DNA of 64,000 nucleotides from Xanthomonas nasturtii (lineage in GTDB: Bacteria; Pseudomonadota; Gammaproteobacteria; Xanthomonadales; Xanthomonadaceae), in contig NZ_LYMI01000003.1 in NCBI RefSeq assembly GCF_001660815.1, positions 1-64,000 on the forward strand. The letters are read 5' to 3'. Made by a program: the position numbers and the translations under genes. The notes below the pieces were generated by a model. That model was not told the origin of the DNA, ran no database searches, and saw only the letters and a program-made list of their open reading frames with translations. Below, one piece after another: positions 1 through 64,000 of the stretch. Each line of letters begins with the position of its first letter. Position 1 is the first letter of the stretch.

Positions 1-233
1 CGCGCCAACTAGCGCTTGATCTTGGCTACGTCCCGGTGGTCCCGCCAAAAGCCAATCGGGTCGAGCCCTGGGAGTACGACCGAGAGATGTACAAGCGGCG
101 CAACGAAGTGGAGAGGCTGTTTCGTCGCTTGAAGAGCTACCGCCGGATTTTCTCGCGCTTCGAAAAGCTGGATGTCATGTTCCTCGGATTCTTAAGCTTC
201 ATCCTTGTCGTTGATGGACTTCGGATGTGTTAA
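1..233 (+). mobile_element. IS5-family transposase, 3' remnant cut by the window edge
   Basis: The reading frame is open from the first bases and ends at the TAA at 231-233, so only about 77 C-terminal residues are present. The segment with NEVERLFRRLKSYRR is the typical C-terminal region of IS5-family DDE transposases; the E of NEVER is the likely catalytic glutamate and RLK the conserved follow-up. The stop is followed at once by TTAACAGGCCC, which looks like the right terminal inverted repeat of such an element, so the IS probably ends near 241. Whether the full copy is intact cannot be seen. The IS sits next to housekeeping genes and a repeat-rich gap. Confidence 0.8.
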
Positions 234-397
234 CAGGCCCTAAATACCCAACTCCTCGGTCGCGCGGATGCCGCCTGGGCTTGGCGAGACAGGTCCATCG
301 TTTGCGGATCTCAATCAGATGCGCCGCCGGCCTGCCTTGCTACACCAGCGGCGCCCTCGCAGCACGTGGGTGCCGGACAGCGTGGCCTTCACGGCGC

Positions 398-589
398 TCA
401 GTCGACTTCCACCATCTCGAAGTCGTCCTTGGTCACGCCGCAATCGGGACAGGTCCAGGTGTCCGGGACGTCTTGCCAGCGGGTGCCCGGGGCGATGCCT
501 TCTTCGGGGATGCCGTCGGCCTCATGGTAGAGAAACCCGCAGACGACGCACATCCAGGTGCGGTAGGTGGTCGTGGATGTCTCGCTCAT
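398..589 (-). CDS. Rubredoxin
   Basis: A 63-residue one-electron carrier that binds a single iron through four cysteines. Both ligand pairs are present: CVVCG near residue 14 and CPDCG near residue 47, with the usual hydrophobic core ([18 protein letters not shown], then DVPDTWTCP). Length fits a single-domain rubredoxin. The frame stays open upstream to 637, but the ATG at 589 ([12 protein letters not shown]) puts the first Cys pair at the normal distance, so I chose it. It is divergent from thiE, with 71 bases between the start codons. Its partner is not visible; rubredoxins commonly serve reductases, alkane hydroxylases or oxygen-stress enzymes. Confidence 0.93.
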
Positions 590-660
590 CGGATAATCGC
601 GGTCATGCAACGGTGGGGCTGCATTGTCCCATTCCATCCACCGCTTTCGGAAGCGCTGCC

Positions 661-1284
661 ATGCCCAACCGCCTTGACGTCCGCGGCGTCTACCTGATCA
701 CCCCGGACGAGCCCGACACGCAGCGCCTGCTGCTGCGCACGGCACCGCTGCTGGCGTCGATCGCCTGGCTGCAATACCGCAACAAGCAGGCCGGCGCGGC
801 GCTGCGACTGCGCCAAGCCAGCGCCCTGCGCGAGGCCTGCGCAGCGCATGGCGTGCCATTGATCATCAACGACGATGCGCAGCTGGCCGCGCAGGTCGGT
901 GCGCAGGGCGTGCATCTGGGCGAAGACGATGGTGAGGTGGCGGCAGCGCGCGCGCTGCTGGGCGAGCAGGCCATCATCGGGGTGTCGTGCTACGACGAGA
1001 TCGCGCGCGCGCGCGACGCAGCCGCAGCGGGCGCCAGCTATGTCGCCTTTGGTGCGTTTTTCCCCACCACCACCAAGCAGACCACCCGGCGCGCAACGCC
1101 TGCGCTGCTGCAGCAGGCTGAAGAACTGAACCTGCCGCGCGTGGCGATCGGTGGCATCGCGCCTGCGCAGGTGCCTGCGTTGGTGACTGCCGGTGCCGAC
1201 CTGATTGCGGTGGTCAGCGGCGTCTATGCGGCGCCAGATCCGGTCGCAGCAGTGCAGGCGTATCGCGCAGGGTTTGCAAGGTAG
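661..1284 (+). CDS. thiE: Thiamine-phosphate synthase
   Basis: ThiE condenses HMP-PP and the thiazole phosphate carboxylate to thiamine phosphate in the cytosol. The 207-residue protein has the TIM-barrel family signatures: RGVYLITPD at the N-terminus, QYRNK (pyrophosphate binding), IINDDAQLA and GVHLGEDD in the middle, [11 protein letters not shown], and the phosphate-gripping VAIGGIAP near residue 162. Length matches the family. The frame is open much further upstream, but the ATG at 661, preceded by GGAAG, gives the normal N-terminus. ThiC, which makes the HMP precursor, lies 48 kb away behind a TPP riboswitch. I see no such riboswitch in front of thiE. Confidence 0.95.
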
Positions 1285-1378
1285 TTCTGCAAGCGTTGAG
1301 ATGATTGATCTGGCTGTGTCATCCGTTTCAAGACAGCAAGATTTCTTTCGCGGCAGTGATTGGGTTGAAAGCCGGGTG

Positions 1379-1614
1379 CGTCGAGTGCGCGGGGCCTCGC
1401 CCGACAGTTGGTTGGCGGCTTCATTGAAGAATGCGATCACCGCACCGGACAATTTGTTGGCTACGTTGTTGAATGCTCTGCGCAACGACCAACTTGACTG
1501 GTCCTTGGCCGCTTACCGTCGCGGGACCTTGAGCGGCATGGATGCCGCGCCAGAGCTTACATGGACGTACTTGCAGCGTGTCCTGCGATGGTGAGTGGGC
1601 AAGGACCTTGCAGC
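1379..1614 (+). repeat. Composite dispersed repeat, copy A (left arm missing)
   Basis: The copy starts at TCGAGTGCGCGGGG, continues with the shared core (GGCGGCTTCATTGAAGAA at about 1414-1431, then CAACGACCAACTTGACTGG), and ends with one arm at about 1516-1600. The arm holds GCGGCATGGATGCCGC, and its ends are inverted: ACCGTCGC at the left and GCGATGGT at the right. Compared with copies B and C, the left arm is missing between the GCGCGGGG sequence and the core. Confidence 0.75.
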
Positions 1615-1718
1615 AAAGTCGCACGCCATCCGCTCTGCGCCTGACCTTTCCGTACTAAGCCATCAGGTCGAGGCGCCTGCACTGTGCGTATCGCGATCAC
1701 TTGGCTATCTTCAAGTCT

Positions 1719-2046
1719 GGTCGAGGGCGCGGTGCCCTCACCGCTCGCGAGACACGCCGTTAACCCGTCCATGGGGGCTCGGTGGCGGCATCCATGCCGC
1801 CAACGGTCCCGCAATCGGTGAGGACACCGCACCAGACCGTTGGCTGGTGGCTTTATTGAAGAACAGAATCACCGCACCAGAAATTTTGCTGGCTGTTTGA
1901 TCGAAAGCCATGCGCAACGACCAACTTTCCTGGTCCTTGCTCGCCCACCGTCGCGGGACCTTGAGCGGCATGGATGCCGCGCCAGAGCCTCCAGGGACGG
2001 ATTCACGGCGTGTCCTGCGATGGTGGGCGGGCAAGGGCCCTGCAGC
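1719..2046. repeat. Composite dispersed repeat, copy B (two inverted arms around a core)
   Basis: This is the fullest copy, about 330 bp. The left arm (about 1734-1825) and right arm (about 1944-2037) are inverted copies of each other, roughly three-quarters identical by eye. Each contains GGCGGCATGGATGCCGC or its complement, and CACGCCGT or ACGGCGTG. Each arm also has its own inverted ends (CCTCACCG with CGGTGAGG on the left; CCCACCGTCGC with GCGATGGTGGG on the right). The core between them reads TTTATTGAAGAACAGAATCA and TTTTGCTGGCTGTTTGATCG. No transposase frame is present, so it resembles a MITE or BIME-like element. Confidence 0.8.
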
Positions 2047-2247
2047 CAAGGAGCAGACCGTAAAGCTCCTAAGCTCCTAAGCTCAATCATCCAAGCTGCA
2101 TAATCCGATTCCAACTAACGCTATTTGTACGTCGCATTGCTTGGCCTCAAAAACCAAGTGCATTCAAGTACGCAGTTCACCTGCACGCGATAGCAAGTGG
2201 CGAGGCGTGCAGCAGAGCCACCGATCAACCGCTCTACACGTGCATCC

Positions 2248-2280
2248 AAAAAACAGCGACGCGTGCTTTCACGCGTCGCT
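2248..2280 (-). terminator. Rho-independent terminator of the 2310-5489 receptor gene
   Basis: An 11-bp perfect stem (AGCGACGCGTG paired with CACGCGTCGCT) with a 4-base loop lies 30 bases past the receptor stop codon. On the minus strand it is followed after one G by a run of six T (2253-2248). Confidence 0.92.
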
Positions 2281-2309
2281 GCCGGGACTGCCTTTGCCGC
2301 GTGATCCGA

Positions 2310-5300
2310 TCAGAAGTCGTAGCTCAACGTTACCCGGCCCGAGCGTGGTGCCTGATAGGCCACGACCTGATCCCATAGCGGGTTGGTGGTGTTATCGGGC
2401 AGCTGCGAGAACGGATAGATGTTGGTCGCGGTCTGCTCGTTGGTGATGTTGAATACGTCGAAGCGCAACGCCAGCTTGCCGTCGGCAAACGCCGGCTTGT
2501 AAGTCACGCCCATATCCAGCTGGGCGATCCAGCCCAGGCGGCCCTGCGAGCCCGGAGGCGATGCCACACCGGTGCCGGTTTCCGGGTTGTAGCAGTAGTG
2601 GTAGGGCCCGCCGGTGATGGCGCTGCCGCCGTAGCCGGCCGGATCGCGACCGCTGTACTCGGTGCCGTAGTAATTGCCCAGGCAATTATGCGGCGCACCG
2701 GAAATCAGGCTGAAATTGGCCGAAGCGCCCCATTGCGGGTTGAACTGATAGAAGCCGAACAGCTTGAGCTGATGGCGGTGATCGTTGGATTGATCGCCGT
2801 TGAAGTGCTCCATCAATGCCGCGTGGTCCCAGCTCTGCGTGGTCGAGACCGATGCCTGCCCCTGATAGCTGCCCAGTGCACCGCCGGTGCGCCACAGGTC
2901 CGAACGCACCTGACCTTCGGTGGTGCCGTAGCTGTGCGACCAGACGTAATTGACCTTGGCGTACCACTTGCCGTCGAACGGACGCTCCAGGTTGAATTCC
3001 ACCGCCGAGTAATTGCGCTTGAACTTCGGGAAACCCGCCGCTTCGCGGCTGACCGACACTTCGTGGAACTGCCCATCGGTGCCGATCACACCCCAGGTGT
3101 TGGTCTGGCCCGGATTGATCAACGAGGCACCAGCCACTCTTGAGAAGTCGATGGTGACGCCCTGCGCCGCCGCCGCATCGATCAACGCGGTATTGGAGAC
3201 ATCATAGTTCTGGTCGTCGATGCCCGCATTGAGACGGCGATGCGTGCCGCGCACGCCCAACACCCAACCGGTGTCCAGCTGTTTGGTGAAGCCGAGAATG
3301 ACTTCGTCCTGATTTTCGCCCTCGATATCCTTGGCCACTGCGGTGCGCACATCGGCGATGCGGCCAAAGCGCGAATTGGCCGACACCGCCGAGCCCAGCT
3401 GCCGCGCCAGGACCGGTGTGCCATCGGCGTTGATGCCGCTGTAGGTGAAATAGGTGTCTGTCGTGGTGGCCGGCGTAAACAGACTCACCGCCGACAGCGG
3501 CAGGCCGAGGTAGTAGCGGCCGACGTTGCCGAACACCTTCAGGCTGGAATCGCCGTTGACGTCCCAGCTGAAGCCCAAGCGCGGCGCCCAGGCATTGTCC
3601 ACTTCAATGTAGGGGTCGCCGAACGGGGTGTAGTTGGTGAACTCGTCCTTGCGCAGGCCGATGCTCAGCAACAGGTTGTCGGTCACCTGCCACTTGTCTT
3701 CGATGTAGTAGGCGCGTTGCTTGGCTTCGTACGAATACAGGCTGGTGTTGATATTGCGCACCACGTAATAGCCGCTCGACCCGTTGACCGGATCGACCAG
3801 GCCCGGGCTTGGCGCGCCGATGCCGCCGGCTTCGTTGGCAGACTGGCTGACCAACCCGCCGGTGGCCAACCCATTGGGGTCGTTGGTCTGGCCGTAGGTC
3901 CAGGCGAAGCCGGGGCCGGACAGCACCGAGCCAACGTCGATCCCTTCTGACTTCTGGTTGTCGATACCGAAATTGAGCGTGTGGTGGCCGAGGCGCCATT
4001 CCAGATTCAGGCGTTGATTGTCTTTCTTGTACGCACGGTCCGGCGAGCTGACCGAGGTGACCAGCTGGCTACCGATGCGTGGCGTGCCGCCGGTATAGGC
4101 CGGATTTTGCAGTGCGGCGCTATTGATCACCGGGCCGCTGGCCGCGTTGTAATTGAACGGGGTCAGCTCGTCGGGCGTGCGCATCTTGCCGTACAGCGCG
4201 GTCACAGTGAGGTTGTCGCCCAGGTAGCCGGTGTACTTGCCGGTGAACAGCGTGGGGCCGGTCTTCCAGGTGGATTCGTCGGTGAAATAGCTGCCGCGCG
4301 TGCGATTGACATAGTCGTAGCGATAGATCGAACCGTTGGTCTCCGCCTCATCGCTGGCACCGGTCACCTCGATCAGGTGGTTGTCGGTGATGTTCCAGTC
4401 CACCTTGGCGTACCAGCGCTTCTGCTTGTAGTCGTAGTCGGTGAGGCCGCCGGTGCGGCCGTTGTCGGTGTCGCGGTTGGTGCCCACGCGCACGCCGTCC
4501 GAATCCACCTGCTCGGCGGCAAGGAAGAAGAACAGCTTGTCCTGGATGATCGGCCCGCCGACGTAGGCGCTGTAGGTGGTCTGGTTGGCTTCGGCCTCGC
4601 TGGCCGGCTGGTACAGGCCGTTGGCCGCGCGCGCATACCGGTAGGCGGCATTGTTGACCGTGCTGCCCTGGCTGTCCGGGCGCCAGTAGATATCGCGCTG
4701 GTTGGCGCGCAGGCCATTGGGCTCCCAGATGACGGCGGCGCCGAACTTCCACTCGTTGGTGCCGCGCTTGCCGATCTGGTTGATTACACCGCCGTTGGCG
4801 CGGCCGTACTGCGCGCCGTAGCCGCCGGTAAAGATTTCCTGCTGGTCGATGGCGCCGTACGGCAGGGTCAGGCCGCCCAGGTTGTTGCTGATGGTGGTGG
4901 TGTTGAAGCCATTGAGGTAATAGGCGTTTTCGCTGGCGGCAGAACCGCCGAAGCTGGGCAGCGAGCCGCCGAGCGGGCCGTTGTCGAAGCCGCCGCTGTT
5001 GACCACCACCCCCGGTGCCAGCAGCGCGATCGCTTCGGCGGTGCGGCCCAGCGGCAGTTGCTGCAACTGTTCTGCGGTGATCACGGTGCGCGTGTCGACG
5101 CTGCTGACGTCGATGGTGGTCAGGCCCGCGGCGCTGACCGTGACGCTGTCGAGCGTCTGCACGCTGCTCCCCGCAGCGTTGGCAGCGAACGACACATCGG
5201 TGTTGGCGCCGACGGTGATGCTGACGTTCTCCCGGGTTTCCACCACCGCGCCATCGCGCTTGACCGTGACCTTGTACGTGCCCAGCGGAAGATTGCCGGC

Positions 5301-5489
5301 GGTGTAGCGGCCCCGTGCGTCCACCGGCACTTCACGACTCAGGCCACTGTTGTTTTCCACCAGCACGCTCGTGCCACTTCCCTGCCCTACGCTGCCGACG
5401 ATGCTGCCGGTGGTCGATTGGGCGTGTGCACTGCCGATGGCCACAACCAGCGCCAACGCCAGGGCACGCTTCTGGATACGACGGTTCAT
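2310..5489 (-). CDS. Oar-like TonB-dependent receptor with N-terminal carboxypeptidase-regulatory-like domain
   Basis: A 1059-residue outer-membrane protein expected to take up a ligand with energy from TonB-ExbBD. A signal peptide ends near AHA-Q (residues 1-23). Residues about 28-110 form a carboxypeptidase-regulatory-like beta domain (GRYTAGNLPLGTYKVTVKRD). The plug follows (TVITAEQLQQLPLGR, then GGYGAQYGRANGGVINQIGK), and then a long beta-barrel ending in the C-terminal aromatic VTLSYDF expected for BAM recognition. This architecture is the Oar type, frequent in Xanthomonas. The substrate cannot be read from sequence. The gene is monocistronic, with a strong terminator downstream, and is divergent from hemL. 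Confidence 0.9.
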   Translation of the reverse strand: MNRRIQKRALALALVVAIGSAHAQSTTGSIVGSVGQGSGTSVLVENNSGLSREVPVDARGRYTAGNLPLGTYKVTVKRDGAVVETRENVSITVGANTDVSFAANAAGSSVQTLDSVTVSAAGLTTIDVSSVDTRTVITAEQLQQLPLGRTAEAIALLAPGVVVNSGGFDNGPLGGSLPSFGGSAASENAYYLNGFNTTTISNNLGGLTLPYGAIDQQEIFTGGYGAQYGRANGGVINQIGKRGTNEWKFGAAVIWEPNGLRANQRDIYWRPDSQGSTVNNAAYRYARAANGLYQPASEAEANQTTYSAYVGGPIIQDKLFFFLAAEQVDSDGVRVGTNRDTDNGRTGGLTDYDYKQKRWYAKVDWNITDNHLIEVTGASDEAETNGSIYRYDYVNRTRGSYFTDESTWKTGPTLFTGKYTGYLGDNLTVTALYGKMRTPDELTPFNYNAASGPVINSAALQNPAYTGGTPRIGSQLVTSVSSPDRAYKKDNQRLNLEWRLGHHTLNFGIDNQKSEGIDVGSVLSGPGFAWTYGQTNDPNGLATGGLVSQSANEAGGIGAPSPGLVDPVNGSSGYYVVRNINTSLYSYEAKQRAYYIEDKWQVTDNLLLSIGLRKDEFTNYTPFGDPYIEVDNAWAPRLGFSWDVNGDSSLKVFGNVGRYYLGLPLSAVSLFTPATTTDTYFTYSGINADGTPVLARQLGSAVSANSRFGRIADVRTAVAKDIEGENQDEVILGFTKQLDTGWVLGVRGTHRRLNAGIDDQNYDVSNTALIDAAAAQGVTIDFSRVAGASLINPGQTNTWGVIGTDGQFHEVSVSREAAGFPKFKRNYSAVEFNLERPFDGKWYAKVNYVWSHSYGTTEGQVRSDLWRTGGALGSYQGQASVSTTQSWDHAALMEHFNGDQSNDHRHQLKLFGFYQFNPQWGASANFSLISGAPHNCLGNYYGTEYSGRDPAGYGGSAITGGPYHYCYNPETGTGVASPPGSQGRLGWIAQLDMGVTYKPAFADGKLALRFDVFNITNEQTATNIYPFSQLPDNTTNPLWDQVVAYQAPRSGRVTLSYDF

Positions 5490-5796
5490 GCTTTCTCCCC
5501 AAGATGGAAACTGCCGGCAAGGCGGCTAAATGAAGGGGGCCGACGGCCACCGGAATCACACTTTCTGAAGATCGACAGCGGAGCGCCAATGACTGCGCGC
5601 CATCAGCTGATGCCCAAACTGTCGATGCCGTCGCGTTCGATCATAGGCAGCCGGGTTGCCCTACCCGCCCACTCCGACGGGTAGGCGGGTGTTCTGCGGG
5701 TAGGCGCGCGAGGCCGCAGGCCTGACAATGGCGGACGCGATGCCCGCCGCCGGGCGTCGATGTCCCCCAATCGGTATTTCTCAAGGATCTGCGCGC
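5490..5796. other. Divergent intergenic region between receptor and hemL
   Basis: About 300 bases that must hold both promoters. CTACCC at 5659-5664 can pair with GGGTAG at 5677-5682, and GGCGGGTG and GCGGGTAGG follow; no T-run is adjacent, so it is not an obvious terminator. AAGGA at 5783-5787 is the hemL ribosome site. I could not assign a convincing -35/-10 pair by eye. Confidence 0.45.
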
Positions 5797-7086
5797 ATGA
5801 ACCACACCCGCTCCCACGCACTGTTCGCCCAGGCGCAGACCTTGCTCCCCGGCGGCGTCAACTCGCCGGTGCGGGCGTTCAAGTCGGTCGGGGGGGAGCC
5901 GTTCTTCGTGGCGCGTGCCGATGGCCCGTACCTGTTCGATGTCGACGACAACCGCTACATCGACTACGTGGGCTCATGGGGCCCGATGATTGCCGGGCAT
6001 AACCACCCGGCCGTGCGGGAAGCGGTGGAGCGCGCGATCCGCGACGGGCTGTCGTTCGGTGCGCCCTGCGCGGCCGAAGTGACCATGGCGCAGACCATCA
6101 ACCGGCTGGTGCCTTCCTGCGAGATGGTACGCATGGTCAACTCCGGCACCGAGGCCACGCTGTCGGCGGTGCGCCTGGCGCGCGGCGCCACCGGGCGCAA
6201 TCGCATCATCAAGTTCGAAGGCTGTTATCACGGCCACGGCGACTCGTTCCTGGTCAAGGCCGGCAGCGGCATGCTGACCCTGGGCGTACCGACCTCGCCG
6301 GGCGTGCCGGCGGGCTTGAGCGAGCTCACCGCCACGCTGAGCTTCAACGACTTCGAAGGCGCCACCGCCTTGTTCGACGAGATCGGCGCCGACGTGGCAG
6401 CGGTGATCATCGAGCCGGTGGTGGGCAACGCCAACTGCATTCCGCCGCTGGCAGGCTATCTGCAGCATCTGCGCACGCTGTGCACGCGGCACGGCGCGTT
6501 GCTGATCTTCGACGAAGTGATGACCGGCTTCCGCGTCGCGCTGGGTGGGGCGCAGGCGCTGTACGGGGTGACGCCGGACCTGAGCACCTTCGGCAAGATC
6601 ATCGGCGGCGGCATGCCGGTGGGCGCATACGGCGGCCGTCGCGAGCTGATGGAGCAGATCGCTCCGGCCGGGCCGATCTACCAGGCGGGTACCTTGTCGG
6701 GCAACCCGGTCGCCATGGCCGCCGGCCTGGCGATGCTGGAACTGGTGCAGGAACCCGGCTTCCATGCGCGCCTGAGCGAAGCCACCAGCGTGCTGTGCGA
6801 AGGCCTGGAAGATGCCGCACGCGCGGCCGGTATCGCCGTCACCACCAACCAGGTGGGCGGCATGTTCGGGCTGTTCTTCACCGACGAGATCGTAGAGAGC
6901 TATGCGCAGGCCACCGCCTGCGACGTGACCCGCTTCAACCGCTTCTTCCACGCCATGCTGCAGCGGGGCGTGTACCTGGCGCCCTCGGCATACGAGGCCG
7001 GCTTCATGTCCAGCGCGCACGATGAGGCGGTGATCGAAGCTACGCTGGCAGCTGCGCGCGAAGCGTTTGCGGAAGTGGCGCGCTGA
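5797..7086 (+). CDS. hemL: Glutamate-1-semialdehyde 2,1-aminomutase
   Basis: HemL is the PLP enzyme that converts glutamate-1-semialdehyde to 5-aminolevulinate, the last step of the C5 route to haem. The 429-residue protein shows [18 protein letters not shown] at the N-terminus, [43 protein letters not shown], and [17 protein letters not shown] with the PLP lysine near residue 268. Length and motifs match the family throughout. The ATG at 5797 with AAGGA 9 bases upstream gives the standard N-terminus; the longer frame from 5728 adds a non-conserved stretch. The gene end is followed directly by GGAATCGGGAATCGGGG, one of the dispersed short repeats. Confidence 0.97.
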
Positions 7087-7622
7087 GGAATCGGGAATCG
7101 GGGATTGGCGATTGCGGGAGCGTTCGCGGCTCACGGGGCGCGGCACGGCGCGGTGTGATCGTGGCGGACTTGCTGTTGCGCTAGGTGCTTGCGCCTAGTC
7201 GCGTTGCCCTGAGTGTCAAGGGCTTGGTTGTGCGTGCGCTGCGGCCTGTTCATGGCGAAAGCCGCCGCGGACCTGTGCGTGTTGCAGGAACACCTGTCGG
7301 CGTCGCAAAGGTGATGTGCCGCTGTGTCTGCCTGGCCCCAATCACCGCCAGGCGCGCTCTAATGTTTCTCGACCATGCGCACGGGGCGGCGCATCCGTGG
7401 GGATGCCGCCGTCAACTCGGCGCCACATGCTTTGCTTTTGTCGTGTGGCTGTCATATGTTTCTGAAAGGTGCTCAGGGACGGGCATGGGTGGGGACCCTT
7501 GAAGCAGCGCTGCACCGTCGTCGCCGATTCCGGCGATGCACCTGCATTGCCGCTGTTTCACCACGATCTGCAGCGTGTCGAGCCGGCGCGCTGCCGACGC
7601 TTGCCAGGGCCGCCCTCGCCTC
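7087..7622. other. Intergenic region, short GGGAATCGG repeat and probable promoter of the MalT-like gene
   Basis: It starts with a two-to-three-unit GGAATCGGGAATCGGGGATT repeat (7086-7113). The rest has no gene I can support; open frames here lack ribosome sites and family resemblance. A possible promoter is TTTGCTT near 7432 with CATATG near 7454, close to the right spacing, but this is only suggestive. Confidence 0.4.
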
Positions 7623-10394
7623 ATGCTCAAGCCTGTTGCGCTGCTCACCCCGCGCCCGTCACCGTCGCGCGACCCCGTCACTCCCGATTGGCTGCTTGCC
7701 GGCAAGCTGGAGCCGCCGTTGCCGCGCCCCGGTGCGGTAGTGCGTGGCGCGCTGCTGACTGCGCTGGATCAGGCCCAGGCACGCCCGCTGACGCTGTTGC
7801 TTGCCCCACCCGGCTTCGGCAAGACCACGCTGCTGGCGCAGTGGCATGCGCAACTGAGTGCGCGCGAGCATGGCGCGGCGGCGTGGCTGTCTTTGGACGA
7901 AGAAGACGCGGATGCGGCGCGGTTCCTGAGCCATCTTGCGCTGGCGCTGCAGAGCGCTGGCGCCGACCACGCGCTGTGCGCTGCGGTGCTGCACCACCGC
8001 GACCAGGACCCGCGCGAAGCGGCGACCATGTTGCTTCGCGCACTGCGCGCCGCGCCGCGCCGCATCAGCATGATTCTCGACGACTACGACCGGCTCGGCA
8101 GCAGCCTTGTCGACGAAGTGGTGCTGCGCCTGATCGAACACAGCGGTGGACGCCTGCATTTAGTGCTTGCCACCCGGCGTGTGCCCAACCTGCCGCTGGC
8201 ACGGCTGGATCTGCAAGCCCAGCTCAGCCGCGTCGGTAGCGCGCAACTGGCGCTCGACGAGGCGGAAGCGCAAGCGTTACTTGGCCCGCACGTGCCGGCG
8301 CCGGTGGTGGACGAACTGCGCCGCTATACCGAAGGCTGGCCGGTGGCGCTGCATCTGGCGCGGCTCTGGCTGGAAGGCGACGCGCAACGTCAGCAAGAGG
8401 TTGCGGCGCGTTTCTCCGGACGCAGCGCACAGGTTGCGGCGTATCTGGCCGAACAGGTGGTCAACGATCTGGACGCGGACACCCGCGACCTGCTGCTACG
8501 CACCAGCCCACTGGAACGCATCAGCGCATCGCTCGCCGATTCGGTGCGCCAGCGCGACGACAGCGGCCGGCTGCTGGCGCAGCTGGAACATTTTCATGGC
8601 CTGCTGATCCCCCTGGATGGCGAACGCGAGTGGTTCCGCTATCACCCGCTGTTTGCCGACTTCTTGCAGCAGCTGCTCGAGCGCGAACATCCCGGCCAGA
8701 GCGGGCAGCTGCATCAACGCGCGGCGCGTTGGTTCGGCGACCATCAGCATCTGGCCGAAGCGGTACGGCATGCCTCACGCGGGGGCTGTGGCGATCTTGC
8801 CGCCAGCTACATCGCGCGCGCCGGCACCTGGCAATTATTGCTGACCCACGGCACCCATGCAGTGCGTGCGCTGTTGCGCCATTTCGACCACCGCACCATC
8901 CGCGACACACCTGCGTTGAATCTCACCCAGGCGCATCTGCACGTAAAGCTCGGCGAGTTCAGTCATGCGCGGCTGTTGCTGGAGCGCTTCCGCGATTTTC
9001 CGGCCGCATTGCGCGAGCCGCTGCAGCGTGACTACACCGTGGTGGTAGCGTTGCTGCGCGACCGTCTGGATGAAATCTGCGGCAATCCGCATGGCCTGAC
9101 CCAGATCACCGCCCAGGCCAACGCGCTGGATGAAGACGACCATCTCGGCCGCGGCATGTTGCTGTGCATCTGCGGGATTACCGCGATTGCGCAGGGCGCA
9201 TTCGCGGTGGCCGAGCGTTACGCACTCAACGCGCGCGACGCGATGCAGCGCGGCGGCAGCGAGCTGGGGGCCAGCCAGGCAGTGCTGTCGCTGGGCCAGA
9301 GCCTGTTCTATCGCGGCCGGCTCAGCGATGCAGAAGCCTGCTACCAGCAGGCATTGAGCTGGTGCGCACGCACCCCGCAACCGGATCGCGTGCTGGAAGC
9401 CGCCGGTCAATGCCTGCTCGCGCAATTGCACCACGAACGCGGGCACCACGACGACGCTGCCGATCTACTGCATCCGGCGCTGGAATTGCTGGAGCAACAC
9501 GACGGCGGCATGGATGTACTGGCCGCCGGATACGGCACCGCGCTGGGGCTGGAGCGCCTCCGCGACCACAGCGGGCGCAGTGCATTGTTGTTGCTGGAGC
9601 ATGTCGAGCAGATCGCGCACGGGCGCAAGCTGGCGCGCTTGTCGGAACTGGCTGCGGCATGGCGGCTGATGCTGTTGCTGGAGCATCCGGGCAACGCCGC
9701 GATCGATGTGCTCATCGCACGTACCGGCGGCGAATCCGGCCTGGCGCACACGTTGCGCTCGCCACACCGCTGGCACGACCGCGCGGCGATGGGCTTCGCA
9801 CTTGCGCGCTGGCATCGCCTGGCCGGGCGCAGCAGCGCAGCGCTGACCATCCTTGGACAGATCGAACAGGCCTGCCTGGCCAACGACAATGCCTGCCACC
9901 TGGCACGCACCCGCGCGCGCATCGCGCTGGTACTGCAGCAACGCGGCGAACTGGTCGCTGCCCTGCCGCATCTGTACAGCGCGCTGGAGCATGTCGCGCT
10001 GACGCAAAGCTGGCAGGCGATCGTGGAACTGGGCTTGCCGGCCAAGGCGATGCTGCGTTCGCTACGCCAGCACGACCCGCACACCGTCGGCGGCACCACA
10101 CGTGCGCTGACCATCCAGGCCTTGCTCGAACGCCTCAGCGGCGGCGACGATCCGGCCGGCGACATCTTCAGCGAACGCGAACTGGAAGTGCTGGCGCAAC
10201 TGGCGCGCGGCTATTCCAACAAGCAGATCGCACGCTGCCTGCACCTGTCGGAAAACACGGTCAAATTCCATCTGAAGAACCTCTACCGCAAACTCGACGC
10301 ACGCAGCCGAGAAAGCGCGCTGGCGCAGGCCTTGCAGCGCGGGTTGTTGCGCACAGCGGATCGGCCCGGCAGTCCGGAGACGGCGCCAGGCTGA
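7623..10394 (+). CDS. MalT-like ATP-dependent transcriptional regulator, LuxR family (STAND NTPase)
   Basis: A 923-residue regulator. The N-terminal third is a STAND ATPase: Walker A APPGFGKTTLLAQW near residues 60-73, a Walker B-like region ISMILDDYDRLG, and LVLATRRVP. The middle is a long alpha-helical, TPR-like sensor region. The C-terminus has a LuxR-type helix-turn-helix (FSERELEVLAQLARGYSNKQ, then LSENTVKFHLKNLYRKLDA). By analogy with MalT, the ATP- and inducer-bound form would oligomerise and activate transcription; the inducer is unknown. The ATG at 7623 (MLKPVALLTP) is chosen because the upstream 29 codons look non-coding. A perfect 38-bp palindrome separates it from the flavin monooxygenase gene, a plausible target. 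Confidence 0.88.
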   Translation: MLKPVALLTPRPSPSRDPVTPDWLLAGKLEPPLPRPGAVVRGALLTALDQAQARPLTLLLAPPGFGKTTLLAQWHAQLSAREHGAAAWLSLDEEDADAARFLSHLALALQSAGADHALCAAVLHHRDQDPREAATMLLRALRAAPRRISMILDDYDRLGSSLVDEVVLRLIEHSGGRLHLVLATRRVPNLPLARLDLQAQLSRVGSAQLALDEAEAQALLGPHVPAPVVDELRRYTEGWPVALHLARLWLEGDAQRQQEVAARFSGRSAQVAAYLAEQVVNDLDADTRDLLLRTSPLERISASLADSVRQRDDSGRLLAQLEHFHGLLIPLDGEREWFRYHPLFADFLQQLLEREHPGQSGQLHQRAARWFGDHQHLAEAVRHASRGGCGDLAASYIARAGTWQLLLTHGTHAVRALLRHFDHRTIRDTPALNLTQAHLHVKLGEFSHARLLLERFRDFPAALREPLQRDYTVVVALLRDRLDEICGNPHGLTQITAQANALDEDDHLGRGMLLCICGITAIAQGAFAVAERYALNARDAMQRGGSELGASQAVLSLGQSLFYRGRLSDAEACYQQALSWCARTPQPDRVLEAAGQCLLAQLHHERGHHDDAADLLHPALELLEQHDGGMDVLAAGYGTALGLERLRDHSGRSALLLLEHVEQIAHGRKLARLSELAAAWRLMLLLEHPGNAAIDVLIARTGGESGLAHTLRSPHRWHDRAAMGFALARWHRLAGRSSAALTILGQIEQACLANDNACHLARTRARIALVLQQRGELVAALPHLYSALEHVALTQSWQAIVELGLPAKAMLRSLRQHDPHTVGGTTRALTIQALLERLSGGDDPAGDIFSERELEVLAQLARGYSNKQIARCLHLSENTVKFHLKNLYRKLDARSRESALAQALQRGLLRTADRPGSPETAPG

Positions 10395-10419
10395 CCGCCA
10401 GCACCGGCGCTGGCTTCCG

Positions 10420-10457
10420 CCGATAAAGATACATCATGTATGATGTATCTTTATCGG
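10420..10457. promoter_or_regulatory. Perfect 38-bp palindrome, probable operator of the monooxygenase gene
   Basis: The arms 10420-10437 and 10440-10457 are exact reverse complements of 18 bases with a 2-base centre (GT). The core is ATACATCAT-GT-ATGATGTAT and the sequence is AT-rich in a GC-rich setting. It ends 11 bases before the monooxygenase ATG, so a bound protein would block the promoter or ribosome site. There is no T-run, which argues against a simple terminator for the upstream gene. The ATACAT/ATGTAT half-site style suits a TetR-, MarR- or PadR-type dimer. Confidence 0.7.
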
Positions 10458-10468
10458 GAGATCACAGC

Positions 10469-11659
10469 ATGGCTGCTCGCATCCTTGTCACTGGCGCCAG
10501 CGTTGCCGGCACCACCACGGCCTGGTGGCTTGCCAGGTATGGCCGCGATGTTGAAGTCGTGGAGCGCGCACCCGCGTTCCGTGACGGCGGACAAAACGTG
10601 GACGTGCGCGGCACCGCGCGAGACGTGCTGCGCCGGATGGGCCTGGAGGCGTTGCTGCTCGAACGCAGCACCCGGGAGCGCGGCACCGATTGGGTCACCG
10701 AAGACAATCACGTGGTCGGCCGCTTCGAAGCGGCGCACTCCGACACCGACGGCGGCCCGACTGCGGAGATGGAAATCCGCCGCGGCGATATCGCCCGGAT
10801 CATCTACGAGGCCGCAGCAGCGCAAGGAGTCCGCTTCCGCTTCGGTGACAGCATCGCACGCGTTGAGCAGCGCGACGGCGGCGTCCAGGTCACCTTTGCC
10901 GGCGGCCACCAGGAAACCTATGCGCTTGTGGTGATCGCCGAGGGCGTCGGCTCGCACACCAGGGAGCTGGTTTTTCCCGCAGAGAATCGGCCGCGCTGGA
11001 TGGACCTGACGATTGCCTATTTCAGCATTCCGCAGATCGCCAGCGACGGCGTCTATGCGCGGCAATACAACACGCTGGGAGGCCGGGGAGCGGTGGTAAA
11101 ACCTGCGCGCGGCGGCAAGTTGGGAGTCTATCTCGGCATCCAGAAGCGACCCGGTCACGAGAACAGCTGGAGCGTGGCGCAGCAGCGCGCCTTCATTCGT
11201 GCGCAGTTCTCTGCGCTGGGTTGGGAGTTTCCGCGCATCATGGATGCGATGACGGACGTCGACGACTTCTACTTCGATGTGCTGCGCCAGGTACGCATGG
11301 ACCGCTGGTCCAACGGTCGGGTGGTCCTGACCGGCGATGCGGCATGGTGCCCGACCGCACTGTCCGGCATCGGCACCACGCTTGCGATCGTGGGTGCCTA
11401 CGTCCTTGCCGGAGAGCTTGCCAGGTCGGACACGCCGGCAACTGCCTTCGCGCGCTACGAACGCATCATGCGCCCCTTCGTCAAACAGGGGCAGAACATT
11501 CCCAAGCTGGTCCCGCGCCTGCTGTGGCCGCATACCCGCTTCGGGCTGGCAGTGCTGCGCAAGGTCATCCGCCTGGCCAGCCGGCCGGCGCTCAGGTCGT
11601 TCATCAACAACCATTTTGCGCGGGACGCCAACGCAATCGCCTTGCCACGCTACGAGTAG
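10469..11659 (+). CDS. FAD-dependent monooxygenase (PHBH/RdmE-like)
   Basis: A 396-residue cytosolic flavoprotein hydroxylase. The Rossmann FAD motif is at the very start (ILVTGASVAGTTTAWWLARY, with GxSxAG replacing GxGxxG). The acidic end is VVERAP, an arginine-containing RRGDIARIIYEAA follows near residue 107, and the second FAD motif is VVLTGDAAWCPTALSGIGTT near residue 285. This set is typical of class A flavin monooxygenases acting on aromatic or polyketide substrates, and of TetX-like enzymes. The start at 10469 is set by GGAG at 10457-10460; an earlier in-frame start at 10436 would lie inside the palindrome. It is probably controlled through that palindrome. Substrate unknown. Confidence 0.85.
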   Translation: MAARILVTGASVAGTTTAWWLARYGRDVEVVERAPAFRDGGQNVDVRGTARDVLRRMGLEALLLERSTRERGTDWVTEDNHVVGRFEAAHSDTDGGPTAEMEIRRGDIARIIYEAAAAQGVRFRFGDSIARVEQRDGGVQVTFAGGHQETYALVVIAEGVGSHTRELVFPAENRPRWMDLTIAYFSIPQIASDGVYARQYNTLGGRGAVVKPARGGKLGVYLGIQKRPGHENSWSVAQQRAFIRAQFSALGWEFPRIMDAMTDVDDFYFDVLRQVRMDRWSNGRVVLTGDAAWCPTALSGIGTTLAIVGAYVLAGELARSDTPATAFARYERIMRPFVKQGQNIPKLVPRLLWPHTRFGLAVLRKVIRLASRPALRSFINNHFARDANAIALPRYE

Positions 11660-11891
11660 ACTAACCGTTTGACCGGAAAAGCCAGCTAAAAAAGCAGCCT
11701 GCACAGCGTTCGGCGAAAGACGCTGACGCTGATGCGCCAACGCCGAAACTAGAAGCAGCGTCCACGGCGCTGGTTGGCGCTGCCGCCCACTCCGGTCGCG
11801 ATCGCCCTGGAGCATGCGACGCGACCGCGCGTCAGCCCCCCCTCACACTTCACTCCTGCCGCGGCCACGCACACCTGCGGCACGTGACAGC

Positions 11892-12341
11892 TCAACCAAA
11901 CATCAGCGTGCCCTTCATCATCGCCCAGTGGCCGGGGAACGAGCAGAAGAAGGTGTAATCGCCGCCCTTGCTCAACTTGCTGGTGGGAAAGCTGACCGTG
12001 GTGCTATCGCCGCCGCCGATGACCTTGGTGTGCGCGATCACGCGCGCGTCGGCCTTGGGCAGATAGCTGTCGGCAATGGTGGAACGCACGCCGGCATTGG
12101 CCACCGCCTGGAAGTCGGCGGACTTGGTCAGCACCCAGTTATGCCCCATCACCGTGGCGGCCATCTTGCCGGAGTGCTTGAGCGTGAGCTCCACCTGCGT
12201 GCAGTCGGGTGCCAGCTTGATCGCGCTCTGGTCGAACTTCATCTGATCGTTGCCGGTGATGGTCACCGCGCAGGTGCGCGCCCAGGCCGAAGGCGCCATC
12301 AGCACCAGGGCACACACGGCAATCGTGGAAAACAGCTTCAA
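11892..12341 (-). CDS. azu: Azurin (periplasmic type 1 blue copper protein)
   Basis: A 149-residue exported electron carrier with a signal peptide ending at SAWA-RTCAVTI. The mature part of about 128 residues has all copper ligands: His in MGHNWVL, Cys in FFCSFPGHW, His in the same segment, and the axial Met in HWAMMKGTLMFG. Azurins pass electrons between periplasmic dehydrogenases, cytochromes c and terminal enzymes. It is co-directional with the cluster at 12549-18702, 207 bases after the aminotransferase stop, so it may have its own promoter. That position makes it a candidate electron acceptor for the cytochrome c of that cluster; this is inference from position only. Confidence 0.93.
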   Translation of the reverse strand: MKLFSTIAVCALVLMAPSAWARTCAVTITGNDQMKFDQSAIKLAPDCTQVELTLKHSGKMAATVMGHNWVLTKSADFQAVANAGVRSTIADSYLPKADARVIAHTKVIGGGDSTTVSFPTSKLSKGGDYTFFCSFPGHWAMMKGTLMFG

Positions 12342-12548
12342 GGGAACACTCCTGCACTAAGAGATCGCAACCATATCGCACGCGGCGCCGGTGCGGCAGT
12401 GTGGCCTGGTGAGACGCAACGATACTGCCAATATCGCGCGCCGGCGCAATCATCGACGCATCAAGCGCGCCACCTGCGTGGAATGCGCATCGGCAGTCAC
12501 TGCGGAGGACACGGCCTTACGCGACCGAGCCGCCGACTCACGCCTGCA

Positions 12549-13751
12549 TCACGCGTAATGGAAAAACCCATCCATCGGATCCATCACTGCAGAGGCAACC
12601 GCCGGCACCGGCAGCGGGCCACGCTTGCCGGCGATCACCTGCACGAATGCCTGCTTGAAGCGCGCCATCTCCGCGTCGGTGCCCACCGTAATCCGCGACC
12701 AGGTTGGCCACACCGGCCAGCTGCGGCCGATGAACACGCCATGGGTGGCCATGTCGTCCTTGAAGCCTGCCGCCGGCCGCCGCACATCGACCATGAAACA
12801 GTTGCTCTCCGATGCAGTGCAGGCATAGCCGTGCTTGCCGAGAAATTCCAGCACATCCTTGCGGGTGGCGGCGGTGCGTGCGCGCCGCTGCGGCACCAAT
12901 GCAGGGTCGCGCAAACTGGCCAACCCTGCGGCGGCAGCGGTCACCGGCAGGCTGTTGACGCCATAGAACATCAGCTTGGCCAGCAGCTCCGGGCGCGCGG
13001 CTGCATAGCCCAGGCGGATGCCGGCCATGCCGTAGAGTTTGGAGAAGGTGCGCAACACCACCACGTCCTCGCCGGCGGCGACCATGTCGACCACGCTGCT
13101 GGTGCTCTGCGCGAAGTGGATATAGGCCTCGTCCACCACCAGCACACTGCCCTTGGGCTTGTGCGCCAATGCGTAGTCCAGATCCTTGCGCGCAGTGACC
13201 GAGCCGGTGGGGTTATTGGGATTGCAGATGTAGATCACGCCGGGGCTGGCGTCGGCCGCGCACATCGCCTGCACATCGTGCGAAAAGTCCTTGCGCAGCG
13301 GCACCTTGATCAGTTTTGCGCCATTGCGTGCGGCCGCACGCCAACCGGATTCGTAGGTGGGATCGGCGGTGACGAGCGCTGCGCTGGGCGAGGTGAATGC
13401 CAGCATTGTGTAGTCCAGCGGCTCGGTGGAGCCGGCGTAGGCCATCAGATGATCCACCGGCAGCTTGAGTTCGGCAGCCAAGGTGGTCATCAATTCCATC
13501 TGCACCTCGCGCAGGTAACGCCCGCCTTGCGGTGCGATCTGCGCAATGGCCTTCACTGCAGCGGCGGACGGGCCATCCGGGAATTCGTTGGAGCCGATCA
13601 TGACCGGCGCCAATGCACTTGCCGGTGTCGGCGCGATGGCAGCGGAGCGTTCGGCAGCGCTGGCCAACAGCGGCAAGCTGCCTGCACCGGCGGCGCCGGC
13701 AAACAGCGCGGAGTCGCGGAGAAACGTGCGGCGCGAAAGAGCAGTTTTCAT
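12549..13751 (-). CDS. Tat-exported PLP-dependent aminotransferase, HisC-like
   Basis: A 400-residue class I/II aminotransferase that appears to work in the periplasm. Residues 1-33 form a Tat signal with a near-ideal twin-arginine box (LSRRTFLRDSALFAG) and a cleavage-like ASA-AE site. The catalytic core is complete: NEFPDGPS near residue 55, ADPTYESGW, CNPNNPTGS near residue 178, VVDEAYIHF near residue 207, and the PLP lysine in RTFSKLYGMAGIRLGYAAA near residue 239. HisC is cytosolic, so this is a paralogue. Pre-folded export through Tat would let it carry PLP across. It is the last gene of the co-directional cluster, 30 bases after RidA, with a GGAGG ribosome site. Substrate unknown. Confidence 0.87.
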   Translation of the reverse strand: MKTALSRRTFLRDSALFAGAAGAGSLPLLASAAERSAAIAPTPASALAPVMIGSNEFPDGPSAAAVKAIAQIAPQGGRYLREVQMELMTTLAAELKLPVDHLMAYAGSTEPLDYTMLAFTSPSAALVTADPTYESGWRAAARNGAKLIKVPLRKDFSHDVQAMCAADASPGVIYICNPNNPTGSVTARKDLDYALAHKPKGSVLVVDEAYIHFAQSTSSVVDMVAAGEDVVVLRTFSKLYGMAGIRLGYAAARPELLAKLMFYGVNSLPVTAAAAGLASLRDPALVPQRRARTAATRKDVLEFLGKHGYACTASESNCFMVDVRRPAAGFKDDMATHGVFIGRSWPVWPTWSRITVGTDAEMARFKQAFVQVIAGKRGPLPVPAVASAVMDPMDGFFHYA

Positions 13752-13781
13752 GACAACCTCCAGCAGGACGGTAACGCGGGC

Positions 13782-14285
13782 TCAGGGGCGCACAGCGACA
13801 ACTTCGATCTCGACCCGATACAGCGGGTTACCCAACGCCGCGATCTGGAAGGCCGAGCGCGCCGGCAGGTTGGGCTGTTCCTTGGTGCCGAAGAACTGGC
13901 GATACCCTTCCATGAACCCGTTGAAATCCATCTTGCCGCCCATGGCCGGGTCGCCGACCAGAAACACCTGCATCTTCACCACATCGCCCATGCCCAGGCC
14001 GAGCGATTTCAGCTGTTCCTGGATCTGCTTCAACACGCTCACCGTTTGCGCCTTGGTGTCGCCGTAGGCGGCAGCCGAATCCTTCGCTGCGCTGGTGTCG
14101 ATCACCGCCGGCACCTTGCCGCTGACATACACCGTAGCCTTGCCGGCGGGAATTTCCACCGCTGCGGCAATGGGGAAATCGCTGTTGGGAATCTTGTGGC
14201 GGATCACCTCGGCAGCATCTGCAGCGCTGAGGCCTGCAGACAGCACGACGGTGGCGACGAGGGCATTGACGGCGGGACGGAACAT
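13782..14285 (-). CDS. Exported RidA-family protein (imine/enamine deaminase)
   Basis: A 167-residue RidA/YjgF/L-PSP-family protein with a signal peptide (residues 1-24, cleavage-like ADA-AE). The fold signatures are present: VYVSGKVPAVID, QTVSVLKQIQEQLKSLGLG, DVVKMQVFLVGDP, and [20 protein letters not shown], whose arginine is the usual carboxylate-binding residue. RidA hydrolyses reactive 2-imino acids and enamines to carbonyls plus ammonia. Most family members are cytosolic, so an exported form matters here: it sits between an oxidase that makes imines and an aminotransferase. AAGGAG lies 6 bases before the ATG at 14285, which decides the start; the open frame extends further upstream, into cytochrome c. 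Confidence 0.85.
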   Translation of the reverse strand: MFRPAVNALVATVVLSAGLSAADAAEVIRHKIPNSDFPIAAAVEIPAGKATVYVSGKVPAVIDTSAAKDSAAAYGDTKAQTVSVLKQIQEQLKSLGLGMGDVVKMQVFLVGDPAMGGKMDFNGFMEGYRQFFGTKEQPNLPARSAFQIAALGNPLYRVEIEVVAVRP

Positions 14286-14307
14286 GGCAACTCCTTGGAA
14301 GAGAGAA

Positions 14308-14733
14308 TCAGTGGCGCAGCAGCTTGACGTCGTCGGCAGTGACACGCTCGGCATGGTCGTTGCCGAAATGGGTGCGCACATAGCTCACCACTTCGGCCAC
14401 CTGCCGATCTGTGAGCATATCGCTGAATCCCGGCATGCCGGCGTGACCGTCGAGCACCATCATGGTGACGTAGGGCGCAGCCGCCAGCTTGGGATTTCCG
14501 GCAAGCGCCGGGTATTCGCCGGCGCCCTGCGCACCGCTGCCGGCGGGCATGTGGCAGCCCTGGCAGACCGCGCGGTACACATGCTCGCCGGAGGCGGTGG
14601 CGAACCCCTTCTGCGGATACAGCGCCGTGGCGTCGGAACTTTGCGCCTGCGCGTCGCACAGGCCGGGCGGAAGCAGCGCAGCGCCGATGACCAGCGCAAC
14701 GGCCGCAGCAAACAGACGTGGCAACAGGCTCAT
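14308..14733 (-). CDS. Exported class I cytochrome c, mono-haem
   Basis: A 141-residue c-type cytochrome. A hydrophobic signal peptide covers about residues 1-31 (ending DAQAQ). One haem site, CQGCH, lies near residue 57, and a downstream methionine in HAGMPGFSDMLTD is the probable sixth ligand. The helix RQVAEVVSYVRTHFG is the usual C-terminal helix. It would accept electrons from the FAD oxidoreductase encoded just upstream, whose stop overlaps its start as ATGA (14730-14733). Such coupling suggests the two are made in a fixed ratio and act together. It ends 22 bases before RidA. Confidence 0.88.
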   Translation of the reverse strand: MSLLPRLFAAAVALVIGAALLPPGLCDAQAQSSDATALYPQKGFATASGEHVYRAVCQGCHMPAGSGAQGAGEYPALAGNPKLAAAPYVTMMVLDGHAGMPGFSDMLTDRQVAEVVSYVRTHFGNDHAERVTADDVKLLRH

Positions 14734-16346
14734 GCGCGGCCTCCCCCGGAAATGACCTTGCGATGCAGGCGGCCAACGACATCGTGCGCAGACAGAATCG
14801 CGCCCTCCTGCCAGGCCGGGATGTACGACACATGCTCACCGGCCAGCGCCAGGCGCCCGTCGATCTGGCACAACGGTTCGTAATGCTCGGCGCGTGCCTG
14901 CTCGCTCCACATGCCGAAGCAGCCATGTGCGAACGGCACGCGGTGCCAACCGACGGCGATGCCGTTTTCGAATTCGCGTGGATACTGCGGATGCAGCTGC
15001 GTGCCGTATTCCACCGCCTTGCGCACGCGCTGCTCCGGCGTCATCGACGTGAATTGGTAAGCATCCAGCCCCCACACATAGGCGCCGAGCAGCACCCCTT
15101 TGCCGGGGCTGTGGTAGTTGGTGCTGGGGTAACTGATCAAGGTGATCGGCAGGTCGGTATAGCTGATGCCGCCATAGATCGCTTTGTCCTCTTCCCAGAA
15201 GCGGCGCTTGAATTGCAACCCGACCTTCACCGATGCCGCGTACGGCACCTTGCCGATCGCCGTGGTCATCGCGTCGCCGGCGGTGACCGGAATACGGCTC
15301 AGCACCGACAACGGAATCGTGCAGATGCACCAATCCGCGCTGGCAATGCGTTCTTCGCCGCCACGCGCTGCGTCCTGCCAGGACACGCGCACGCCGCTGC
15401 CGTCCTGATCGATCTTGGTGACCTTGGCGTTATAGGTGATGGCATCGCCGAGCTGACGCGCGAATGCCTTGCCGATCTGGTCCATGCCGCCCACCGGCTG
15501 GAACATGGTGGTCTGCATTTCGTAGTTGTTGCCGGCCGCCAGCGTGGTCCACAGGCGCGAGTGCAGCACGTCCTGCACGCTGAAGGGGTCGGAGAACTCC
15601 GGCTTGCCCGACAAGCCACCACCGGGATACCGCGCAAAGCCGCGCCGCTCGCTGCTGTCCTTGCCTTTGACGTAACCGAACTTTTGATCGAGCGCGCCCC
15701 AGGTGCGCAAGGATTCCAGCAACACTTCCTGGTCTTCGCGGCTCACGCTCTTGTCCAAGGCATGTTGCTGCGTGCACTTGGCCAGCAACTCGGACACGTG
15801 GCCCTTGTAATCGGCGTCGATGGCGCGAAAACGCTGCGGTTTGCCGCCGAAGCCCTTTTCGCTATGCAGCAGCGCGTTGTAGTTGACCTGGTTGAAGGCT
15901 TCCAATGCCACGCCGAACTGCTTGCAATAACTCAGCACCGCCTTGTGGTGATGCGGTATGCGCCATGGGCCGGGATTGAGATATAGCCCGTCATCGAACT
16001 GGCAGTGCTGCGCGGCGCCACCCAACTCGGTGTAGCGGTCGCCGCCACGCAGTGTCCAGTTCCGCCCGCCGGGGCGGTCGTTGTATTCCAGCACCTGCAC
16101 GCGGTAACCGGCCTTGCGCAGTTCGAATGCGGCGCTCATGCCGGCCAGCCCGGCGCCCAGGATCAGGACCGAGGCGCCCTTGGGGTCGCCATCCAGCTGC
16201 AATGGCCCCTTGAAACTGGATTCGGCCGCCATGCCCAGGCTGCTCATCGCCTGATACATCATCGCGCCGCCAGCGGTCATGCCAATGCGCGCCAGCAATT
16301 GCCGCCGCGTCATCGTTCCCGTGTGATTACCTTGCATCAACGTCAT
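14730..16346 (-). CDS. Tat-exported FAD amine/L-amino acid oxidoreductase (flavin monoamine oxidase family)
   Basis: A 538-residue flavoenzyme expected to oxidise a C-N bond to an imine. The N-terminus carries a Tat box (TMTRRQLLARIGM). The FAD Rossmann motif follows (VLILGAGLAGMSAAFELRKA, near residue 60), then LEYNDRPGGRNWTLRGG, then LNPGPWRIPHHH, a segment shared with L-amino-acid-oxidase and tryptophan-monooxygenase-like members. The C-terminal FAD segment is LALAGEHVSYIPAWQEGAIL. Starts at 16346, 16337 and 16313 are all in frame; AGGGGA best fits 16337, and the twin-arginine box is kept in each case. The cytochrome c overlap suggests that it passes electrons to haem rather than only to oxygen. 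Substrate unknown. Confidence 0.86.
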   Translation of the reverse strand: MTLMQGNHTGTMTRRQLLARIGMTAGGAMMYQAMSSLGMAAESSFKGPLQLDGDPKGASVLILGAGLAGMSAAFELRKAGYRVQVLEYNDRPGGRNWTLRGGDRYTELGGAAQHCQFDDGLYLNPGPWRIPHHHKAVLSYCKQFGVALEAFNQVNYNALLHSEKGFGGKPQRFRAIDADYKGHVSELLAKCTQQHALDKSVSREDQEVLLESLRTWGALDQKFGYVKGKDSSERRGFARYPGGGLSGKPEFSDPFSVQDVLHSRLWTTLAAGNNYEMQTTMFQPVGGMDQIGKAFARQLGDAITYNAKVTKIDQDGSGVRVSWQDAARGGEERIASADWCICTIPLSVLSRIPVTAGDAMTTAIGKVPYAASVKVGLQFKRRFWEEDKAIYGGISYTDLPITLISYPSTNYHSPGKGVLLGAYVWGLDAYQFTSMTPEQRVRKAVEYGTQLHPQYPREFENGIAVGWHRVPFAHGCFGMWSEQARAEHYEPLCQIDGRLALAGEHVSYIPAWQEGAILSAHDVVGRLHRKVISGGGRA

Positions 16347-16407
16347 TTCCCCTGCATGTCATGGACAAACGCGCGTCGCCGGCATGCGTGCCGGCGACGG
16401 CTGCACC

Positions 16408-18702
16408 TCAGAATTTGTAGGCCAGGCTGGCGAACAGCTGGCGCGGTGCGATCAGCTGATACGACCCGGAGCTTTCGTTGGGAAATACCGCACCGATCGC
16501 ATCGTCCTTGTCGAACAGGTTGTAGACCGACAGCTGCAACCGCCCGCCGGCAAGAAACCCACTGTCTTCACCCTGGTACCCCACGCTGCCGTTGACGATG
16601 AAGGTGGCGTCCACCTGATCGGTATTGAGCGTGTCGCCGTAGCGCTTGCCGGTGTATTTGGTGTCGAGGTTGGCGAAGAAATGCTCGCCTTCCCAACCGC
16701 CGTTGAGGCTGAACATCAGCTTGGGCGAATCCGGTACTTCGTTGCCTTCCACCTGCACCAGGTTGCCGCTGACCGGGCCGAAGTAGTTGTCCTGGAATTC
16801 GGATGTGTTCCAGGTCAGCGAGGCGCCCAGCCGCCAGCCCGGCGCCGGTTTCCACATGCCGGAGACTTCTGCGCCGTAGGTCTGCACATCGCCGACGTTG
16901 GCGTAGACGGTGGGCGCCACCACCAGCGGGTCCGGGTCGGTGAGCGCGATGATGCGGTTTTCGTAATCGATCTTGTAGGCGGCGATATAGCCGCTCCACT
17001 GCGTGGATTCGGCGCGGATGCCGATATCGATGTTGGTGGATTCTTCCGGCGCGATCTCCGGGTTGAACGCACCCGAGGTCAGCGCCAGCCGCGGTGCGGA
17101 ACTGAAGTTCTCCGCGTAATTGGCAAACACCTGCACGCCTTCGGCAAGCTGGAAGCTAGCACCGACCTGCGGCTGGAACCAGTCGCTGTTGTTGATGGTC
17201 ACATTGCGCCGCACACCGATATTGAAATCGTCCAGGTTGGCGATGCCGTTGTAGTCGCGTTTGACATCCAGGCCCTTGGCGCCGAACTCCATCGTGAGCC
17301 TGTCATCGAGCAGACGCAGCGTGTCCTTGATGTAGAGCTGCTTCACCTCGGTGGAGAAATGATTGTCGTAGTAGATGACGATCGGCAGCGAGCCTTTGAG
17401 TAGCGCGCCGGTGGCCGGGTCCAGGTTGTATAGCGGGCGCACCTGATCGAAATCGTAGTTTTCGTACCACGCGCCGACTTCGAGTTTGTTGTGCTCGGTC
17501 TCCCACGACACCGCCGTGGTCGCGCCGTAGCGATCGCCGCCCATGATTTCTTCGCGCCGGGTCATCGCACCGACACTGGTGACGTTGCCGTTGGCATCGA
17601 CAATCTGCGGGTCGTTGATGGCGATGTCGGTGCGGCCCGGCGTGCCGGCGATGGCATCGTTGTACAAGCCGGTGGCCGTGCTCGGCGGCGTGCCGCCGAC
17701 GCCGTAGCCGTGCTTGTTTTCGTAGTAGCCGGTGAAGGTGAAGCCGATCGCATCGTTGAACAGGAAATCGCCATGCAAGCTGAGCAGCGAATCGCGCCGG
17801 CCGTTCTGCCATTGGCTGTAATGCTCGGCATCCACTTCCGGGTTGCCGGTGATGCGTTCGTGCAGATCCCACGCCACCGAACCGTCGGAGTTGTACGACT
17901 GCACGTCGTAGTCCTTGCGGTTGTTGTAGATCCAGCCCAGGGTCAGGCTGCCCGCGTCCCAGGCCTGGCGAATCTTGGCTTCGAAGTGGTCGCTCTTTTG
18001 CGTGGCCGGTTCCATGTCCCACACCCCGCCCTGCGTGCGCGAGGCGGAGAGGTACGCGCTGGGGCCGCCTTCCCACCAATCCGGCGTATCCAGGCGCACG
18101 AAGCTGCGCACCAGATCGTCCGAGCCGATGGTCTGGGTGAGATTGCCGCTCCAGCCGTCACCCCCCTTCGGTGGCAGGCTGGTGTAACGGATCGCGCCGC
18201 CGAGTGCGTGATACGAGGGCTGGGTGACATCGCCCGAGCCGGCCGACACGGTGACGTCGAGCAGGTTCTCGCTGGACACGTAACGGGTGATCGGCCCGCC
18301 TTCGCGGGTGTCGAAGGTTTCGATCGGAATACCGTCCAGGGTCACGCCGATCTGGTTGGCGGAAAACCCGCGGATGGTCATCGAATCGCCGAACTCGTAT
18401 AGCCCGAACGGGTCGGTGGTCTGCACGTTCACGCCGGGCAGGCTGGCCAACAGCTGCTGCGGCGCCACCCCGGGCACCTGCGCCTGGATCTCGGCAACCG
18501 AGATGGACGCGGTGGTGCGCGTGGAACCGGTGCCCACCACGCTGACCGCATCCAGCGTGCGCGCGTCCTGCGCCACGGCGGGCAGGCTGTGTGCGCCGGC
18601 CAGCAACAAGGTCATCGACGCCAGCATGTGGCGCGAGCGGGTGGTGCTGAGGATGGCGGCGACCGAGGCCGCCAGGTGATCGGTATTCAGGCACTTTCGC
18701 AT
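16408..18702 (-). CDS. TonB-dependent receptor heading the amine-oxidation cluster
   Basis: A 764-residue outer-membrane receptor. A long signal region (MRKCLNTDH onward, ending PAVAQ-DA) is followed by a TonB-box-like DAVSVVGTG. The plug runs through VPGVAPQQLLASLPGVNVQT, IRGFSANQIGVTLDGIPI and GALG-type loops. The 22-strand barrel ends with the aromatic FASLAYKF. Shape and length are those of FecA/siderophore-type receptors rather than the larger Oar type. It lies 61 bases upstream of the FAD oxidoreductase on the same strand, so the pair probably shares a transcript and the receptor may import that enzyme's substrate. The ATG at 18702 is chosen because it gives basic residues before the hydrophobic stretch. 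Confidence 0.88.
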   Translation of the reverse strand: MRKCLNTDHLAASVAAILSTTRSRHMLASMTLLLAGAHSLPAVAQDARTLDAVSVVGTGSTRTTASISVAEIQAQVPGVAPQQLLASLPGVNVQTTDPFGLYEFGDSMTIRGFSANQIGVTLDGIPIETFDTREGGPITRYVSSENLLDVTVSAGSGDVTQPSYHALGGAIRYTSLPPKGGDGWSGNLTQTIGSDDLVRSFVRLDTPDWWEGGPSAYLSASRTQGGVWDMEPATQKSDHFEAKIRQAWDAGSLTLGWIYNNRKDYDVQSYNSDGSVAWDLHERITGNPEVDAEHYSQWQNGRRDSLLSLHGDFLFNDAIGFTFTGYYENKHGYGVGGTPPSTATGLYNDAIAGTPGRTDIAINDPQIVDANGNVTSVGAMTRREEIMGGDRYGATTAVSWETEHNKLEVGAWYENYDFDQVRPLYNLDPATGALLKGSLPIVIYYDNHFSTEVKQLYIKDTLRLLDDRLTMEFGAKGLDVKRDYNGIANLDDFNIGVRRNVTINNSDWFQPQVGASFQLAEGVQVFANYAENFSSAPRLALTSGAFNPEIAPEESTNIDIGIRAESTQWSGYIAAYKIDYENRIIALTDPDPLVVAPTVYANVGDVQTYGAEVSGMWKPAPGWRLGASLTWNTSEFQDNYFGPVSGNLVQVEGNEVPDSPKLMFSLNGGWEGEHFFANLDTKYTGKRYGDTLNTDQVDATFIVNGSVGYQGEDSGFLAGGRLQLSVYNLFDKDDAIGAVFPNESSGSYQLIAPRQLFASLAYKF

Positions 18703-18987
18703 GCACTCAAACCCCTGGAGACGTGTAGCGTGCTGAGTGACCGGGCGCTCCCCCGAGACCGGCCGACACCGCAAATGCGGCATGCATCGACCATAACCAG
18801 CACAGTTCCGCCGCAACCGCGGTGCGGAGGGTAGGGTCGGCGCAGGCGGGTAGGTTCCTACCGAATTCAAAACTCTGAATAGGTCTCTCGGCGACCTACC
18901 TACGCGATTTCGGGCATAGCAGGTCTTGCGCGCTTGCGATGCCGCCACGAATCGACAACGCTGCGCAGCCACTGCACGAGCACGCCT
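18703..18987. promoter_or_regulatory. Divergent control region with GGTAGG-TT-CCTACC palindrome
   Basis: This region separates the receptor cluster from the HAD gene. It holds a perfect 14-base palindrome at 18849-18862 (GGTAGG, TT, CCTACC). Related words lie nearby: GGGTAGGG near 18830 and ACCTACCTAC near 18895. Clustering of the same word in both orientations suggests a binding site for a regulator of the receptor cluster, the HAD gene or both. No regulator gene is adjacent. Confidence 0.45.
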
Positions 18988-19605
18988 ATGCCGCCCGCAC
19001 CACCGTCGCTGCTGTTGCTCGATTTCGATGGTGTGCTCGCGCACTACGCGCGGCCACGGCGCATGGCCGCGCTTGCGGCAGCAGCGGGCTGCGCACCGCA
19101 GCGGGTGCACGAGGTGCTGTTCACCCAAGGTCTGGAGCGCGCCTACGATGCCGGCACGATCGACACGCAGGCGTATCTGGCGCAGTTGAGCCAGGGGCTC
19201 GGGCACACGGTCGATCGCGCCACCTGGGTCGCGGCCCGCATCGCCGCCTGCCGCGCCGACCCATCGGTCGTGGCGCAGGTGCTGGCGGTGTCGGCGACCA
19301 CGGCGGTGGCGGTGCTCACCAATAACGGCCCGCTGATGATGGACGCGATCGAGCGGATCGTGCCGCCGCTGTTCCCGCTCTTGCAGGGCCGCGTGCTATG
19401 CAGCGGCACACTCGGCGGCCGCAAACCAGACGTGCAGGTGTATCAGCGCGCGCTTGCGCAGCTCGGCCAACGCGCCGAGCGCACGCTGTTTGTCGACGAC
19501 CTGTTCGTCAACGTGCGCGGCGCACGCGCCGCCGGCCTGCACGCCGACACCGTGCGCGACGCCCGCGCAGTACGGCGGGTATTGAAGCGGCACGGCTTGG
19601 GATAA
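18988..19605 (+). CDS. HAD-superfamily hydrolase, subfamily IA
   Basis: A 205-residue cytosolic phosphatase-type protein with all four HAD motifs: DFDGV near residue 11 (nucleophile Asp and general acid Asp), LTNNG near residue 111 (motif II), the lysine in GGRKPD near residue 149 (motif III), and FVDDL near residue 169 (motif IV). The cap is helical and inserted between motifs I and II. The ATG at 18988 (MPPAPPSLLLLDFDGV) puts motif I at the normal distance; the frame extends 18 codons further upstream. Substrate not predictable. A tandem GGGATCGG array starts within a few bases of its stop. Confidence 0.85.
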   Translation: MPPAPPSLLLLDFDGVLAHYARPRRMAALAAAAGCAPQRVHEVLFTQGLERAYDAGTIDTQAYLAQLSQGLGHTVDRATWVAARIAACRADPSVVAQVLAVSATTAVAVLTNNGPLMMDAIERIVPPLFPLLQGRVLCSGTLGGRKPDVQVYQRALAQLGQRAERTLFVDDLFVNVRGARAAGLHADTVRDARAVRRVLKRHGLG

Positions 19606-19963
19606 GTGTCGGGATTGGGGAATCGGGAATCGGGATTCGGGATTCGGGGATCGGGGATCGGGGATCGGGGATCGGAAGCGTCGCAAACCGCAGCGAACAG
19701 CGGTACTGCATGCAGCTCCGACGAAGCAGCGCGCGCCACCAGACAGCACAGCGATGCCTTCAGCCCCTCTCCCCTCGGGAGAGGGGTTGGGGTGAGGGTA
19801 CGGCGGAAGACAACCAACTCACAGCAGCGAGCTGAGCCCCCAAATTACGCCAGAACCTCAAAAGCAAACGATCAACAGCCCGCGCAATCACGCCCACCAG
19901 ACTGCGCACGCTCACCCCACGCCAAGCCCAATCATCCTGCATTGCGCATGACGCAGGCATCCA
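19606..19963. repeat. Repeat-filled gap: GGGAATCGG/GGGATCGG array and palindromic repeat
   Basis: The array at about 19609-19675 has around eight short units, drifting from GGGATTGGGGAATCGG to GGGATCGG. At 19764-19786 a 10-bp stem (CCCCTCTCCC paired with GGGAGAGGGG, loop CTC) is followed by TTGGGGTGAGGG; this is a widespread palindromic intergenic repeat of proteobacteria. No gene is supported between 19801 and 19963. Confidence 0.7.
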
Positions 19964-21190
19964 TCACGGCTGCGCGACATACTCGGCAATCGCCAACCGC
20001 AAACGCGCCAAACCGTCGGCCAGCTCCGCATCGGTGAGATTGAGCGCCGGCACAAAGCGCAGCACATCGGGGCCCGCCTGCAGCAACAGCAAGCCATGCG
20101 TGGCGGTAAGGTCCAGGATCGCCCCCGCCTGACCGGCATGCGCCGGCACCAGCACCGCGCCCAGCATCAAGCCGCGTCCGCGGATCTGCGCAAACAGGCC
20201 GAACTCGGCATGCAATGCCTCCAGCCCTGCGCGCAATGCGGCCGATTGACGCTCCACATTGGCCGCAATGTCCGGCGACGCCAGCTTGCGCAGCGCTACG
20301 CGCGCCACCGCCGCGGCCAGCGGGTTACCGCCGAAGGTGGTGCCGTGCGCGCCGAACTGCATGGTGTCGGCCACCTTGGGCCCGGCCAGCATCGCGCCGA
20401 TCGGGAAACCGCCTCCCAGCGCCTTGGCCAGGGTCACGATGTCCGGCGTCACCTGTTCCTGCCAATGCGCGAACAGCGTGCCGGTGCGGCCCATGCCGCA
20501 TTGAATCTCGTCCAGCACCAGCAACGCATCGTGCTGGTCGCAGAGCGCGCGTACGCGGCTCAGGAAGCCCGGCGCGGCCGGCATCACCCCGCCCTCGCCC
20601 TGGATCGGCTCCACCATCACCGCCGCCACATCGCCGCTCGCCATGGCCGCTTCCAGCGCCGCCACATCGTTGAAATCCACGTAGCGAAAGCCGCCCGGCA
20701 GCGGCTCATAGCCTTCCTGGTACTTGGGCTGCGCGGTCGCAGTGACCGACGCCAGGGTGCGCCCATGAAAACTGCCGCGGAAGGTCACGATGACGCGCTT
20801 GTCTGCCGGCCGGCCCTGGCTGCTGGCCCACTTGCGCACCAGCTTGATCGCGGCCTCGTTGGCCTCGGTGCCGGAATTGCACAGGAACACCTTGTGCGCG
20901 AAACGCGAAGCGGTCACCAGCTCTTCGGCCAGTTTCAACGGCGGCGCACTGAAAAACACGTTACTGGTGTGCCACAGCTTGCCGGCCTGCTCGGTCAGCG
21001 CAGCCATCAGATCGGGGTCGTTATGGCCGAGCCCGCTGACCGCGATGCCAGACGACAGATCCAGATAGTCGCGGCCCTGATCGTCCCACACGCGACTGCC
21101 CTGGCCACGCTCCAGCACCACCTGGCGCGGGCGATACACCGGCAGGTAGTAGTGCGCCAGGGACAGGGGCGAATCGGCAGCGGTGCTCAT
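19964..21190 (-). CDS. argD: Acetylornithine aminotransferase
   Basis: ArgD transfers the amino group from glutamate to N-acetylglutamate semialdehyde in arginine synthesis (and often acts in lysine synthesis as DapC). The 408-residue protein has DYLDLSSGIAVSGLGHNDP, FLCNSGTEANEAAIKLVRKW, TFRGSFHGRTLASVTATAQP, VEPIQGEGGV, LVLDEIQCGMGRTG, and the PLP lysine in TLAKALGGGFPIGAM near residue 254, then HGTTFGGNPL. The ATG at 21190 gives the normal length; the much longer open frame upstream is non-coding and overlaps the channel gene. AstC is the main alternative, but no ast genes are nearby. It is divergent from the K+ channel with 72 bases between starts. Confidence 0.92.
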   Translation of the reverse strand: MSTAADSPLSLAHYYLPVYRPRQVVLERGQGSRVWDDQGRDYLDLSSGIAVSGLGHNDPDLMAALTEQAGKLWHTSNVFFSAPPLKLAEELVTASRFAHKVFLCNSGTEANEAAIKLVRKWASSQGRPADKRVIVTFRGSFHGRTLASVTATAQPKYQEGYEPLPGGFRYVDFNDVAALEAAMASGDVAAVMVEPIQGEGGVMPAAPGFLSRVRALCDQHDALLVLDEIQCGMGRTGTLFAHWQEQVTPDIVTLAKALGGGFPIGAMLAGPKVADTMQFGAHGTTFGGNPLAAAVARVALRKLASPDIAANVERQSAALRAGLEALHAEFGLFAQIRGRGLMLGAVLVPAHAGQAGAILDLTATHGLLLLQAGPDVLRFVPALNLTDAELADGLARLRLAIAEYVAQP

Positions 21191-21262
21191 GGTGGTGGGT
21201 CGCAGAAACGAAGGGAGAACCTGCATTCTCGCGCATTCGCCGGCCTGCGGCACAATGTGCGC

Positions 21263-22135
21263 ATGCGCCCTTTCTCCGATCCTCAACTCACTCCCGCCAC
21301 CGACAACGGCTGGCGCCGGCAGTGGTACGACATCATCTACCGCCACGACACCCGCCCCTCGCGCAATTTCGACCTGATGCTGGTGGCCGCGATCCTGGCC
21401 AGCGTGGTGGTGATCATGATCGACAGCGTGCCGCGCATCCATTCGCATGCAGCGCACTGGCTGGTGCCGCTGGAATGGGCATTCACCGTGCTCTTCACCA
21501 TCGAGTACGCGCTGCGGCTGGCGGTGGTGCGGCGCCCGCTGCACTACGCGCTCAGCGTGTGGGGTGTGATCGACCTGCTGTCGATCCTGCCCAGCTACCT
21601 GTCGTTCTTCGTGCCCGGTGCGCAGACGCTGCTGGTGGTACGCGTGCTGCGCATCCTGCGGCTGTTCCGCATTCTCAAACTCACCCGCTATATCGAAGAA
21701 AGCGGGCAGCTGCTGGACGCGCTCTGGCGCAGCCGGCGCAAGGTCTTGGTGTTCCTGTTCACCGTGCTCACCATCACCGTGATCGCCGGCGCCACGATGT
21801 ACATCATCGAAGGCCCGCAACACGGTTTCACCAGCATCCCGACCAGCATGTACTGGGCCATCGTCACCATGGCCACGGTAGGTTTCGGCGACCTGGTGCC
21901 ACAGACCACACTGGGCCGCTTCGTCACTTCGGCGCTGATTTTGATCGGTTACAGCATCATCGCGGTGCCCACCGGCATCTATACCGCCGAGCTGGCCAGC
22001 TCACTGCGCGAGGGTGGCCACACCGGCAAACGCGATGTGCGCAACTGCGCCCGCTGCGGGCTGGAAGGCCACGCGGCGGACGCACGCTATTGCCGGCAAT
22101 GCGCCGAGCCGCTGCCGGAGATCTCCAACGGCTAA
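21263..22135 (+). CDS. Kv-type voltage-gated K+ channel with C-terminal zinc-ribbon-like tail
   Basis: A 290-residue six-helix channel subunit. S1-S4 lie in residues about 35-150; the S4 voltage sensor is VVRVLRILRLFRILKLTRY, with arginines or lysines every third or fourth position. The pore follows: the helix SMYWAIVTMA, the filter TVGFGD near residues 205-210, and S6 LILIGYSIIAVPTGIYTAEL. Like KvAP-type channels it should form a tetramer in the inner membrane and conduct K+. After S6 there is a short tail with two CxxC pairs, CARCG and CRQC, about 15 residues apart, which looks like a zinc ribbon and could be a redox- or metal-sensitive gate or assembly domain. That role is inference. Confidence 0.93.
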   Translation: MRPFSDPQLTPATDNGWRRQWYDIIYRHDTRPSRNFDLMLVAAILASVVVIMIDSVPRIHSHAAHWLVPLEWAFTVLFTIEYALRLAVVRRPLHYALSVWGVIDLLSILPSYLSFFVPGAQTLLVVRVLRILRLFRILKLTRYIEESGQLLDALWRSRRKVLVFLFTVLTITVIAGATMYIIEGPQHGFTSIPTSMYWAIVTMATVGFGDLVPQTTLGRFVTSALILIGYSIIAVPTGIYTAELASSLREGGHTGKRDVRNCARCGLEGHAADARYCRQCAEPLPEISNG

Positions 22136-22390
22136 CGCGGTGCTGCGGCCCTGGTACGACGAACGCACTCCTTCGCGGCTTTCCACAGCCCAAGGCCCCA
22201 CCGAATAGTGATGAATAGTTCGGATAGATCAGTCGTAGAGCGGATGATCTGTCGCTTGGCTGCAGGCCCTCGACCGACTCGGCTTCGAACTAAATCCAAT
22301 TCCGCTATTACTCGAAATAGCGGTGCCTTTGAAACTTGCCACTCACCTGTTCGATCCGATCCACAACGCGGCAGCGAAAAGCGCACAGCC

Positions 22391-23344
22391 TCAATGCGAC
22401 ATGCGATTACTCATGTCGATCAGATCGTTGTAACTGGCCAGCACCGCCTGGCGCGTGCCGCCCGGTGGGAGCGAGCCGCTTTCCAGCAGCATCTGCTCGC
22501 TCTTGTTCAATGGTGTCTTGGTGCGGATACGCTCGACCAACCGCCCCGACTCGCGCGCCAGCTTGTCGGCGGAACGTTCCATATGGCCCCACATCGCATC
22601 GCCCTGCCCGATCTTGGCCTTCTGCGCCTCTTCCAGAATGCCTTGGTAGCGCGCCAGCTGGGACTGCGCTGCGGCAAGGTCCGGCGTGTCGTTGTCGAGT
22701 ACCTGCACCAGCTGCTTGCCTTCGCCGATGATCTTCAAGTGATACCAGGAAGCGCTGCGGCCTTCTTCCTTTTCAATCGCATCGATCTGCGCCTGGCGAC
22801 GCGTGTCTTCATTATGTTCAAGCGCGGTATTCATGGCTTCGCCGGCTTCGAAGAATGCCTGATAGGCCTGCATTAGCGGCGCGTGCAGTGCCTTCATGCC
22901 CTTGCCGTCGTCGCGTAGATAATCCTGCCGGTCGTAGTAGCGCACCGCTTCCCCGATACGGTCGTTGAGCGTGGTGAAGCGGTCTTGATAGGTCCTGGCC
23001 ACCGGGTCGAGCGCGGGGTTGGCCGGCGTTTGCGCCAACGCCGCGGTCATCGGCGCGCCGCATTCGTCCACGTGATGCGACAGCACCGTGCCCGGTGCAT
23101 GGATACCGCTTTCCTTGCCGGTCGGACCCGCCTCGGGGTCCTGCATCCAGCCGATGTATTGCTGGTAGCTCTCATGGATCGGCTGCTCGACGCCGTTGAA
23201 GCAGGTGATGTAGGCATTGATCTTGTCGGCACCTTCCACCGCGGCGGCGGGTGCGTTTTTCTGGCAGCCGGCAAGCAGCGCGGCCAAAGCGATCGCCGTG
23301 GCGAGTGGCGCATAACGATAGTGGTGGGTCATCTTGTGTTCCAT
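22391..23344 (-). CDS. DUF3829-like (YiiG family) lipoprotein, copy 1
   Basis: A 317-residue putative lipoprotein. The signal ends in a lipobox (ALLAGC, cysteine near residue 27). The mature part is mostly helical, with charged heptad-like stretches, and fits the DUF3829/YiiG family. It shares order and several words with its downstream-strand neighbour at 23391-24431: INAYITCFN versus LGAYIDCFN, YIGWMQDPEAGPTG versus YTGWMQDPFAGPTG, and YYDRQDY versus YYTRQDY. So the two are tandem paralogues, 46 bases apart and probably co-transcribed. Starts at 23344 and 23332 are both possible. Function unknown. Confidence 0.75.
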   Translation of the reverse strand: MEHKMTHHYRYAPLATAIALAALLAGCQKNAPAAAVEGADKINAYITCFNGVEQPIHESYQQYIGWMQDPEAGPTGKESGIHAPGTVLSHHVDECGAPMTAALAQTPANPALDPVARTYQDRFTTLNDRIGEAVRYYDRQDYLRDDGKGMKALHAPLMQAYQAFFEAGEAMNTALEHNEDTRRQAQIDAIEKEEGRSASWYHLKIIGEGKQLVQVLDNDTPDLAAAQSQLARYQGILEEAQKAKIGQGDAMWGHMERSADKLARESGRLVERIRTKTPLNKSEQMLLESGSLPPGGTRQAVLASYNDLIDMSNRMSH

Positions 23345-23390
23345 TGATGGTTGAAGAAGATGGCCGCCGCAGCGTGCGGCCGAAAGGTAT

Positions 23391-24431
23391 CTAGCGCAGC
23401 CGGTCGCCCGGCACGCGCGCGATGGCTGAGGACAACAGTGATGACTGACGATTGCTTTCGGACACCAGCACGTTGTAGGTGTCCAGCAATCTGCGCGACG
23501 CGCCTTCGGGCGCCAGCAAGGGGTTATCCAGCCAGCCCTGCTCCAGCTTGCTATACGGTGTTTTTTCGACCAGCCGTTTCACCCGCGCCTTGGCTTGCCT
23601 GCTGAAGGTTTCTGCAGCGGTTTCGAAGCTGTTCCAACTCAGCTTGCCCGGCTCCTGGTCGGCCACCTGTGCGTGTGCCTCATCGGAGAGACGGTTGAAG
23701 CCGTCCAGCATCGCGTTGACACGTGCCACGTCGAACGGCTCCTGTTCCAGCGCATCGGCGATCTCCTTGGCGTCGCGCATCATCGCCAGCCGGTAGTACG
23801 CGCGCGTGCGGCCCTCGCCCTGCTCCAGCGTCCTGAGTTTTTCGCGCTGCGCCGCGTCGTTTTGCAGGTCCAGTTCGGCGCTGAAGGCGGTACTGGCATC
23901 GGCATAGGCGGACAGCGCCTCCATCAACTGCGAATGCAGCTGTTTGCCCTTGGCGAACTGGTCGTCTTCGTAATCCTGACGCGTATAGTAATCGGCCAGC
24001 GCGTGACTGATCGGCTGCAGCGCCGTCAAGGCCGCGCGATAGTCGCGCGCCGCCTTGTCCAGTGCCGGCAGCGAAGGCTTGGCCGCAGCGGCCGCGCCGA
24101 CCGGTGCATCGCACTGCTTCATGTCATACGCGTCGATATCGTACGGACCGGTCATGCCGGACTCGCCACCGGTCGGGCCAGCGAACGGGTCCTGCATCCA
24201 GCCGGTGTAGGACCTGGCGCCGGCGTGCACCTTCGCGTTGACGCGGTTGAAGCAGTCGATATAGGCGCCAAGCTTGGCAGTCACGCCTTGCAGGAAATCC
24301 AGCTGTTCTTCAGTCGATGTGGTATCCGCACCCTCGGCATCGGTTGCAGCCTGCTGCGACTTGCCGCCACAGGCGGCCGCCAGGACAGACACGCAAGCGG
24401 CCAGAACGAACACACGGAACTTCGGAGACAC
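23391..24431 (-). CDS. DUF3829-like (YiiG family) lipoprotein, copy 2
   Basis: A 346-residue putative lipoprotein with signal VSPKFRVFVLAACVSVLAAA followed by the lipobox cysteine (CGGKSQQ). It is a diverged tandem copy of the 22391-23344 protein, with the same YTGWMQDPFAGPTGGESG word and the helical repeat-like body. The start is not obvious: the frame is open to 24563, but no ATG gives a good signal peptide. A GTG at 24431 with AGGGA about 10 bases upstream does, so I prefer it. The conserved WMQDP-AGPTG word near the N-terminus, present in both, may mark a functional site. Role unknown. Confidence 0.7.
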   Translation of the reverse strand: MSPKFRVFVLAACVSVLAAACGGKSQQAATDAEGADTTSTEEQLDFLQGVTAKLGAYIDCFNRVNAKVHAGARSYTGWMQDPFAGPTGGESGMTGPYDIDAYDMKQCDAPVGAAAAAKPSLPALDKAARDYRAALTALQPISHALADYYTRQDYEDDQFAKGKQLHSQLMEALSAYADASTAFSAELDLQNDAAQREKLRTLEQGEGRTRAYYRLAMMRDAKEIADALEQEPFDVARVNAMLDGFNRLSDEAHAQVADQEPGKLSWNSFETAAETFSRQAKARVKRLVEKTPYSKLEQGWLDNPLLAPEGASRRLLDTYNVLVSESNRQSSLLSSAIARVPGDRLR

Positions 24432-24650
24432 GCGCGACACATCCCTGTTGGAAACGTTTTCAGCCGCGCACGGTAGCAAACCCTCCTGTGAACTCCCTGT
24501 GCTCGCTCCAGATAAAACGTGAGGCTGCTGGACCGCCACGGCACGGCCGCTGGTGGGCCGCACCTACACTCTCAATTGCGGCACCTGCGCGCCGATGCTC
24601 AAGCGCCCTCCGTCTCCAGCCAGCCGCACGGGCCGTCACGGTCGCCGCGC

Positions 24651-25466
24651 TCAATCGAGAAACAGATCCGGCAACAACGCACGCGACGGGTCGACCGCAT
24701 AGCCGCTCAAATCGGTGACGCCGGCCTGGGCCAGCACCTGCTCATCGATCAGGAACTGGCCATGAAAGCCAGCCGCCTCGCGCGTCAGCACCGCGTGCGC
24801 CGCATCGGCCACGATCTCCGGCCGGCGGCAGGCCGCCGCATCCACACCGGGCAGCATGTTGATGGCATCGGTGGCGATCACGGTACGCGGCCACAACGCA
24901 TTGATCGCCACGCCCTGCGGGCCAAATTCTGCTGCCAGCCCCAGGGTGACCAGGCTCATGCCCATCTTGGCCAGCGTGTAACCGGTGTGCGCGCCCCACC
25001 ATGCCGGGTTCAAGGACGGCGGTGGTGCCAGCGTGAGGATGTGCGGATTGGCAGCCTGCAGCAGGTGCGGCAGGCACGCTTGTGCGCACAGAAAACTGCC
25101 GCGTGCGTTGACCTGTTGCATCAGGTCGAAGCGCTTCATCGGTGTGTCCAACGTTCCGCGCAACCAGATCGCACTGGCGTTGTTGACCAGGATGTCGATC
25201 CCGCCGAAGGCATCGACCGTCGCCGCCACCGCCGCGCGCACCTGATCCTCCTCGCGGATATCGCACTTGAGCGCCAGCGCCTGCCCACCGGCCGCAGTCA
25301 CCGCCGCGGCCGCACTGTGGATGGTGCCGGGCAGTTTGGGATTGGCCACCGCCGATTTGGCCGCAATCGCCACATTGGCCCCATCGCGCGCCGCCCGCAA
25401 CGCAATCGCCAAGCCAATTCCGCGCGAGGCACCGGTGATGAACAGGGTTTTGCCGTTTAACGTCAT
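24651..25466 (-). CDS. Short-chain dehydrogenase/reductase, HSDL2-like
   Basis: A 271-residue NAD(P)-dependent oxidoreductase. The cofactor site is LFITGASRGIGLAIALRAA near residue 7, then NNAS near residue 97, and the catalytic pair in YTLAKMGMSL (Tyr and Lys three residues apart) near residue 165. The segment ILTLAPPPSLNPAWWGAHTG is characteristic of the hydroxysteroid-dehydrogenase-like-2 group, which acts around fatty-acid metabolism; only the SDR domain is present, with no SCP2 tail. Substrate unknown. The ATG at 25466 abuts an inverted repeat that separates it from the kinase-like gene upstream on the same strand. Confidence 0.87.
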   Translation of the reverse strand: MTLNGKTLFITGASRGIGLAIALRAARDGANVAIAAKSAVANPKLPGTIHSAAAAVTAAGGQALALKCDIREEDQVRAAVAATVDAFGGIDILVNNASAIWLRGTLDTPMKRFDLMQQVNARGSFLCAQACLPHLLQAANPHILTLAPPPSLNPAWWGAHTGYTLAKMGMSLVTLGLAAEFGPQGVAINALWPRTVIATDAINMLPGVDAAACRRPEIVADAAHAVLTREAAGFHGQFLIDEQVLAQAGVTDLSGYAVDPSRALLPDLFLD

Positions 25467-25572
25467 GGGATTTGGGAGTCGTGATTGGAGATTCGTAAAA
25501 GCTTATCGCCTTCACCACTACAAGCGACCAGACCACCGCTCGAGCAATACGCTCTTACGAATCCCAAATCCC
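25467..25572. repeat. Inverted GGGATTTGGGA/TTACGAATCCC repeat pair
   Basis: GGGATTTGGGA at 25467-25477 is matched by TCCCAAATCCC at 25562-25572, and GATTCGTAA at 25490-25498 by TTACGAATC at 25555-25563. In the right copy the two words are fused, while the left copy carries an extra 12 bases between them. This is the window's GGGAATCG-type repeat in inverted form. It could fold in the RNA between the two minus-strand genes. Confidence 0.65.
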
Positions 25573-25592
25573 GAGCAACCAATCCCCGCCGC

Positions 25593-26252
25593 TCAGGGCT
25601 TCGGCCCCTGCCCTTCGTTGTCTTCCCAATGCAATATGCGGCGGGTCACGAAGCGATAGACCGGTTTGCCGGTGGCGAACCACAGCTCGCGCACCCAGGA
25701 GGTGCGCTTGAGCACGCGGCGTTCCACCGGGGTCAGTGCGGCCGGGCAGTACATGCGCTTGTGCTTGAGCAGGTGGCGCAGGTCTTCGCGGGCAAGCAGG
25801 CGCATCCAGCGCGCGCGCGGGTTACCGCGCACTGCCAGCTGGAAATCGACCACCGCCGGGCTGCCGTCGTCCTGCACCAGCCAGTTGGCTTCCTTGGCCA
25901 GATCGTTGTGCGCAACGCCGCGGCGATGCAGCTGCTGCAACAGCCGGCGCGCGCTGCGGAAGTAGGCCAGGTCGCCACGCGGCGGGCGCTGGTACATCGC
26001 AGCGCCGGCCAGATAGCTGCGGTCCAGGTGCTGCCCGTCCCAGTGCAGCAGCCGCGGTGTGCGCGGCAAGCCGTCGAGCTGGCGCAAGGCCAGCGCCTCG
26101 CGCCGTGCCAACCACCAGGCCACGCCACGCAACAGCCACGGCGCCACGCTCAGGTCGCGACGCACGAACATGCGTTCGCCATCGCGGATCAACAAAATGC
26201 GCCCGAACGTATCGGACTTCAGCGGCAGATCGCCGGTGGGGTCGTGACTCAT
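25593..26252 (-). CDS. RIO1/Kdo-kinase-like small protein kinase fold protein
   Basis: A 219-residue protein with a compact kinase-like fold. The catalytic loop is HRRGVAHNDLAKEANWLV (H-N-D with the downstream N), near residues 125-145. The metal-binding triad appears as VVDFQLA, so DFG is DFQ. The N-terminal lobe is short, with RDLSVAPWLLRGVAWWLARR. Similar small kinase-like proteins are annotated as serine/threonine kinases or lipopolysaccharide kinases in gamma-proteobacteria; neither activity can be confirmed from sequence. The ATG at 26252 is chosen because the sequence upstream is non-conserved and reaches into the divergent gene's promoter. Confidence 0.7.
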   Translation of the reverse strand: MSHDPTGDLPLKSDTFGRILLIRDGERMFVRRDLSVAPWLLRGVAWWLARREALALRQLDGLPRTPRLLHWDGQHLDRSYLAGAAMYQRPPRGDLAYFRSARRLLQQLHRRGVAHNDLAKEANWLVQDDGSPAVVDFQLAVRGNPRARWMRLLAREDLRHLLKHKRMYCPAALTPVERRVLKRTSWVRELWFATGKPVYRFVTRRILHWEDNEGQGPKP

Positions 26253-26382
26253 CCCCCATTGTAGGCGGCCGTCCTGTCTCGCCGCGCGCATCTGTGCATG
26301 CGGCACGTGCGCGGCCGCAACCGCAGGTGAAGCCGACAGCCCGATGTGAGGACGGCGCAAGTCAGCTGCCGCCGCGCCCACC

Positions 26383-26395
26383 TATAATTTGGAGA
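26383..26395 (+). promoter_or_regulatory. TATAAT -10 box placed for a leaderless mRNA
   Basis: A consensus TATAAT at 26383-26388 ends six bases before the ATG at 26395, so transcription should begin at or next to the A of the start codon. GGAG directly abuts the ATG, too close to act as a ribosome site. The -35 region is weak. Leaderless transcripts are common in Xanthomonas. Confidence 0.65.
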
Positions 26396-28476
26396 TGAAC
26401 TCATGGATCGACGCCACGCTGGAGTGGATCGGACACCACCCCACCTTGGCTGGCGTGGTGATCTTTGCCATCGCATTCTGTGATGCGGTGATCGTGCTGG
26501 GCGCCATCGTCCCGGCGTTGCCGTTGCTGTTCGCCATCGGCGTACTGATCGGGCTCGGGCAGATCAATGGGCCGTACGCGGTGGTGTGCGCCACGCTGGG
26601 CGCCTTTGTCGGCGATGTGCTGAGCTTCTGGGTGGGCCATCGCTGGGGTCACCAGCTGCACACCTATTGGCCGTTCCGGCGCTACCCGCAATTGCTGGAA
26701 CGCGGCGAACTGCTGTTCCGGCGCAATGCCTTCAAGAGCATTCTGATCGCGCGGTATGTGGGTGCGGTGCGGCCGTTCGTGCCGGCCATTGCCGGCATGT
26801 CGCACATGCCGTTCAAGCGCTATCTGATCGCCAGCGGGCTGGCCTGCATCTCGTGGGCGTTGCTGTTTTTGGTGCCCGGCTGGGTGCTGGGCACCGCCTA
26901 CGACGCAGTGGCCGCGGTAGCCGGGCGGCTGTTCGTGGTGGTGACGCTGATGGCCGCCGTGATCGGGCTGGCCTGGGCGATCGTGCTGTACTCGTACCGC
27001 TGGTCGGCCGGGCATCTGGATGCGCTGCTGGCGCGCCTGCTGGAGTGGTCGCATCGGCATCCGGTGCTGGGCAATTGGTCGGTCAGCGTGTTCGACCCGC
27101 GCCGTCGCGAATCGGTGCCGCTGGCAATGATGGCGCTGATGCTGTTGCTGCTGGGCTGGGGCTGGTTCGTGCTGTTGATGGTGGTACTGGCGCATGGCGA
27201 ACCGCTACGCGTGGACCTGGCCGTGCACGACCTGATGCTGGCGCTGCGCAACCCGCTGGCCGACTACCCGATGGTCGCGCTGGCCTCGCTGGGCGACTGG
27301 CAGGTATTGCTGCCGGCCATCGCCGCAGCGATGGGTTACCTGGCCTGGCGCCGTCGCTGGATGGCGGTGGCGCACTGGGTGATTGCACTGGCGTTCGGCC
27401 TTGCCCTGACGCAGTTGCTGGGCGCCACCGTGCAGGTGGTACGCCCGCCGGCAGCCAGTAGCGGCTTCGGGTTTCCGTCGGTGGCGGTCACCATGGCCAC
27501 GATTGGCTTTGGCTTTTTCGCACTGCTGATCGCGCGCGAGTTGCCCGGCCGCCGCCGGGTATGGCCGTATCTGGTCAGTGGCGCGATCGTGTCGCTGATC
27601 GGTTTCGCACGGCTGTACCTGGGCGCGCACTGGCTCAGCGATGTGGTCGGCGGCATGTTGTTCGGCATCTTCTGGCTACTGGTGCTGGGCATTGCGTACC
27701 GCCGCCGCGCCACCCGCGCGTTCTGGGTCAAGCCGGTGTCGTGGATCTTCTATGGCGTATTCGTGGGCTGCGCGATCTTCTTTGCGCCGCGCAATCTCCA
27801 CACCAAGCTGGCCAAGTTCGAACCGCCACCGCCACTGCTGATGGACCTGCCCGCCAGCGACTGGTGGAAGGGGCAATGGCGGCTGCTGCCGGCACGCCGT
27901 AACGAATTCGACGACGACCAACGCTGGCCGCTGGACGTGCAGGTGGCCGGCCCGTTGGCGCCGCTGCAACGCCAGCTCGAAGCGCGTGGGTGGCGGGCAC
28001 AACCGCAGGCCGGTTGGGAGCAGGCACTGCATCTATTGGATGTCAGCGGCCGCCCGGACGAGGTGCCGATCCTGCCGGCCACGCTGGACACCCAGGTCGA
28101 AGCCCTGCTGATGGTGCGCCACGCCGCGCCCGGCCATGTGCACGTGCTGCGCCTGTGGCCCGCAGCCGCACGCTTGCAGCCGGATACGCAACCGCTATGG
28201 GTGGGCAGCACGCAGACCTTGCGCTACAGCCGCCACTTCAGCCTGATCGGCCTGTGGTACCCGCTGCGTGGAGTCGATCCGGCATTGAGCGCATTGCGCG
28301 ATGCACTCGGCCCGCTGCCGCATCGCGTGGAGCAGCGGCGTCGTTCGCAGGTGCCGGTGATCCTGATCGACAGTACCTCGGGCAATGCGGTGCGTGGCGA
28401 GGACAACGCTGCACCGCAGAAGGAAACCACTGCGTCCAAGCCTGCTGCATCAGATCCGCCACAACCGCGCCGCTGA
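26395..28476 (+). CDS. DedA - PAP2 - LssY-like three-part membrane protein
   Basis: A 693-residue inner-membrane protein. Residues about 5-205 form a DedA/VTT domain (GAIVPALPLLFAIG, FRRNAFKSILIARYVGAVRP, FVPAIAGMSHMPFKRYL). Residues about 235-450 form a PAP2-type phosphatase domain with several helices. Residues about 480-660 form a soluble LssY-like C-terminal domain (WPLDVQVAGPLAPLQRQLEA, HVHVLRLWPA). DedA proteins flip or traffic undecaprenyl phosphate or phospholipids and PAP2 enzymes dephosphorylate lipid pyrophosphates, so a lipid-carrier recycling role is plausible. The PAP2 motifs are incomplete: RPP and the LGAHWLSD histidine are present, but the usual PSGH reads PSVAV and the KX6RP lysine is missing. 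The start is set by a leaderless promoter. Confidence 0.85.
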   Translation: MNSWIDATLEWIGHHPTLAGVVIFAIAFCDAVIVLGAIVPALPLLFAIGVLIGLGQINGPYAVVCATLGAFVGDVLSFWVGHRWGHQLHTYWPFRRYPQLLERGELLFRRNAFKSILIARYVGAVRPFVPAIAGMSHMPFKRYLIASGLACISWALLFLVPGWVLGTAYDAVAAVAGRLFVVVTLMAAVIGLAWAIVLYSYRWSAGHLDALLARLLEWSHRHPVLGNWSVSVFDPRRRESVPLAMMALMLLLLGWGWFVLLMVVLAHGEPLRVDLAVHDLMLALRNPLADYPMVALASLGDWQVLLPAIAAAMGYLAWRRRWMAVAHWVIALAFGLALTQLLGATVQVVRPPAASSGFGFPSVAVTMATIGFGFFALLIARELPGRRRVWPYLVSGAIVSLIGFARLYLGAHWLSDVVGGMLFGIFWLLVLGIAYRRRATRAFWVKPVSWIFYGVFVGCAIFFAPRNLHTKLAKFEPPPPLLMDLPASDWWKGQWRLLPARRNEFDDDQRWPLDVQVAGPLAPLQRQLEARGWRAQPQAGWEQALHLLDVSGRPDEVPILPATLDTQVEALLMVRHAAPGHVHVLRLWPAAARLQPDTQPLWVGSTQTLRYSRHFSLIGLWYPLRGVDPALSALRDALGPLPHRVEQRRRSQVPVILIDSTSGNAVRGEDNAAPQKETTASKPAASDPPQPRR

Positions 28477-28561
28477 GCGATCGGGCAACAGTAGGTGGCG
28501 GTCGGCAATCCGCGCCAGACCGCTACTGGTTGCTTGTTGAAAACGCAGCAAAGGCGCAGCG

Positions 28562-28790
28562 TCGATCGAGTGCGCGGTGCCCTCACCGCTCGCGGGACAC
28601 GCCGTTAACCCGTCCATGGGGCTCGTTGGCGGCATCCATGCCGCCAACGGTCCCGCAATCGGTGAGGACACCGCGCCACACAGTTGGCTGGCGGCTCTAT
28701 TGAAGAACGAAATCACCTCACCACCAATTTTGCTGGCTGTTTGATCGAAAGCTAAGTGCACCGACCGACTCGACTGGCCCTGCAGCCAGG
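28562..28790 (-). repeat. Composite dispersed repeat, copy C (right arm missing)
   Basis: This copy starts with TCGATCGAGTGCGCGGTGC. It has a complete left arm (about 28581-28668) with a perfect palindrome of two 11-base arms at 28625-28648, then the core (GGCTCTATTGAAGAACGAAA, TTTTGCTGGCTGTTTGATCG). It then passes straight to CTGGCCCTGCAGCCAGG, where copy B has its right arm inserted. It fills most of the 28477-28912 gap; I see no gene in the remainder. Confidence 0.78.
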
Positions 28791-28912
28791 CCGCAGACCA
28801 GCCGCTCTACAACTGCCCCATCCGCACCGTTCAATCACCTACGGCAATCAAGAACTTGCGCTTCAAAGCCGTTTGAATGTTCCCACCCGGGCAGGTCGAA
28901 GGCGCGATGCAT

Positions 28913-29797
28913 TCACCACAACACGCCGTCCACCGGCTGCATCGGCTCCGGCGCTTGCTCACCTATCGCCTGAAGCGCATCGATCTCCACCGTGCGGCAC
29001 ATGGTGTCCAGCGGCAGGTCGTGGATGGTATTGGCGAACGGGTCGACCAGCTCATCGCCGATCTTCAGCACCGCCAAAAACATCAGCCCGGCCACGGTCG
29101 ATCCCACCGGTGTGGCGTATTGCAGTGTTTCCACCAGCCCGATCGGCAGCAGCACGCAGAACAGCCGCGTAAACAGGTTGGGATAGAAGCGGTATTGATA
29201 CGGCAGCGGCGTGTTTTTCAGGCGTTCCATGCCGCCTTGGGCGTTGGCGATGTCCACCAGGATGCGCTCCACACTGGCCTGCTGGATGCTGTCGATCCAG
29301 CCATCGCGCCGCGCCTGTTCCACGCTGCGCCCGGTGGTGTCGAGCAAGCCGTTGGCGGCATTGGTGCGGGTGATCACTGCCGCCACTTCATCGGCGTCCA
29401 GCCACGGCTGCAGAGCCCTGGCAACCGGCAACCGACGCAACTGGCAACGCAACGCATTGACGTAGGCAATCTGACGCAACGCGATCGTGCGGCCCAATGC
29501 AGCCGCTTCCGGTGCGGACAGAATGCTTACGCTCAAACGCACCAGATTGCGCGATGCGTTGATCATCTGGCCCCACAGCACCCGCCCTTCCCACCAGCGC
29601 TGATAGGTGGAATTAGCGCGAAAACCCAGGAATAACGCCAGTGCCGAACCGAAGATGGTCAGCGGCAACGCCGGCGCACGGAACGGCAGCACGTAATAGA
29701 CGATCGTGATCAACACATCCCAGACAAACAACAGCGCCAGGGTCCGCCCGACCTGGTTGAATACATCCGCCACACGCGGTTTGACATCGATGATCAA
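28913..29797 (-). CDS. Bestrophin-family anion channel
   Basis: A 294-residue inner-membrane protein of the bestrophin/RFP-TM family, which forms pentameric chloride or bicarbonate channels. Supporting words are FRANSTYQRWWEGRVLWG near residue 58, a helical middle, YPNLFTRLFCVLLPIGLVET, and the signature IGDELVDPFANTIHDLPLD near residue 245, which corresponds to the Ca-clasp region of animal bestrophins. The start is TTG at 29797 with AAGGAG 7 bases upstream; the frame's MIIDVKPR N-terminus depends on it. A GAAACGCGTTTC palindrome lies 17-28 bases upstream of the start codon. Confidence 0.9.
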   Translation of the reverse strand: MIIDVKPRVADVFNQVGRTLALLFVWDVLITIVYYVLPFRAPALPLTIFGSALALFLGFRANSTYQRWWEGRVLWGQMINASRNLVRLSVSILSAPEAAALGRTIALRQIAYVNALRCQLRRLPVARALQPWLDADEVAAVITRTNAANGLLDTTGRSVEQARRDGWIDSIQQASVERILVDIANAQGGMERLKNTPLPYQYRFYPNLFTRLFCVLLPIGLVETLQYATPVGSTVAGLMFLAVLKIGDELVDPFANTIHDLPLDTMCRTVEIDALQAIGEQAPEPMQPVDGVLW

Positions 29798-29813
29798 GGC
29801 TCACTCCTTCACT

Positions 29814-29825
29814 GAAACGCGTTTC
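29814..29825. promoter_or_regulatory. GAAACGCGTTTC palindrome, LacI-type operator candidate
   Basis: A perfect 12-base palindrome with a central CG, the typical shape of LacI/GalR-family operators, lies just upstream of the bestrophin start. No LacI-type regulator gene is nearby. A 12-base palindrome can occur by chance, so confidence is low. Confidence 0.35.
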
Positions 29826-29827
29826 GC

Positions 29828-30083
29828 CATTGCGCGCATCCAGTGCGTGGATGCCATCGATAGCGCACTCAAGCGCGTCAAGTGTGCCGTTGCGGCGGTG
29901 CAAGCGCGGTGATGGGGATCCCAGCGATTGTCTCGCGAGAGCGAAACAGGCCTGAGCGATCATCCGTCAGGCGCGACCGATGGATGGAATCTGCATGCAT
30001 CACCTGTCGGCGTTCGCGGCCTCCGCACCCGATGCCCGGCGGGGCCTGCTGATTGGCCGCGTCAGGTTACTGGCCGCGCTCGC
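29828..30083. other. Intergenic region with no feature recognised
   Basis: About 250 GC-rich bases between the start of the bestrophin gene and the 3' end of the LON-domain gene, both on the minus strand. The open frames crossing it are out of register with any family I know. I see no terminator-like hairpin with a T-run. Confidence 0.4.
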
Positions 30084-30680
30084 TCAGGGCATCCAGGCCA
30101 GCAACTGTTCCAGGCGCTGATGCGGGCTGTCCTGCTGCAACAACGACAAGCGTTGCTGCTCGGTCAACGGCAGCAGCTCGGCCAGCCGCCAGCCCACCCA
30201 CGCAGACTGATCCAGCAGCCCTGGACCGACAGATGCGAATTCACCACCCACCTTTTCGAGCAAGCGCTCGAGCACGGTTGCCAGCAGGCTGTGCTCGGGC
30301 CGCAACTCGTCGTCGGGGTCCGGCTCGCACCAGCTCACCTCGCCTACCAACAACCCGTTGTCGCGGATGCGCGAGCGCTGCACATGAAAGCGACGCGTGC
30401 CACGCAGCCGCAGCACCAGCACGCCGTCGGCGCCGACATCGAAATCCTCGGTACGCACCCCGGTGCCGAACGCCGCCGGCGTTGCCGGTACGCCCACCTC
30501 GTTGCCATCCAGAATCAAACACACACCGAAGCTTGTACCGTTGCGCCCGCATTCGCGCACCAGATCCAGATAGCGGCGCTCGAACACGCGCAGCCCCATC
30601 GCCGCGCCCGGCAACAACACGCTGTGCAGCGGAAACAGCGGCAACGCGTTGGTGTCGGCAGTGTCGGAAATCGGCGCCAT
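30084..30680 (-). CDS. LON substrate-binding-domain protein (peptidase S16 N-domain only)
   Basis: A 198-residue protein made only of the LON N-terminal domain, without AAA+ or protease domains. It opens with ALPLFPLHSVLLPGAAMGLRVFERRYLDLVRECG, the classical start of this domain, and continues with FGVCLI and GVRTEDFDVGADGVLVLRLRGTRRF. The C-terminal half is helical and ends in LEQLLAWMP. Stand-alone LON-N proteins are thought to bind substrates or partners; function unproven. Its ATG at 30680 overlaps the mpl stop by one base (TGATG), so it is translationally coupled to mpl. Confidence 0.88.
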   Translation of the reverse strand: MAPISDTADTNALPLFPLHSVLLPGAAMGLRVFERRYLDLVRECGRNGTSFGVCLILDGNEVGVPATPAAFGTGVRTEDFDVGADGVLVLRLRGTRRFHVQRSRIRDNGLLVGEVSWCEPDPDDELRPEHSLLATVLERLLEKVGGEFASVGPGLLDQSAWVGWRLAELLPLTEQQRLSLLQQDSPHQRLEQLLAWMP

Positions 30681-32038
30681 CACGACAGCTGCGCCAGGAA
30701 GCGACGCGGCGCACCGTCGAAGCCGCCGTTGGACATGAACACCACGTGGTCGCCCGGCTGCACGATCTCGCCCAGGGTCTGCAGCAATGCATCCACGTCC
30801 TGCGCCACGCGCGCATCGCCACGGACCTGCGCGATGATCGGCGCCGCATCCCAAGCCAGCTCCGGCCGATGCAGGAACACCACCGCATCGGCGTCCTGCA
30901 GCGACGGCGCCAGCGCATGCGCATGCGCGCCCAGCCGCATCGAATTGCTGCGCGGCTCCATCGCCACCACCACGCGCGCCGCGCCGACCTTCGCACGCAA
31001 GCCCTGCAGCGTGGTCGCGATGGCGGTGGGATGGTGCGCAAAGTCGTCATACACGGTGATCGCATGCGCGCTGCCGATGACTTCCAGCCGCCGCTTGACG
31101 CTTTGGAACTGCGCCAACGCCGGCATCACCGTTGCCGGATCCACACCCACCGCATGCACTGCCGCCAGCGCCGCCAACCCGTTGAGCACGTTATGCCGCC
31201 CGACCAGTGGCCACTGCACCTGGCCGATTTCCATACCACGGTGCAGCACCGCAAACGCGCTGCCATCGGCTACAATCAGGCGCGCGCTCCAGTCAAACGC
31301 CGCATCGAACCCGAACCGCTGAACCGGCGTCCAGCAGCCCATCGCCAGCACATCGGCCAGGTGCGTGTCTTCACCGTTGACGATCAGCCGCCCGCGCGCC
31401 GGCACCGTGCGTACCAGATGATGGAACTGGCGCTGGATCGCCGCCACGTCCGGGAAGATATCGGCGTGGTCGTATTCCAGGTTGTTGAGGATCGCCACCA
31501 GCGGCCGGTAGTGCACGAACTTGCTGCGCTTGTCGAAGAACGCGGTGTCGTACTCGTCGGCTTCCACCACGAATTCGCGCCCCTGGCCCAGCCGCGCCGA
31601 CACGCCGAAATCTTCGGCCACCCCACCGATCAGGAAGCCCGGCGCACGCCCGGCCGCCTCCAGCAGGTAGCTCAGGATGGTGGTGGTGGTGGTCTTGCCA
31701 TGGGTGCCGGCGACCGCCAGCGTGTCGCGACCCGGCAATACCCGCTCGGCCAGCCACTGCGCACCGGAGGTATAGCGGCGGCCGGCATCCAGCACGGCTT
31801 CCACCGCCGGATTGCCGCGCGACAGCGCATTGCCGATCACCACATCGGTGGCGTCCGGCGAGATGTTGGAGGGCGCGTACCCCTGTGCAAGCGCGATGCC
31901 CAGCGTTTCCAGCTGGGTGGACATCGGCGGATAGATGGCCTGGTCGCTACCTTCCACCTGCCAGCCCAGCTCACGCGCCAGAGCGGCAACACCGCCCATG
32001 AAGGTCCCGGCGATGCCGAGGATGTGGAGTTTGGTCAT
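30680..32038 (-). CDS. mpl: UDP-N-acetylmuramate:L-alanyl-gamma-D-glutamyl-meso-DAP ligase
   Basis: Mpl reattaches the murein tripeptide to UDP-MurNAc in peptidoglycan recycling, in the cytosol and with ATP. The 452-residue protein has the Mur ligase signatures: LHILGIAGTFMGGVAALARE at the N-terminus, the ATP loop AGTHGKTTTTTILSYLLE near residue 106, EADEYDTAFFDKRSKF near residue 166, LNNLEYDHADIF near residue 190, GRHNVLNGLAALAA near residue 273, and YDDFAHHPTAI near residue 315. Length is normal. The ATG at 32038 (MTKLHILGIAG) is preferred to the one at 32047. It is followed by the coupled LON-domain gene. Confidence 0.95.
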   Translation of the reverse strand: MTKLHILGIAGTFMGGVAALARELGWQVEGSDQAIYPPMSTQLETLGIALAQGYAPSNISPDATDVVIGNALSRGNPAVEAVLDAGRRYTSGAQWLAERVLPGRDTLAVAGTHGKTTTTTILSYLLEAAGRAPGFLIGGVAEDFGVSARLGQGREFVVEADEYDTAFFDKRSKFVHYRPLVAILNNLEYDHADIFPDVAAIQRQFHHLVRTVPARGRLIVNGEDTHLADVLAMGCWTPVQRFGFDAAFDWSARLIVADGSAFAVLHRGMEIGQVQWPLVGRHNVLNGLAALAAVHAVGVDPATVMPALAQFQSVKRRLEVIGSAHAITVYDDFAHHPTAIATTLQGLRAKVGAARVVVAMEPRSNSMRLGAHAHALAPSLQDADAVVFLHRPELAWDAAPIIAQVRGDARVAQDVDALLQTLGEIVQPGDHVVFMSNGGFDGAPRRFLAQLS

Positions 32039-32121
32039 GCCGCACATTGTCGCCGATCTCCGGAGTTGCGGGACATTCCACCTGCCGCCAGCCCGGTTGT
32101 CAGGAAAATCCTACCGTACTG

Positions 32122-32168
32122 TCGGGAATTTCCCGATATGCGAACTGTGTCACATCCATCACTATGCT
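32122..32168 (+). promoter_or_regulatory. Candidate promoter and operator for the sRNA at 32175
   Basis: A perfect palindrome TCGGGAA-T-TTCCCGA lies at 32122-32136. A -10-like TATGCT is at 32163-32168, which would start transcription near 32175. The -35 is weak. The same interval must also serve mpl on the other strand (start 32038). Confidence 0.4.
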
Positions 32169-32174
32169 GAACGC

Positions 32175-32309
32175 CAGTCGCAGCACCCCTTTGGTCCTAC
32201 TCCCCAAGAGGCCAAATCCCCAGGGAGCTCATGCTGTCGGGGCTCTGAGCAAGCCCATTACTGGCGTTATTCTGCCCCGGTCGTCTTGTACGCCCGGGGT
32301 TTTTCTTTT
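32175..32309 (+). ncRNA. Candidate small RNA with C-rich loops and its own terminator
   Basis: About 135 bases between the divergent mpl promoter and the end of adk. A first hairpin pairs TTTGG (32190-32194) with CCAAA (32212-32216) and exposes CTCCCC in its loop; a second CCCC follows at 32217-32221. A middle hairpin uses GAGC and GCTC words (32225-32247). The 3' end is a CCCCGG/CCGGGG stem (32275-32280 with 32294-32299), followed by TTTTTCTTTT. No open frame of coding quality fits. C-rich loops are a feature reported for Xanthomonas sX-type sRNAs; whether this belongs to a named family needs an Rfam search. Confidence 0.5.
32275..32309 (+). terminator. Rho-independent terminator with no protein gene upstream
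   Basis: A six-bp GC stem with a 13-base loop is followed by TTTTTCTTTT on the plus strand. The nearest protein genes on both sides are on the minus strand, so it must end a non-coding transcript. Confidence 0.75.
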
Positions 32310-32394
32310 GGGCGAACCCATCGCGGGCGCCAATGGCAGCGCGGCAGACGCCGCGACTGCGAGGGACCGGGCCTTGCGCCCGGTCCGTGTTGAC

Positions 32395-32958
32395 CTAGCG
32401 GCCGAGCGCCTTGCTGATGCGTTCCAGCACTTCGTCCAGCGAGCCCACGCCATCCACGCGCGCCAGCTTGCCGCGTTGCTCGTAGAAGCCGATCACCGGT
32501 GCGGTGGAATCGGTATAGACCTGCAGGCGCTTGCGTACCGATTCCGGGTTGTCGTCTTCGCGGCCTTCGGCCTTGGCACGCCCGGCGATGCGCTCGACCA
32601 GTAACTCGCTGGCCACGTCCAGCTGTACCACCGCATCCAGCGGCTGACCGATCTTGCTGAGCAATGCATCCAGCGCATTGGCCTGGGCCACGTTGCGCGG
32701 GTAGCCGTCCAGGATGAAACCCTTGGCCACATCGGCCTGGCCCAGGCGCGCTTCCAGCATGCCGAGCAGGATGTCATCGGAGACCAGATCGCCGCGTGCC
32801 ATCACTTCCTTGGCCTTCAGACCCAGCGGCGAGCCGGCGGCCACTTCGGCGCGCAACAGGTCGCCGGTGGAAATGTGCGGGATCTCAAAGGTGTCTTTAA
32901 GACGTGTCGCCTGGGTGCCCTTGCCCGAACCGGGCGGTCCCAACAGAACCAATCGCAT
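32395..32958 (-). CDS. adk: Adenylate kinase (short form)
   Basis: Adk interconverts ATP + AMP and 2 ADP. The 187-residue protein has the P-loop LLGPPGSGKGTQATRL at residue 5, ISTGDLLRAEV for AMP binding, GFILDGYPRNVAQA near residue 81, and RIAGRAKAEGREDDN near residue 125 in a short lid without zinc cysteines. The total is about 25 residues shorter than the E. coli type, as in other short-form enzymes. The ATG at 32958 gives the family N-terminus. It is divergent from the PPi-phosphofructokinase gene (159 bases between starts). Confidence 0.96.
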   Translation of the reverse strand: MRLVLLGPPGSGKGTQATRLKDTFEIPHISTGDLLRAEVAAGSPLGLKAKEVMARGDLVSDDILLGMLEARLGQADVAKGFILDGYPRNVAQANALDALLSKIGQPLDAVVQLDVASELLVERIAGRAKAEGREDDNPESVRKRLQVYTDSTAPVIGFYEQRGKLARVDGVGSLDEVLERISKALGR

Positions 32959-33116
32959 CAGTGGACTCCACTTTCGAATAAAAACGCGTTGCGGTTGGCG
33001 GCGTTAGACTCGAGCCTTCGCCGACGCCGACCGTATGGTCGTGCAGCTTACCGCATCCGGGGAATGTCCCGGCACTGTCCCCTGCGCCATGTTTCCATGT
33101 GAGGAGCCCGTCCCCT

Positions 33117-34454
33117 ATGTCCACTGGCAACCTGTTGTATGCCCAATCCGGCGGCGTCACTGCCGTCATCAACGCCACCGCCGCCGGCGTCATCACCGAA
33201 GCGCGCGCGCGCAAGATCAAGGTATTGGCTGCCCGCAACGGCATCCTGGGCGCCCTGCGCGAGGAGCTGATCGATACCTCCAAGGAATCGGCCGCGGCCA
33301 TTGCGGCACTGGCGCAGACGCCCGGCGGCGCCTTCGGCTCGTGCCGTTACAAGCTCAAATCGCTGGAAGAAGACAGCGCCAAGTACGAGCGCCTGCTGGA
33401 CGTGCTGCGCGCGCACGACGTGCGCTGGTTCCTCTACAACGGCGGCAACGACTCGGCCGACACCGCGTGGAAGGTCTCGCAACTCGCCAAGGCCTACGGC
33501 TACCCGCTGCACTGCATCGGCGTGCCCAAGACCATCGACAACGACCTGGCGGTGACCGACACCTGCCCCGGCTTCGGCTCGGCCGCCAAGTACACCGCGG
33601 TGTCGGTGCGCGAGGCCGCACTGGATGTCGCCGCCATGGCCGACACATCCACCAAGGTCTTCATCTATGAAGCGATGGGCCGCCACGCCGGCTGGCTTGC
33701 CGCCGCGGCAGGCCTGGCCGGGCAAGGCCCCGACGACGCACCGCAGATCATCCTGCTGCCCGAACGTGCCTACGGCCAGGCCGCGTTCCTGGCCAAGGTG
33801 AAGCAGGTGGTGGAGAAGGTCGGCTGGTGCGTGGTGGTGGCCAGCGAAGGCATCCAGGACACACACGGCAAGTTCGTCGCCGACGCAGGCGGCGCAGCCG
33901 ACTCGTTCGGTCACGCACAACTCGGCGGCGTCGCCGCGTTCCTGGCCGCACAGGTCAAACAGGAACTTGGCTACAAGGTGCACTGGACGCTGCCCGACTA
34001 CCTGCAACGTTCCGCACGCCACCTCGCCTCCAAGACCGATTGGGAACAGGCGCAAGCCGTCGGCAAGGCCGCCGTGCAATACGCTTTGAAGGGCATGAAC
34101 GCGGTGATCCCGGTGATCGAACGCGTCAGCGACGCCCCCTATCGCTGGAAGATCGTGCCCGCCCCGCTGCACAAGGTGGCCAATCACGAAAAGAAGATGC
34201 CGCCCAGCTTCCTGCGCAAGGACGGCTTCGGCATCACCGAGCGTGCCCGTCGCTATTTTGCCCCGTTGATCAAGGGCGAAGCGCCGCTGGCCTACGGCAA
34301 CGACGGCCTGCCCAAGTATGTGACCCTGAAGAATGTGGCGGTGGCGAAGAAGCTTGCAGATTGGAAAGAGCAAGCCATAACCAGCACTTCAACACTTGAA
34401 TCTAAAGATGGACAATCCAATAATGCCAAGGCAATCTTGGACACGCACATTTAA
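33117..34454 (+). CDS. pfp: Pyrophosphate-dependent 6-phosphofructokinase with an atypical C-terminal tail
   Basis: This enzyme phosphorylates fructose-6-phosphate reversibly with PPi; xanthomonads use it instead of an ATP-dependent PFK. The 445-residue protein has LLYAQSGGVTAVINATAAGV at the N-terminus, FLYNGGNDSADTAWK near residue 105, GVPKTIDNDLAVTDTCPGFG near residue 140, YEAMGRHAGWLAAAAGLAG near residue 184, and VASEGIQD. GGND and PKTIDND are phosphate-donor and active-site regions of PPi-type enzymes. Conserved sequence ends at KKLADWK (residue about 417); the last 28 residues (SKDGQSNNAKAILDTHI at the end) are encoded by AT-rich DNA continuous with the next two genes, so the original 3' end was probably replaced by an insertion. 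Confidence 0.92.
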   Translation: MSTGNLLYAQSGGVTAVINATAAGVITEARARKIKVLAARNGILGALREELIDTSKESAAAIAALAQTPGGAFGSCRYKLKSLEEDSAKYERLLDVLRAHDVRWFLYNGGNDSADTAWKVSQLAKAYGYPLHCIGVPKTIDNDLAVTDTCPGFGSAAKYTAVSVREAALDVAAMADTSTKVFIYEAMGRHAGWLAAAAGLAGQGPDDAPQIILLPERAYGQAAFLAKVKQVVEKVGWCVVVASEGIQDTHGKFVADAGGAADSFGHAQLGGVAAFLAAQVKQELGYKVHWTLPDYLQRSARHLASKTDWEQAQAVGKAAVQYALKGMNAVIPVIERVSDAPYRWKIVPAPLHKVANHEKKMPPSFLRKDGFGITERARRYFAPLIKGEAPLAYGNDGLPKYVTLKNVAVAKKLADWKEQAITSTSTLESKDGQSNNAKAILDTHI

Positions 34455-34477
34455 CTCTTGAAAACGGACGTTTCTCG

Positions 34478-35095
34478 ATGAAAAGCTATATGTATGTTTC
34501 AATTTTATCGCTGGTGACGGCACTCGCCTTTTCCGCCAGCCCCGCTACTGCTGTGGTCCTCGAACCTGCACCGAACGCATCCTTGCAGGCGAGGTTCGAC
34601 ACAGAGGAGGCTGAGCGCTTGCTCGAACCTGGAAGCGGCAGCCTTCGGGGAAAGCTGGAGATGAGTATCAACAAAGGAATGTTGCGAAAAAAAGAAAAAT
34701 TTGTTGCGCGATATGAGCTTGTTACACTTTTACCAATGTCATCGTATATGCGAGCGTGGGAAAAAAAGTACAGCAAAGACCCTTCGCTCGGCATGATGCT
34801 CATTGATGGCAGAGTTCTACCATATTCAGCGCGCGCCATCACTTCAGCGGATGGGAACTATGAGTTTCGAGGCCTCAAACCAGGCCGCTATTTGCTGATA
34901 GCTAAAATTCCATACAAAGTGAATGTCATTATTAGAAATGAAACAGGCCAAACTCGCCATGATATCGACTGGTTCAACAACACCATCACTTCGTCACCAA
35001 TCTACAAATCCAGCAAGGCTCGCGTAGAACAGGTACATGACATTTTCACCATAATAGAAATTAAAGACGCTGCAGAAACAAAATTCCCACAATGA
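34478..35095 (+). CDS. AT-rich accessory gene 1: secreted protein with Cna/carboxypeptidase-regulatory-like fold
   Basis: A 205-residue exported protein. The signal peptide is residues 1-25 (LSLVTALAFSASPATA-VV). The C-terminal half contains ADGNYEFRGLKPGRYLLIAK near residue 126, the hallmark of a carboxypeptidase-regulatory-like or SpaA-type beta-sandwich, often found in surface proteins. Codon use is far more AT-rich than in the neighbours (runs such as AAAAAAAGAAAAATTTG-like stretches near 34689), so it was probably acquired horizontally. It overlaps the next frame in an ATGA arrangement at 35092-35095, indicating a two-gene unit. Function unknown. Confidence 0.72.
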   Translation: MKSYMYVSILSLVTALAFSASPATAVVLEPAPNASLQARFDTEEAERLLEPGSGSLRGKLEMSINKGMLRKKEKFVARYELVTLLPMSSYMRAWEKKYSKDPSLGMMLIDGRVLPYSARAITSADGNYEFRGLKPGRYLLIAKIPYKVNVIIRNETGQTRHDIDWFNNTITSSPIYKSSKARVEQVHDIFTIIEIKDAAETKFPQ

Positions 35096-35142
35096 CGCCT
35101 CAGATTGCCCGGTCAAGACCAATTAAATCGCTAGGAAAGCCA

Positions 35143-35730
35143 ATGAAACTCTGGACGAAAATCATTGCTGCAGCATTTTCACCAATTTTAGCCCTTCCGT
35201 TTTGTGCCGAAGCATTTCAGTTCTTAGGCGACCCAGGCGAAGAACCTAAGGCCAGGACATGCCACGAGAATTCATTGCGCTGTTGGTTTGTCGTCTTTGG
35301 CGCAAAAGAGGCACCTGAAAGAATTGTATATCTCGTCGATGCAAATGCAACCGAAATCTCTGCCAACGTGAAACGCACAAGAATTGCCGAAGCAAGAGAA
35401 AGCCTGGCACCGGACCAGCCGGAGTATTTGCTTTATACGACCGACTTTGATTGCAAAAAAAACAAGATGCGACAGGTCGAATCTTATCGCGCCTGGCGCG
35501 ATAACCGCATGGAACACGACGCCAAGACTTATGACTGGGTTCCAGTCCCAATGGCATGGACTAAGCGGGCATGGAGCCTTGTCTGCGATCCTGCGGTAGT
35601 TCGCGAACCGGCCGCGCATCAGGTAATTCATCTAGCTGATGTCTACCGTGGAGCCGATGCGATTGGTCTGGTCCGAATGATTCTATGGGGTAATGAAAAA
35701 GGGCCTGGATTCAGGGATGAGGTGGAGTAG
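35143..35730 (+). CDS. AT-rich accessory gene 2: secreted protein, surface-adhesin-E-like
   Basis: A 195-residue exported protein. I choose the ATG at 35143 because AGGAAAG precedes it and it opens a clean signal peptide (MKLWTKIIAAAFSPILALPF, then CAEA-FQF); an in-frame ATG at 35092 overlaps the previous gene. The mature part has four cysteines (TCHENSLRC, TDFDCKKNK, LVCDP), and YTTDFDCKKNKMRQVESYRA resembles the central segment of surface-adhesin-E-like proteins, a weak match by eye. Same AT-rich composition as its partner. A terminator follows at 35744. Function unknown. Confidence 0.68.
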   Translation: MKLWTKIIAAAFSPILALPFCAEAFQFLGDPGEEPKARTCHENSLRCWFVVFGAKEAPERIVYLVDANATEISANVKRTRIAEARESLAPDQPEYLLYTTDFDCKKNKMRQVESYRAWRDNRMEHDAKTYDWVPVPMAWTKRAWSLVCDPAVVREPAAHQVIHLADVYRGADAIGLVRMILWGNEKGPGFRDEVE

Positions 35731-35743
35731 CAGCCGCATCGCG

Positions 35744-35797
35744 CAAGAGCGGCACACTCTCCAATCTCATCGCCTGGCAGGCCGCTCTTGCCTTTTA
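35744..35797 (+). terminator. Terminator at the end of the AT-rich gene pair
   Basis: A perfect 10-bp stem CAAGAGCGGC (35744-35753) with GCCGCTCTTG (35781-35790) is followed by CCTTTTATG. The loop is long (27 bases) and the T-run short, so strength is uncertain, but its position just past the second stop codon fits. Confidence 0.65.
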
Positions 35798-35802
35798 TGT
35801 AG

Positions 35803-36327
35803 CTACTGACAAGCCTTACCTTCCACCGACATCTGTGCAGCAAACATCGGCACCTGCGGGATCTTTCCTGCAGCGGCCTGTTGCTTGGCGTCTTCCAGAT
35901 AGATGCGCGACTGGCCTTGGCCATCAAGCTGCGGTTTGGCATCAACCGGCTTGCGCCAGACGCGTACCACCGCCTGCTGCGCCGGGCAGGCTGCGCTGGG
36001 GACACGGATCACGTCGTTGAAGATCCAGCCCGATGCAACGCTGGGCGTGGCCTTGGCGAAATCCACGAAGCGTGCGCGTGGCTGGCAGGTGGGACTGCTG
36101 CGCACCACCGACAACGTATACGGCTGTGCAGCATTTCCGGTGAACACGCCTTCCAGGCGCGCGCACGCTTCGGGAATCTGGCGCAGGGTGTGCACGGCGC
36201 CGACCGCTTGCGCGGTGCCGGCTGGACGCTGTTTCATTTCCGGCGTCGGTTCGGCAGCGAGCGCATGGGCGCTGAGCAGCACTGCAGCGATCGTCACGGC
36301 ATACTTTGACGCGGCATGGTTCGACAT
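35803..36327 (-). CDS. Secreted protein of unknown function
   Basis: A 174-residue exported protein with a signal peptide (AVTIAAVLLSAHALA-AEP). The mature sequence has cysteines in CARLEG, TCQPR, ACPAQQ and the C-terminal KACQ, likely two disulfides, and otherwise no motif I recognise. GC content is back to the chromosome norm, so it marks the far side of the AT-rich insertion. The start is the ATG at 36327, set by AGGAG 5 bases upstream; an upstream GTG at 36333 is possible. It is convergent with the accessory pair and divergent from hppA. Confidence 0.72.
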   Translation of the reverse strand: MSNHAASKYAVTIAAVLLSAHALAAEPTPEMKQRPAGTAQAVGAVHTLRQIPEACARLEGVFTGNAAQPYTLSVVRSSPTCQPRARFVDFAKATPSVASGWIFNDVIRVPSAACPAQQAVVRVWRKPVDAKPQLDGQGQSRIYLEDAKQQAAAGKIPQVPMFAAQMSVEGKACQ

Positions 36328-36579
36328 AGTCACTCCTGGATCGGCTGGATCACGTTGGGCCGCAGGCTGTCACGCCGCGACTGAACGACGCGCCAAAGCC
36401 GTGGTGGTGGCAGCCACACCTGGGGCGGCGCATACTCGATCGCGATCCGGCCACATGAACATCGCGACGCGCGTTACGGTCATCGTGGCCGTCGAGTCCG
36501 TATTCGTCAGTCCACTCGTTGCGTGTGCATCGCCCTTGGTTCGTTCCGACCGGACGACATCCATTCTTTGGGAGGGGTC

Positions 36580-38607
36580 ATGCTGGAACACTACGGGTTG
36601 TGGCTTGCGCTGGGTTGTGCGGTGTTGGCAATCGTCTATGGCATCGTCTCGGCGCGCTGGGTGGTCGCGCAGCCGAGCGGTAACGCACGCATGCGGGAGA
36701 TCGCCGCCGCGATCCAGGAAGGCGCGCGCGCCTACCTCAACCGGCAATACCTCACCATTTCGATTGCCGGCGCCGTGCTGTTCGTGTTGGTCGGGCTGTT
36801 TCTGAGTTGGTATACCGCGATCGGGTTTGCGCTGGGTGCGGTGTTGTCGGGCTTGGCCGGCTATATCGGCATGAACGTCTCGGTGCGCGCCAATGTACGC
36901 ACCGCAGAGGCGGCGCGGCATGGCATCGGCCGTGCGATGGATGTCGCATTCCGTGGTGGCGCCATCACCGGCATGCTGGTGGTCGGCCTCGGCTTGCTCG
37001 GTGTGGCCGGTTATTTTGCCGTGCTGCAAGCGATGGGGCTGCCACTGGAGCAGAATCTGCATGCACTGGTCGGGCTGGCGTTCGGGTCGTCGTTGATTTC
37101 GATCTTCGCGCGCCTGGGTGGCGGTATTTTCACCAAGGGTGCGGACGTAGGCGCGGATCTGGTCGGCAAGGTCGAAGCCGGCATTCCCGAGGACGACCCG
37201 CGCAACCCGGCGGTGATTGCGGACAATGTTGGCGACAACGTCGGCGACTGCGCGGGCATGGCTGCAGATCTGTTCGAGACCTACGCGGTCACCGTAATCG
37301 CCACGATGTTGCTCGGCAGCCTGACGCTTGCCGAAACGGGCCCGCACGCGGTGCTGTATCCGCTGGTGCTCGGTGGCGTGTCGATCGTCGCTTCGATCGT
37401 GGGCGCAGCCTTCGTCAAGGTCAAAGCCGGGGGTTCGATCATGGGCGCGCTCTATAAAGGCGTCATCGTCTCCGGCGTGCTGGCAGCGCTCGCTTACTGG
37501 CCGATCACCCAATCGCTGATGCGCGACAACGTCCACGGCGCCACGGCGTTGTATGCCTGCGCGCTGATCGGATTGGTGCTCACCGGCCTGATCGTGTGGA
37601 TCACCGAGTACTACACCGGTACCCAATACAAGCCGGTGCAGCACGTGGCATCGGCCAGCACCACCGGTCACGGCACCAACATCATCGCCGGGCTCGGCAT
37701 CTCGATGAAATCCACCGCGCTGCCGGTGATCGCGGTATGTGCGGCGATCTGGGGGGCGTTTCATTTCGGCGGCTTGTACGGCATTGCAACCGCCGCCACG
37801 GCGATGTTGTCGATGGCCGGGATGATCGTTGCCTTGGATGCGTATGGGCCGATCACCGACAACGCCGGCGGCATCGCCGAAATGGCCGAGCTGCCGCCGG
37901 AAGTGCGCGATATCACCGACCCGCTGGACGCGGTAGGCAACACCACCAAGGCCGTAACCAAAGGCTATGCCATCGGCTCGGCGGCGCTGGCGGCGCTGGT
38001 GCTGTTTGCCGACTACACGCACAACCTGCAGGCTGCCAATCCCGGCCAGGTCTTCGCCTTCGACCTGTCCGACCACACGGTGATCATCGGGTTGCTGATC
38101 GGTGGATTGATTCCGTATCTGTTCGGTGCGATGGCGATGGAAGCAGTCGGCCGCGCAGCAGGCGCAGTGGTGGAAGAAGTGCGCCGCCAGTTCCGCGAGA
38201 TCCCCGGCATCATGGCCGGTACCGCCAAGCCGCAGTACGACCGCGCCGTCGACATGCTGACGCGCTCGGCGATCCGCGAAATGATCGTGCCTTCGCTGCT
38301 GCCGGTGGTGGTTCCGATCGTGGTCGGCGTGCTGCTCGGGCCGCGCGCGTTGGGCGGCTTGCTGATCGGCACGATTGTCACCGGCCTGTTCCTGGCAATT
38401 TCGATGACGACCGGCGGTGGCGCCTGGGATAACGCCAAGAAGTACATCGAGGACGGCCATTTCGGCGGCAAGGGCAGCGAGGCGCACAAGGCCGCCATCA
38501 CCGGCGATACGGTCGGTGACCCGTACAAAGACACCGCGGGACCGGCGATCAACCCGCTGATCAAGATCATCAATATCGTCGCCTTGTTGCTCGTGCCGCT
38601 GCTGTAA
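36580..38607 (+). CDS. hppA: Membrane-bound H+-translocating pyrophosphatase, K+-independent type
   Basis: This 675-residue, roughly 16-helix inner-membrane protein hydrolyses PPi and pumps protons. The substrate signature is complete: [20 protein letters not shown] near residue 188 and [18 protein letters not shown] near residue 215. A second acidic set is [19 protein letters not shown] near residue 422 and [20 protein letters not shown] near residue 645. At the position that sets potassium dependence it reads [10 protein letters not shown] (Lys and Thr), the pattern of K+-independent H+-pumping enzymes. The ATG at 36580 follows GGGAGGGG. Neighbours pfp, adk and ppa all handle PPi or adenylates. 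An 18-bp inverted repeat follows the stop. Confidence 0.95.
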
Positions 38608-38620
38608 CGGCGCGGTGGCC

Positions 38621-38677
38621 GCAGGCGACGAGACCTGCGGCCGTGCGTTACAGAAGGCTGCAGGTCTCGTCGCCTGC
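38621..38677. repeat. 18-bp perfect inverted repeat after hppA
   Basis: GCAGGCGACGAGACCTGC at 38621-38638 is exactly complementary to 38660-38677, with a 21-base loop. It begins 13 bases after the hppA stop. There is no T-run on either side, so it is either a Rho-linked 3' stabilising structure or a small dispersed palindrome. Confidence 0.7.
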
Positions 38678-38894
38678 AGCGGATTGCTGAGCGGTATCCC
38701 GTCACCTGCATCACCGCCAACGCCTGTCCCGCCTACGAAAATGCGCTGGGCCGGCCCGATCCGCGACTGCGGCCTGAGGGATACGCTCGATGCTCTCGCC
38801 GGGCGAGGTGGCGCCTACCCCCGCCCGCCGCCGCGGGCTAGGCTCTGGCTGGAGAGCCCAGCCTGCCCTGCAGAGCCCGTGCCTCGGCCAGCCA

Positions 38895-39377
38895 TCACAG
38901 GCAGCCGATCAAACCGTCGTAGATCGGCGGCGCGCCGCCCGGCAGCGGCTCGAACAGTGGGTTGGTCACTGCCAGCGTGCGATACATCTCGTCCAGGCGG
39001 GTGCCGGCCTTCAGGGGCGCTGTGCAGCGCCAGACGCGGCTATCCGAGCGCAGGTAGCCGCTGCGGGGGTCGACGCTGACCTCGCTGGCGCCGAAGGTCC
39101 AGATGCAGCTACGCACCACCCCGGTGACGCGATGGACCGAGCAACGGAAGCGCAACGGCTGATAGTCGCTGAATTCGCCACCGCAAAAGGTGTCGCCGCA
39201 GATATTGTCGAAATCGCGCTCCAGCCGCTGTTCCAGATCGATGAAGGCTTCCCAGCCCTCGCCATTGGCCGGCCAGTCCACCGCATCCACGTAGGTCGGC
39301 GGGGGCGTTGCCGCAGCGGCAACCTGGGCAGTGAGGGACAGCAGCAAGACAAGGAGCAGACGCGCGAGCCTGGACAT
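38895..39377 (-). CDS. Secreted cysteine-containing protein of unknown function
   Basis: A 160-residue exported protein. Residues 1-22 are a signal peptide (LARLLLVLLLSLTAQVAAA). The mature part carries six cysteines: CGDTFCGG, FRCSV, SCIW, WRCTA and C-terminal GCL, spaced as if for three disulfides. The words DTFCGGEFSDYQPLRFRCSV and IYDGLIGCL look conserved-protein-like, and I recall similar unnamed proteins in xanthomonads, but no function. It is divergent from ppa and convergent with hppA. Confidence 0.72.
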   Translation of the reverse strand: MSRLARLLLVLLLSLTAQVAAAATPPPTYVDAVDWPANGEGWEAFIDLEQRLERDFDNICGDTFCGGEFSDYQPLRFRCSVHRVTGVVRSCIWTFGASEVSVDPRSGYLRSDSRVWRCTAPLKAGTRLDEMYRTLAVTNPLFEPLPGGAPPIYDGLIGCL

Positions 39378-39573
39378 GGCACTTCCTATGCAGTGGATGA
39401 GCCTTCAGCGTGCGCCGCGGCTCAGGCCGCAACGATCGGGAAGACGCCCGTGATGAATGCGGGCTATGCCGCATGCGCCGGTCAGAACATTGCCCATTCA
39501 GTGTCGCTGCATCGCAACAGCCGAACGCGTAGAATCGCGCTCCACACACTGCTGACGCCTTGGAGCTACCCGC

Positions 39574-40110
39574 ATGGGCCTTGAACTGGTCACCTCTGGC
39601 AAGAACCTGCCGGAAGAAATCAACGTCGTCATCGAAATCCCAAAGGATTCCGAGCCGGTCAAGTACGAAGTGGACAAGGCCAGCGGCGCGATCTTCGTCG
39701 ACCGCATCCTCTCCACCCCGATGCGTTACCCCTGCAACTATGGCTACGTTCCCAACACCCTGTGCGGCGATGGCGACCCGGCCGATGTACTGGTGGTGCT
39801 ACCGCTGCCGCTGGTGCCGGGCTCGGTGGTGCGTTGCCGTCCCGTCGGCGTGCTGCGCATGAGCGACGAGGCCGGAAGCGACGAAAAGATCCTGGCCGTG
39901 CCGATCGAGAAGATCTTCTCCGGCTATGCGCATATCGAAGACATCGCCCAGGTGTCCAGCCACTGGATGGAACGCATCGGCCATTTCTTCGAGCATTACA
40001 AGGATTTGGAGAAGGGCAAGTGGGTCAAGCTGGACGGTTGGGGCGGTGCGGCCGAGGCCAAGCGCATTCTGGTGGAGTCGGTGGAACGCTACAATTCCGA
40101 CGCACCCTGA
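39574..40110 (+). CDS. ppa: Inorganic pyrophosphatase (family I, soluble)
   Basis: Ppa hydrolyses cytosolic PPi to phosphate. The 178-residue protein matches the family along its length: [20 protein letters not shown], RFMxYP-type [20 protein letters not shown] near residue 48, then the metal site [15 protein letters not shown] near residue 68 (DxDPxD), [20 protein letters not shown], and [20 protein letters not shown] near residue 140. The start ATG at 39574 gives the standard length. It is notable that this soluble enzyme, the proton-pumping HppA and the PPi-consuming Pfp share one neighbourhood: all three compete for the same PPi pool. Confidence 0.97.
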
Positions 40111-40256
40111 TCCATCGACCGTGATGCAGCCCTGCACATGCAGGGCGATCGGGATCACGCTTTTGGCGTGATCCCGGTGACCGCCGGCGGCAGATTGGGT
40201 ACATTGCCGACAGCGTTTGGCCGGTGTCTGTCACCGGTGACTTCTGGGGAAGTGTC

Positions 40257-41372
40257 TTGCGTATTCTGTTTGTTGGGGACGAAGCCAGTCTTCCGTCCGA
40301 CCTTGTCGACTACGTTGCCGATCTCGGCGACCAGTGGCAGGCGCAGCAGGTGGCCGATGGGAATTCGGCGATCGAAGCTGCCGCGCTGTCGCCGTTCGAC
40401 GCGGTCATCGTTGCACCGATCTTGCCGGACCTGACTGCCGCCACCTTGCTGGGGCAGATCCGCACGCTGCGTCCGGACACCATTCGTGTCGCCCTGATCG
40501 ATGCGCAGGACGGCCAACGCACGCCGCCGGCCCGCATCATCGGCGTTGCGCATCGTTTCCTGCCGATGCCGCTGGCACCGGAAGTGCTGCTTGAAGCGGT
40601 GACCAGCCTGGAGGAGCTGCGCGATCTGCTCAGCAACCCGCGCCTGCGCGCGGCTATCGGGCGCATCGAAAAACTGCCTTCGCCACCGCACCTGTATCTG
40701 AGCCTGATGCACGCGCTGGAAGAAGACGATGGCGCCGATGCCGCCGACATCGCCAAGCTCATCGCCGGCGACCCGGCGATTGCGGCGAAGGTGCTGCAAC
40801 TGTGCAATTCGGCGTTCTTTTCCGGCGGCCGCAGCATCACCGATCTGCGCACGGCTGTGACCCGCCTGGGCGTGGCGACGCTGCGCGATCTGGTGCTGGC
40901 CAGCGAAGTGTTTTCGATCCAGACGCTCACCCCGGCCGAGCGCAGTGCGATGCAGCGCCGCGCCCTGCTCTCCTCGCGCCTGGCCGCCAAGGTGCTGCCG
41001 CCGACCAGCGCCGAACTTGGATCCACCGCAGCGCTGCTGGCCGACATTGGCCTGCTGCTGCCCGGCGTGCGCGACGAGCGCGAGCCGCCAGCCGAAGGCG
41101 GCGACGAACGCCTGGGCCACACCGAAGCCGGCGCGTACCTGCTCGGCCTGTGGGGCCTGCCGATGCCGATCATCGAAGCGGTGGCGTTCCATCGCCATCC
41201 GCAACGCTCCAGCCTGCGCAGCTTCTGGGTCACCGGTGCAGTGCATGTGGCCACGGCCCTGGCCAGTGGCGAAGCCGTGGACGAAGAGTATCTGACCAAG
41301 GTCGGCGTCATCGCTCGTCTACCGGCCTGGCGCGAACAGGCCGATACGTTGCTGGGGCTTGCTGAGGCGTAA
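40257..41372 (+). CDS. Response-regulator-like protein with REC-like and HDOD domains
   Basis: A 371-residue signalling protein. Residues 1-120 form a receiver-like domain (RILFVGDEASLPSDLVDYVA, FDAVIVAPILPD with an aspartate where REC domains carry the phosphoacceptor region, ALIDA). Residues 150-340 form an HDOD domain (LPSPPHLYLSLMHALEEDDG, IAKLIAGDPAIAAKVLQLCN, TAVTRLGVATLRDLVLASE), a non-catalytic HD-GYP relative that organises cyclic-di-GMP or stress signalling. The best start is the TTG at 40257: GGGGAAG lies 4 bases upstream and the protein then opens with the beta-strand RILFVGDE. Partners are not visible. It ends before a clear terminator. Confidence 0.85.
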   Translation: MRILFVGDEASLPSDLVDYVADLGDQWQAQQVADGNSAIEAAALSPFDAVIVAPILPDLTAATLLGQIRTLRPDTIRVALIDAQDGQRTPPARIIGVAHRFLPMPLAPEVLLEAVTSLEELRDLLSNPRLRAAIGRIEKLPSPPHLYLSLMHALEEDDGADAADIAKLIAGDPAIAAKVLQLCNSAFFSGGRSITDLRTAVTRLGVATLRDLVLASEVFSIQTLTPAERSAMQRRALLSSRLAAKVLPPTSAELGSTAALLADIGLLLPGVRDEREPPAEGGDERLGHTEAGAYLLGLWGLPMPIIEAVAFHRHPQRSSLRSFWVTGAVHVATALASGEAVDEEYLTKVGVIARLPAWREQADTLLGLAEA

Positions 41373-41405
41373 GCGGCGGCGGTGAAGGCAGCGATGGAAA
41401 TAACG

Positions 41406-41436
41406 AAAAGGCGCGATGACATCGCGCCTTTTTCTT
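41406..41436 (+). terminator. Rho-independent terminator of the HDOD gene
   Basis: The stem GGCGCGA/TCGCGCC with a TGACA loop is extended by four A:T pairs and followed by TTTTTCTTT. Confidence 0.92.
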
Positions 41437-41777
41437 TGGCATTTCGCCGTCACGGGACACCCGTAGGATGCATGACGGGCGTCGGAGGCGCACTGACTTA
41501 TGGCAACGTCAGCAACCGCGCGATCAGCAACGAACCGCTGGCATGCAGTGCCTGAAGTCACTGCTGTCCAAATCAACCTGGTGTTGCGGCGATCGAATTC
41601 TTACCTGCGCACCCGGACGATGGTAAACCACGCGCGCACGTGCCGTGTCGTGCGCGATGCGTTTGCGACAAAGCTCTGGAAGCATCTTGTACGCGCCGTA
41701 CCGGCAGCGAACCACGTTCCTGATCATCATCGCGTCGCATAGGCACGCAGCGTTGAGAGACGATCAGTGACAAACAC
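41437..41777. other. Intergenic region, no gene supported
   Basis: About 340 bases between two terminators. An 80-codon frame at 41500-41742 has no ribosome site, no known motif and a codon use unlike its neighbours, so I leave it out. I see no promoter-like or repeat structure. Confidence 0.45.
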
Positions 41778-41807
41778 AAAAAAAGCGGGCCTTTCGGCCC
41801 GCTTTTT
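41778..41807 (-). terminator. Rho-independent terminator of the 41833-44802 receptor gene
   Basis: A GCGGGCC-TTTC-GGCCCGC stem is followed on the minus strand by seven T and flanked on the other side by five, so it can act in both directions. Confidence 0.93.
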
Positions 41808-41832
41808 CGACTCACTTACAACGCTTCGGTGA

Positions 41833-44802
41833 TCAGAAGCGCTGGTTGTACTGCACGAACAGGAAGCGGTCGTAGTCGAGCATCGGATCGATCGCCGCGG
41901 TGCTGCTGTTGGTGATCGAATAGGTGATCGGCGGCTGCCTGTTCCAGATATTGCGGGCACCAACGGTCACGCTGCCATCCCACGGAGCCTGCCAGGTGAC
42001 CGAGACGTCCTGATAGGAGATCGAGCCCTTCTTGTTGGCGCCCGTACCGCCACCCCATGCCGGGTTCGAAGTCTGGTAGCCCGGATCGTTGCATTCAATG
42101 CCAGCCGCTGCGTCCCAGCAGTAGTCGCGGAAACCGCCGTAGTAACGCAGGTTCCAGTTGGCCGACAACGCACCCAGCGACCAGTCCAGGCCCAAGGTGG
42201 CGCGCACGCGCGGGAAGTTCCAGTAGCCGGCAGAGTTTTCCCACTGGGCACCGGCTTCTGCCTGCGACTTGTAGGTCGCCAGGTAGTTGGTATCCAGGTT
42301 GACAGCGAACTTGCCGTACGCGGTTTCCGGCATGCGGTACCGCACACCGAAGTTGTAGCCTTCGGTTTCCAGACGGCCCAGGTTGACGTTGCCGCGGCTC
42401 AGCGTGGTGACCTGCCCGGTGACCGCGTCGCGACCGTAGTCGGCACAGTAGCTGGCAAGGCTGTTGAGGTAGCAGTTGTTCAACACATCATTGGCCGAGA
42501 GCGCGGTGATGATGTTGGAAATCGAAATGCGGTACCAATCCAGCGAGAAATCCAGACCCTGCACCCAATGCGGGCTGTACACCATACCGACGGTACGGGT
42601 GATGCTGTTTTCCGGCTCGAGTTCGGCATTGCCGACGCCCGAATTGAACGGGGCATTGCCCTGCACGTCGCGACGCGTCACCGGGTTGCCTGCAGTATCG
42701 GTCTGACGGAAACCAGCCGGCAGGCCTTCGCCGGCGCAGCGTGCTGCCACACCCGCATTGCCCAGCGAGCCGAAGGTGGCATCGCACGGGTCGGTGAAGG
42801 TGTCGAACGTCTGCGAGCCGCCACCGAAGGTGTCGGCCAGCGTCGGCGCACGGAAACCGGTGCCGTAGGTACCACGCACAAGCAGGTCGTCGATCGGCTT
42901 CCAGGTGAAGCTGAACTTGCTGTTGGTGGTGTCGCCGAAACGGCTGTAGTTGCTGTAACGCGCAGCCACGTCGAACGACAGTTCCTTGGCGCCCGGCAGA
43001 TCCTTCAACACCGGAATCAACAGCTCCAGATAGGCTTCGTTGGTCTGGTAGCGACCTTCGGTTGCCTGTGCGGCCAGGTCGGTGGTGTAACCGGCGCTGG
43101 ACAGCTGATCCGGGTAGTCGTAACCGCTGATCTCGCGATGTTCGAAACCGGCCGCAAAGCCCAGCTCACCCGCCGGCAAGTCGAACAGGCCACCGGTGAT
43201 GTTGGCGGTCCACTGCTTGCTCAGGCTCTGCTGCGTGGCCTGGCCCAATGCATTGATGTACTGCAGCGCGTTCGGCGTGGAGGCCGACGGGCCACCCAGG
43301 ATATTGAACGGGGTGCACTGGCCCAGCGCATTGCTGGTACCCAGCGCGATCGGAGCCGCTGCGGTACCGCACTGCACCTGACCCTGTGCATTGAGGAACG
43401 ACGGACCCAGTGCCTTCTGCAACGCCAGCAAGTTGATGTTGCCGCGCGAAACCTGCGTCACATCGTACTTGTTGTAGTTGAAGCCCACGTCCCAGTTCCA
43501 GCCGTGGCTGCCGACGTCGAACACGCCTTCGAGCGCGGCGTCGAAGTGGGTGGACTTGACGTTGCTTTCGGTGGTGCGCGGCAACTCGATGGTACGGCGG
43601 AACCAGCTATTGATGTCCTGACCGATCGGGTTGTAGTAGCTGCTACCACTGATTGCCACCGGGAACTGCGGCTGCGAGGTCGCCTGCAGCGGGTAGCCGG
43701 CAATCTGACGAAGGGACTCACGCTCGGAGTACATCGCGGTCGACTTGAAGGTGATGCTGTCGGTGATGTTGTAGCTACCGCTGGTGAAGACCGACTTGTT
43801 CTTGCTGGACTGCTGCAACATCATCTGGTCGACGGAGTTGTAGTAGTCATCCACGCCAGCGCCAACGTGATAGTTCGACAGGCTGCGCGAATCGGCGCCG
43901 ACGCCCTTGCCATCAAACGAACCGGTATGGTTGAGCACCCACTGGTTGGGGGACCATGCACCCTCGCCAGCACCGACGACATTGCCGTCGGTATCGAGAT
44001 AGTTGCCAGCGCCAGGCGTACCCACTGCACGCGGATCGTTGAAACGACCCCACGGGCCGGTCGCGCTCAAGCTGTCTTCGATATGGTTCGGCCCGGAGGA
44101 GTAACGGGTCAGCGCGCGGTCCTTGGCCCACACCGGATCTTCCTGGGTGTAGTTGACGCCAAACACCAGCGAGGAGCGCTCGTTGGTGGTGCCTGCGGTG
44201 AAGGAGTACTGCTCCTTGGAACCGTCGCCGCGGCCGTTCTGACCGAAGTACGCCGACGCTTCGGCACCTTCGTAGTTCTGGCGCAGGATGATGTTGACCA
44301 CGCCGGCCACTGCGTCGGAGCCATAGATCGCCGAGGCGCCGTCCTTCAGGACTTCGATGCGCTCGATCAACGAGCTGGGAATGGTCGACATATCGCTCAA
44401 ACCAGCCAGGCTGCTAGTCCAACGCTTGCCGTTCACCAACACCAGGGTACGGTTCTCACCCAGGTTGTAGAGATTGACGTACTGGCCGCCCTGCTCCGCG
44501 TTGGAGCTCAGCACTGCTGCCTTGCTGAAGGTCTGGGTGCCGGCGATCGAGAGGTTCTGGAGGATGTCGCCAACGCTCACCAGGCCGGACTTCTGAATGT
44601 CCTGCTGGGTGACAGTGAACACCGGCTGTGCGGTTTCAAGGTCGACCGAGCGGATGCGCGAGCCGGTGATTTCGATGCGGTCCAGCGTCGTGGTCGACGG
44701 GGCGGACTGCTCTTGTGCGTTGGCGGCAAAAGCCGGCGTCAACGCGATCGCAATACCGGCGGGCAACAGGCCCAGCCGCACTGCGGAGGTGCGAAGGTTC
44801 AT
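41833..44802 (-). CDS. TonB-dependent receptor
   Basis: A 989-residue outer-membrane receptor. The signal peptide ends near AFAANA-QEQ. The plug has IEITGSRIRSVDLETAQPV as its TonB-box region, DIQKSGLVSVGDILQNLSIA, LVNGKRW, IERIEVLKDGASAIYGSDAV (the classic plug segment) and GVVNIIL. The long barrel ends with FLFVQYNQRF. The type resembles Xanthomonas/Caulobacter receptors for plant-derived carbohydrates or other large ligands, though nothing here fixes the ligand. The start is the ATG at 44802 with GGAGAGA upstream. An AraC-type regulator lies 48 bases upstream on the same strand. Confidence 0.92.
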   Translation of the reverse strand: MNLRTSAVRLGLLPAGIAIALTPAFAANAQEQSAPSTTTLDRIEITGSRIRSVDLETAQPVFTVTQQDIQKSGLVSVGDILQNLSIAGTQTFSKAAVLSSNAEQGGQYVNLYNLGENRTLVLVNGKRWTSSLAGLSDMSTIPSSLIERIEVLKDGASAIYGSDAVAGVVNIILRQNYEGAEASAYFGQNGRGDGSKEQYSFTAGTTNERSSLVFGVNYTQEDPVWAKDRALTRYSSGPNHIEDSLSATGPWGRFNDPRAVGTPGAGNYLDTDGNVVGAGEGAWSPNQWVLNHTGSFDGKGVGADSRSLSNYHVGAGVDDYYNSVDQMMLQQSSKNKSVFTSGSYNITDSITFKSTAMYSERESLRQIAGYPLQATSQPQFPVAISGSSYYNPIGQDINSWFRRTIELPRTTESNVKSTHFDAALEGVFDVGSHGWNWDVGFNYNKYDVTQVSRGNINLLALQKALGPSFLNAQGQVQCGTAAAPIALGTSNALGQCTPFNILGGPSASTPNALQYINALGQATQQSLSKQWTANITGGLFDLPAGELGFAAGFEHREISGYDYPDQLSSAGYTTDLAAQATEGRYQTNEAYLELLIPVLKDLPGAKELSFDVAARYSNYSRFGDTTNSKFSFTWKPIDDLLVRGTYGTGFRAPTLADTFGGGSQTFDTFTDPCDATFGSLGNAGVAARCAGEGLPAGFRQTDTAGNPVTRRDVQGNAPFNSGVGNAELEPENSITRTVGMVYSPHWVQGLDFSLDWYRISISNIITALSANDVLNNCYLNSLASYCADYGRDAVTGQVTTLSRGNVNLGRLETEGYNFGVRYRMPETAYGKFAVNLDTNYLATYKSQAEAGAQWENSAGYWNFPRVRATLGLDWSLGALSANWNLRYYGGFRDYCWDAAAGIECNDPGYQTSNPAWGGGTGANKKGSISYQDVSVTWQAPWDGSVTVGARNIWNRQPPITYSITNSSTAAIDPMLDYDRFLFVQYNQRF

Positions 44803-44850
44803 CAATCTCTCCAGGGTTCGTTAGTGGCGCGTTAAGCGCCCCCGTGCAAA

Positions 44851-45744
44851 TTACGATTGCGTGAACGCCGTCGCTTTGCGCGTCACGTTCCCTGGCTTTG
44901 CCGAATCTGGCGGATTCGAAGTTTGGTCGCGGTAATGCGATGCGGAGACACCGAAACGCGCACGAAACGCCCGTGCGAAGCTGCAGCAATTGTCGAAGCC
45001 GCTTGCTGCCGCAACCTCGCCGATCATCATCGAGGTATCGCGCAGCAAATCCGATGCGCGTTCCAGGCGCAGGCGTGCCGACAACGCCTGCGGGCTCTCT
45101 TCATACAGACTCTGAAACGTCTTGGAGACATACCAACTGGAGAAGTTGGTCAGCTGCGCCAACTCGCTGATACGCACCACCCTGTCGCTGTTGCCTTCCA
45201 GATACAGCCGTGCACGCTGCATGCGGCCGAACACCTGACGACGACGGCTACGCGAGCGCCCCGGACAACGCTGCTCCTGCTCGGTGAAGTCGCGCTGCAT
45301 CGCTGCCAGATGCAGCAGCAGCGGGCGTGCCGATGCGCTACCGCTCTGCGCGGCAGCGTTACGCCATAGCCGCAACGCAATGCGCAAATCGTTGCGCGCC
45401 AACTGGCTGCGGCCCGGATACAGCGTGGCGTCGGTCAACTCGGTCAGCGATTGCAGGCTGTCGCCATCCAGGCTGACGCCCACGCACAGTGCGCTGCGGT
45501 CTGCCTGCACGGTGGGGTGTGAGTCCTTGTCGAACGCGATCCAGTCGCCGGCACGCAAACGGAAGCGGCCTTCCTTGGATTCCACCCATGCACGTCCGCG
45601 CAACTGCACCCATACGGTGAAGGTCGCTGCGCTGGTACGGATGCTGCCGAGCCGCGAGACTGCCAGACAGGTGGTCGATGTCGACTCGCTGGCGCTATCC
45701 AGCGCGACCGCAAGCCCGCGGTCGGCGGTGATGACCTGTTGCAT
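44851..45744 (-). CDS. AraC-family transcriptional regulator
   Basis: A 297-residue DNA-binding protein. The N-terminal 140 residues form a cupin-like effector domain (FTVWVQLRGRAWVESKEGRF, RLRAGDWIAFDKDSHPTV). Residues about 180-280 form the double helix-turn-helix of the family (RISELAQLTNFSSWYVSKTF, then DTSMMIGEVAAASGFDNCCS, FARAFRARFGVSASHYR). It lies directly upstream of a TonB receptor on the same strand, the usual place for a local regulator. Three copies of an ACGAAGC word at exactly 22-bp spacing lie 68-119 bases upstream of its start, a good candidate for autoregulation. Effector unknown. Confidence 0.88.
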   Translation of the reverse strand: MQQVITADRGLAVALDSASESTSTTCLAVSRLGSIRTSAATFTVWVQLRGRAWVESKEGRFRLRAGDWIAFDKDSHPTVQADRSALCVGVSLDGDSLQSLTELTDATLYPGRSQLARNDLRIALRLWRNAAAQSGSASARPLLLHLAAMQRDFTEQEQRCPGRSRSRRRQVFGRMQRARLYLEGNSDRVVRISELAQLTNFSSWYVSKTFQSLYEESPQALSARLRLERASDLLRDTSMMIGEVAAASGFDNCCSFARAFRARFGVSASHYRDQTSNPPDSAKPGNVTRKATAFTQS

Positions 45745-45811
45745 GTTGGCAGCCCCTTGTACAAAAGAGGGCGTAGTGTTTTGCCGAATCTGGCGTCAGT
45801 CAGGAAGTTCT

Positions 45812-45863
45812 GACGAAGCTGTACCGAAATTGCGACGAAGCCTTTCCGAAAAACTTACGAAGC
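45812..45863. promoter_or_regulatory. Three direct repeats at 22-bp spacing upstream of the AraC gene
   Basis: GACGAAGC at 45812, GACGAAGC at 45834 and TACGAAGC at 45856 are exactly 22 bp apart, two turns of DNA. A second word, CCGAAA, recurs between them in the same phase (ACCGAAA, TCCGAAA). Direct repeats on one face of the helix are how AraC-family proteins bind. The last repeat overlaps the stop of the 45855-48218 gene. Confidence 0.6.
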
Positions 45864-48218
45864 AATTTTTCTCAACGCCCACAACAGGTTGGCGATGACG
45901 CCAACAGGTGCCGAAGAGCGCTGCGGCAGCGGCATGTAGGCAATCGCGCTGCCATCTTCTTCGGCCAGGGCGACGTACAGCGCGCCATCGTGCTGGTCCA
46001 GACTGAAACCATTGATCGTGGTGAACTTGGCCACATCCAGGCACTGCCCGCGACCGCTGCGCAGCTCACCGTCGTACGTCGCGCAAGTGTCGGTGGAGGT
46101 CAGGTAATGCAGCTGACCATGCATGCCCGGCGCCCAGCTGCGATAACGCCAGCGCGATGGCTGCCGCGGGTCGATCACCTGCAAGGTCCCGGCGTCCAGC
46201 GACGGCGCGATTTGCCATAACCCGCCACCACTTAGCCGGGTGAGCAACACCTGCCCGCTGCCCCGGTCCAGCCGCATCTGCGAAACATCCTGCAGGGATG
46301 CCAGCGCGCGCCAGGGACTGCTGCGCCGGTCGTACAGTGTGGCGAAGGTATGCCCGTCGTTTGCGGCGGCAAGCACCAGCAGTTGGTCGGGATCGGGAAG
46401 GTGGATCGCCTGCAACGGGCGCGGCTGCGGCACCGGCAGTCGCACCACCTTGCCGCTGCCCGGGGTCACTTCGAACAGCGCCGCATGCCCGCCGGCATCG
46501 CTGCCGCTGACCAGCACGCGTTGCGAATCGGCAGACCAGTCGGCGGCCTGACGCGCATCCGGACGCAGCCCTTCGATCAGGCGCACCGAGCCGGGTTTGG
46601 TGACATCGCCCCACCACAATCCATACGTGCCAGACCGGTTGGACGCAAAAATCAACTGACGCCGATCCGGCGCGATCATCGGCTGATCGTCGCGCCCGCC
46701 GGAAGGAAACAGGCGGCGCCGGATGTAGCCACCATTCATGGTGTCGGCAATGACCTGATACACGCCGAATTGCGGTTTGCGTTGCACGAACACCAGATGG
46801 CCCTGCGCCACGTCCGGCGCCTGCGCATCGTCCACGCCCAGGTCGTGCAGGCTGCGGTCGTGCAAATCGAGCCGATACAAGCGCGCCTCGCTGTCCACAC
46901 GACGCCCGAAGATCAGGCCGCTGCCATCGGGCAACCAGCTCCAGCCACGGATATCGGCATTGTCGTAGGTGAGTCGTTCGGCACTGCCGCCCTGGGCGGG
47001 TATCCGCCACAGATCGCCCAGCTGCGGATTACGCAGGAACACGATCCAATGCCCATCGGGCGAATAACGCGGCGCGTAGTCGAAGTCATGCAATTGCGCG
47101 GGATAGTCCAACGTCTGCCACCGCCCGGTTTCCAGATCCAGGCGCCGTATGCGTGCGGCGCCGCGCGTGCCGGTCATGCTGCCGAACACCAGCGCGCGCC
47201 CATCCGGCGACCAGCTGAAACTCAGCATGTCCGCGCCGTCGCACCGCACCACTTCGCGTGCCGCCGCAGCCACTGTGGCGGCGGCGATCATGACCCGACA
47301 GCTGCCATCGGGCGCCTTTCTGGAAAAAGCGATCTCGCGCCCATCCGGCGACCACGCCGGCAGGCGATCGGAGACGCCCGGCGCAGGCGTATCCAGCACG
47401 CGCGGGTAGGCGTTGTCCGTGGTCTTGACCAGGATCGAGGTGCCGGGGCGATGGCGGGTCAGCGAGGCATACGCCACCATCGCGCCATCCGGCGACAGGC
47501 TTGGCGTCAGATCGAAGCCGCCGCCTGCGGTAATCACCTGATACGGCCGCTTGGGGCTGCCCAGTACGGCAGACGCCTGCGCGGCCTCAGGAGCAGGGGC
47601 ACGCAGCCAGACGGTACGTACCGCCAGGCCCAGCACCACCAACAATGCCGCGCTGGCGATGGCCAGCGCCATCCAGCGCCGCTGCCGCGATGCCAGCGAC
47701 GCCGCTGCTATCGGCGCTACGGGTTGGCCGGATGCGCCTGGGGAGGGTTGGGCGCCGCCACCGGAGGGGTTGGGGGCAGACGCCCCACCATTGCCGGTTT
47801 CTGCCCACTCCGGCGCGCGTGAACCAAGGTTGTCCTGCGGCAGCGTTGTCGATGCGTGTGCCTGCGCTTCCCATGCCACCGTCGCCATCAGGCGATAGCC
47901 GGTCTTGGCAATCGTCTCGATATGCTCCGAGCGCTGCCCGCCATGCGTGGCAAGTGCCTTGCGCAGCTGCGTGACCGCCTGGGTCACCACATCGTTGGTC
48001 GGCAAGGTATCGGGCCACACCTCGGCAAGCAGCTGCTCGCGTGTGACTACCTGGCCTGGCTGTCGCGCCAGGGTCACAAGCACGGCCAGGGATTTTGGCG
48101 CCAGGCGTAGCGGCCGTTTGGCGCCCGGTGCATGCACTTCGCGCGAGGCAATGTCGACCACGCACTGGCCGACACGTAGCCGGCCCGATGGCACTGCATT
48201 AGCGGGAGGAACACTCAT
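45855..48218 (-). CDS. CadC-like transmembrane regulator with TolB-type beta-propeller
   Basis: A 787-residue one-component sensor-regulator. Residues about 10-105 form an OmpR/CadC-type winged helix (RLAPKSLAVLVTLARQPGQV, VTREQLLAEVWPDTLPTNDV, VTQAVTQLRKALATHGG). A proline- and glycine-rich linker follows, then one membrane helix near residues 170-190 (MALAIASAALLVVLGLAVRT). The rest is a periplasmic beta-propeller of PD40/TolB repeats (PSLSPDGAMVAYAS, PAWSPDGREIAFSR, FSWSPDGRALVFGS, PRYSPDGHWIVFLR). The propeller presumably senses a ligand or partner and the winged helix acts on DNA while membrane-bound. In-frame starts at 48218, 48236 and 48242 cannot be told apart. Targets unknown. Confidence 0.83.
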   Translation of the reverse strand: MSVPPANAVPSGRLRVGQCVVDIASREVHAPGAKRPLRLAPKSLAVLVTLARQPGQVVTREQLLAEVWPDTLPTNDVVTQAVTQLRKALATHGGQRSEHIETIAKTGYRLMATVAWEAQAHASTTLPQDNLGSRAPEWAETGNGGASAPNPSGGGAQPSPGASGQPVAPIAAASLASRQRRWMALAIASAALLVVLGLAVRTVWLRAPAPEAAQASAVLGSPKRPYQVITAGGGFDLTPSLSPDGAMVAYASLTRHRPGTSILVKTTDNAYPRVLDTPAPGVSDRLPAWSPDGREIAFSRKAPDGSCRVMIAAATVAAAAREVVRCDGADMLSFSWSPDGRALVFGSMTGTRGAARIRRLDLETGRWQTLDYPAQLHDFDYAPRYSPDGHWIVFLRNPQLGDLWRIPAQGGSAERLTYDNADIRGWSWLPDGSGLIFGRRVDSEARLYRLDLHDRSLHDLGVDDAQAPDVAQGHLVFVQRKPQFGVYQVIADTMNGGYIRRRLFPSGGRDDQPMIAPDRRQLIFASNRSGTYGLWWGDVTKPGSVRLIEGLRPDARQAADWSADSQRVLVSGSDAGGHAALFEVTPGSGKVVRLPVPQPRPLQAIHLPDPDQLLVLAAANDGHTFATLYDRRSSPWRALASLQDVSQMRLDRGSGQVLLTRLSGGGLWQIAPSLDAGTLQVIDPRQPSRWRYRSWAPGMHGQLHYLTSTDTCATYDGELRSGRGQCLDVAKFTTINGFSLDQHDGALYVALAEEDGSAIAYMPLPQRSSAPVGVIANLLWALRKIAS

Positions 48219-48617
48219 TGGCAAAAAAACACGCATCGACATGCAAGAACTACGAAAGAGCGCATCACGCAATGCGCGAAACGCCAAATTCAGCAAAGGA
48301 GTACGACCAACTGTGTCATGCATCCATTTGGTGCAAATTTTACGCTATGCCTCGTTGCTTCCTACAACAGGCGGCAGCGTCAGGCTCTCTCTCTCTCGCC
48401 GACGAATTCAAATAATTACGACGTACCCTTCGCGCCTTCTGGCGCGTTTTTTTATCTGCGATTCAGCTAAATCCGCTGAAACGTTGATCCGCAGTAATCG
48501 CTTGCAACGCAGCAGTACCGCGGCACTTGCGCACCGCGACAGGATCTGCACAGCACTAAGCTGAATTTCTGCTAAGCGGGCACCGCATTACTTTCTGAAA
48601 CTTCTGCATGTAACGCA
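48219..48617. other. Intergenic region containing an orphan plus-strand terminator
   Basis: The stretch between the CadC-like start and the thiC end holds no supported gene. A TTTTACGCTATGCC segment near 48338 could be a -10 region, and it leads about 90 bases later to the terminator at 48431-48453, so a short RNA is possible. A CTCTCTCTCTC run lies at 48385-48397. Confidence 0.35.
48431..48453 (+). terminator. Rho-independent terminator with no gene upstream
   Basis: A CGCGCC-TTCT-GGCGCG stem is directly followed by seven T on the plus strand. Both flanking genes are on the minus strand, so it ends an unannotated plus-strand transcript or is a relic. Confidence 0.8.
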
Positions 48618-50585
<1,968 letters not shown>

Positions 50586-50621
50586 TCAGGTGACCGTGCA
50601 GGCACGGACCCTCGCATCTAA

Positions 50622-50704
50622 CGAAGCTTCCCTACGCCGGTATGAGCCGGATCAGGTTCGAAGGGACTATCTCAACCGCAGCACGCCGCGGTACCCCCAC
50701 TTCG
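50622..50704 (-). promoter_or_regulatory. TPP riboswitch (THI element) controlling thiC
   Basis: Read on the minus strand, the conserved aptamer words appear in order: GAAGTGGGGGTACCGC, GCGGTTGAGATAGTCCCTTC, GAACCTGAT, ATACCGGCGTAGGGAAGC. CTGAGA is written TTGAGA here. The P1 stem closes with CGAAG (50700-50704) and CTTCG (50622-50626). A short CCGTGC/GCACGG hairpin at 50594-50607 follows and may be part of the expression platform; there is no T-run, so control is probably at translation or through Rho. Confidence 0.95.
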
Positions 50705-51086
50705 GCGGCGATTAAACCACATCGCCTCCGCTGGCGGCAGACACGCATGCGCAATGCTGCAGAGCAACCTGAAAAGCACGCGGGGCCATACGGCAGGCCG
50801 CATTGCTCTGGTCGATCTAAATCCGAAGGCAAACCGCGCGGCGTGAGTTTCCCGCCGATGGAACAAACGGCGCCCTCGGGTTCGCGGCACTTGTTAACGC
50901 AACCAGATCGCGGCCTGCAACACATCGGTAATGTGGTGACGGCGGCCACATCCGCCGGAGCGCTGCACACCACCCTAGGCTGAACGCAACGCTCGGCACT
51001 TCCCCGGTGACATGCGCAGACATTTCCACGGCACACCGTGCAACTAGCCTGCCTGCACTACAACAAGAAACCTGCGCGCGCTCCCT
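50705..51086. other. Intergenic region upstream of the thiC riboswitch
   Basis: About 380 bases that must contain the thiC promoter on the minus strand. I could not fix a -35/-10 pair. The open frames here are short and unlike any family. A plus-strand terminator closes the region at 51087-51111, so a plus-strand RNA may start inside it. Confidence 0.35.
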
Positions 51087-51111
51087 GTCGCCGATTCCGG
51101 CGGCTTTTTTT
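51087..51111 (+). terminator. Rho-independent terminator with no gene upstream
   Basis: A seven-bp stem (GTCGCCG/CGGCGGC, one G-T pair, loop ATTC) is followed by seven T. All neighbouring genes (thiC and the chemoreceptor) are on the minus strand; on that strand the hairpin has no T-run. Confidence 0.75.
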
Positions 51112-51161
51112 GGGTTGCCGCGTTGACGCACGACAGCCAGGGCCCGGCCGGATGCGGACGG

Positions 51162-53000
51162 TCACTCCAGGGTGTACCCCACCCGCAAGCCGCCCCAGTG
51201 CTTGCGACCGACGAAGATCGGGGCCGACAGGTCGAACATGATCTGCCCGGTGTCGCGGCGATAGACCTGCAGGCGGTACGGGTCGGTGTGCGCACCGACG
51301 CTCCGGCCGACGCGGTCGGTGAACTTGCGCTTGGTGCGGTTGCCGACCAGATCGCGCTTGGCATCGCCGGTCAGCGGTTGGGTGAAGCGCAGGTTGTGGG
51401 TGGGCACGTAGCCGTCGGGATTGGCGCAGATGGCGAATACGATCCACGGGTGCGCATCCAGCAACGGCTCCTGCAGCGGCGGCAACACCTGATCGCAGAC
51501 CGCGTCGAAGTCGGTACTGAACTTGGGCGGCTCCACGCCGGCGATCGGCGTATAGGTCCGCGCGAACAACGCCGCTTCGTCGATCTGACCGCGCGCAATG
51601 GCTTGCGCCAGGGCGGTGCCGATCTTGCCGGCCGTGGCGACCGCCAGTTCCTTGACCCGCGCGTGCCTGGGCACCTGCAGCGGGTCCGGCGGCAAGCGGA
51701 ACAAGCCCACGCAATCGCGCAGGGTTTCGGTACCGCGCTCCAGCGCTTCGCTGCGTTCGGCCACATGCGCGGCGTGCTGCAGATTGCTGCGGCCCAGGGC
51801 CACCACGCCATCCACCGCGCGTTCGATCCCGCGGATCTCGCCGTCCTGCGCCTGGATGCGCCCGGCCACCGTGGTCATCGCGCTGCTGGCCTGCCCGAGG
51901 ACGCGGGTGATGCCATCGAGCACTGCTTCGGTGCCGCGCGCGGAGGCCGCGCCCTCGCCCACTGCGGCGCTGGTCTCGGCCAGGATCGCGCGCACGTCGC
52001 GTGCCGCCGCGGCGGCGCGTTCGGCCAGACGGCGTATCTCGGTGGCGACCACCGCAAAGCCGCGGCCGGCATCGCCGGCATGTGCGGCCTCGATGCTGGC
52101 GTTGATCGACAGGATATTGGTCTGGAACGCCACCGAGTCGATGACCTCGATGACCTCGCCCGCACGTGCCGCACGGCGTTCCACTTCATGCATGGCCTGG
52201 CCCAGCGCGTGCGCCGCGGCCACGCCCTGGCGCGCGCTGTCGTCGGCGCTGGCCGCCAGCGCGATCACTTGCGCCAGTTCAGCATTAACGTCCTGCAGGC
52301 TGGACGACAACCGCTCCACGGCCGTGCGTGCGCCGTCCAGCGCCTCGGTCTGCGCCTGCGATTGACGCACCATCTCGTCATTTTCGGCCACCAGCGGCGG
52401 CACTTCGGCGGCAATCTGCACCGACAGCGCCACGGCTTGGCGGATCGCTTCGGCCAGATTGCCGAAGCCGGCCTGTAGCCGGCGGCCCATGTCGGTGTCC
52501 GCCAACCCGGGCGGCAACAGCAGTTCGAGTTCGCAGCCGGCCAGCGCCTGCGCGGTGCGCTCCAGCACCGTGCGGTCTTCATGTTCGGCGTGCAGGCGCG
52601 CCACCAACGGCTGCAACAGGGGCGAGATCGGCACCGGGCGGCTGCCATCGGCCAGCCGCGTGGCCTCGCGCAGCAGGATCGCGGTTTCCACGTGCGGCAG
52701 CGACAGCATCCAGCCGCCGTGCTCGCGATCGCGCACGTAGCGCACGCGCCGGGCCGGGTCGTCGCCCGGGGCGGCCCACACGCCGTCTTCGCCGACCAGA
52801 TCGGCTGCGCTCAATCCCCATAACACCGACGCCGGCGCACCCTGCAGTTCGGCTGAAGTTTTGCCCAGTACATCCAGGCCGGCGCGGTTGCAGGCCACCA
52901 GGCAGGCCTCGGCAGACAGCCGCAGCAAGGCGACCGGCGCGTCCGGAAGCAGGGCCGCCTGGGTCTGCGACGGCGGGTCGGGCTGTTGCATCGAATTCAT
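51162..53000 (-). CDS. Soluble methyl-accepting chemotaxis protein with C-terminal sensory domain
   Basis: A 612-residue chemoreceptor without membrane helices. Residues about 18-105 look like a PAS domain ([20 protein letters not shown]). The coiled-coil signalling domain covers about 190-430, with the hairpin tip [20 protein letters not shown] and [20 protein letters not shown] that binds CheA/CheW. Unusually, another domain of about 165 residues follows the signalling domain: [77 protein letters not shown], a C-terminal ligand-binding module seen in some proteobacterial MCPs. So input comes from both ends. The ATG at 53000 has AGGAG 5 bases upstream. No che genes are nearby. Confidence 0.88.
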
Positions 53001-53078
53001 GAGGGCTCCTGCTCCATCACTTGATTAGCGGCGCGCTGCGCAAGGAATTGAGTAGCGCCCGCATTTACGTGAGTGCGC

Positions 53079-54788
53079 TCAGTATCCGGCCGCCTGGCCG
53101 TCCTTGCGGCTTTCCGAGGCACCGTAGTACACGCCGTTGGCCGGGTCGCGCGCGATCGCCTGATAACCGCCATACGGGCCGTCGGCAAAGATCACCCGGT
53201 GGCCTTTGCGCATCAGCCCGCGAATGGTGTCGTAGGAAAAACCGGTTTCCAGGTTGACCTCGCCGCCATCGCTCATCGCGGTGGCCTGGCCGGTGGGCTC
53301 GGTGGAGCCTTCGTGCTGGATACGCGGTGCATCGCCGGCTTCCTGCAGATTCATATGGAAGTCCACCAGGTTCATCACGATCTGCACATGCCCCTGCGGC
53401 TGCATCGCCCCGCCCATCACGCCGAAGCTCAGCCACGGCTTGCCGTCCTTGGTGACGAAGGCCGGGATGATGGTCTGGAACGGCCGCTTGCCTGGCGCGT
53501 AGCCGTTGGGGTGATCCTTCTTGAGCACGAACATCTCGCCGCGGTCCTGCAGGATGAAGCCCAGCCCCGGCGGCGCCATGCCGCTGCCCATGCCGCGGTA
53601 GTTGGACTGGATCAGCGACACCATCATGCCGTCGGCATCGGCCACGGTCATGTAGATGGTGTCGCCCTCTTCCAGCTGCTTGGGCGTGCCCGGTTGCACT
53701 TCCTTGAGTGCCTTGTCCATGGAGATCAGCCCGCGGCGCTGGGCCGCGTAGTCCTTGGACACCAGCTTGGCCAGCGGTGCGGGCTGGAACGCCGGGTCGG
53801 CATAAAAGCGCGCACGGTCGGCAAACGCCAGCTTCTTGGCCTCGGTGAACAGGTGCACATGCTCGGCCGAGCCGAACGGGATCTTGGAAAAATCGTAGCC
53901 TTCCAGAATATTGAGCATCTGCAAGGCGGCAATGCCCTGGCTGTTGGGTGGCAGTTCCCAGACGTCGTAGCCGCGATAGTTGGTGCTGACCGGCTCCACC
54001 CACTCGCCCTGATGGCTGGCCATGTCCTCGTAGCTGAGGTAGCCGCCATTAGCCTTGAAATAGGCGCCGATGGTGCGCGCGATGGCGCCCTTGTAGAACG
54101 CATCACGGCCGCCATCGGCGATCTGCTGCAGCGTATTGGCCAGGTTCGGGTTCTTCCACAGCTCGCCCTTGCGCGGGGCGTGGCCGTCGATGGTGAACTG
54201 CTCCTTGAAGCCGGGGTACTGCGACAGGCGCGGCACCGAACGGTCCCAGTAATAGGCAATGGTTTCGGCCACCGGATGGCCTTCGCGCGCGTAGCGGATG
54301 GCCGGCGCCAGATTCTGCGCCATCGGCTTGCGCCCGAAGCGCTCATGCAGGGCGAACCAGCCGTCCACCGCGCCCGGCACCGACACCGGCAGCGGGCCGG
54401 TCGGCGGAATGTCCTTCAGGCCGCGCCGCTGGAACTCGGCCAGGGTCAGCGACTTGGGCGAGCGGCCCGAGCCGTTGTAACCGTAAAGTTTGCTGGTCTT
54501 GGGGTCCCACACGATCGCGAACAGGTCCCCGCCTACGCCGTTGCCGGTCGGCTCCATCAGGCCCAGCGCGGCGTTGGCGGCAATCGCCGCATCCACCGCC
54601 GAGCCACCGTTCTTCATGACATCCAACGCGATCTGGGTGGCCAGCGGTTGCGAGGTGGCGGCCATCGCGTGCGGGGCGATGACTTCCGAACGGGTGGCGA
54701 AGGGCTGCCCGGTGATCCGATCGGCAGCGTTGAGAGGTGGCGCAAGCAGCGCCAAGGCAGACACCAACAACACAGGTACGCAACGCAT
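53079..54788 (-). CDS. ggt: Gamma-glutamyltransferase (exported)
   Basis: GGT cleaves the gamma-glutamyl bond of glutathione and related peptides and transfers or hydrolyses it, in the periplasm. The 569-residue precursor has a signal peptide (LVSALALLAPPLNA-ADR) and Ntn-hydrolase features: HAMAATSQPLATQIALDVMK, NGGSAVDAAIAANAALGLME, GNGVGGDLFAIVWD near the N-terminus. EEGDTIYMTVADADG near residue 376 holds the self-cleavage site, with the threonine of GDT as nucleophile of the small subunit. GFILQDRG and FGVMGGAMQPQGHVQIVMN follow. Length is normal. The gene stands alone, 78 bases downstream of the MCP start on the same strand. Confidence 0.93.
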   Translation of the reverse strand: MRCVPVLLVSALALLAPPLNAADRITGQPFATRSEVIAPHAMAATSQPLATQIALDVMKNGGSAVDAAIAANAALGLMEPTGNGVGGDLFAIVWDPKTSKLYGYNGSGRSPKSLTLAEFQRRGLKDIPPTGPLPVSVPGAVDGWFALHERFGRKPMAQNLAPAIRYAREGHPVAETIAYYWDRSVPRLSQYPGFKEQFTIDGHAPRKGELWKNPNLANTLQQIADGGRDAFYKGAIARTIGAYFKANGGYLSYEDMASHQGEWVEPVSTNYRGYDVWELPPNSQGIAALQMLNILEGYDFSKIPFGSAEHVHLFTEAKKLAFADRARFYADPAFQPAPLAKLVSKDYAAQRRGLISMDKALKEVQPGTPKQLEEGDTIYMTVADADGMMVSLIQSNYRGMGSGMAPPGLGFILQDRGEMFVLKKDHPNGYAPGKRPFQTIIPAFVTKDGKPWLSFGVMGGAMQPQGHVQIVMNLVDFHMNLQEAGDAPRIQHEGSTEPTGQATAMSDGGEVNLETGFSYDTIRGLMRKGHRVIFADGPYGGYQAIARDPANGVYYGASESRKDGQAAGY

Positions 54789-55048
54789 GACAGAAAATCC
54801 CCGGACACAACGTGTGAGACGCCAACCATACCAGCGGGCCGGGCTGCCTCGTTCGGTACACGCTGCCCGGCACGTTGAATGCCGCGCAGATGGTGACCGC
54901 CGTCGGCGCTTGTTGTGTCAGGCCGATGCTGTTTCAGTGGTAACCATGCTGCTGCCGCACGGCTTTGCACGCATCTCTGCAGATCGATGCAGCGGTTTCA
55001 TGCGCAAGGGTTGACACCCTGGCTGCCGCGATGGTTATCTCAGCTCCA
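54789..55048. other. Intergenic region holding the ggt and ilv promoters
   Basis: About 260 bases between the divergent ggt start and the ilv leader peptide. AGGGTTGACACC near 55007-55018 contains a TTGACA-like -35 (TTGACA at 55011-55016), and GGTTATCTC near 55034-55042 supplies a -10-like TTATCT (55036-55041) 19 bases on, so ilv transcription would begin just before or at the leader ATG. Nothing else is recognised. Confidence 0.5.
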
Positions 55049-55171
55049 TGCACCACCGCCCCACCACCTCGAACGCCCTGATGTCCGCGCCTTCCGGCGC
55101 GTTGGCAGCCTCGCTTCTCGTGCTCGTACTTATTACCTCGCCAACCGGTGCGGGACGAGACTTCGTGTAGG
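55049..55171 (+). CDS. ilvL: ilv operon leader peptide
   Basis: A 40-codon frame upstream of ilvC. Near its end it has a dense run of regulatory codons: SLLVLVLIT (residues 22-30), that is four Leu, two Val and one Ile in nine codons. It is followed 29 bases after the stop by a GC hairpin with a T-rich tail. This is the layout of transcription attenuation: when charged Leu/Val/Ile tRNAs are scarce the ribosome stalls in the run and the terminator cannot form. The ATG is 33 bases after a TTGACA-like box, so the leader may be translated from a very short 5' end; no clear ribosome site is seen. It is too short for most gene finders. Confidence 0.85.
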
Positions 55172-55199
55172 CAACAGACACACAAGGCTTCGATCAGAC

Positions 55200-55233
55200 C
55201 CCGCACCGGCAACGGCGCGGGGTTTCGCGTTTC
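55200..55233 (+). terminator. Attenuator terminator of the ilv-leu operon
   Basis: CCCCGC at 55200-55205 pairs with GCGGGG at 55218-55223, with an inner CCG/CGG pair, followed by TTTCGCGTTT. It lies between the leader peptide stop and ilvC. The leader around GACGAGACTTCG may form the competing antiterminator. Confidence 0.82.
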
Positions 55234-55441
55234 AGGGACCACCAAAAGTTTCGAATGACATGAACGACATCACCAACATCGCCAGAACATCTACCAGCAA
55301 CGCCCATCCCTGCGCTGCTGGCAGCGTCTGCATGTGCAGTGCCGTCGCGCATCCCCGCTTTGCTCAGCCGGCCAGTGTCTGCACTGCCGGCTGATCTCTT
55401 TCCACTGCAATCTCCACTGCCAACCCCGCAAGGACACCTTC

Positions 55442-56443
55442 ATGAGCAACGACACCCAACCGAAAATCGCGATCATCGGCTACGGCAGCCAGGGCCGCGC
55501 GCATGCGCTGAACCTGCGCGATTCCGGCTTCGACGTCACTGTCGGCCTGCGTGCCGGTGGCCCGACCGAATCCAAGGCCCAGGCCGACGGCTTCACCGTC
55601 GTGGCGCCCTCAGAGGCGGTCAAGAGCGCCGACCTGGTCGCCATCCTGACCCCGGACATGGTGCAGAAGAAGCTCTATGAAGAGGTCATCGCCCCGAACA
55701 TGAAACAGGGTGCCTGTCTGTTGTTCGCGCATGGCCTGAACGTGCATTTCGACATGATCACCCCGCGCGCCGATCTGGACGTGGTGCTGGTCGCGCCCAA
55801 GGGCCCGGGCGCGCTGGTGCGTCGCGAATATGAAATCGGCCGCGGCGTGCCGTGCATCTATGCGGTGTACCAGGACACCAGCGGCAAGGCCGAGCAGTTC
55901 GCGCTGACCTATGCCGGCGGCCTGGGCGGCGCGCGCGCCAACATCATCAAGACCACCTTCAAGGAAGAGACCGAAACCGATCTGTTCGGCGAGCAGGCCG
56001 TGCTGTGCGGCGGCGCCTCGTCGCTGGTGCAGGCCGGGTTCGAAGTGCTGGTGGAAGCCGGCTACCAGCCGGAAATCGCGTACTACGAAGTGCTGCACGA
56101 ATTGAAGTTGATCGTGGACCTGTTCTATGAAGGCGGCATCACCCGCATGCTGGAATTCGTCTCCGAAACCGCGCAATACGGCGACTATGTCAGCGGCCCG
56201 CGCGTGATCGACGCCAGCACCAAGGCGCGCATGAAGGACGTGCTGACCGACATCCAGAACGGCACCTTCACCAAGAACTGGGTGGCCGAGTACGAAGCCG
56301 GCCTGCCGAACTACAGCAAGTTCAAGCAGGCCGATCTGGAGCACCCGATCGAGGAAGTGGGCAAGAAGCTGCGCGCCAAGATGGTGTGGCTCAACGGTCA
56401 GCAGCAGGCCGCCGCCGCACCCGCGAATCAACAGGCGGCGTAA
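55442..56443 (+). CDS. ilvC: Ketol-acid reductoisomerase
   Basis: IlvC rearranges and reduces acetolactate or acetohydroxybutyrate with NADPH and magnesium, step two of valine and isoleucine synthesis. The 333-residue class I enzyme has the dinucleotide fold [20 protein letters not shown] at residue 9, [20 protein letters not shown] near residue 100, [20 protein letters not shown], and metal-site acidic residues in [17 protein letters not shown] near residue 176 and [19 protein letters not shown]. Length is that of the short class I form. The ATG at 55442 begins [11 protein letters not shown]. First structural gene of the operon, 208 bases behind the attenuator; 43 bases separate it from ilvG. 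Confidence 0.96.
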
Positions 56444-56486
56444 CGCCGCCGCCTCCCCCACCGCTTAAACCGAAGGTCCGCAACGC

Positions 56487-58208
56487 ATGAACACCTCCGC
56501 ACACAGCGCGCCCCGCAACGGCGCGCGCTGGCTGACGCAGGCCCTGGAAGCCGAAGGCGTGGAAACGCTGTTCGGCTATCCGGGCGGCACCATCATGCCG
56601 TTCTACGACGCCCTGGTGGATTCCAGGCTCAAGCACATCCTGGTCCGTCACGAGCAGGGCGCCGCACTCGCTGCCAATGGCTATGCACGTGCCAGCGGCC
56701 GGGTCGGCGTATGCGTGGCCACCTCCGGCCCCGGCGCGTCCAACCTGGTCACCGGCATCGCCGACGCGATGCTCGATTCGGTGCCGATGGTGTGCCTGAC
56801 CGGCCAGGTCGCCACGCCGTTGCTGGGCACCGACGCGTTCCAGGAACTGGACGTGTTCGGCATGACCATGCCGATCGTCAAGCACAGCTTTCTGGTGCGG
56901 CGTGTGGAGGACCTTCCGGCAATGGTGCGCGAGGCGTTTCGCATCGCGCGCGAAGGACGTCCCGGGCCGGTGCTGATCGACCTGCCCAAGGACGTGCAGG
57001 TGGCCGATGCCTCGCATCTGCCGGTGCATGTTCCGGCCGCGGTGTTGCCGCCGCCGGCACCGGCGGATGCGAAACTGGCCGACGCACTGGCGGCGATCGC
57101 CGGTGCCGAGCGCCCGGTGGTGTACGGCGGTGGCGGGATTGCACTGGCCGGCGCTGTGGATGCATTCCGTCGCTTCGTCGAAGCCACCGGCATCCCGACC
57201 GCGCTGACCTTGCGCGGCCTGGGCGCGTTGCCGCATGCGCATCCGGATTACCTGGGCATGCTGGGCATGCACGGCACCCGTGCGGCCAATATGGCCATCC
57301 AGGAATGCGACCTGCTGGTGGTGGTGGGCGCACGGTTCGACGACCGTGCCACCGGCAAATTGAGCGAGTTTGCCCCGTTTGCGCGCGTCATCCATCTGGA
57401 TGCCGACGCGTATGAAATCTCCAAGCTGCGCACCGCCGATATCGCGGTGCCCGGCGATGTGGCAACCAGTCTGAAAGCATTGAGTGCGGCACGTGGCAAC
57501 TGCCAGGCCTGGCGCACGCGCTGTTTTGCCAACCGCGAAAAATTCGGCGCGCGTTACGACGCGCCCGGTACCGACATCTATGCCCCGGCGCTGCTGAAGC
57601 GCCTGAGCGAAGTGGCCCCGGCCGACACCATCATCGCCTGCGATGTCGGTCAGCATCAGATGTGGGTGGCCCAGCATTGCCGCTTCAACCATCCACGTAA
57701 TCACCTCACCAGTGGCGCGCTGGGCACCATGGGCTTCGGCCTGCCGGCGGCGATGGGCGCGCAGTTCGCCTGCCCGGACCGTACCGTGGTACTGGTCTCC
57801 GGCGACGGCAGTTTCATGATGAATGTGCAGGAGCTGGTGACGATTGCGCGCTGCAAGCTGCCGGTGAAGATCGTGCTGCTGGATAACAGCTCGCTGGGCA
57901 TGGTGCGGCAATGGCAGGAGCTGTTCTTTGCCGAGCGTTACAGCGAGATCGACCTGTCCGACAACCCGGATTTCGCGGCATTGGCGCAGGTGTTCGGCAT
58001 CCCGGCCAAGCGCATCATCGCGCGCGGCGAGGTGGATGCGGCGCTGGCGGAGTTACTGGCCCAGCCCGGCCCCGGCCTGCTGCATGTGGCCATCGACGCA
58101 CGCGCCAACGTGTGGCCGCTGGTGCCGCCCAACAACGCCAACAGCACCATGCTGGACAGCAATCCCGCACACGCGGCCAAGGAGACGACACATGCGTTAC
58201 CGGCTTGA
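56487..58208 (+). CDS. ilvG: Acetolactate synthase, large (catalytic) subunit
   Basis: This ThDP enzyme joins two pyruvates, or pyruvate and 2-oxobutyrate, to the first committed intermediates of Val, Leu and Ile. The 573-residue protein has the N-terminal GARWLTQALEAEGVETLFGYPGG with the catalytic glutamate in RHEQGAALAANGYARASGRV near residue 52, SGPGASNLVTGIADAMLDS, and a FAD-binding middle domain. The ThDP-magnesium motif GDGSFMMNVQEL lies near residue 437, closed by KIVLLDNSSLGMVRQWQELF. The start is the ATG at 56487. Its last 17 bases overlap ilvM, so the two subunits are translationally coupled. Confidence 0.96.
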   Translation: MNTSAHSAPRNGARWLTQALEAEGVETLFGYPGGTIMPFYDALVDSRLKHILVRHEQGAALAANGYARASGRVGVCVATSGPGASNLVTGIADAMLDSVPMVCLTGQVATPLLGTDAFQELDVFGMTMPIVKHSFLVRRVEDLPAMVREAFRIAREGRPGPVLIDLPKDVQVADASHLPVHVPAAVLPPPAPADAKLADALAAIAGAERPVVYGGGGIALAGAVDAFRRFVEATGIPTALTLRGLGALPHAHPDYLGMLGMHGTRAANMAIQECDLLVVVGARFDDRATGKLSEFAPFARVIHLDADAYEISKLRTADIAVPGDVATSLKALSAARGNCQAWRTRCFANREKFGARYDAPGTDIYAPALLKRLSEVAPADTIIACDVGQHQMWVAQHCRFNHPRNHLTSGALGTMGFGLPAAMGAQFACPDRTVVLVSGDGSFMMNVQELVTIARCKLPVKIVLLDNSSLGMVRQWQELFFAERYSEIDLSDNPDFAALAQVFGIPAKRIIARGEVDAALAELLAQPGPGLLHVAIDARANVWPLVPPNNANSTMLDSNPAHAAKETTHALPA

Positions 58209-58449
58209 CCTGGTGTTGAAGCCGGCCGAAGGCGCACTGGTGCGGGTGATCGGCATGACCGAGCGCCGCGGGTTTCGCCCGTGCGCGATCCAGGGCGCTG
58301 CTGCACCCGACGCTGCCGGGCGCTGGCATCTGCAACTGGACGTGGACAGCAGCCGTCCGCCCGAAACGCTGCGCCTGCAACTGGAAAAGGTGTACGACTG
58401 CGAGTCGGTGGTGATCACCGCATTGGATTCGGTCGAGGCGGCGGCATGA
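58192..58449 (+). CDS. ilvM: Acetolactate synthase, small (regulatory) subunit, short ACT type
   Basis: An 85-residue single ACT-domain subunit like E. coli IlvM. It reads YRLDLVLKPAEGALVRVIGM, then TERRGFRP (the ACT turn with GF), WHLQLDVDSS, LRLQLEKVYDCESVVI. Small subunits of this short type stabilise and tune the catalytic subunit and give little or no valine inhibition in known cases. AAGGAG ends about 8 bases before the ATG at 58192, inside ilvG. It is followed by ilvA in the same direction. Confidence 0.9.
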   Translation: MRYRLDLVLKPAEGALVRVIGMTERRGFRPCAIQGAAAPDAAGRWHLQLDVDSSRPPETLRLQLEKVYDCESVVITALDSVEAAA

Positions 58450-58554
58450 CCATGCAGGCTTCGGGTACGCAGAGCCCGGTCACGCACACCTCGCGTGACC
58501 ATCAGATCGCCGTCCGGAGGTGTCTTCTTCCGGATCGGCCGCGCGCGTGCCGCA

Positions 58555-59673
58555 ATGCCTGATTCCGGCCGCCCTTCCGCACAGGAGCCAGAGGTAAGCG
58601 AGGTGGCCATCAGCGTGGCCGACGTACTGGCCGCACAGGCACGTCTGCGCAAGTACCTGTCGCCCACGCCACTGCATTACGCCGAGCGTTTCGGCGTGTG
58701 GTTGAAGCTGGAGAATTTGCAGCGCACCGGGTCCTACAAGGTGCGCGGCGCATTGAATGCGTTGCTGGCCGGGCTGGAACGCGGTGACGAGCGTCCGGTG
58801 ATCTGCGCCTCGGCAGGCAATCACGCCCAAGGTGTCGCGTGGTCGGCCTATCGGCTGGGCGTGCAGGCCATCACGGTGATGCCGTTTGGCGCCCCGCAGA
58901 CCAAGATCGCCGGCGTCGCGCACTGGGGCGCCACCGTGCGGCAACACGGCAACAGCTATGACGAGGCCTTTACGTTCGCGCGCGAACTGGCCGATCAGAA
59001 CGGCTATCGCTTCCTGTCAGCTTTCGACGACCCGGACGTGATCGCCGGCCAGGGCACGGTGGGCATCGAGCTGGCGGCGCATGCGCCGGACGTGGTGATC
59101 GTGCCGATTGGCGGCGGCGGGCTGGCGTCCGGTGTGGCGCTGGCGTTGAAATCGCAGGGCGTGCGCGTTGTCGGCGCGCAGGTGGAAGGCGTAGATTCGA
59201 TGGCCCGTGCGGTGCGCGGCGACTTCCGCGAAATCACTCCCGTCCCCACCCTGGCCGACGGTGTGAAGGTCAAGATTCCCGGTTTCCTCACCCGCCGCCT
59301 GTGCGCGAGCCTGCTCGACGATGTGGTGATCGTGCGCGAGGCAGAATTACGCGAAACAGTGGTGCGCTTGGCACTGGAAGAACACGTTATCGCCGAAGGT
59401 GCGGGGGCACTCGCCTTGGCCGCCGGTCGCCGCGTTTCAGGGAAACGCAAATGTGCGGTGGTCTCTGGCGGTAATATCGACGCCACCGTTCTGGCCACAC
59501 TCTTGTCCGAAGTGCGGCCGCGTCCGCCACGCAAGCCGCGCCGTCGCAATACCGAGCGACTGCGTAACGAACGCAGCGCCAAGCCTTCACCCCACACACC
59601 CGTTCTTTCCCGCCCATCCGCAGTCGCTCCAACGCCTGTCACCGCCATCGCCGTAGAGGAGTCTTCCTGGTGA
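58555..59673 (+). CDS. ilvA: Threonine dehydratase, no ACT domain, with basic C-terminal tail
   Basis: A PLP enzyme that deaminates threonine to 2-oxobutyrate, the entry to isoleucine. The 372-residue protein has [19 protein letters not shown] with the PLP lysine near residue 63, [40 protein letters not shown] near residue 182, and [17 protein letters not shown]. Catalytic parts are complete, but the usual C-terminal ACT regulatory domains of biosynthetic IlvA are absent, as in TdcB-type enzymes. Instead, about 50 residues rich in Arg, Pro and Ser follow ([19 protein letters not shown]). Other in-frame starts are GTG at 58495 and GTG at 58603. The stop overlaps the leuA start in GTGA. Confidence 0.88.
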
Positions 59674-61232
59674 ACACGACCGTATCCAACCAGACGCCGC
59701 GTATCCGAATTTTCGACACCACCCTGCGCGACGGCGAGCAATCCCCCGGCTGCAGCATGACGCCCCAGCAAAAGCTGGTGATGGCGCGCGCGCTGGACGA
59801 GCTCGGCGTGGACATTATCGAAACCGGCTTCCCGGCCAGCTCGCACTCCGACCGCGAAGCGGTCGCAATGATGGGACGCGAACTGCGGCGCCCTACGCTG
59901 GCGGTGCTGTCGCGCTGCCTGCAGGCCGATATCGAAACCTCGGCGCGCGTGCTGGAAGCGGCTGCCAATCCGCGCCTGCATGTGTTCCTGTCTACCAGCC
60001 CGTTGCACCGCGAGCACAAACTGCGGATGAGCCGCGAGCAGGTGCTGGAATCGGTGCACAGGCATGTGACATTGGCACGCAGCTACATCGACGATGTGGA
60101 ATTTTCTGCCGAAGATGCCACGCGCACCGAAGAAGATTTCCTGGCCGAGGTCACGCGCGTGGCCATCGCCGCCGGTGCCACCACCATCAATCTGCCCGAC
60201 ACGGTGGGCTTCACCACGCCGGAAGAAATCCGCGGCATGTTCTCGCGCCTGATCGCCAGCGTGGAAGGTGCCGACAGCGTCATCTTCAGCGCGCACTGCC
60301 ATAACGATCTGGGCCTGGCGGTAGCCAACTCGCTGGCCGCCATCGAAGGCGGCGCACGCCAGGTCGAATGCACCATCAATGGCATCGGCGAGCGCGCCGG
60401 CAACTGCGCGCTGGAAGAAATCACCATGGCGCTGAAGGTGCGCGGTGCGTTCTACAACATCGATAGCGACATCAACACGCCGCGCATCGTGTCCACGTCG
60501 CAGTTGCTACAGCGCCTGGTCGGCATGCCGGTACAGCGCAACAAGGCGGTAGTGGGCGGCAACGCGTTCGCGCACGAATCGGGCATCCATCAGCACGGCA
60601 TGCTGCGCCACCGCGGCACCTACGAAATCATGCGCCCGGAAGACGTGGGCTGGGAGTCGTCGCAGATGGTGCTGGGCCGCCATAGCGGCCGTGCAGCGGT
60701 CGAGCAACGCCTGCGTGCATTGGGCTACCTGCTGGAAGAGGAAGAGGTCAAGCTGGTGTTCGAGCAGTTCAAGGCGCTGTGCGAGAAGCAGCGCGTGGTC
60801 ACCGACGTGGATCTGCAAACATTGATGCAGGACGCCACCGTCCAGGAAGGCTATCGCCTGGCCTCGATGACCATCAGCGATGTCGGCAGCCGCGCGAATG
60901 CGCTGGTGGAATTGTCCGATCCGGAAGGCAATCGCGTCGCCGAAACTGCGCAAGGCAATGGTCCGGTGGATGCGCTATTCGGAGCGCTGGCCTCGGCCAC
61001 TGGCGTGAAGCTGGAACTGGACAGCTACCAGGTCCACAGCGTGGGCATCGGTGCGGACGCACGTGGCGAAGCCAGCCTGAGCGTGCGCCACGAGGGTGTG
61101 GAATACGAAGGCACCGGCACCAGCAAGGACATCATCGAAGCCAGCGCACTGGCATGGCTGGATGTGGCCAACCGCCTGCTGCGTCAGCGCGAGCGCGGCG
61201 TGGTCGCCGGCAAGACCGCTGCGGTAGCGTAA
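59670..61232 (+). CDS. leuA: 2-Isopropylmalate synthase
   Basis: LeuA condenses acetyl-CoA with 2-ketoisovalerate, the first step specific to leucine. The 520-residue protein has [20 protein letters not shown] with the metal aspartate near residue 17, [39 protein letters not shown] with the metal histidines near residues 208-210, [19 protein letters not shown], and [19 protein letters not shown]. The C-terminal 130 residues are the leucine-feedback LeuA-dimer domain. It starts at GTG 59670, overlapping the ilvA stop, so leuA is the last coupled gene of the ilv operon. The remaining leu genes (leuC, leuD, leuB) are on the other strand just downstream, meeting it tail to tail. Confidence 0.96.
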
Positions 61233-61263
61233 CACTGCTCATTCGCTGGACGATGCAAACCTG

Positions 61264-61294
61264 ACGGCCGACGGAGTGATCCGCTGGCCGTTTT
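61264..61294 (+). terminator. Probable terminator of the ilv-leuA operon
   Basis: ACGGCC (61264-61269) pairs with GGCCGT (61286-61291) across a 16-base loop, followed by TTTGGTGTTTGG. The T-run is broken, so strength is uncertain; the position 31 bases past the leuA stop fits. Confidence 0.6.
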
Positions 61295-61378
61295 GGTGTT
61301 TGGTGATTGGTAATTTGAACGTCTTCTAAGAATGCTTGCTTGCCGATCAGCAGCCGCGAAGAGCGGGAGCGCGGCGTC

Positions 61379-61458
61379 GTGTCCAGGGGCGGGACCGTTG
61401 GCGGCATGGATGCCGCCAACAAGCCTCCAGGGACGGATTCACGGCGTGTCCCGACACC
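61379..61458 (+). repeat. Dispersed repeat, copy D (single arm only)
   Basis: A lone arm without the core of copies A-C. It has GGCGGGACC, a perfect palindrome of two 11-base arms at 61397-61420, and then AAGCCTCCAGGGACGGATTC ACGGCGTGTCCC, nearly identical to the right arm of copy B (about 1954-2015). The outer ends carry GTGTCC (61380-61385) and GGCGTGTCCCGACACC. It sits between the convergent leuA and leuB genes. Confidence 0.78.
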
Positions 61459-61576
61459 GGATGCGGCATCGCACGATCGACCAATACGCTTCTGTCGAAA
61501 AATTCTGTGCGCGACATCCCTCACTTCAATGCGAGTGCTTCGCTTGACTGATGTGATCAGACATGGAGAGCCACCA

Positions 61577-61612
61577 AACGAAAGTGGCTATCGCCCGAAG
61601 AACGATAGCCAC
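61577..61612 (-). terminator. Rho-independent terminator of the leuCDB run
   Basis: A perfect 10-bp stem GTGGCTATCG (61584-61593) with CGATAGCCAC (61603-61612) lies 37 bases past the leuB stop; on the minus strand it is followed by TTTCGTTT. Confidence 0.8.
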
Positions 61613-61648
61613 CAGCACAACTACAACGCTTCGAGAAAGCGAGCACTT

Positions 61649-62722
61649 TTACAGCGCGGCCACCACTGCATCGCCCATTGCCACAGTGCCGACCTTGGTG
61701 GTGCCTTCCGACCAGATGTCGGCAGTGCGCAGGCCTTGGTCGAGCACCTTGCCGACAGCTTGCTCGATCGCATCGGCAGGGGCGGCCTGCGCGAAGGTGT
61801 AGCGCAACATCATCGCCACCGACAGGATGGTGGCCAACGGATTGGCGATGCCCTTGCCGGCGATGTCCGGCGCCGAACCGTGGCACGGCTCGTACATGCC
61901 CTTATTGTTGGCATCCAGCGAGGCCGATGGCAGCATGCCGATCGAGCCGGTGAGCATGGAGGCCTGGTCGGACAGGATGTCGCCGAACATGTTGTCGGTC
62001 ACGATCACATCGAACTGCTTGGGCGCACGCACCAACTGCATGGCCGCGTTGTCCACGTACATGTGCGACAGCACGATATCCGGGTAGTCCTTGGCGACTT
62101 CTTCGACCACTGCACGCCAGAGCTGGCTGGATGCCAGCACGTTGGCCTTGTCGACCGAGCACAACTTTTTGCCACGCAAGCGCGCCATGTCGAAGCCGGC
62201 CTTGGCGATGCGGCGGATCTCGCTTTCGCTGTACGGCAAGGTGTCGTAGGCCTGGCGTTCGCCGTTATCCAGCGTGCGCGTACCGCGCGGCTGACCGAAG
62301 TAAATGCCGCCGGTGAGTTCGCGCAGGATCAGCAGATCCAGCCCGGACACCACCTCCGGCTTGAGCGTGGAGGCATCGGCCAATTGCGGATACAGCAACG
62401 CCGGGCGCAGGTTGGCGAACAGGCCCAGCTGCGAGCGGATCTTGAGCAGGCCGCGTTCCGGGCGCAGCGACGGGTCGATGGTGTCCCACTGGGGGCCACC
62501 GACTGCGCCCAGCAGCACTGCATCGGCAGCGCGTGCGCGCTCCAGTGTTTCATCGGCCAACGGGCTGCCGTACTTGTCGTAGGCCGCGCCACCCAGTTCG
62601 TCGTACACCAGGCTATAGCCAAGACCGTGCTGCGCGTCGATGCGCGTCAGCACCTTGACCGCTTCGGCCATGATTTCCGGGCCGATGCCGTCGCCGGGAA
62701 GAATCAGAATCTGCTTGCTCAT
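61649..62722 (-). CDS. leuB: 3-Isopropylmalate dehydrogenase
   Basis: LeuB oxidises and decarboxylates 3-isopropylmalate with NAD+. The 357-residue protein has [20 protein letters not shown] at the N-terminus, [11 protein letters not shown] near residue 72, [35 protein letters not shown] near residue 137, [20 protein letters not shown] near residue 240 with the metal aspartates, and [20 protein letters not shown] near residue 280. Length and motifs are standard. The start is the ATG at 62722. It is the last gene of the minus-strand leuC-leuD-leuB group, 80 bases behind leuD, and ends in a strong hairpin. Confidence 0.97.
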
Positions 62723-62802
62723 GCAATCCTCGTGGAATGACGCAACGGCGCCGGTTATTTCAATGTGCTGCGGTGTTCACCGCGCAAACGTCACTGCACA
62801 AC

Positions 62803-63450
62803 TTACTGCAACGCGCCAAACAACCACGGCTGATGCACGCGATGGCCCTGCTCGAAGCGGCCAATTGCATCGGCTTCCTGCAAGGTCAGGCCGATGTCGT
62901 CCAACCCGTTGAGCAGGCAGTGCTTGCGGAAGGCGTCGAGTTCGAATGCGTACTCCACACCATCGGGGCGGCGCACGCGCTGTGCGGCCAGGTCCACGGT
63001 GAGTTGGTAGCCCTCGGTCGCCAGGCACTGCTCGAACAGCGCATCTACTTCCGCTTCGGCAAGCACGATCGGCAGCAGGCCGTTCTTGAAGCTGTTGTTG
63101 AAGAAAATGTCGGCAAAGCTGGGGGCAATCACTGCGCGGAAGCCATATTCGCCCAGCGCCCACGGCGCGTGCTCGCGCGAGGAGCCGCAGCCGAAGTTTT
63201 CGCGTGCCAGCAACACGCTGGCGCCCTGATAGCGCGGGAAATTGAGCACGAACTCTGGATTGAGCGGGCGCTTGCTGTTGTCGCGGCCAGGCTCGCCGAT
63301 GTCCAGATAGCGCCACTCGTCGAACAGGTTCGGCCCGAAGCCGGTGCGCTTGATCGATTTGAGGAATTGCTTGGGAATGATCTGGTCGGTATCGACATTG
63401 GCGCGATCCAGCGGGGCGACCAGGCCGGTGTGTTGGGTGAAAGGAGTCAT
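62803..63450 (-). CDS. leuD: 3-Isopropylmalate dehydratase, small subunit
   Basis: LeuD is the swivelling domain of the isopropylmalate isomerase. The 215-residue protein begins [35 protein letters not shown], and has [20 protein letters not shown] near residue 87, the substrate-recognition segment, then [20 protein letters not shown]. Its normal partner is LeuC, encoded upstream on the same strand. GGAG is not obvious; the ATG at 63450 gives the family N-terminus. The gap to leuC (63451-63518) is filled by a short-repeat cluster. Confidence 0.96.
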
Positions 63451-63454
63451 TTGA

Positions 63455-63540
63455 GTGCCAGGAATGGGGAATGGGGAGTTGGGAATAGGCAGAGCAGGAA
63501 GCGGGCTTTGGCGATTCCCTATTCCCGATTCTCGATTCCC
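63455..63540. repeat. GGGAATCG-type repeat cluster between leuC and leuD
   Basis: The plus strand reads GGAATGGGGAATGGGGAG TTGGGAATAGG, then in the other orientation GATTCCCTATTCCCGATTCT CGATTCCC, so units face each other around 63490-63508. The right half supplies the last codons and the stop codon of leuC (63519-63540). Confidence 0.75.
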
Positions 63541-64000
63541 TGCAAGTCACGCACATCGACAAAGTGGCCGCTCACCGCGGCCGCAGCCGCCATCGCCGGG
63601 CTCACCAGATGCGTGCGTCCGCCAGCGCCCTGGCGGCCTTCGAAGTTGCGGTTGGAGGTGGAGGCACAATGCTCGCCGCTGCCGAGCTTGTCCGGGTTCA
63701 TGGCCAGACACATCGAGCAACCCGGCTCGCGCCATTCGAAACCGGCCTCCAGAAACACCTTGTCCAGGCCCTCGGCTTCGGCCTGTGCCTTCACCAGGCC
63801 AGAGCCCGGCACCACCAGCGCTTGCTTGATCGTGGAAGCGACCTTGCGACCCTTGGCCACTGCGGCGGCGGCGCGCAGGTCTTCGATGCGCGAGTTCGTG
63901 CACGAGCCAATGAACACACGGTCCAGGCGGATATCGGTGATTGGCTGATTGGCCTTCAGGCCCATGTACTTCAGTGCGCGCTCGATCGAGTCGCGCTTGG
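63519..64000 (-). CDS. leuC: 3-Isopropylmalate dehydratase, large subunit, C-terminal part (runs off the window)
   Basis: Only the C-terminal 160 codons are inside the window; the frame is open through position 64000. The cluster ligands are visible: [20 protein letters not shown] with one cysteine, and [13 protein letters not shown] with two more, as in aconitase-fold isopropylmalate isomerases; [20 protein letters not shown] and [17 protein letters not shown] follow. The last residues (GIENRE) and the TAG at 63519-63521 come from the GGGAATCG-type repeat, so the ancestral C-terminus has been changed or extended by the repeat. Confidence 0.95.

Follow-up and report, generated by a model that had tools for sequence, protein, structure and literature searches.

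What process is served by five adjoining genes of Xanthomonas nasturtii that code for a TonB-dependent receptor, a flavoenzyme, a cytochrome c, a Rid-family protein and a PLP aminotransferase, and what controls them? The genes lie head to tail on the minus strand of the 64,000-nucleotide stretch of DNA that we analysed (the window). A first-pass annotation had read them as a complete periplasmic pathway that imports an amine or amino acid, oxidizes it with electrons passing to haem, and handles the imine outside the cytosol. When we recomputed the gaps between the genes from the coordinates of the window's open reading frames we obtained the values it had listed (61, -4, 22 and 30 bases); all five frames are open at or within the limits it had assigned, and a Pfam domain search confirmed each gene product by its domain. 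The export signals, the pairing of a flavoenzyme with a cytochrome c, the Rid protein with its catalytic arginine and the kept gene order all stand, but an amine is an unlikely substrate and the aminotransferase is an addition rather than a required step.

Conserved gene order is what we found on comparing the neighbourhoods of the oxidase gene in 49 named loci, which together hold 51 copies (a fiftieth locus, L081, was left out, as its contig breaks off within that gene). A cytochrome c gene lies just downstream of all 51 copies, 39 are accompanied by a Rid gene and 32 by an aminotransferase gene, and 35 have a TonB receptor gene within 1.5 kb. Our second sample had 61 copies, or 57 after dropping four duplicates of named loci (L135 = L057, L165 = L076, L168 = L062 and L170 = L065); here cytochrome c is just downstream in 57 of the 61 (53 of 57 without the duplicates) and Rid is present in 43 of the 61. 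Because relatives keep the gene neighbours of the oxidase, the grouping is more than chance. The annotation had not recognized the locus as a named system, but its core is a cluster already described from Gluconacetobacter diazotrophicus PAL5, lao-cccA-ridA, which the study describing it reports to be conserved in Xanthomonas as well (PMC5053998): the window's oxidase, cytochrome c and Rid genes stand on one strand in the order described for PAL5. TonB is absent from that paper, where the word aminotransferase serves only to name enzymes in general, and, unlike the window, the part of it available to us describes no MalT-like regulator or common promoter element.

The flavoenzyme (14730..16346, minus strand) has a PF01593 domain and appears to be a Tat-type FAD L-amino-acid oxidase or dehydrogenase. 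Motif inspection identified a twin-arginine sequence, TRRQLL, and R14 and R15 are found in 110 and 111, respectively, of 113 aligned sequences (four of which are duplicates). Among solved structures its best match is the L-amino acid oxidase 2jae, with residues 6-486 of 2jae aligning to residues 53-532 (E = 4.4e-95), and 14 of the next 15 matches are named L-amino acid or L-glutamate oxidases, the other being an 'Amine oxidase' (5ts5); the protein is therefore close to characterized L-amino acid oxidases over its full length. Lys374 is present in all 113 rows of the alignment, Arg129 and Trp512 are each present in 112 (with one gap), and position 423 is Tyr in 106 and Phe in 7. The arginine in the motif GPWRIP, likewise present in 112 of the 113 rows with one gap, aligns with the arginine of ATRIP in 2jae, which we take to be the substrate carboxylate residue, and the aromatic residues presumably have active-site roles as well; with these roles, the alignment contains the residues expected of the L-amino acid oxidase family. 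With L-amino acid oxidases as its nearest relatives, it is likely to act on an alpha-amino acid rather than on an amine.

The start codon of the cytochrome c gene (14308..14733, minus strand; PF13442) overlaps the oxidase stop codon, as had been noted before. The product is small and has what looks by eye like a Sec-type leader; its CxxCH motif and a methionine are present in 111 of 111 aligned rows, and Met100 is the likely sixth haem ligand. Within the flavoprotein amine oxidoreductase superfamily, according to the available part of one study, a Tat signal together with an adjoining Sec-type cytochrome c predicts a cytochrome-using dehydrogenase (PMC12224317), and by motif the window has both. 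This arrangement resembles the NicA2/Pnao dehydrogenases covered in the same part of that study, from which the window differs in that its flavoenzyme is similar to L-amino acid oxidases and its operon includes Rid and aminotransferase genes. An azurin gene (11892..12341, minus strand) lies 207 bp downstream of the aminotransferase gene, its product scoring 194.6 bits against the TIGR02695 model (cut-off 105.1), and azurin is downstream in 34 of the 51 copies of the named loci. Azurin is a possible further electron carrier, and its gene may have its own promoter.

The Rid-family protein (13782..14285, minus strand; PF01042) also has a Sec-type leader by eye. Its Arg143 and Glu161 are present in 87 of 87 aligned rows, and Arg143 is the equivalent of RidA Arg105, the residue that marks the imine-deaminating subfamilies RidA and Rid1-3 (PMC5619798, PMC4433059). 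The closest PDB relatives of the window protein are PSPTO3006 and PFL1385, which belong to Rid3; such Rid3 proteins deaminate imines produced by an L-amino acid oxidase (PMC5619798). No Rid gene lies beside 12 of the 51 copies in the named loci or 18 of the 61 copies in the second sample (17 of 57 once the duplicates are dropped), which counts against the reading that we prefer below. Two of the loci without an adjoining Rid gene, L069 and L078, belong to congeners of G. diazotrophicus; when these two genomes were searched with Pfam, no Rid gene turned up at a fitting position on the L069 contig.

The last gene of the row (12549..13751, minus strand) codes for a Tat-type PLP aminotransferase with the twin-arginine motif SRRTFL, found by motif inspection. 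It scores 582.2 bits against the PRK09105 model (NF006580; cut-off 444), and its second-best family match is the PtaA equivalog model (NF051461), where its score of 399.9 bits is below the cut-off of 500. Lys238 is invariant in 16 of 16 sequences. An AlphaFold model (mean pLDDT 81.7) has a HisC-like fold, closest in the PDB to 3ly1, a putative histidinol-phosphate aminotransferase; as 3ly1 is itself putative, we assign no substrate from the fold. The aminotransferase gene is found 3' of the core in 35 of the 39 distinct oxidase copies whose locus has a MalT-like regulator gene, and is almost absent outside such loci. In the other four it is missing (L059, L076 and L079) or displaced (L077), so the core is independent of it. 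For both reasons, its absence or displacement in 4 of 39 and its near absence outside the regulator group, the aminotransferase is an addition and not a required step of a complete pathway.

The first gene of the operon, in the window and in relatives, codes for a TonB-dependent receptor of 764 amino acids (16408..18702, minus strand) with plug and barrel domains (PF00593, PF07715), which we call family A. Its sequence TLDAVSV fits the Xanthomonas TonB-box consensus (PMC1790865). A sequence search of the PDB gave no relative at an E-value of 0.001, and the mean pLDDT of its AlphaFold model is only 42. Between close relatives, family A and a distantly related receptor family (B) swap places beside the oxidase; two Gluconacetobacter loci, L069 and L078, have family B there. 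In L071, the family-B receptor matches solved receptors best over a stretch in the N-terminal plug region. Elsewhere in the window is another TonB-dependent receptor gene (2310..5489, minus strand; CarboxypepD_reg, plug and barrel domains by Pfam), which we presume to be Oar-type from its CarboxypepD_reg extension.

The two receptor genes have a promoter element in common. By alignment and pattern search we found that the receptor/oxidase operon is preceded by an operator-like direct repeat, CCTACCC-N12-CCTACCC (18829..18854, minus strand), and the Oar-type gene by an exact match to it (5679..5704, minus strand). Each is followed at a fixed spacing of 33 nt by a -10-like hexamer: TATGGT at the operon (18790..18795, minus strand; 21 upstream regions aligned) and TATGAT at the Oar-type gene (5640..5645, minus strand). 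The 4.87-Mb genome contains no other exact match, and across 35 genomes of the genus the number per genome never exceeds two. Oar orthologues stand behind the second repeat in relatives; of 39 rows, 38 have it between -208 and -222 relative to the Oar start, or 36 of 37 once duplicates are dropped. Outside the core Xanthomonas group, the Oar promoters have a hexamer other than TATGAT at the 33-nt spacing. The operon repeat precedes receptors of both families A and B, and its presence follows that of a regulator gene: of 39 distinct loci that have the regulator, 37 carry the repeat at the operon, against 0 of 66 that lack it. In the window this gene (7536..10394, plus strand), whose translation probably starts at an internal ATG, codes for a LuxR-family protein with ATPase and TPR regions (PF00196, PF13401, PF13424). 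It has MalT's combination of ATPase, TPR and LuxR-type DNA-binding domains, but scores 291 bits against the MalT model (NF003420; cut-off 537), and it presumably controls receptor genes and an oxidase operon rather than maltose genes. We presume that this MalT-like protein acts on the CCTACCC repeats, which are a candidate operator, and that the Oar-type receptor gene is its second target. Inverted repeats 5' of the receptor gene were dropped as an element when the alignment did not conserve them, and a scan for consensus promoters and terminators gave 1 and 3 matches, compared to 1.2 and 4.7 in shuffled sequences. The azurin, the MalT-like regulator, the Oar-type receptor and the element common to the Oar-type gene and the operon do not appear in the first-pass annotation.

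Judged by its gene families, key residues, conservation, common promoter element and the regulator that occurs with it, the locus is probably a dedicated regulon that serves to deaminate imported amino acids or peptides oxidatively in the periplasm, with electrons passing to cytochrome c. The MalT-like activator would sense an inducer and, binding at the direct repeats, turn on two promoters, one for the Oar-type receptor and the other for the receptor-oxidase-cytochrome c-Rid-aminotransferase operon. The cargo that the receptors bring into the periplasm would be amino acids, peptides or a complex of these. There, by analogy with characterized relatives, the flavoenzyme, exported in folded form by the Tat system, would take hydride from an L-amino acid and hand the electrons on to the cytochrome c of the same operon, perhaps with azurin and a terminal oxidase further along, without making peroxide, and the exported Rid protein would convert the 2-imino acid to a keto acid and ammonia. 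The Tat-exported aminotransferase might then use the new keto acid to exchange amino groups with other amino compounds, a transdeamination cycle in which a narrow oxidase could deaminate a broader set of substrates; equally, the aminotransferase might simply use the oxidase's keto acid as its amino acceptor. More tentatively, and with rather more doubt than conviction, we suggest a self-contained machine in which the exported aminotransferase and L-amino-acid dehydrogenase share keto acids catalytically, numerous amino acids or amino groups of peptides are deaminated outside the cytoplasm, electrons go straight to cytochrome c, and interchangeable TonB receptors under the same MalT-like activator decide what enters.

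Other readings explain parts of the locus. Xanthomonas lives on plants, and the periplasmic oxidase might mainly turn L-tryptophan into indole-3-pyruvate and so give rise to an indole-acetate signal to the plant. The window oxidase is 54% identical to that of G. azotocaptans and has the same tested key residues, Tn5 insertions in lao of G. diazotrophicus abolish indole-acetate and leave a large tryptophan peak (PMC5053998), and the periplasmic LAO1/RidA pair of Chlamydomonas does likewise. However, auxin production leaves the receptors, the aminotransferase and the MalT-like regulon unexplained, and no decarboxylase is present among the genes scanned around the operon, so we regard it as unlikely. 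The Chlamydomonas system, LAO1/LAO2(RidA), resembles the window in combining an exported L-amino acid oxidase with RidA, there extracellular and used for nitrogen scavenging, but it is eukaryotic and makes peroxide, and the available part of its description includes no cytochrome partner, receptor or aminotransferase (PMC10805672). An exported oxidase of polyamines or aromatic amines, an amine oxidase having been the first proposal, seems very improbable: the superfamily is the same (PF01593), NicA2-type amine dehydrogenases have a Tat signal and cytochrome c too, and cyclohexylamine oxidase matches over residues 285-446, but of the 16 solved proteins that match best, 15 carry an L-amino acid or L-glutamate oxidase name, monoamine oxidase B and putrescine oxidase match best at the FAD motif, and the conserved arginine also argues against an amine.

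If the aminotransferase and oxidase modified a secreted peptide or metallophore whose product the receptors recover, the locus would parallel pyoverdine maturation, where PtaA is likewise a Tat-exported PLP transaminase (PMC6206403, in the part available), although here the genomic partner is an amino acid oxidase. In genomes of another class a Tat aminotransferase gene adjoins a family-B receptor gene (L182) or lies within about 3 kb of one (L174 and L183), with no oxidase match in the listed part of the stretch in any of the three. Such tailoring is nevertheless quite improbable, given that no peptide synthetase is found among the neighbours scanned and that the aminotransferase is dispensable and below the PtaA cut-off. 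Least probable, in our estimate, is that the oxidase makes iron-binding 2-keto acids whose iron complex is taken up by the receptor. Keto acids made by amino acid deaminases of Proteus have been described as non-classical siderophores, with inconclusive support, a Fur box is predicted upstream of the unit containing lao in G. diazotrophicus, and receptor A scores best with the TIGR01783 siderophore receptor model, though below its cut-off (117.6 bits; cut-off 223.5). In the window, however, the best Fur-box match is 9/19 both before the operon (183 of 200 shuffles were as good) and before the Oar-type gene (179 of 200), the receptor family varies between loci, and the conserved element tracks the MalT-like regulator; on the Fur result we rejected a siderophore role.

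Periplasmic amino acid deamination under a MalT-like activator, the reading we prefer, bears on an issue raised by PtaA, whose PLP is said in the available part of the source only to be 'somehow' regenerated in the periplasm (PMC6206403). Here a Tat-type transaminase is co-encoded with two enzymes that together should produce keto acids in that compartment, so the question of the amino acceptor becomes directly testable, and a transdeamination machine, if real, would supply the missing acceptor. The oxidase core is known from other bacteria, but the switch, the added transaminase and the exchange of receptors appear to be new; our search of open-licence papers found none on a receptor-oxidase-aminotransferase operon or on the repeat. 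Through the two-promoter regulon, an orphan Oar-type receptor and a MalT-like regulator also acquire a function that can be tested. That two receptor families swap under a single promoter element is a natural experiment on the cause of receptor turnover, possibly cargo, or escape from phage and bacteriocins. Several Xanthomonas copies are split or contain stop codons, some of them possibly through sequencing errors; the system is therefore perhaps dispensable in some species of the genus, which may have no need of it.

The five minus-strand genes placed by the first-pass annotation between 18702 and 12549 (TonB receptor, flavoenzyme oxidase, cytochrome c, Rid protein, aminotransferase) are present in the window with the spacing it gave, and domain and family profiles bear out the protein families it named. 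As a unit, however, this was drawn too short. It left out an azurin gene 207 bp downstream (11892..12341, minus strand), a convergent gene for a MalT-like regulator (7536..10394, plus strand) and, beyond the regulator, an Oar-type TonB receptor gene (2310..5489, minus strand); the genes that belong together probably form a regulon, which runs from 2310 (Oar receptor) to 18854 (operon promoter). The window resembles Xanthomonas DNA: it contains a Xanthomonadaceae sRNA, and its oxidase is 90–95% identical to same-genus relatives and up to 97% to named Xanthomonas loci. That oxidase is the only full-length one in the genome (a second match spans 46 residues). For comparison we used 49 named loci with 51 oxidase copies (sample 1) and 60 further loci with 61 copies, 57 without duplicates (sample 2). 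Operon genes are split, truncated or stop-bearing in several genomes of some Xanthomonas species (loci L008, L041, L044 and L051, and one further genome), including one oxidase with an internal stop and aminotransferases in pieces, which points to either gene loss in species of particular lifestyles or errors in sequencing.

By aligning 21 regions upstream of operons with the window's type of receptor (family A), we exposed a direct repeat, CCTACCC-N12-CCTACCC, whose second half is CCCACCC in some. It lies at 18829..18854 (minus strand) in the window, and at the operons a −10-like TATGGT follows it after 33 bases. At a distance of 13 kb, the same element (5679..5704, minus strand) precedes the gene for the Oar-type receptor, with TATGAT at the same 33-base spacing. 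These two promoters have the only exact matches in the 4.87-Mb genome, and the reversed pattern has none; when one mismatch is permitted there are 4 matches versus 2 control matches. We found 53 exact sites when 35 genomes of the genus were searched; they fall in 31 genomes, at most two in each, the other four having none, and the reversed control has no site in any of the 35. Two sites occur in 22 genomes, and in 21 of these they are on one contig and the same strand, 8.5–13.2 kb apart, a spacing from which we infer that they are the same two promoters (the gene-by-gene check covers the fetched loci).

Allowing up to one mismatch, 40 of the 42 loci that encode a MalT-like protein (37 of 39 once duplicates are removed) carry the element ahead of the oxidase or its receptor, against 0 of the 67 without such a gene (0 of 66; some are short contigs), and over all loci there are 88 matches versus 1 for the reversed control. 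The two exceptions are L050, whose contig begins within the oxidase, and L079, where the spacer is 10 bases long; L081, whose contig ends within the oxidase, has the element and no visible regulator, and was left out of this count. Of 39 rows for the Oar gene, 38 have the element ahead of it (36 of 37 without duplicates), at positions −208 to −222. Where a family-B receptor adjoins the oxidase, it precedes both genes in 8 of 9 loci (L054, L059, L060, L061, L132, L133, L134 and L167; the ninth is L166), so receptors that are only distantly related share one switch. Beyond the core Xanthomonas group, Oar promoters have a hexamer other than TATGAT at 33 nt, and both operon-side sites of L059 and of L060 lack TATGrT at this distance. 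The co-occurrence suggests that the MalT-like protein may bind the element. Since the loci with this gene group as a single clade in the oxidase tree, shared descent contributes to the co-occurrence. We consider a common regulon probable. We found no Fur site upstream in the window. In Gluconacetobacter diazotrophicus, an iron link would be favored by the Fur box that an excerpt of PMC9368920 reports as predicted for a unit containing lao.

The oxidase carries the flavin amine oxidoreductase domain PF01593. Its best full-length relative of solved structure is the L-amino acid oxidase (LAAO) 2jae (E = 4.4e-95), which we take to be the R. opacus enzyme, with reconstructed tetrapod LAAOs and further LAAOs ranking next. 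Monoamine oxidase B and putrescine oxidase have a best match confined to the FAD motif, and cyclohexylamine oxidase aligns over residues 285–446. In an alignment of 113 rows, of which 4 are duplicates and many are close Xanthomonas relatives, an Arg aligned with the presumably carboxylate-binding LAAO Arg is present in 112 rows, as is a Trp (one gap each), and a Lys in all 113; a Tyr is conserved in 106 and replaced by F in 7, and the two arginines of a Tat-type motif are kept in 110 and 111. Judged from sequence, the core is quite likely an exported L-amino-acid dehydrogenase. Two distant oxidases (L129 and L130, 39–40% identical) have a family-B receptor and Rid gene nearby and no detected cytochrome c, and are possible oxygen-using versions of the module.

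The first-pass outline of the pathway stands, but the core is not, as it supposed, without a name. The passages seen of Rodrigues et al. (PMC5053998) describe lao-cccA-ridA in G. diazotrophicus, where two Tn5 insertions in lao abolished indole-acetate and left a large tryptophan peak, and the three transcripts dropped together; they state that the arrangement is common to Xanthomonas and Caulobacter. In part of PMC12224317, a Tat signal and adjacent cytochrome c predict superfamily enzymes that use cytochrome rather than oxygen, and part of PMC10805672 describes a periplasmic pair, LAO1/RidA, in Chlamydomonas. The oxidase–cytochrome–Rid core is therefore of an already known kind. A cytochrome c gene is 3' of the oxidase in 51/51 copies in sample 1 and 57/61 in sample 2 (53/57 without duplicates), and CxxCH and one Met are conserved in 111/111 cytochromes. 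A Rid gene accompanies the core in 39/51 and 43/61 copies (40/57), with a catalytic Arg and a Glu conserved in 87/87 proteins; the window's Rid is nearest to Rid3 proteins, which hydrolyze imines formed by L-amino acid oxidase (PMC5619798, in excerpt), and Niehaus et al. had earlier seen RidA or Rid3 genes adjoining FAD amine oxidase genes (PMC4433059, in excerpt). For 10 of the 12 Rid-less copies in sample 1 and 15 of the 18 in sample 2, a looser search found none in the fetched stretch. Among them are L069 and L078, from congeners of G. diazotrophicus, a species with a reported ridA; searching both genomes with Pfam found Rids, none positioned to fit the 30.7-kb L069 contig.

In 35/51 copies in sample 1 and 24/61 in sample 2 (22/57), the oxidase has a TonB receptor no more than 1.5 kb away. 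Two families occupy this place, A and B (about 900 aa), which are only distantly related, because one of four family-B queries matched family A (42 to 73 bits) and the other three did not at E = 1e-5. Family B is the widespread one, found in another family of the same order, taken to be Rhodanobacteraceae (one contig duplicates a Dyella contig), in Acetobacteraceae and, more widely, in other genomes of the class and phylum. In the oxidase tree (75 representatives), the Xanthomonadaceae clade of 12 rows (support 100/100) mixes both receptors, and L057, with a family-A receptor, has as its sister L167, with family B, on branches of 0.05, so the receptor was swapped while the oxidase remained.

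The aminotransferase belongs to subfamily PRK09105 (582 bits, cut-off 444) rather than PtaA (400 bits, below the cut-off of 500). Its predicted model has a HisC-type fold; across 16 relatives the catalytic lysine is invariant and the RR nearly so. It follows the core in 30/34 copies with a MalT-like gene at their locus in sample 1 and 7/8 in sample 2 (35/39 overall without duplicates); L059, L076 and L079 lack it, and in L077 it is displaced. Among copies without a MalT-like gene at their locus, the counts are only 2/17 and 0/53. Those two are L051, a short Xanthomonas contig with the gene in pieces, and Komagataeibacter L071 (44% identity), where the pairing perhaps had a separate origin. L071 has two oxidase–cytochrome pairs head to tail (2574–6135 and 7069–11982), one with a Tat aminotransferase and the other with a family-B receptor. 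In 13 neighborhoods elsewhere, genes of this subfamily mostly stand alone; in genomes of another class they adjoin a family-B receptor (L182) or are about 3 kb or less away from one (L174, L183).

In the scheme we propose, a putative activator would sense an inducer and raise receptor levels, and the receptors would admit amino acids or peptides to the periplasm, where the flavoenzyme would oxidize L-amino acids, reducing the cytochrome, and Rid would release keto acid and ammonia. This much we somewhat favor. More doubtfully, that keto acid might be the periplasmic amino acceptor required by the aminotransferase, which with the oxidase/Rid pair would form a transdeamination cycle.

The window's genome also has an aminotransferase paralog (47% identical; C67:132556-133659, locus L171), alone between two genes that, from their protein starts, are presumably smc-like and ligA-like, an arrangement that recurs in L172, L176 and L177. 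Between the azurin and MalT-like genes is an FAD_binding_3 monooxygenase-like gene (10436–11659, plus strand), a variable cassette that is almost complete in L035 and L065, fragmentary in L046, L049 and L055, and not found in the remaining named loci. The window also contains two tandem DUF3829 genes (22391–24563, minus strand), the sRNAs sX11 (32171–32308) and Xoo1 (48354–48447), and a TPP riboswitch (50611–50708).
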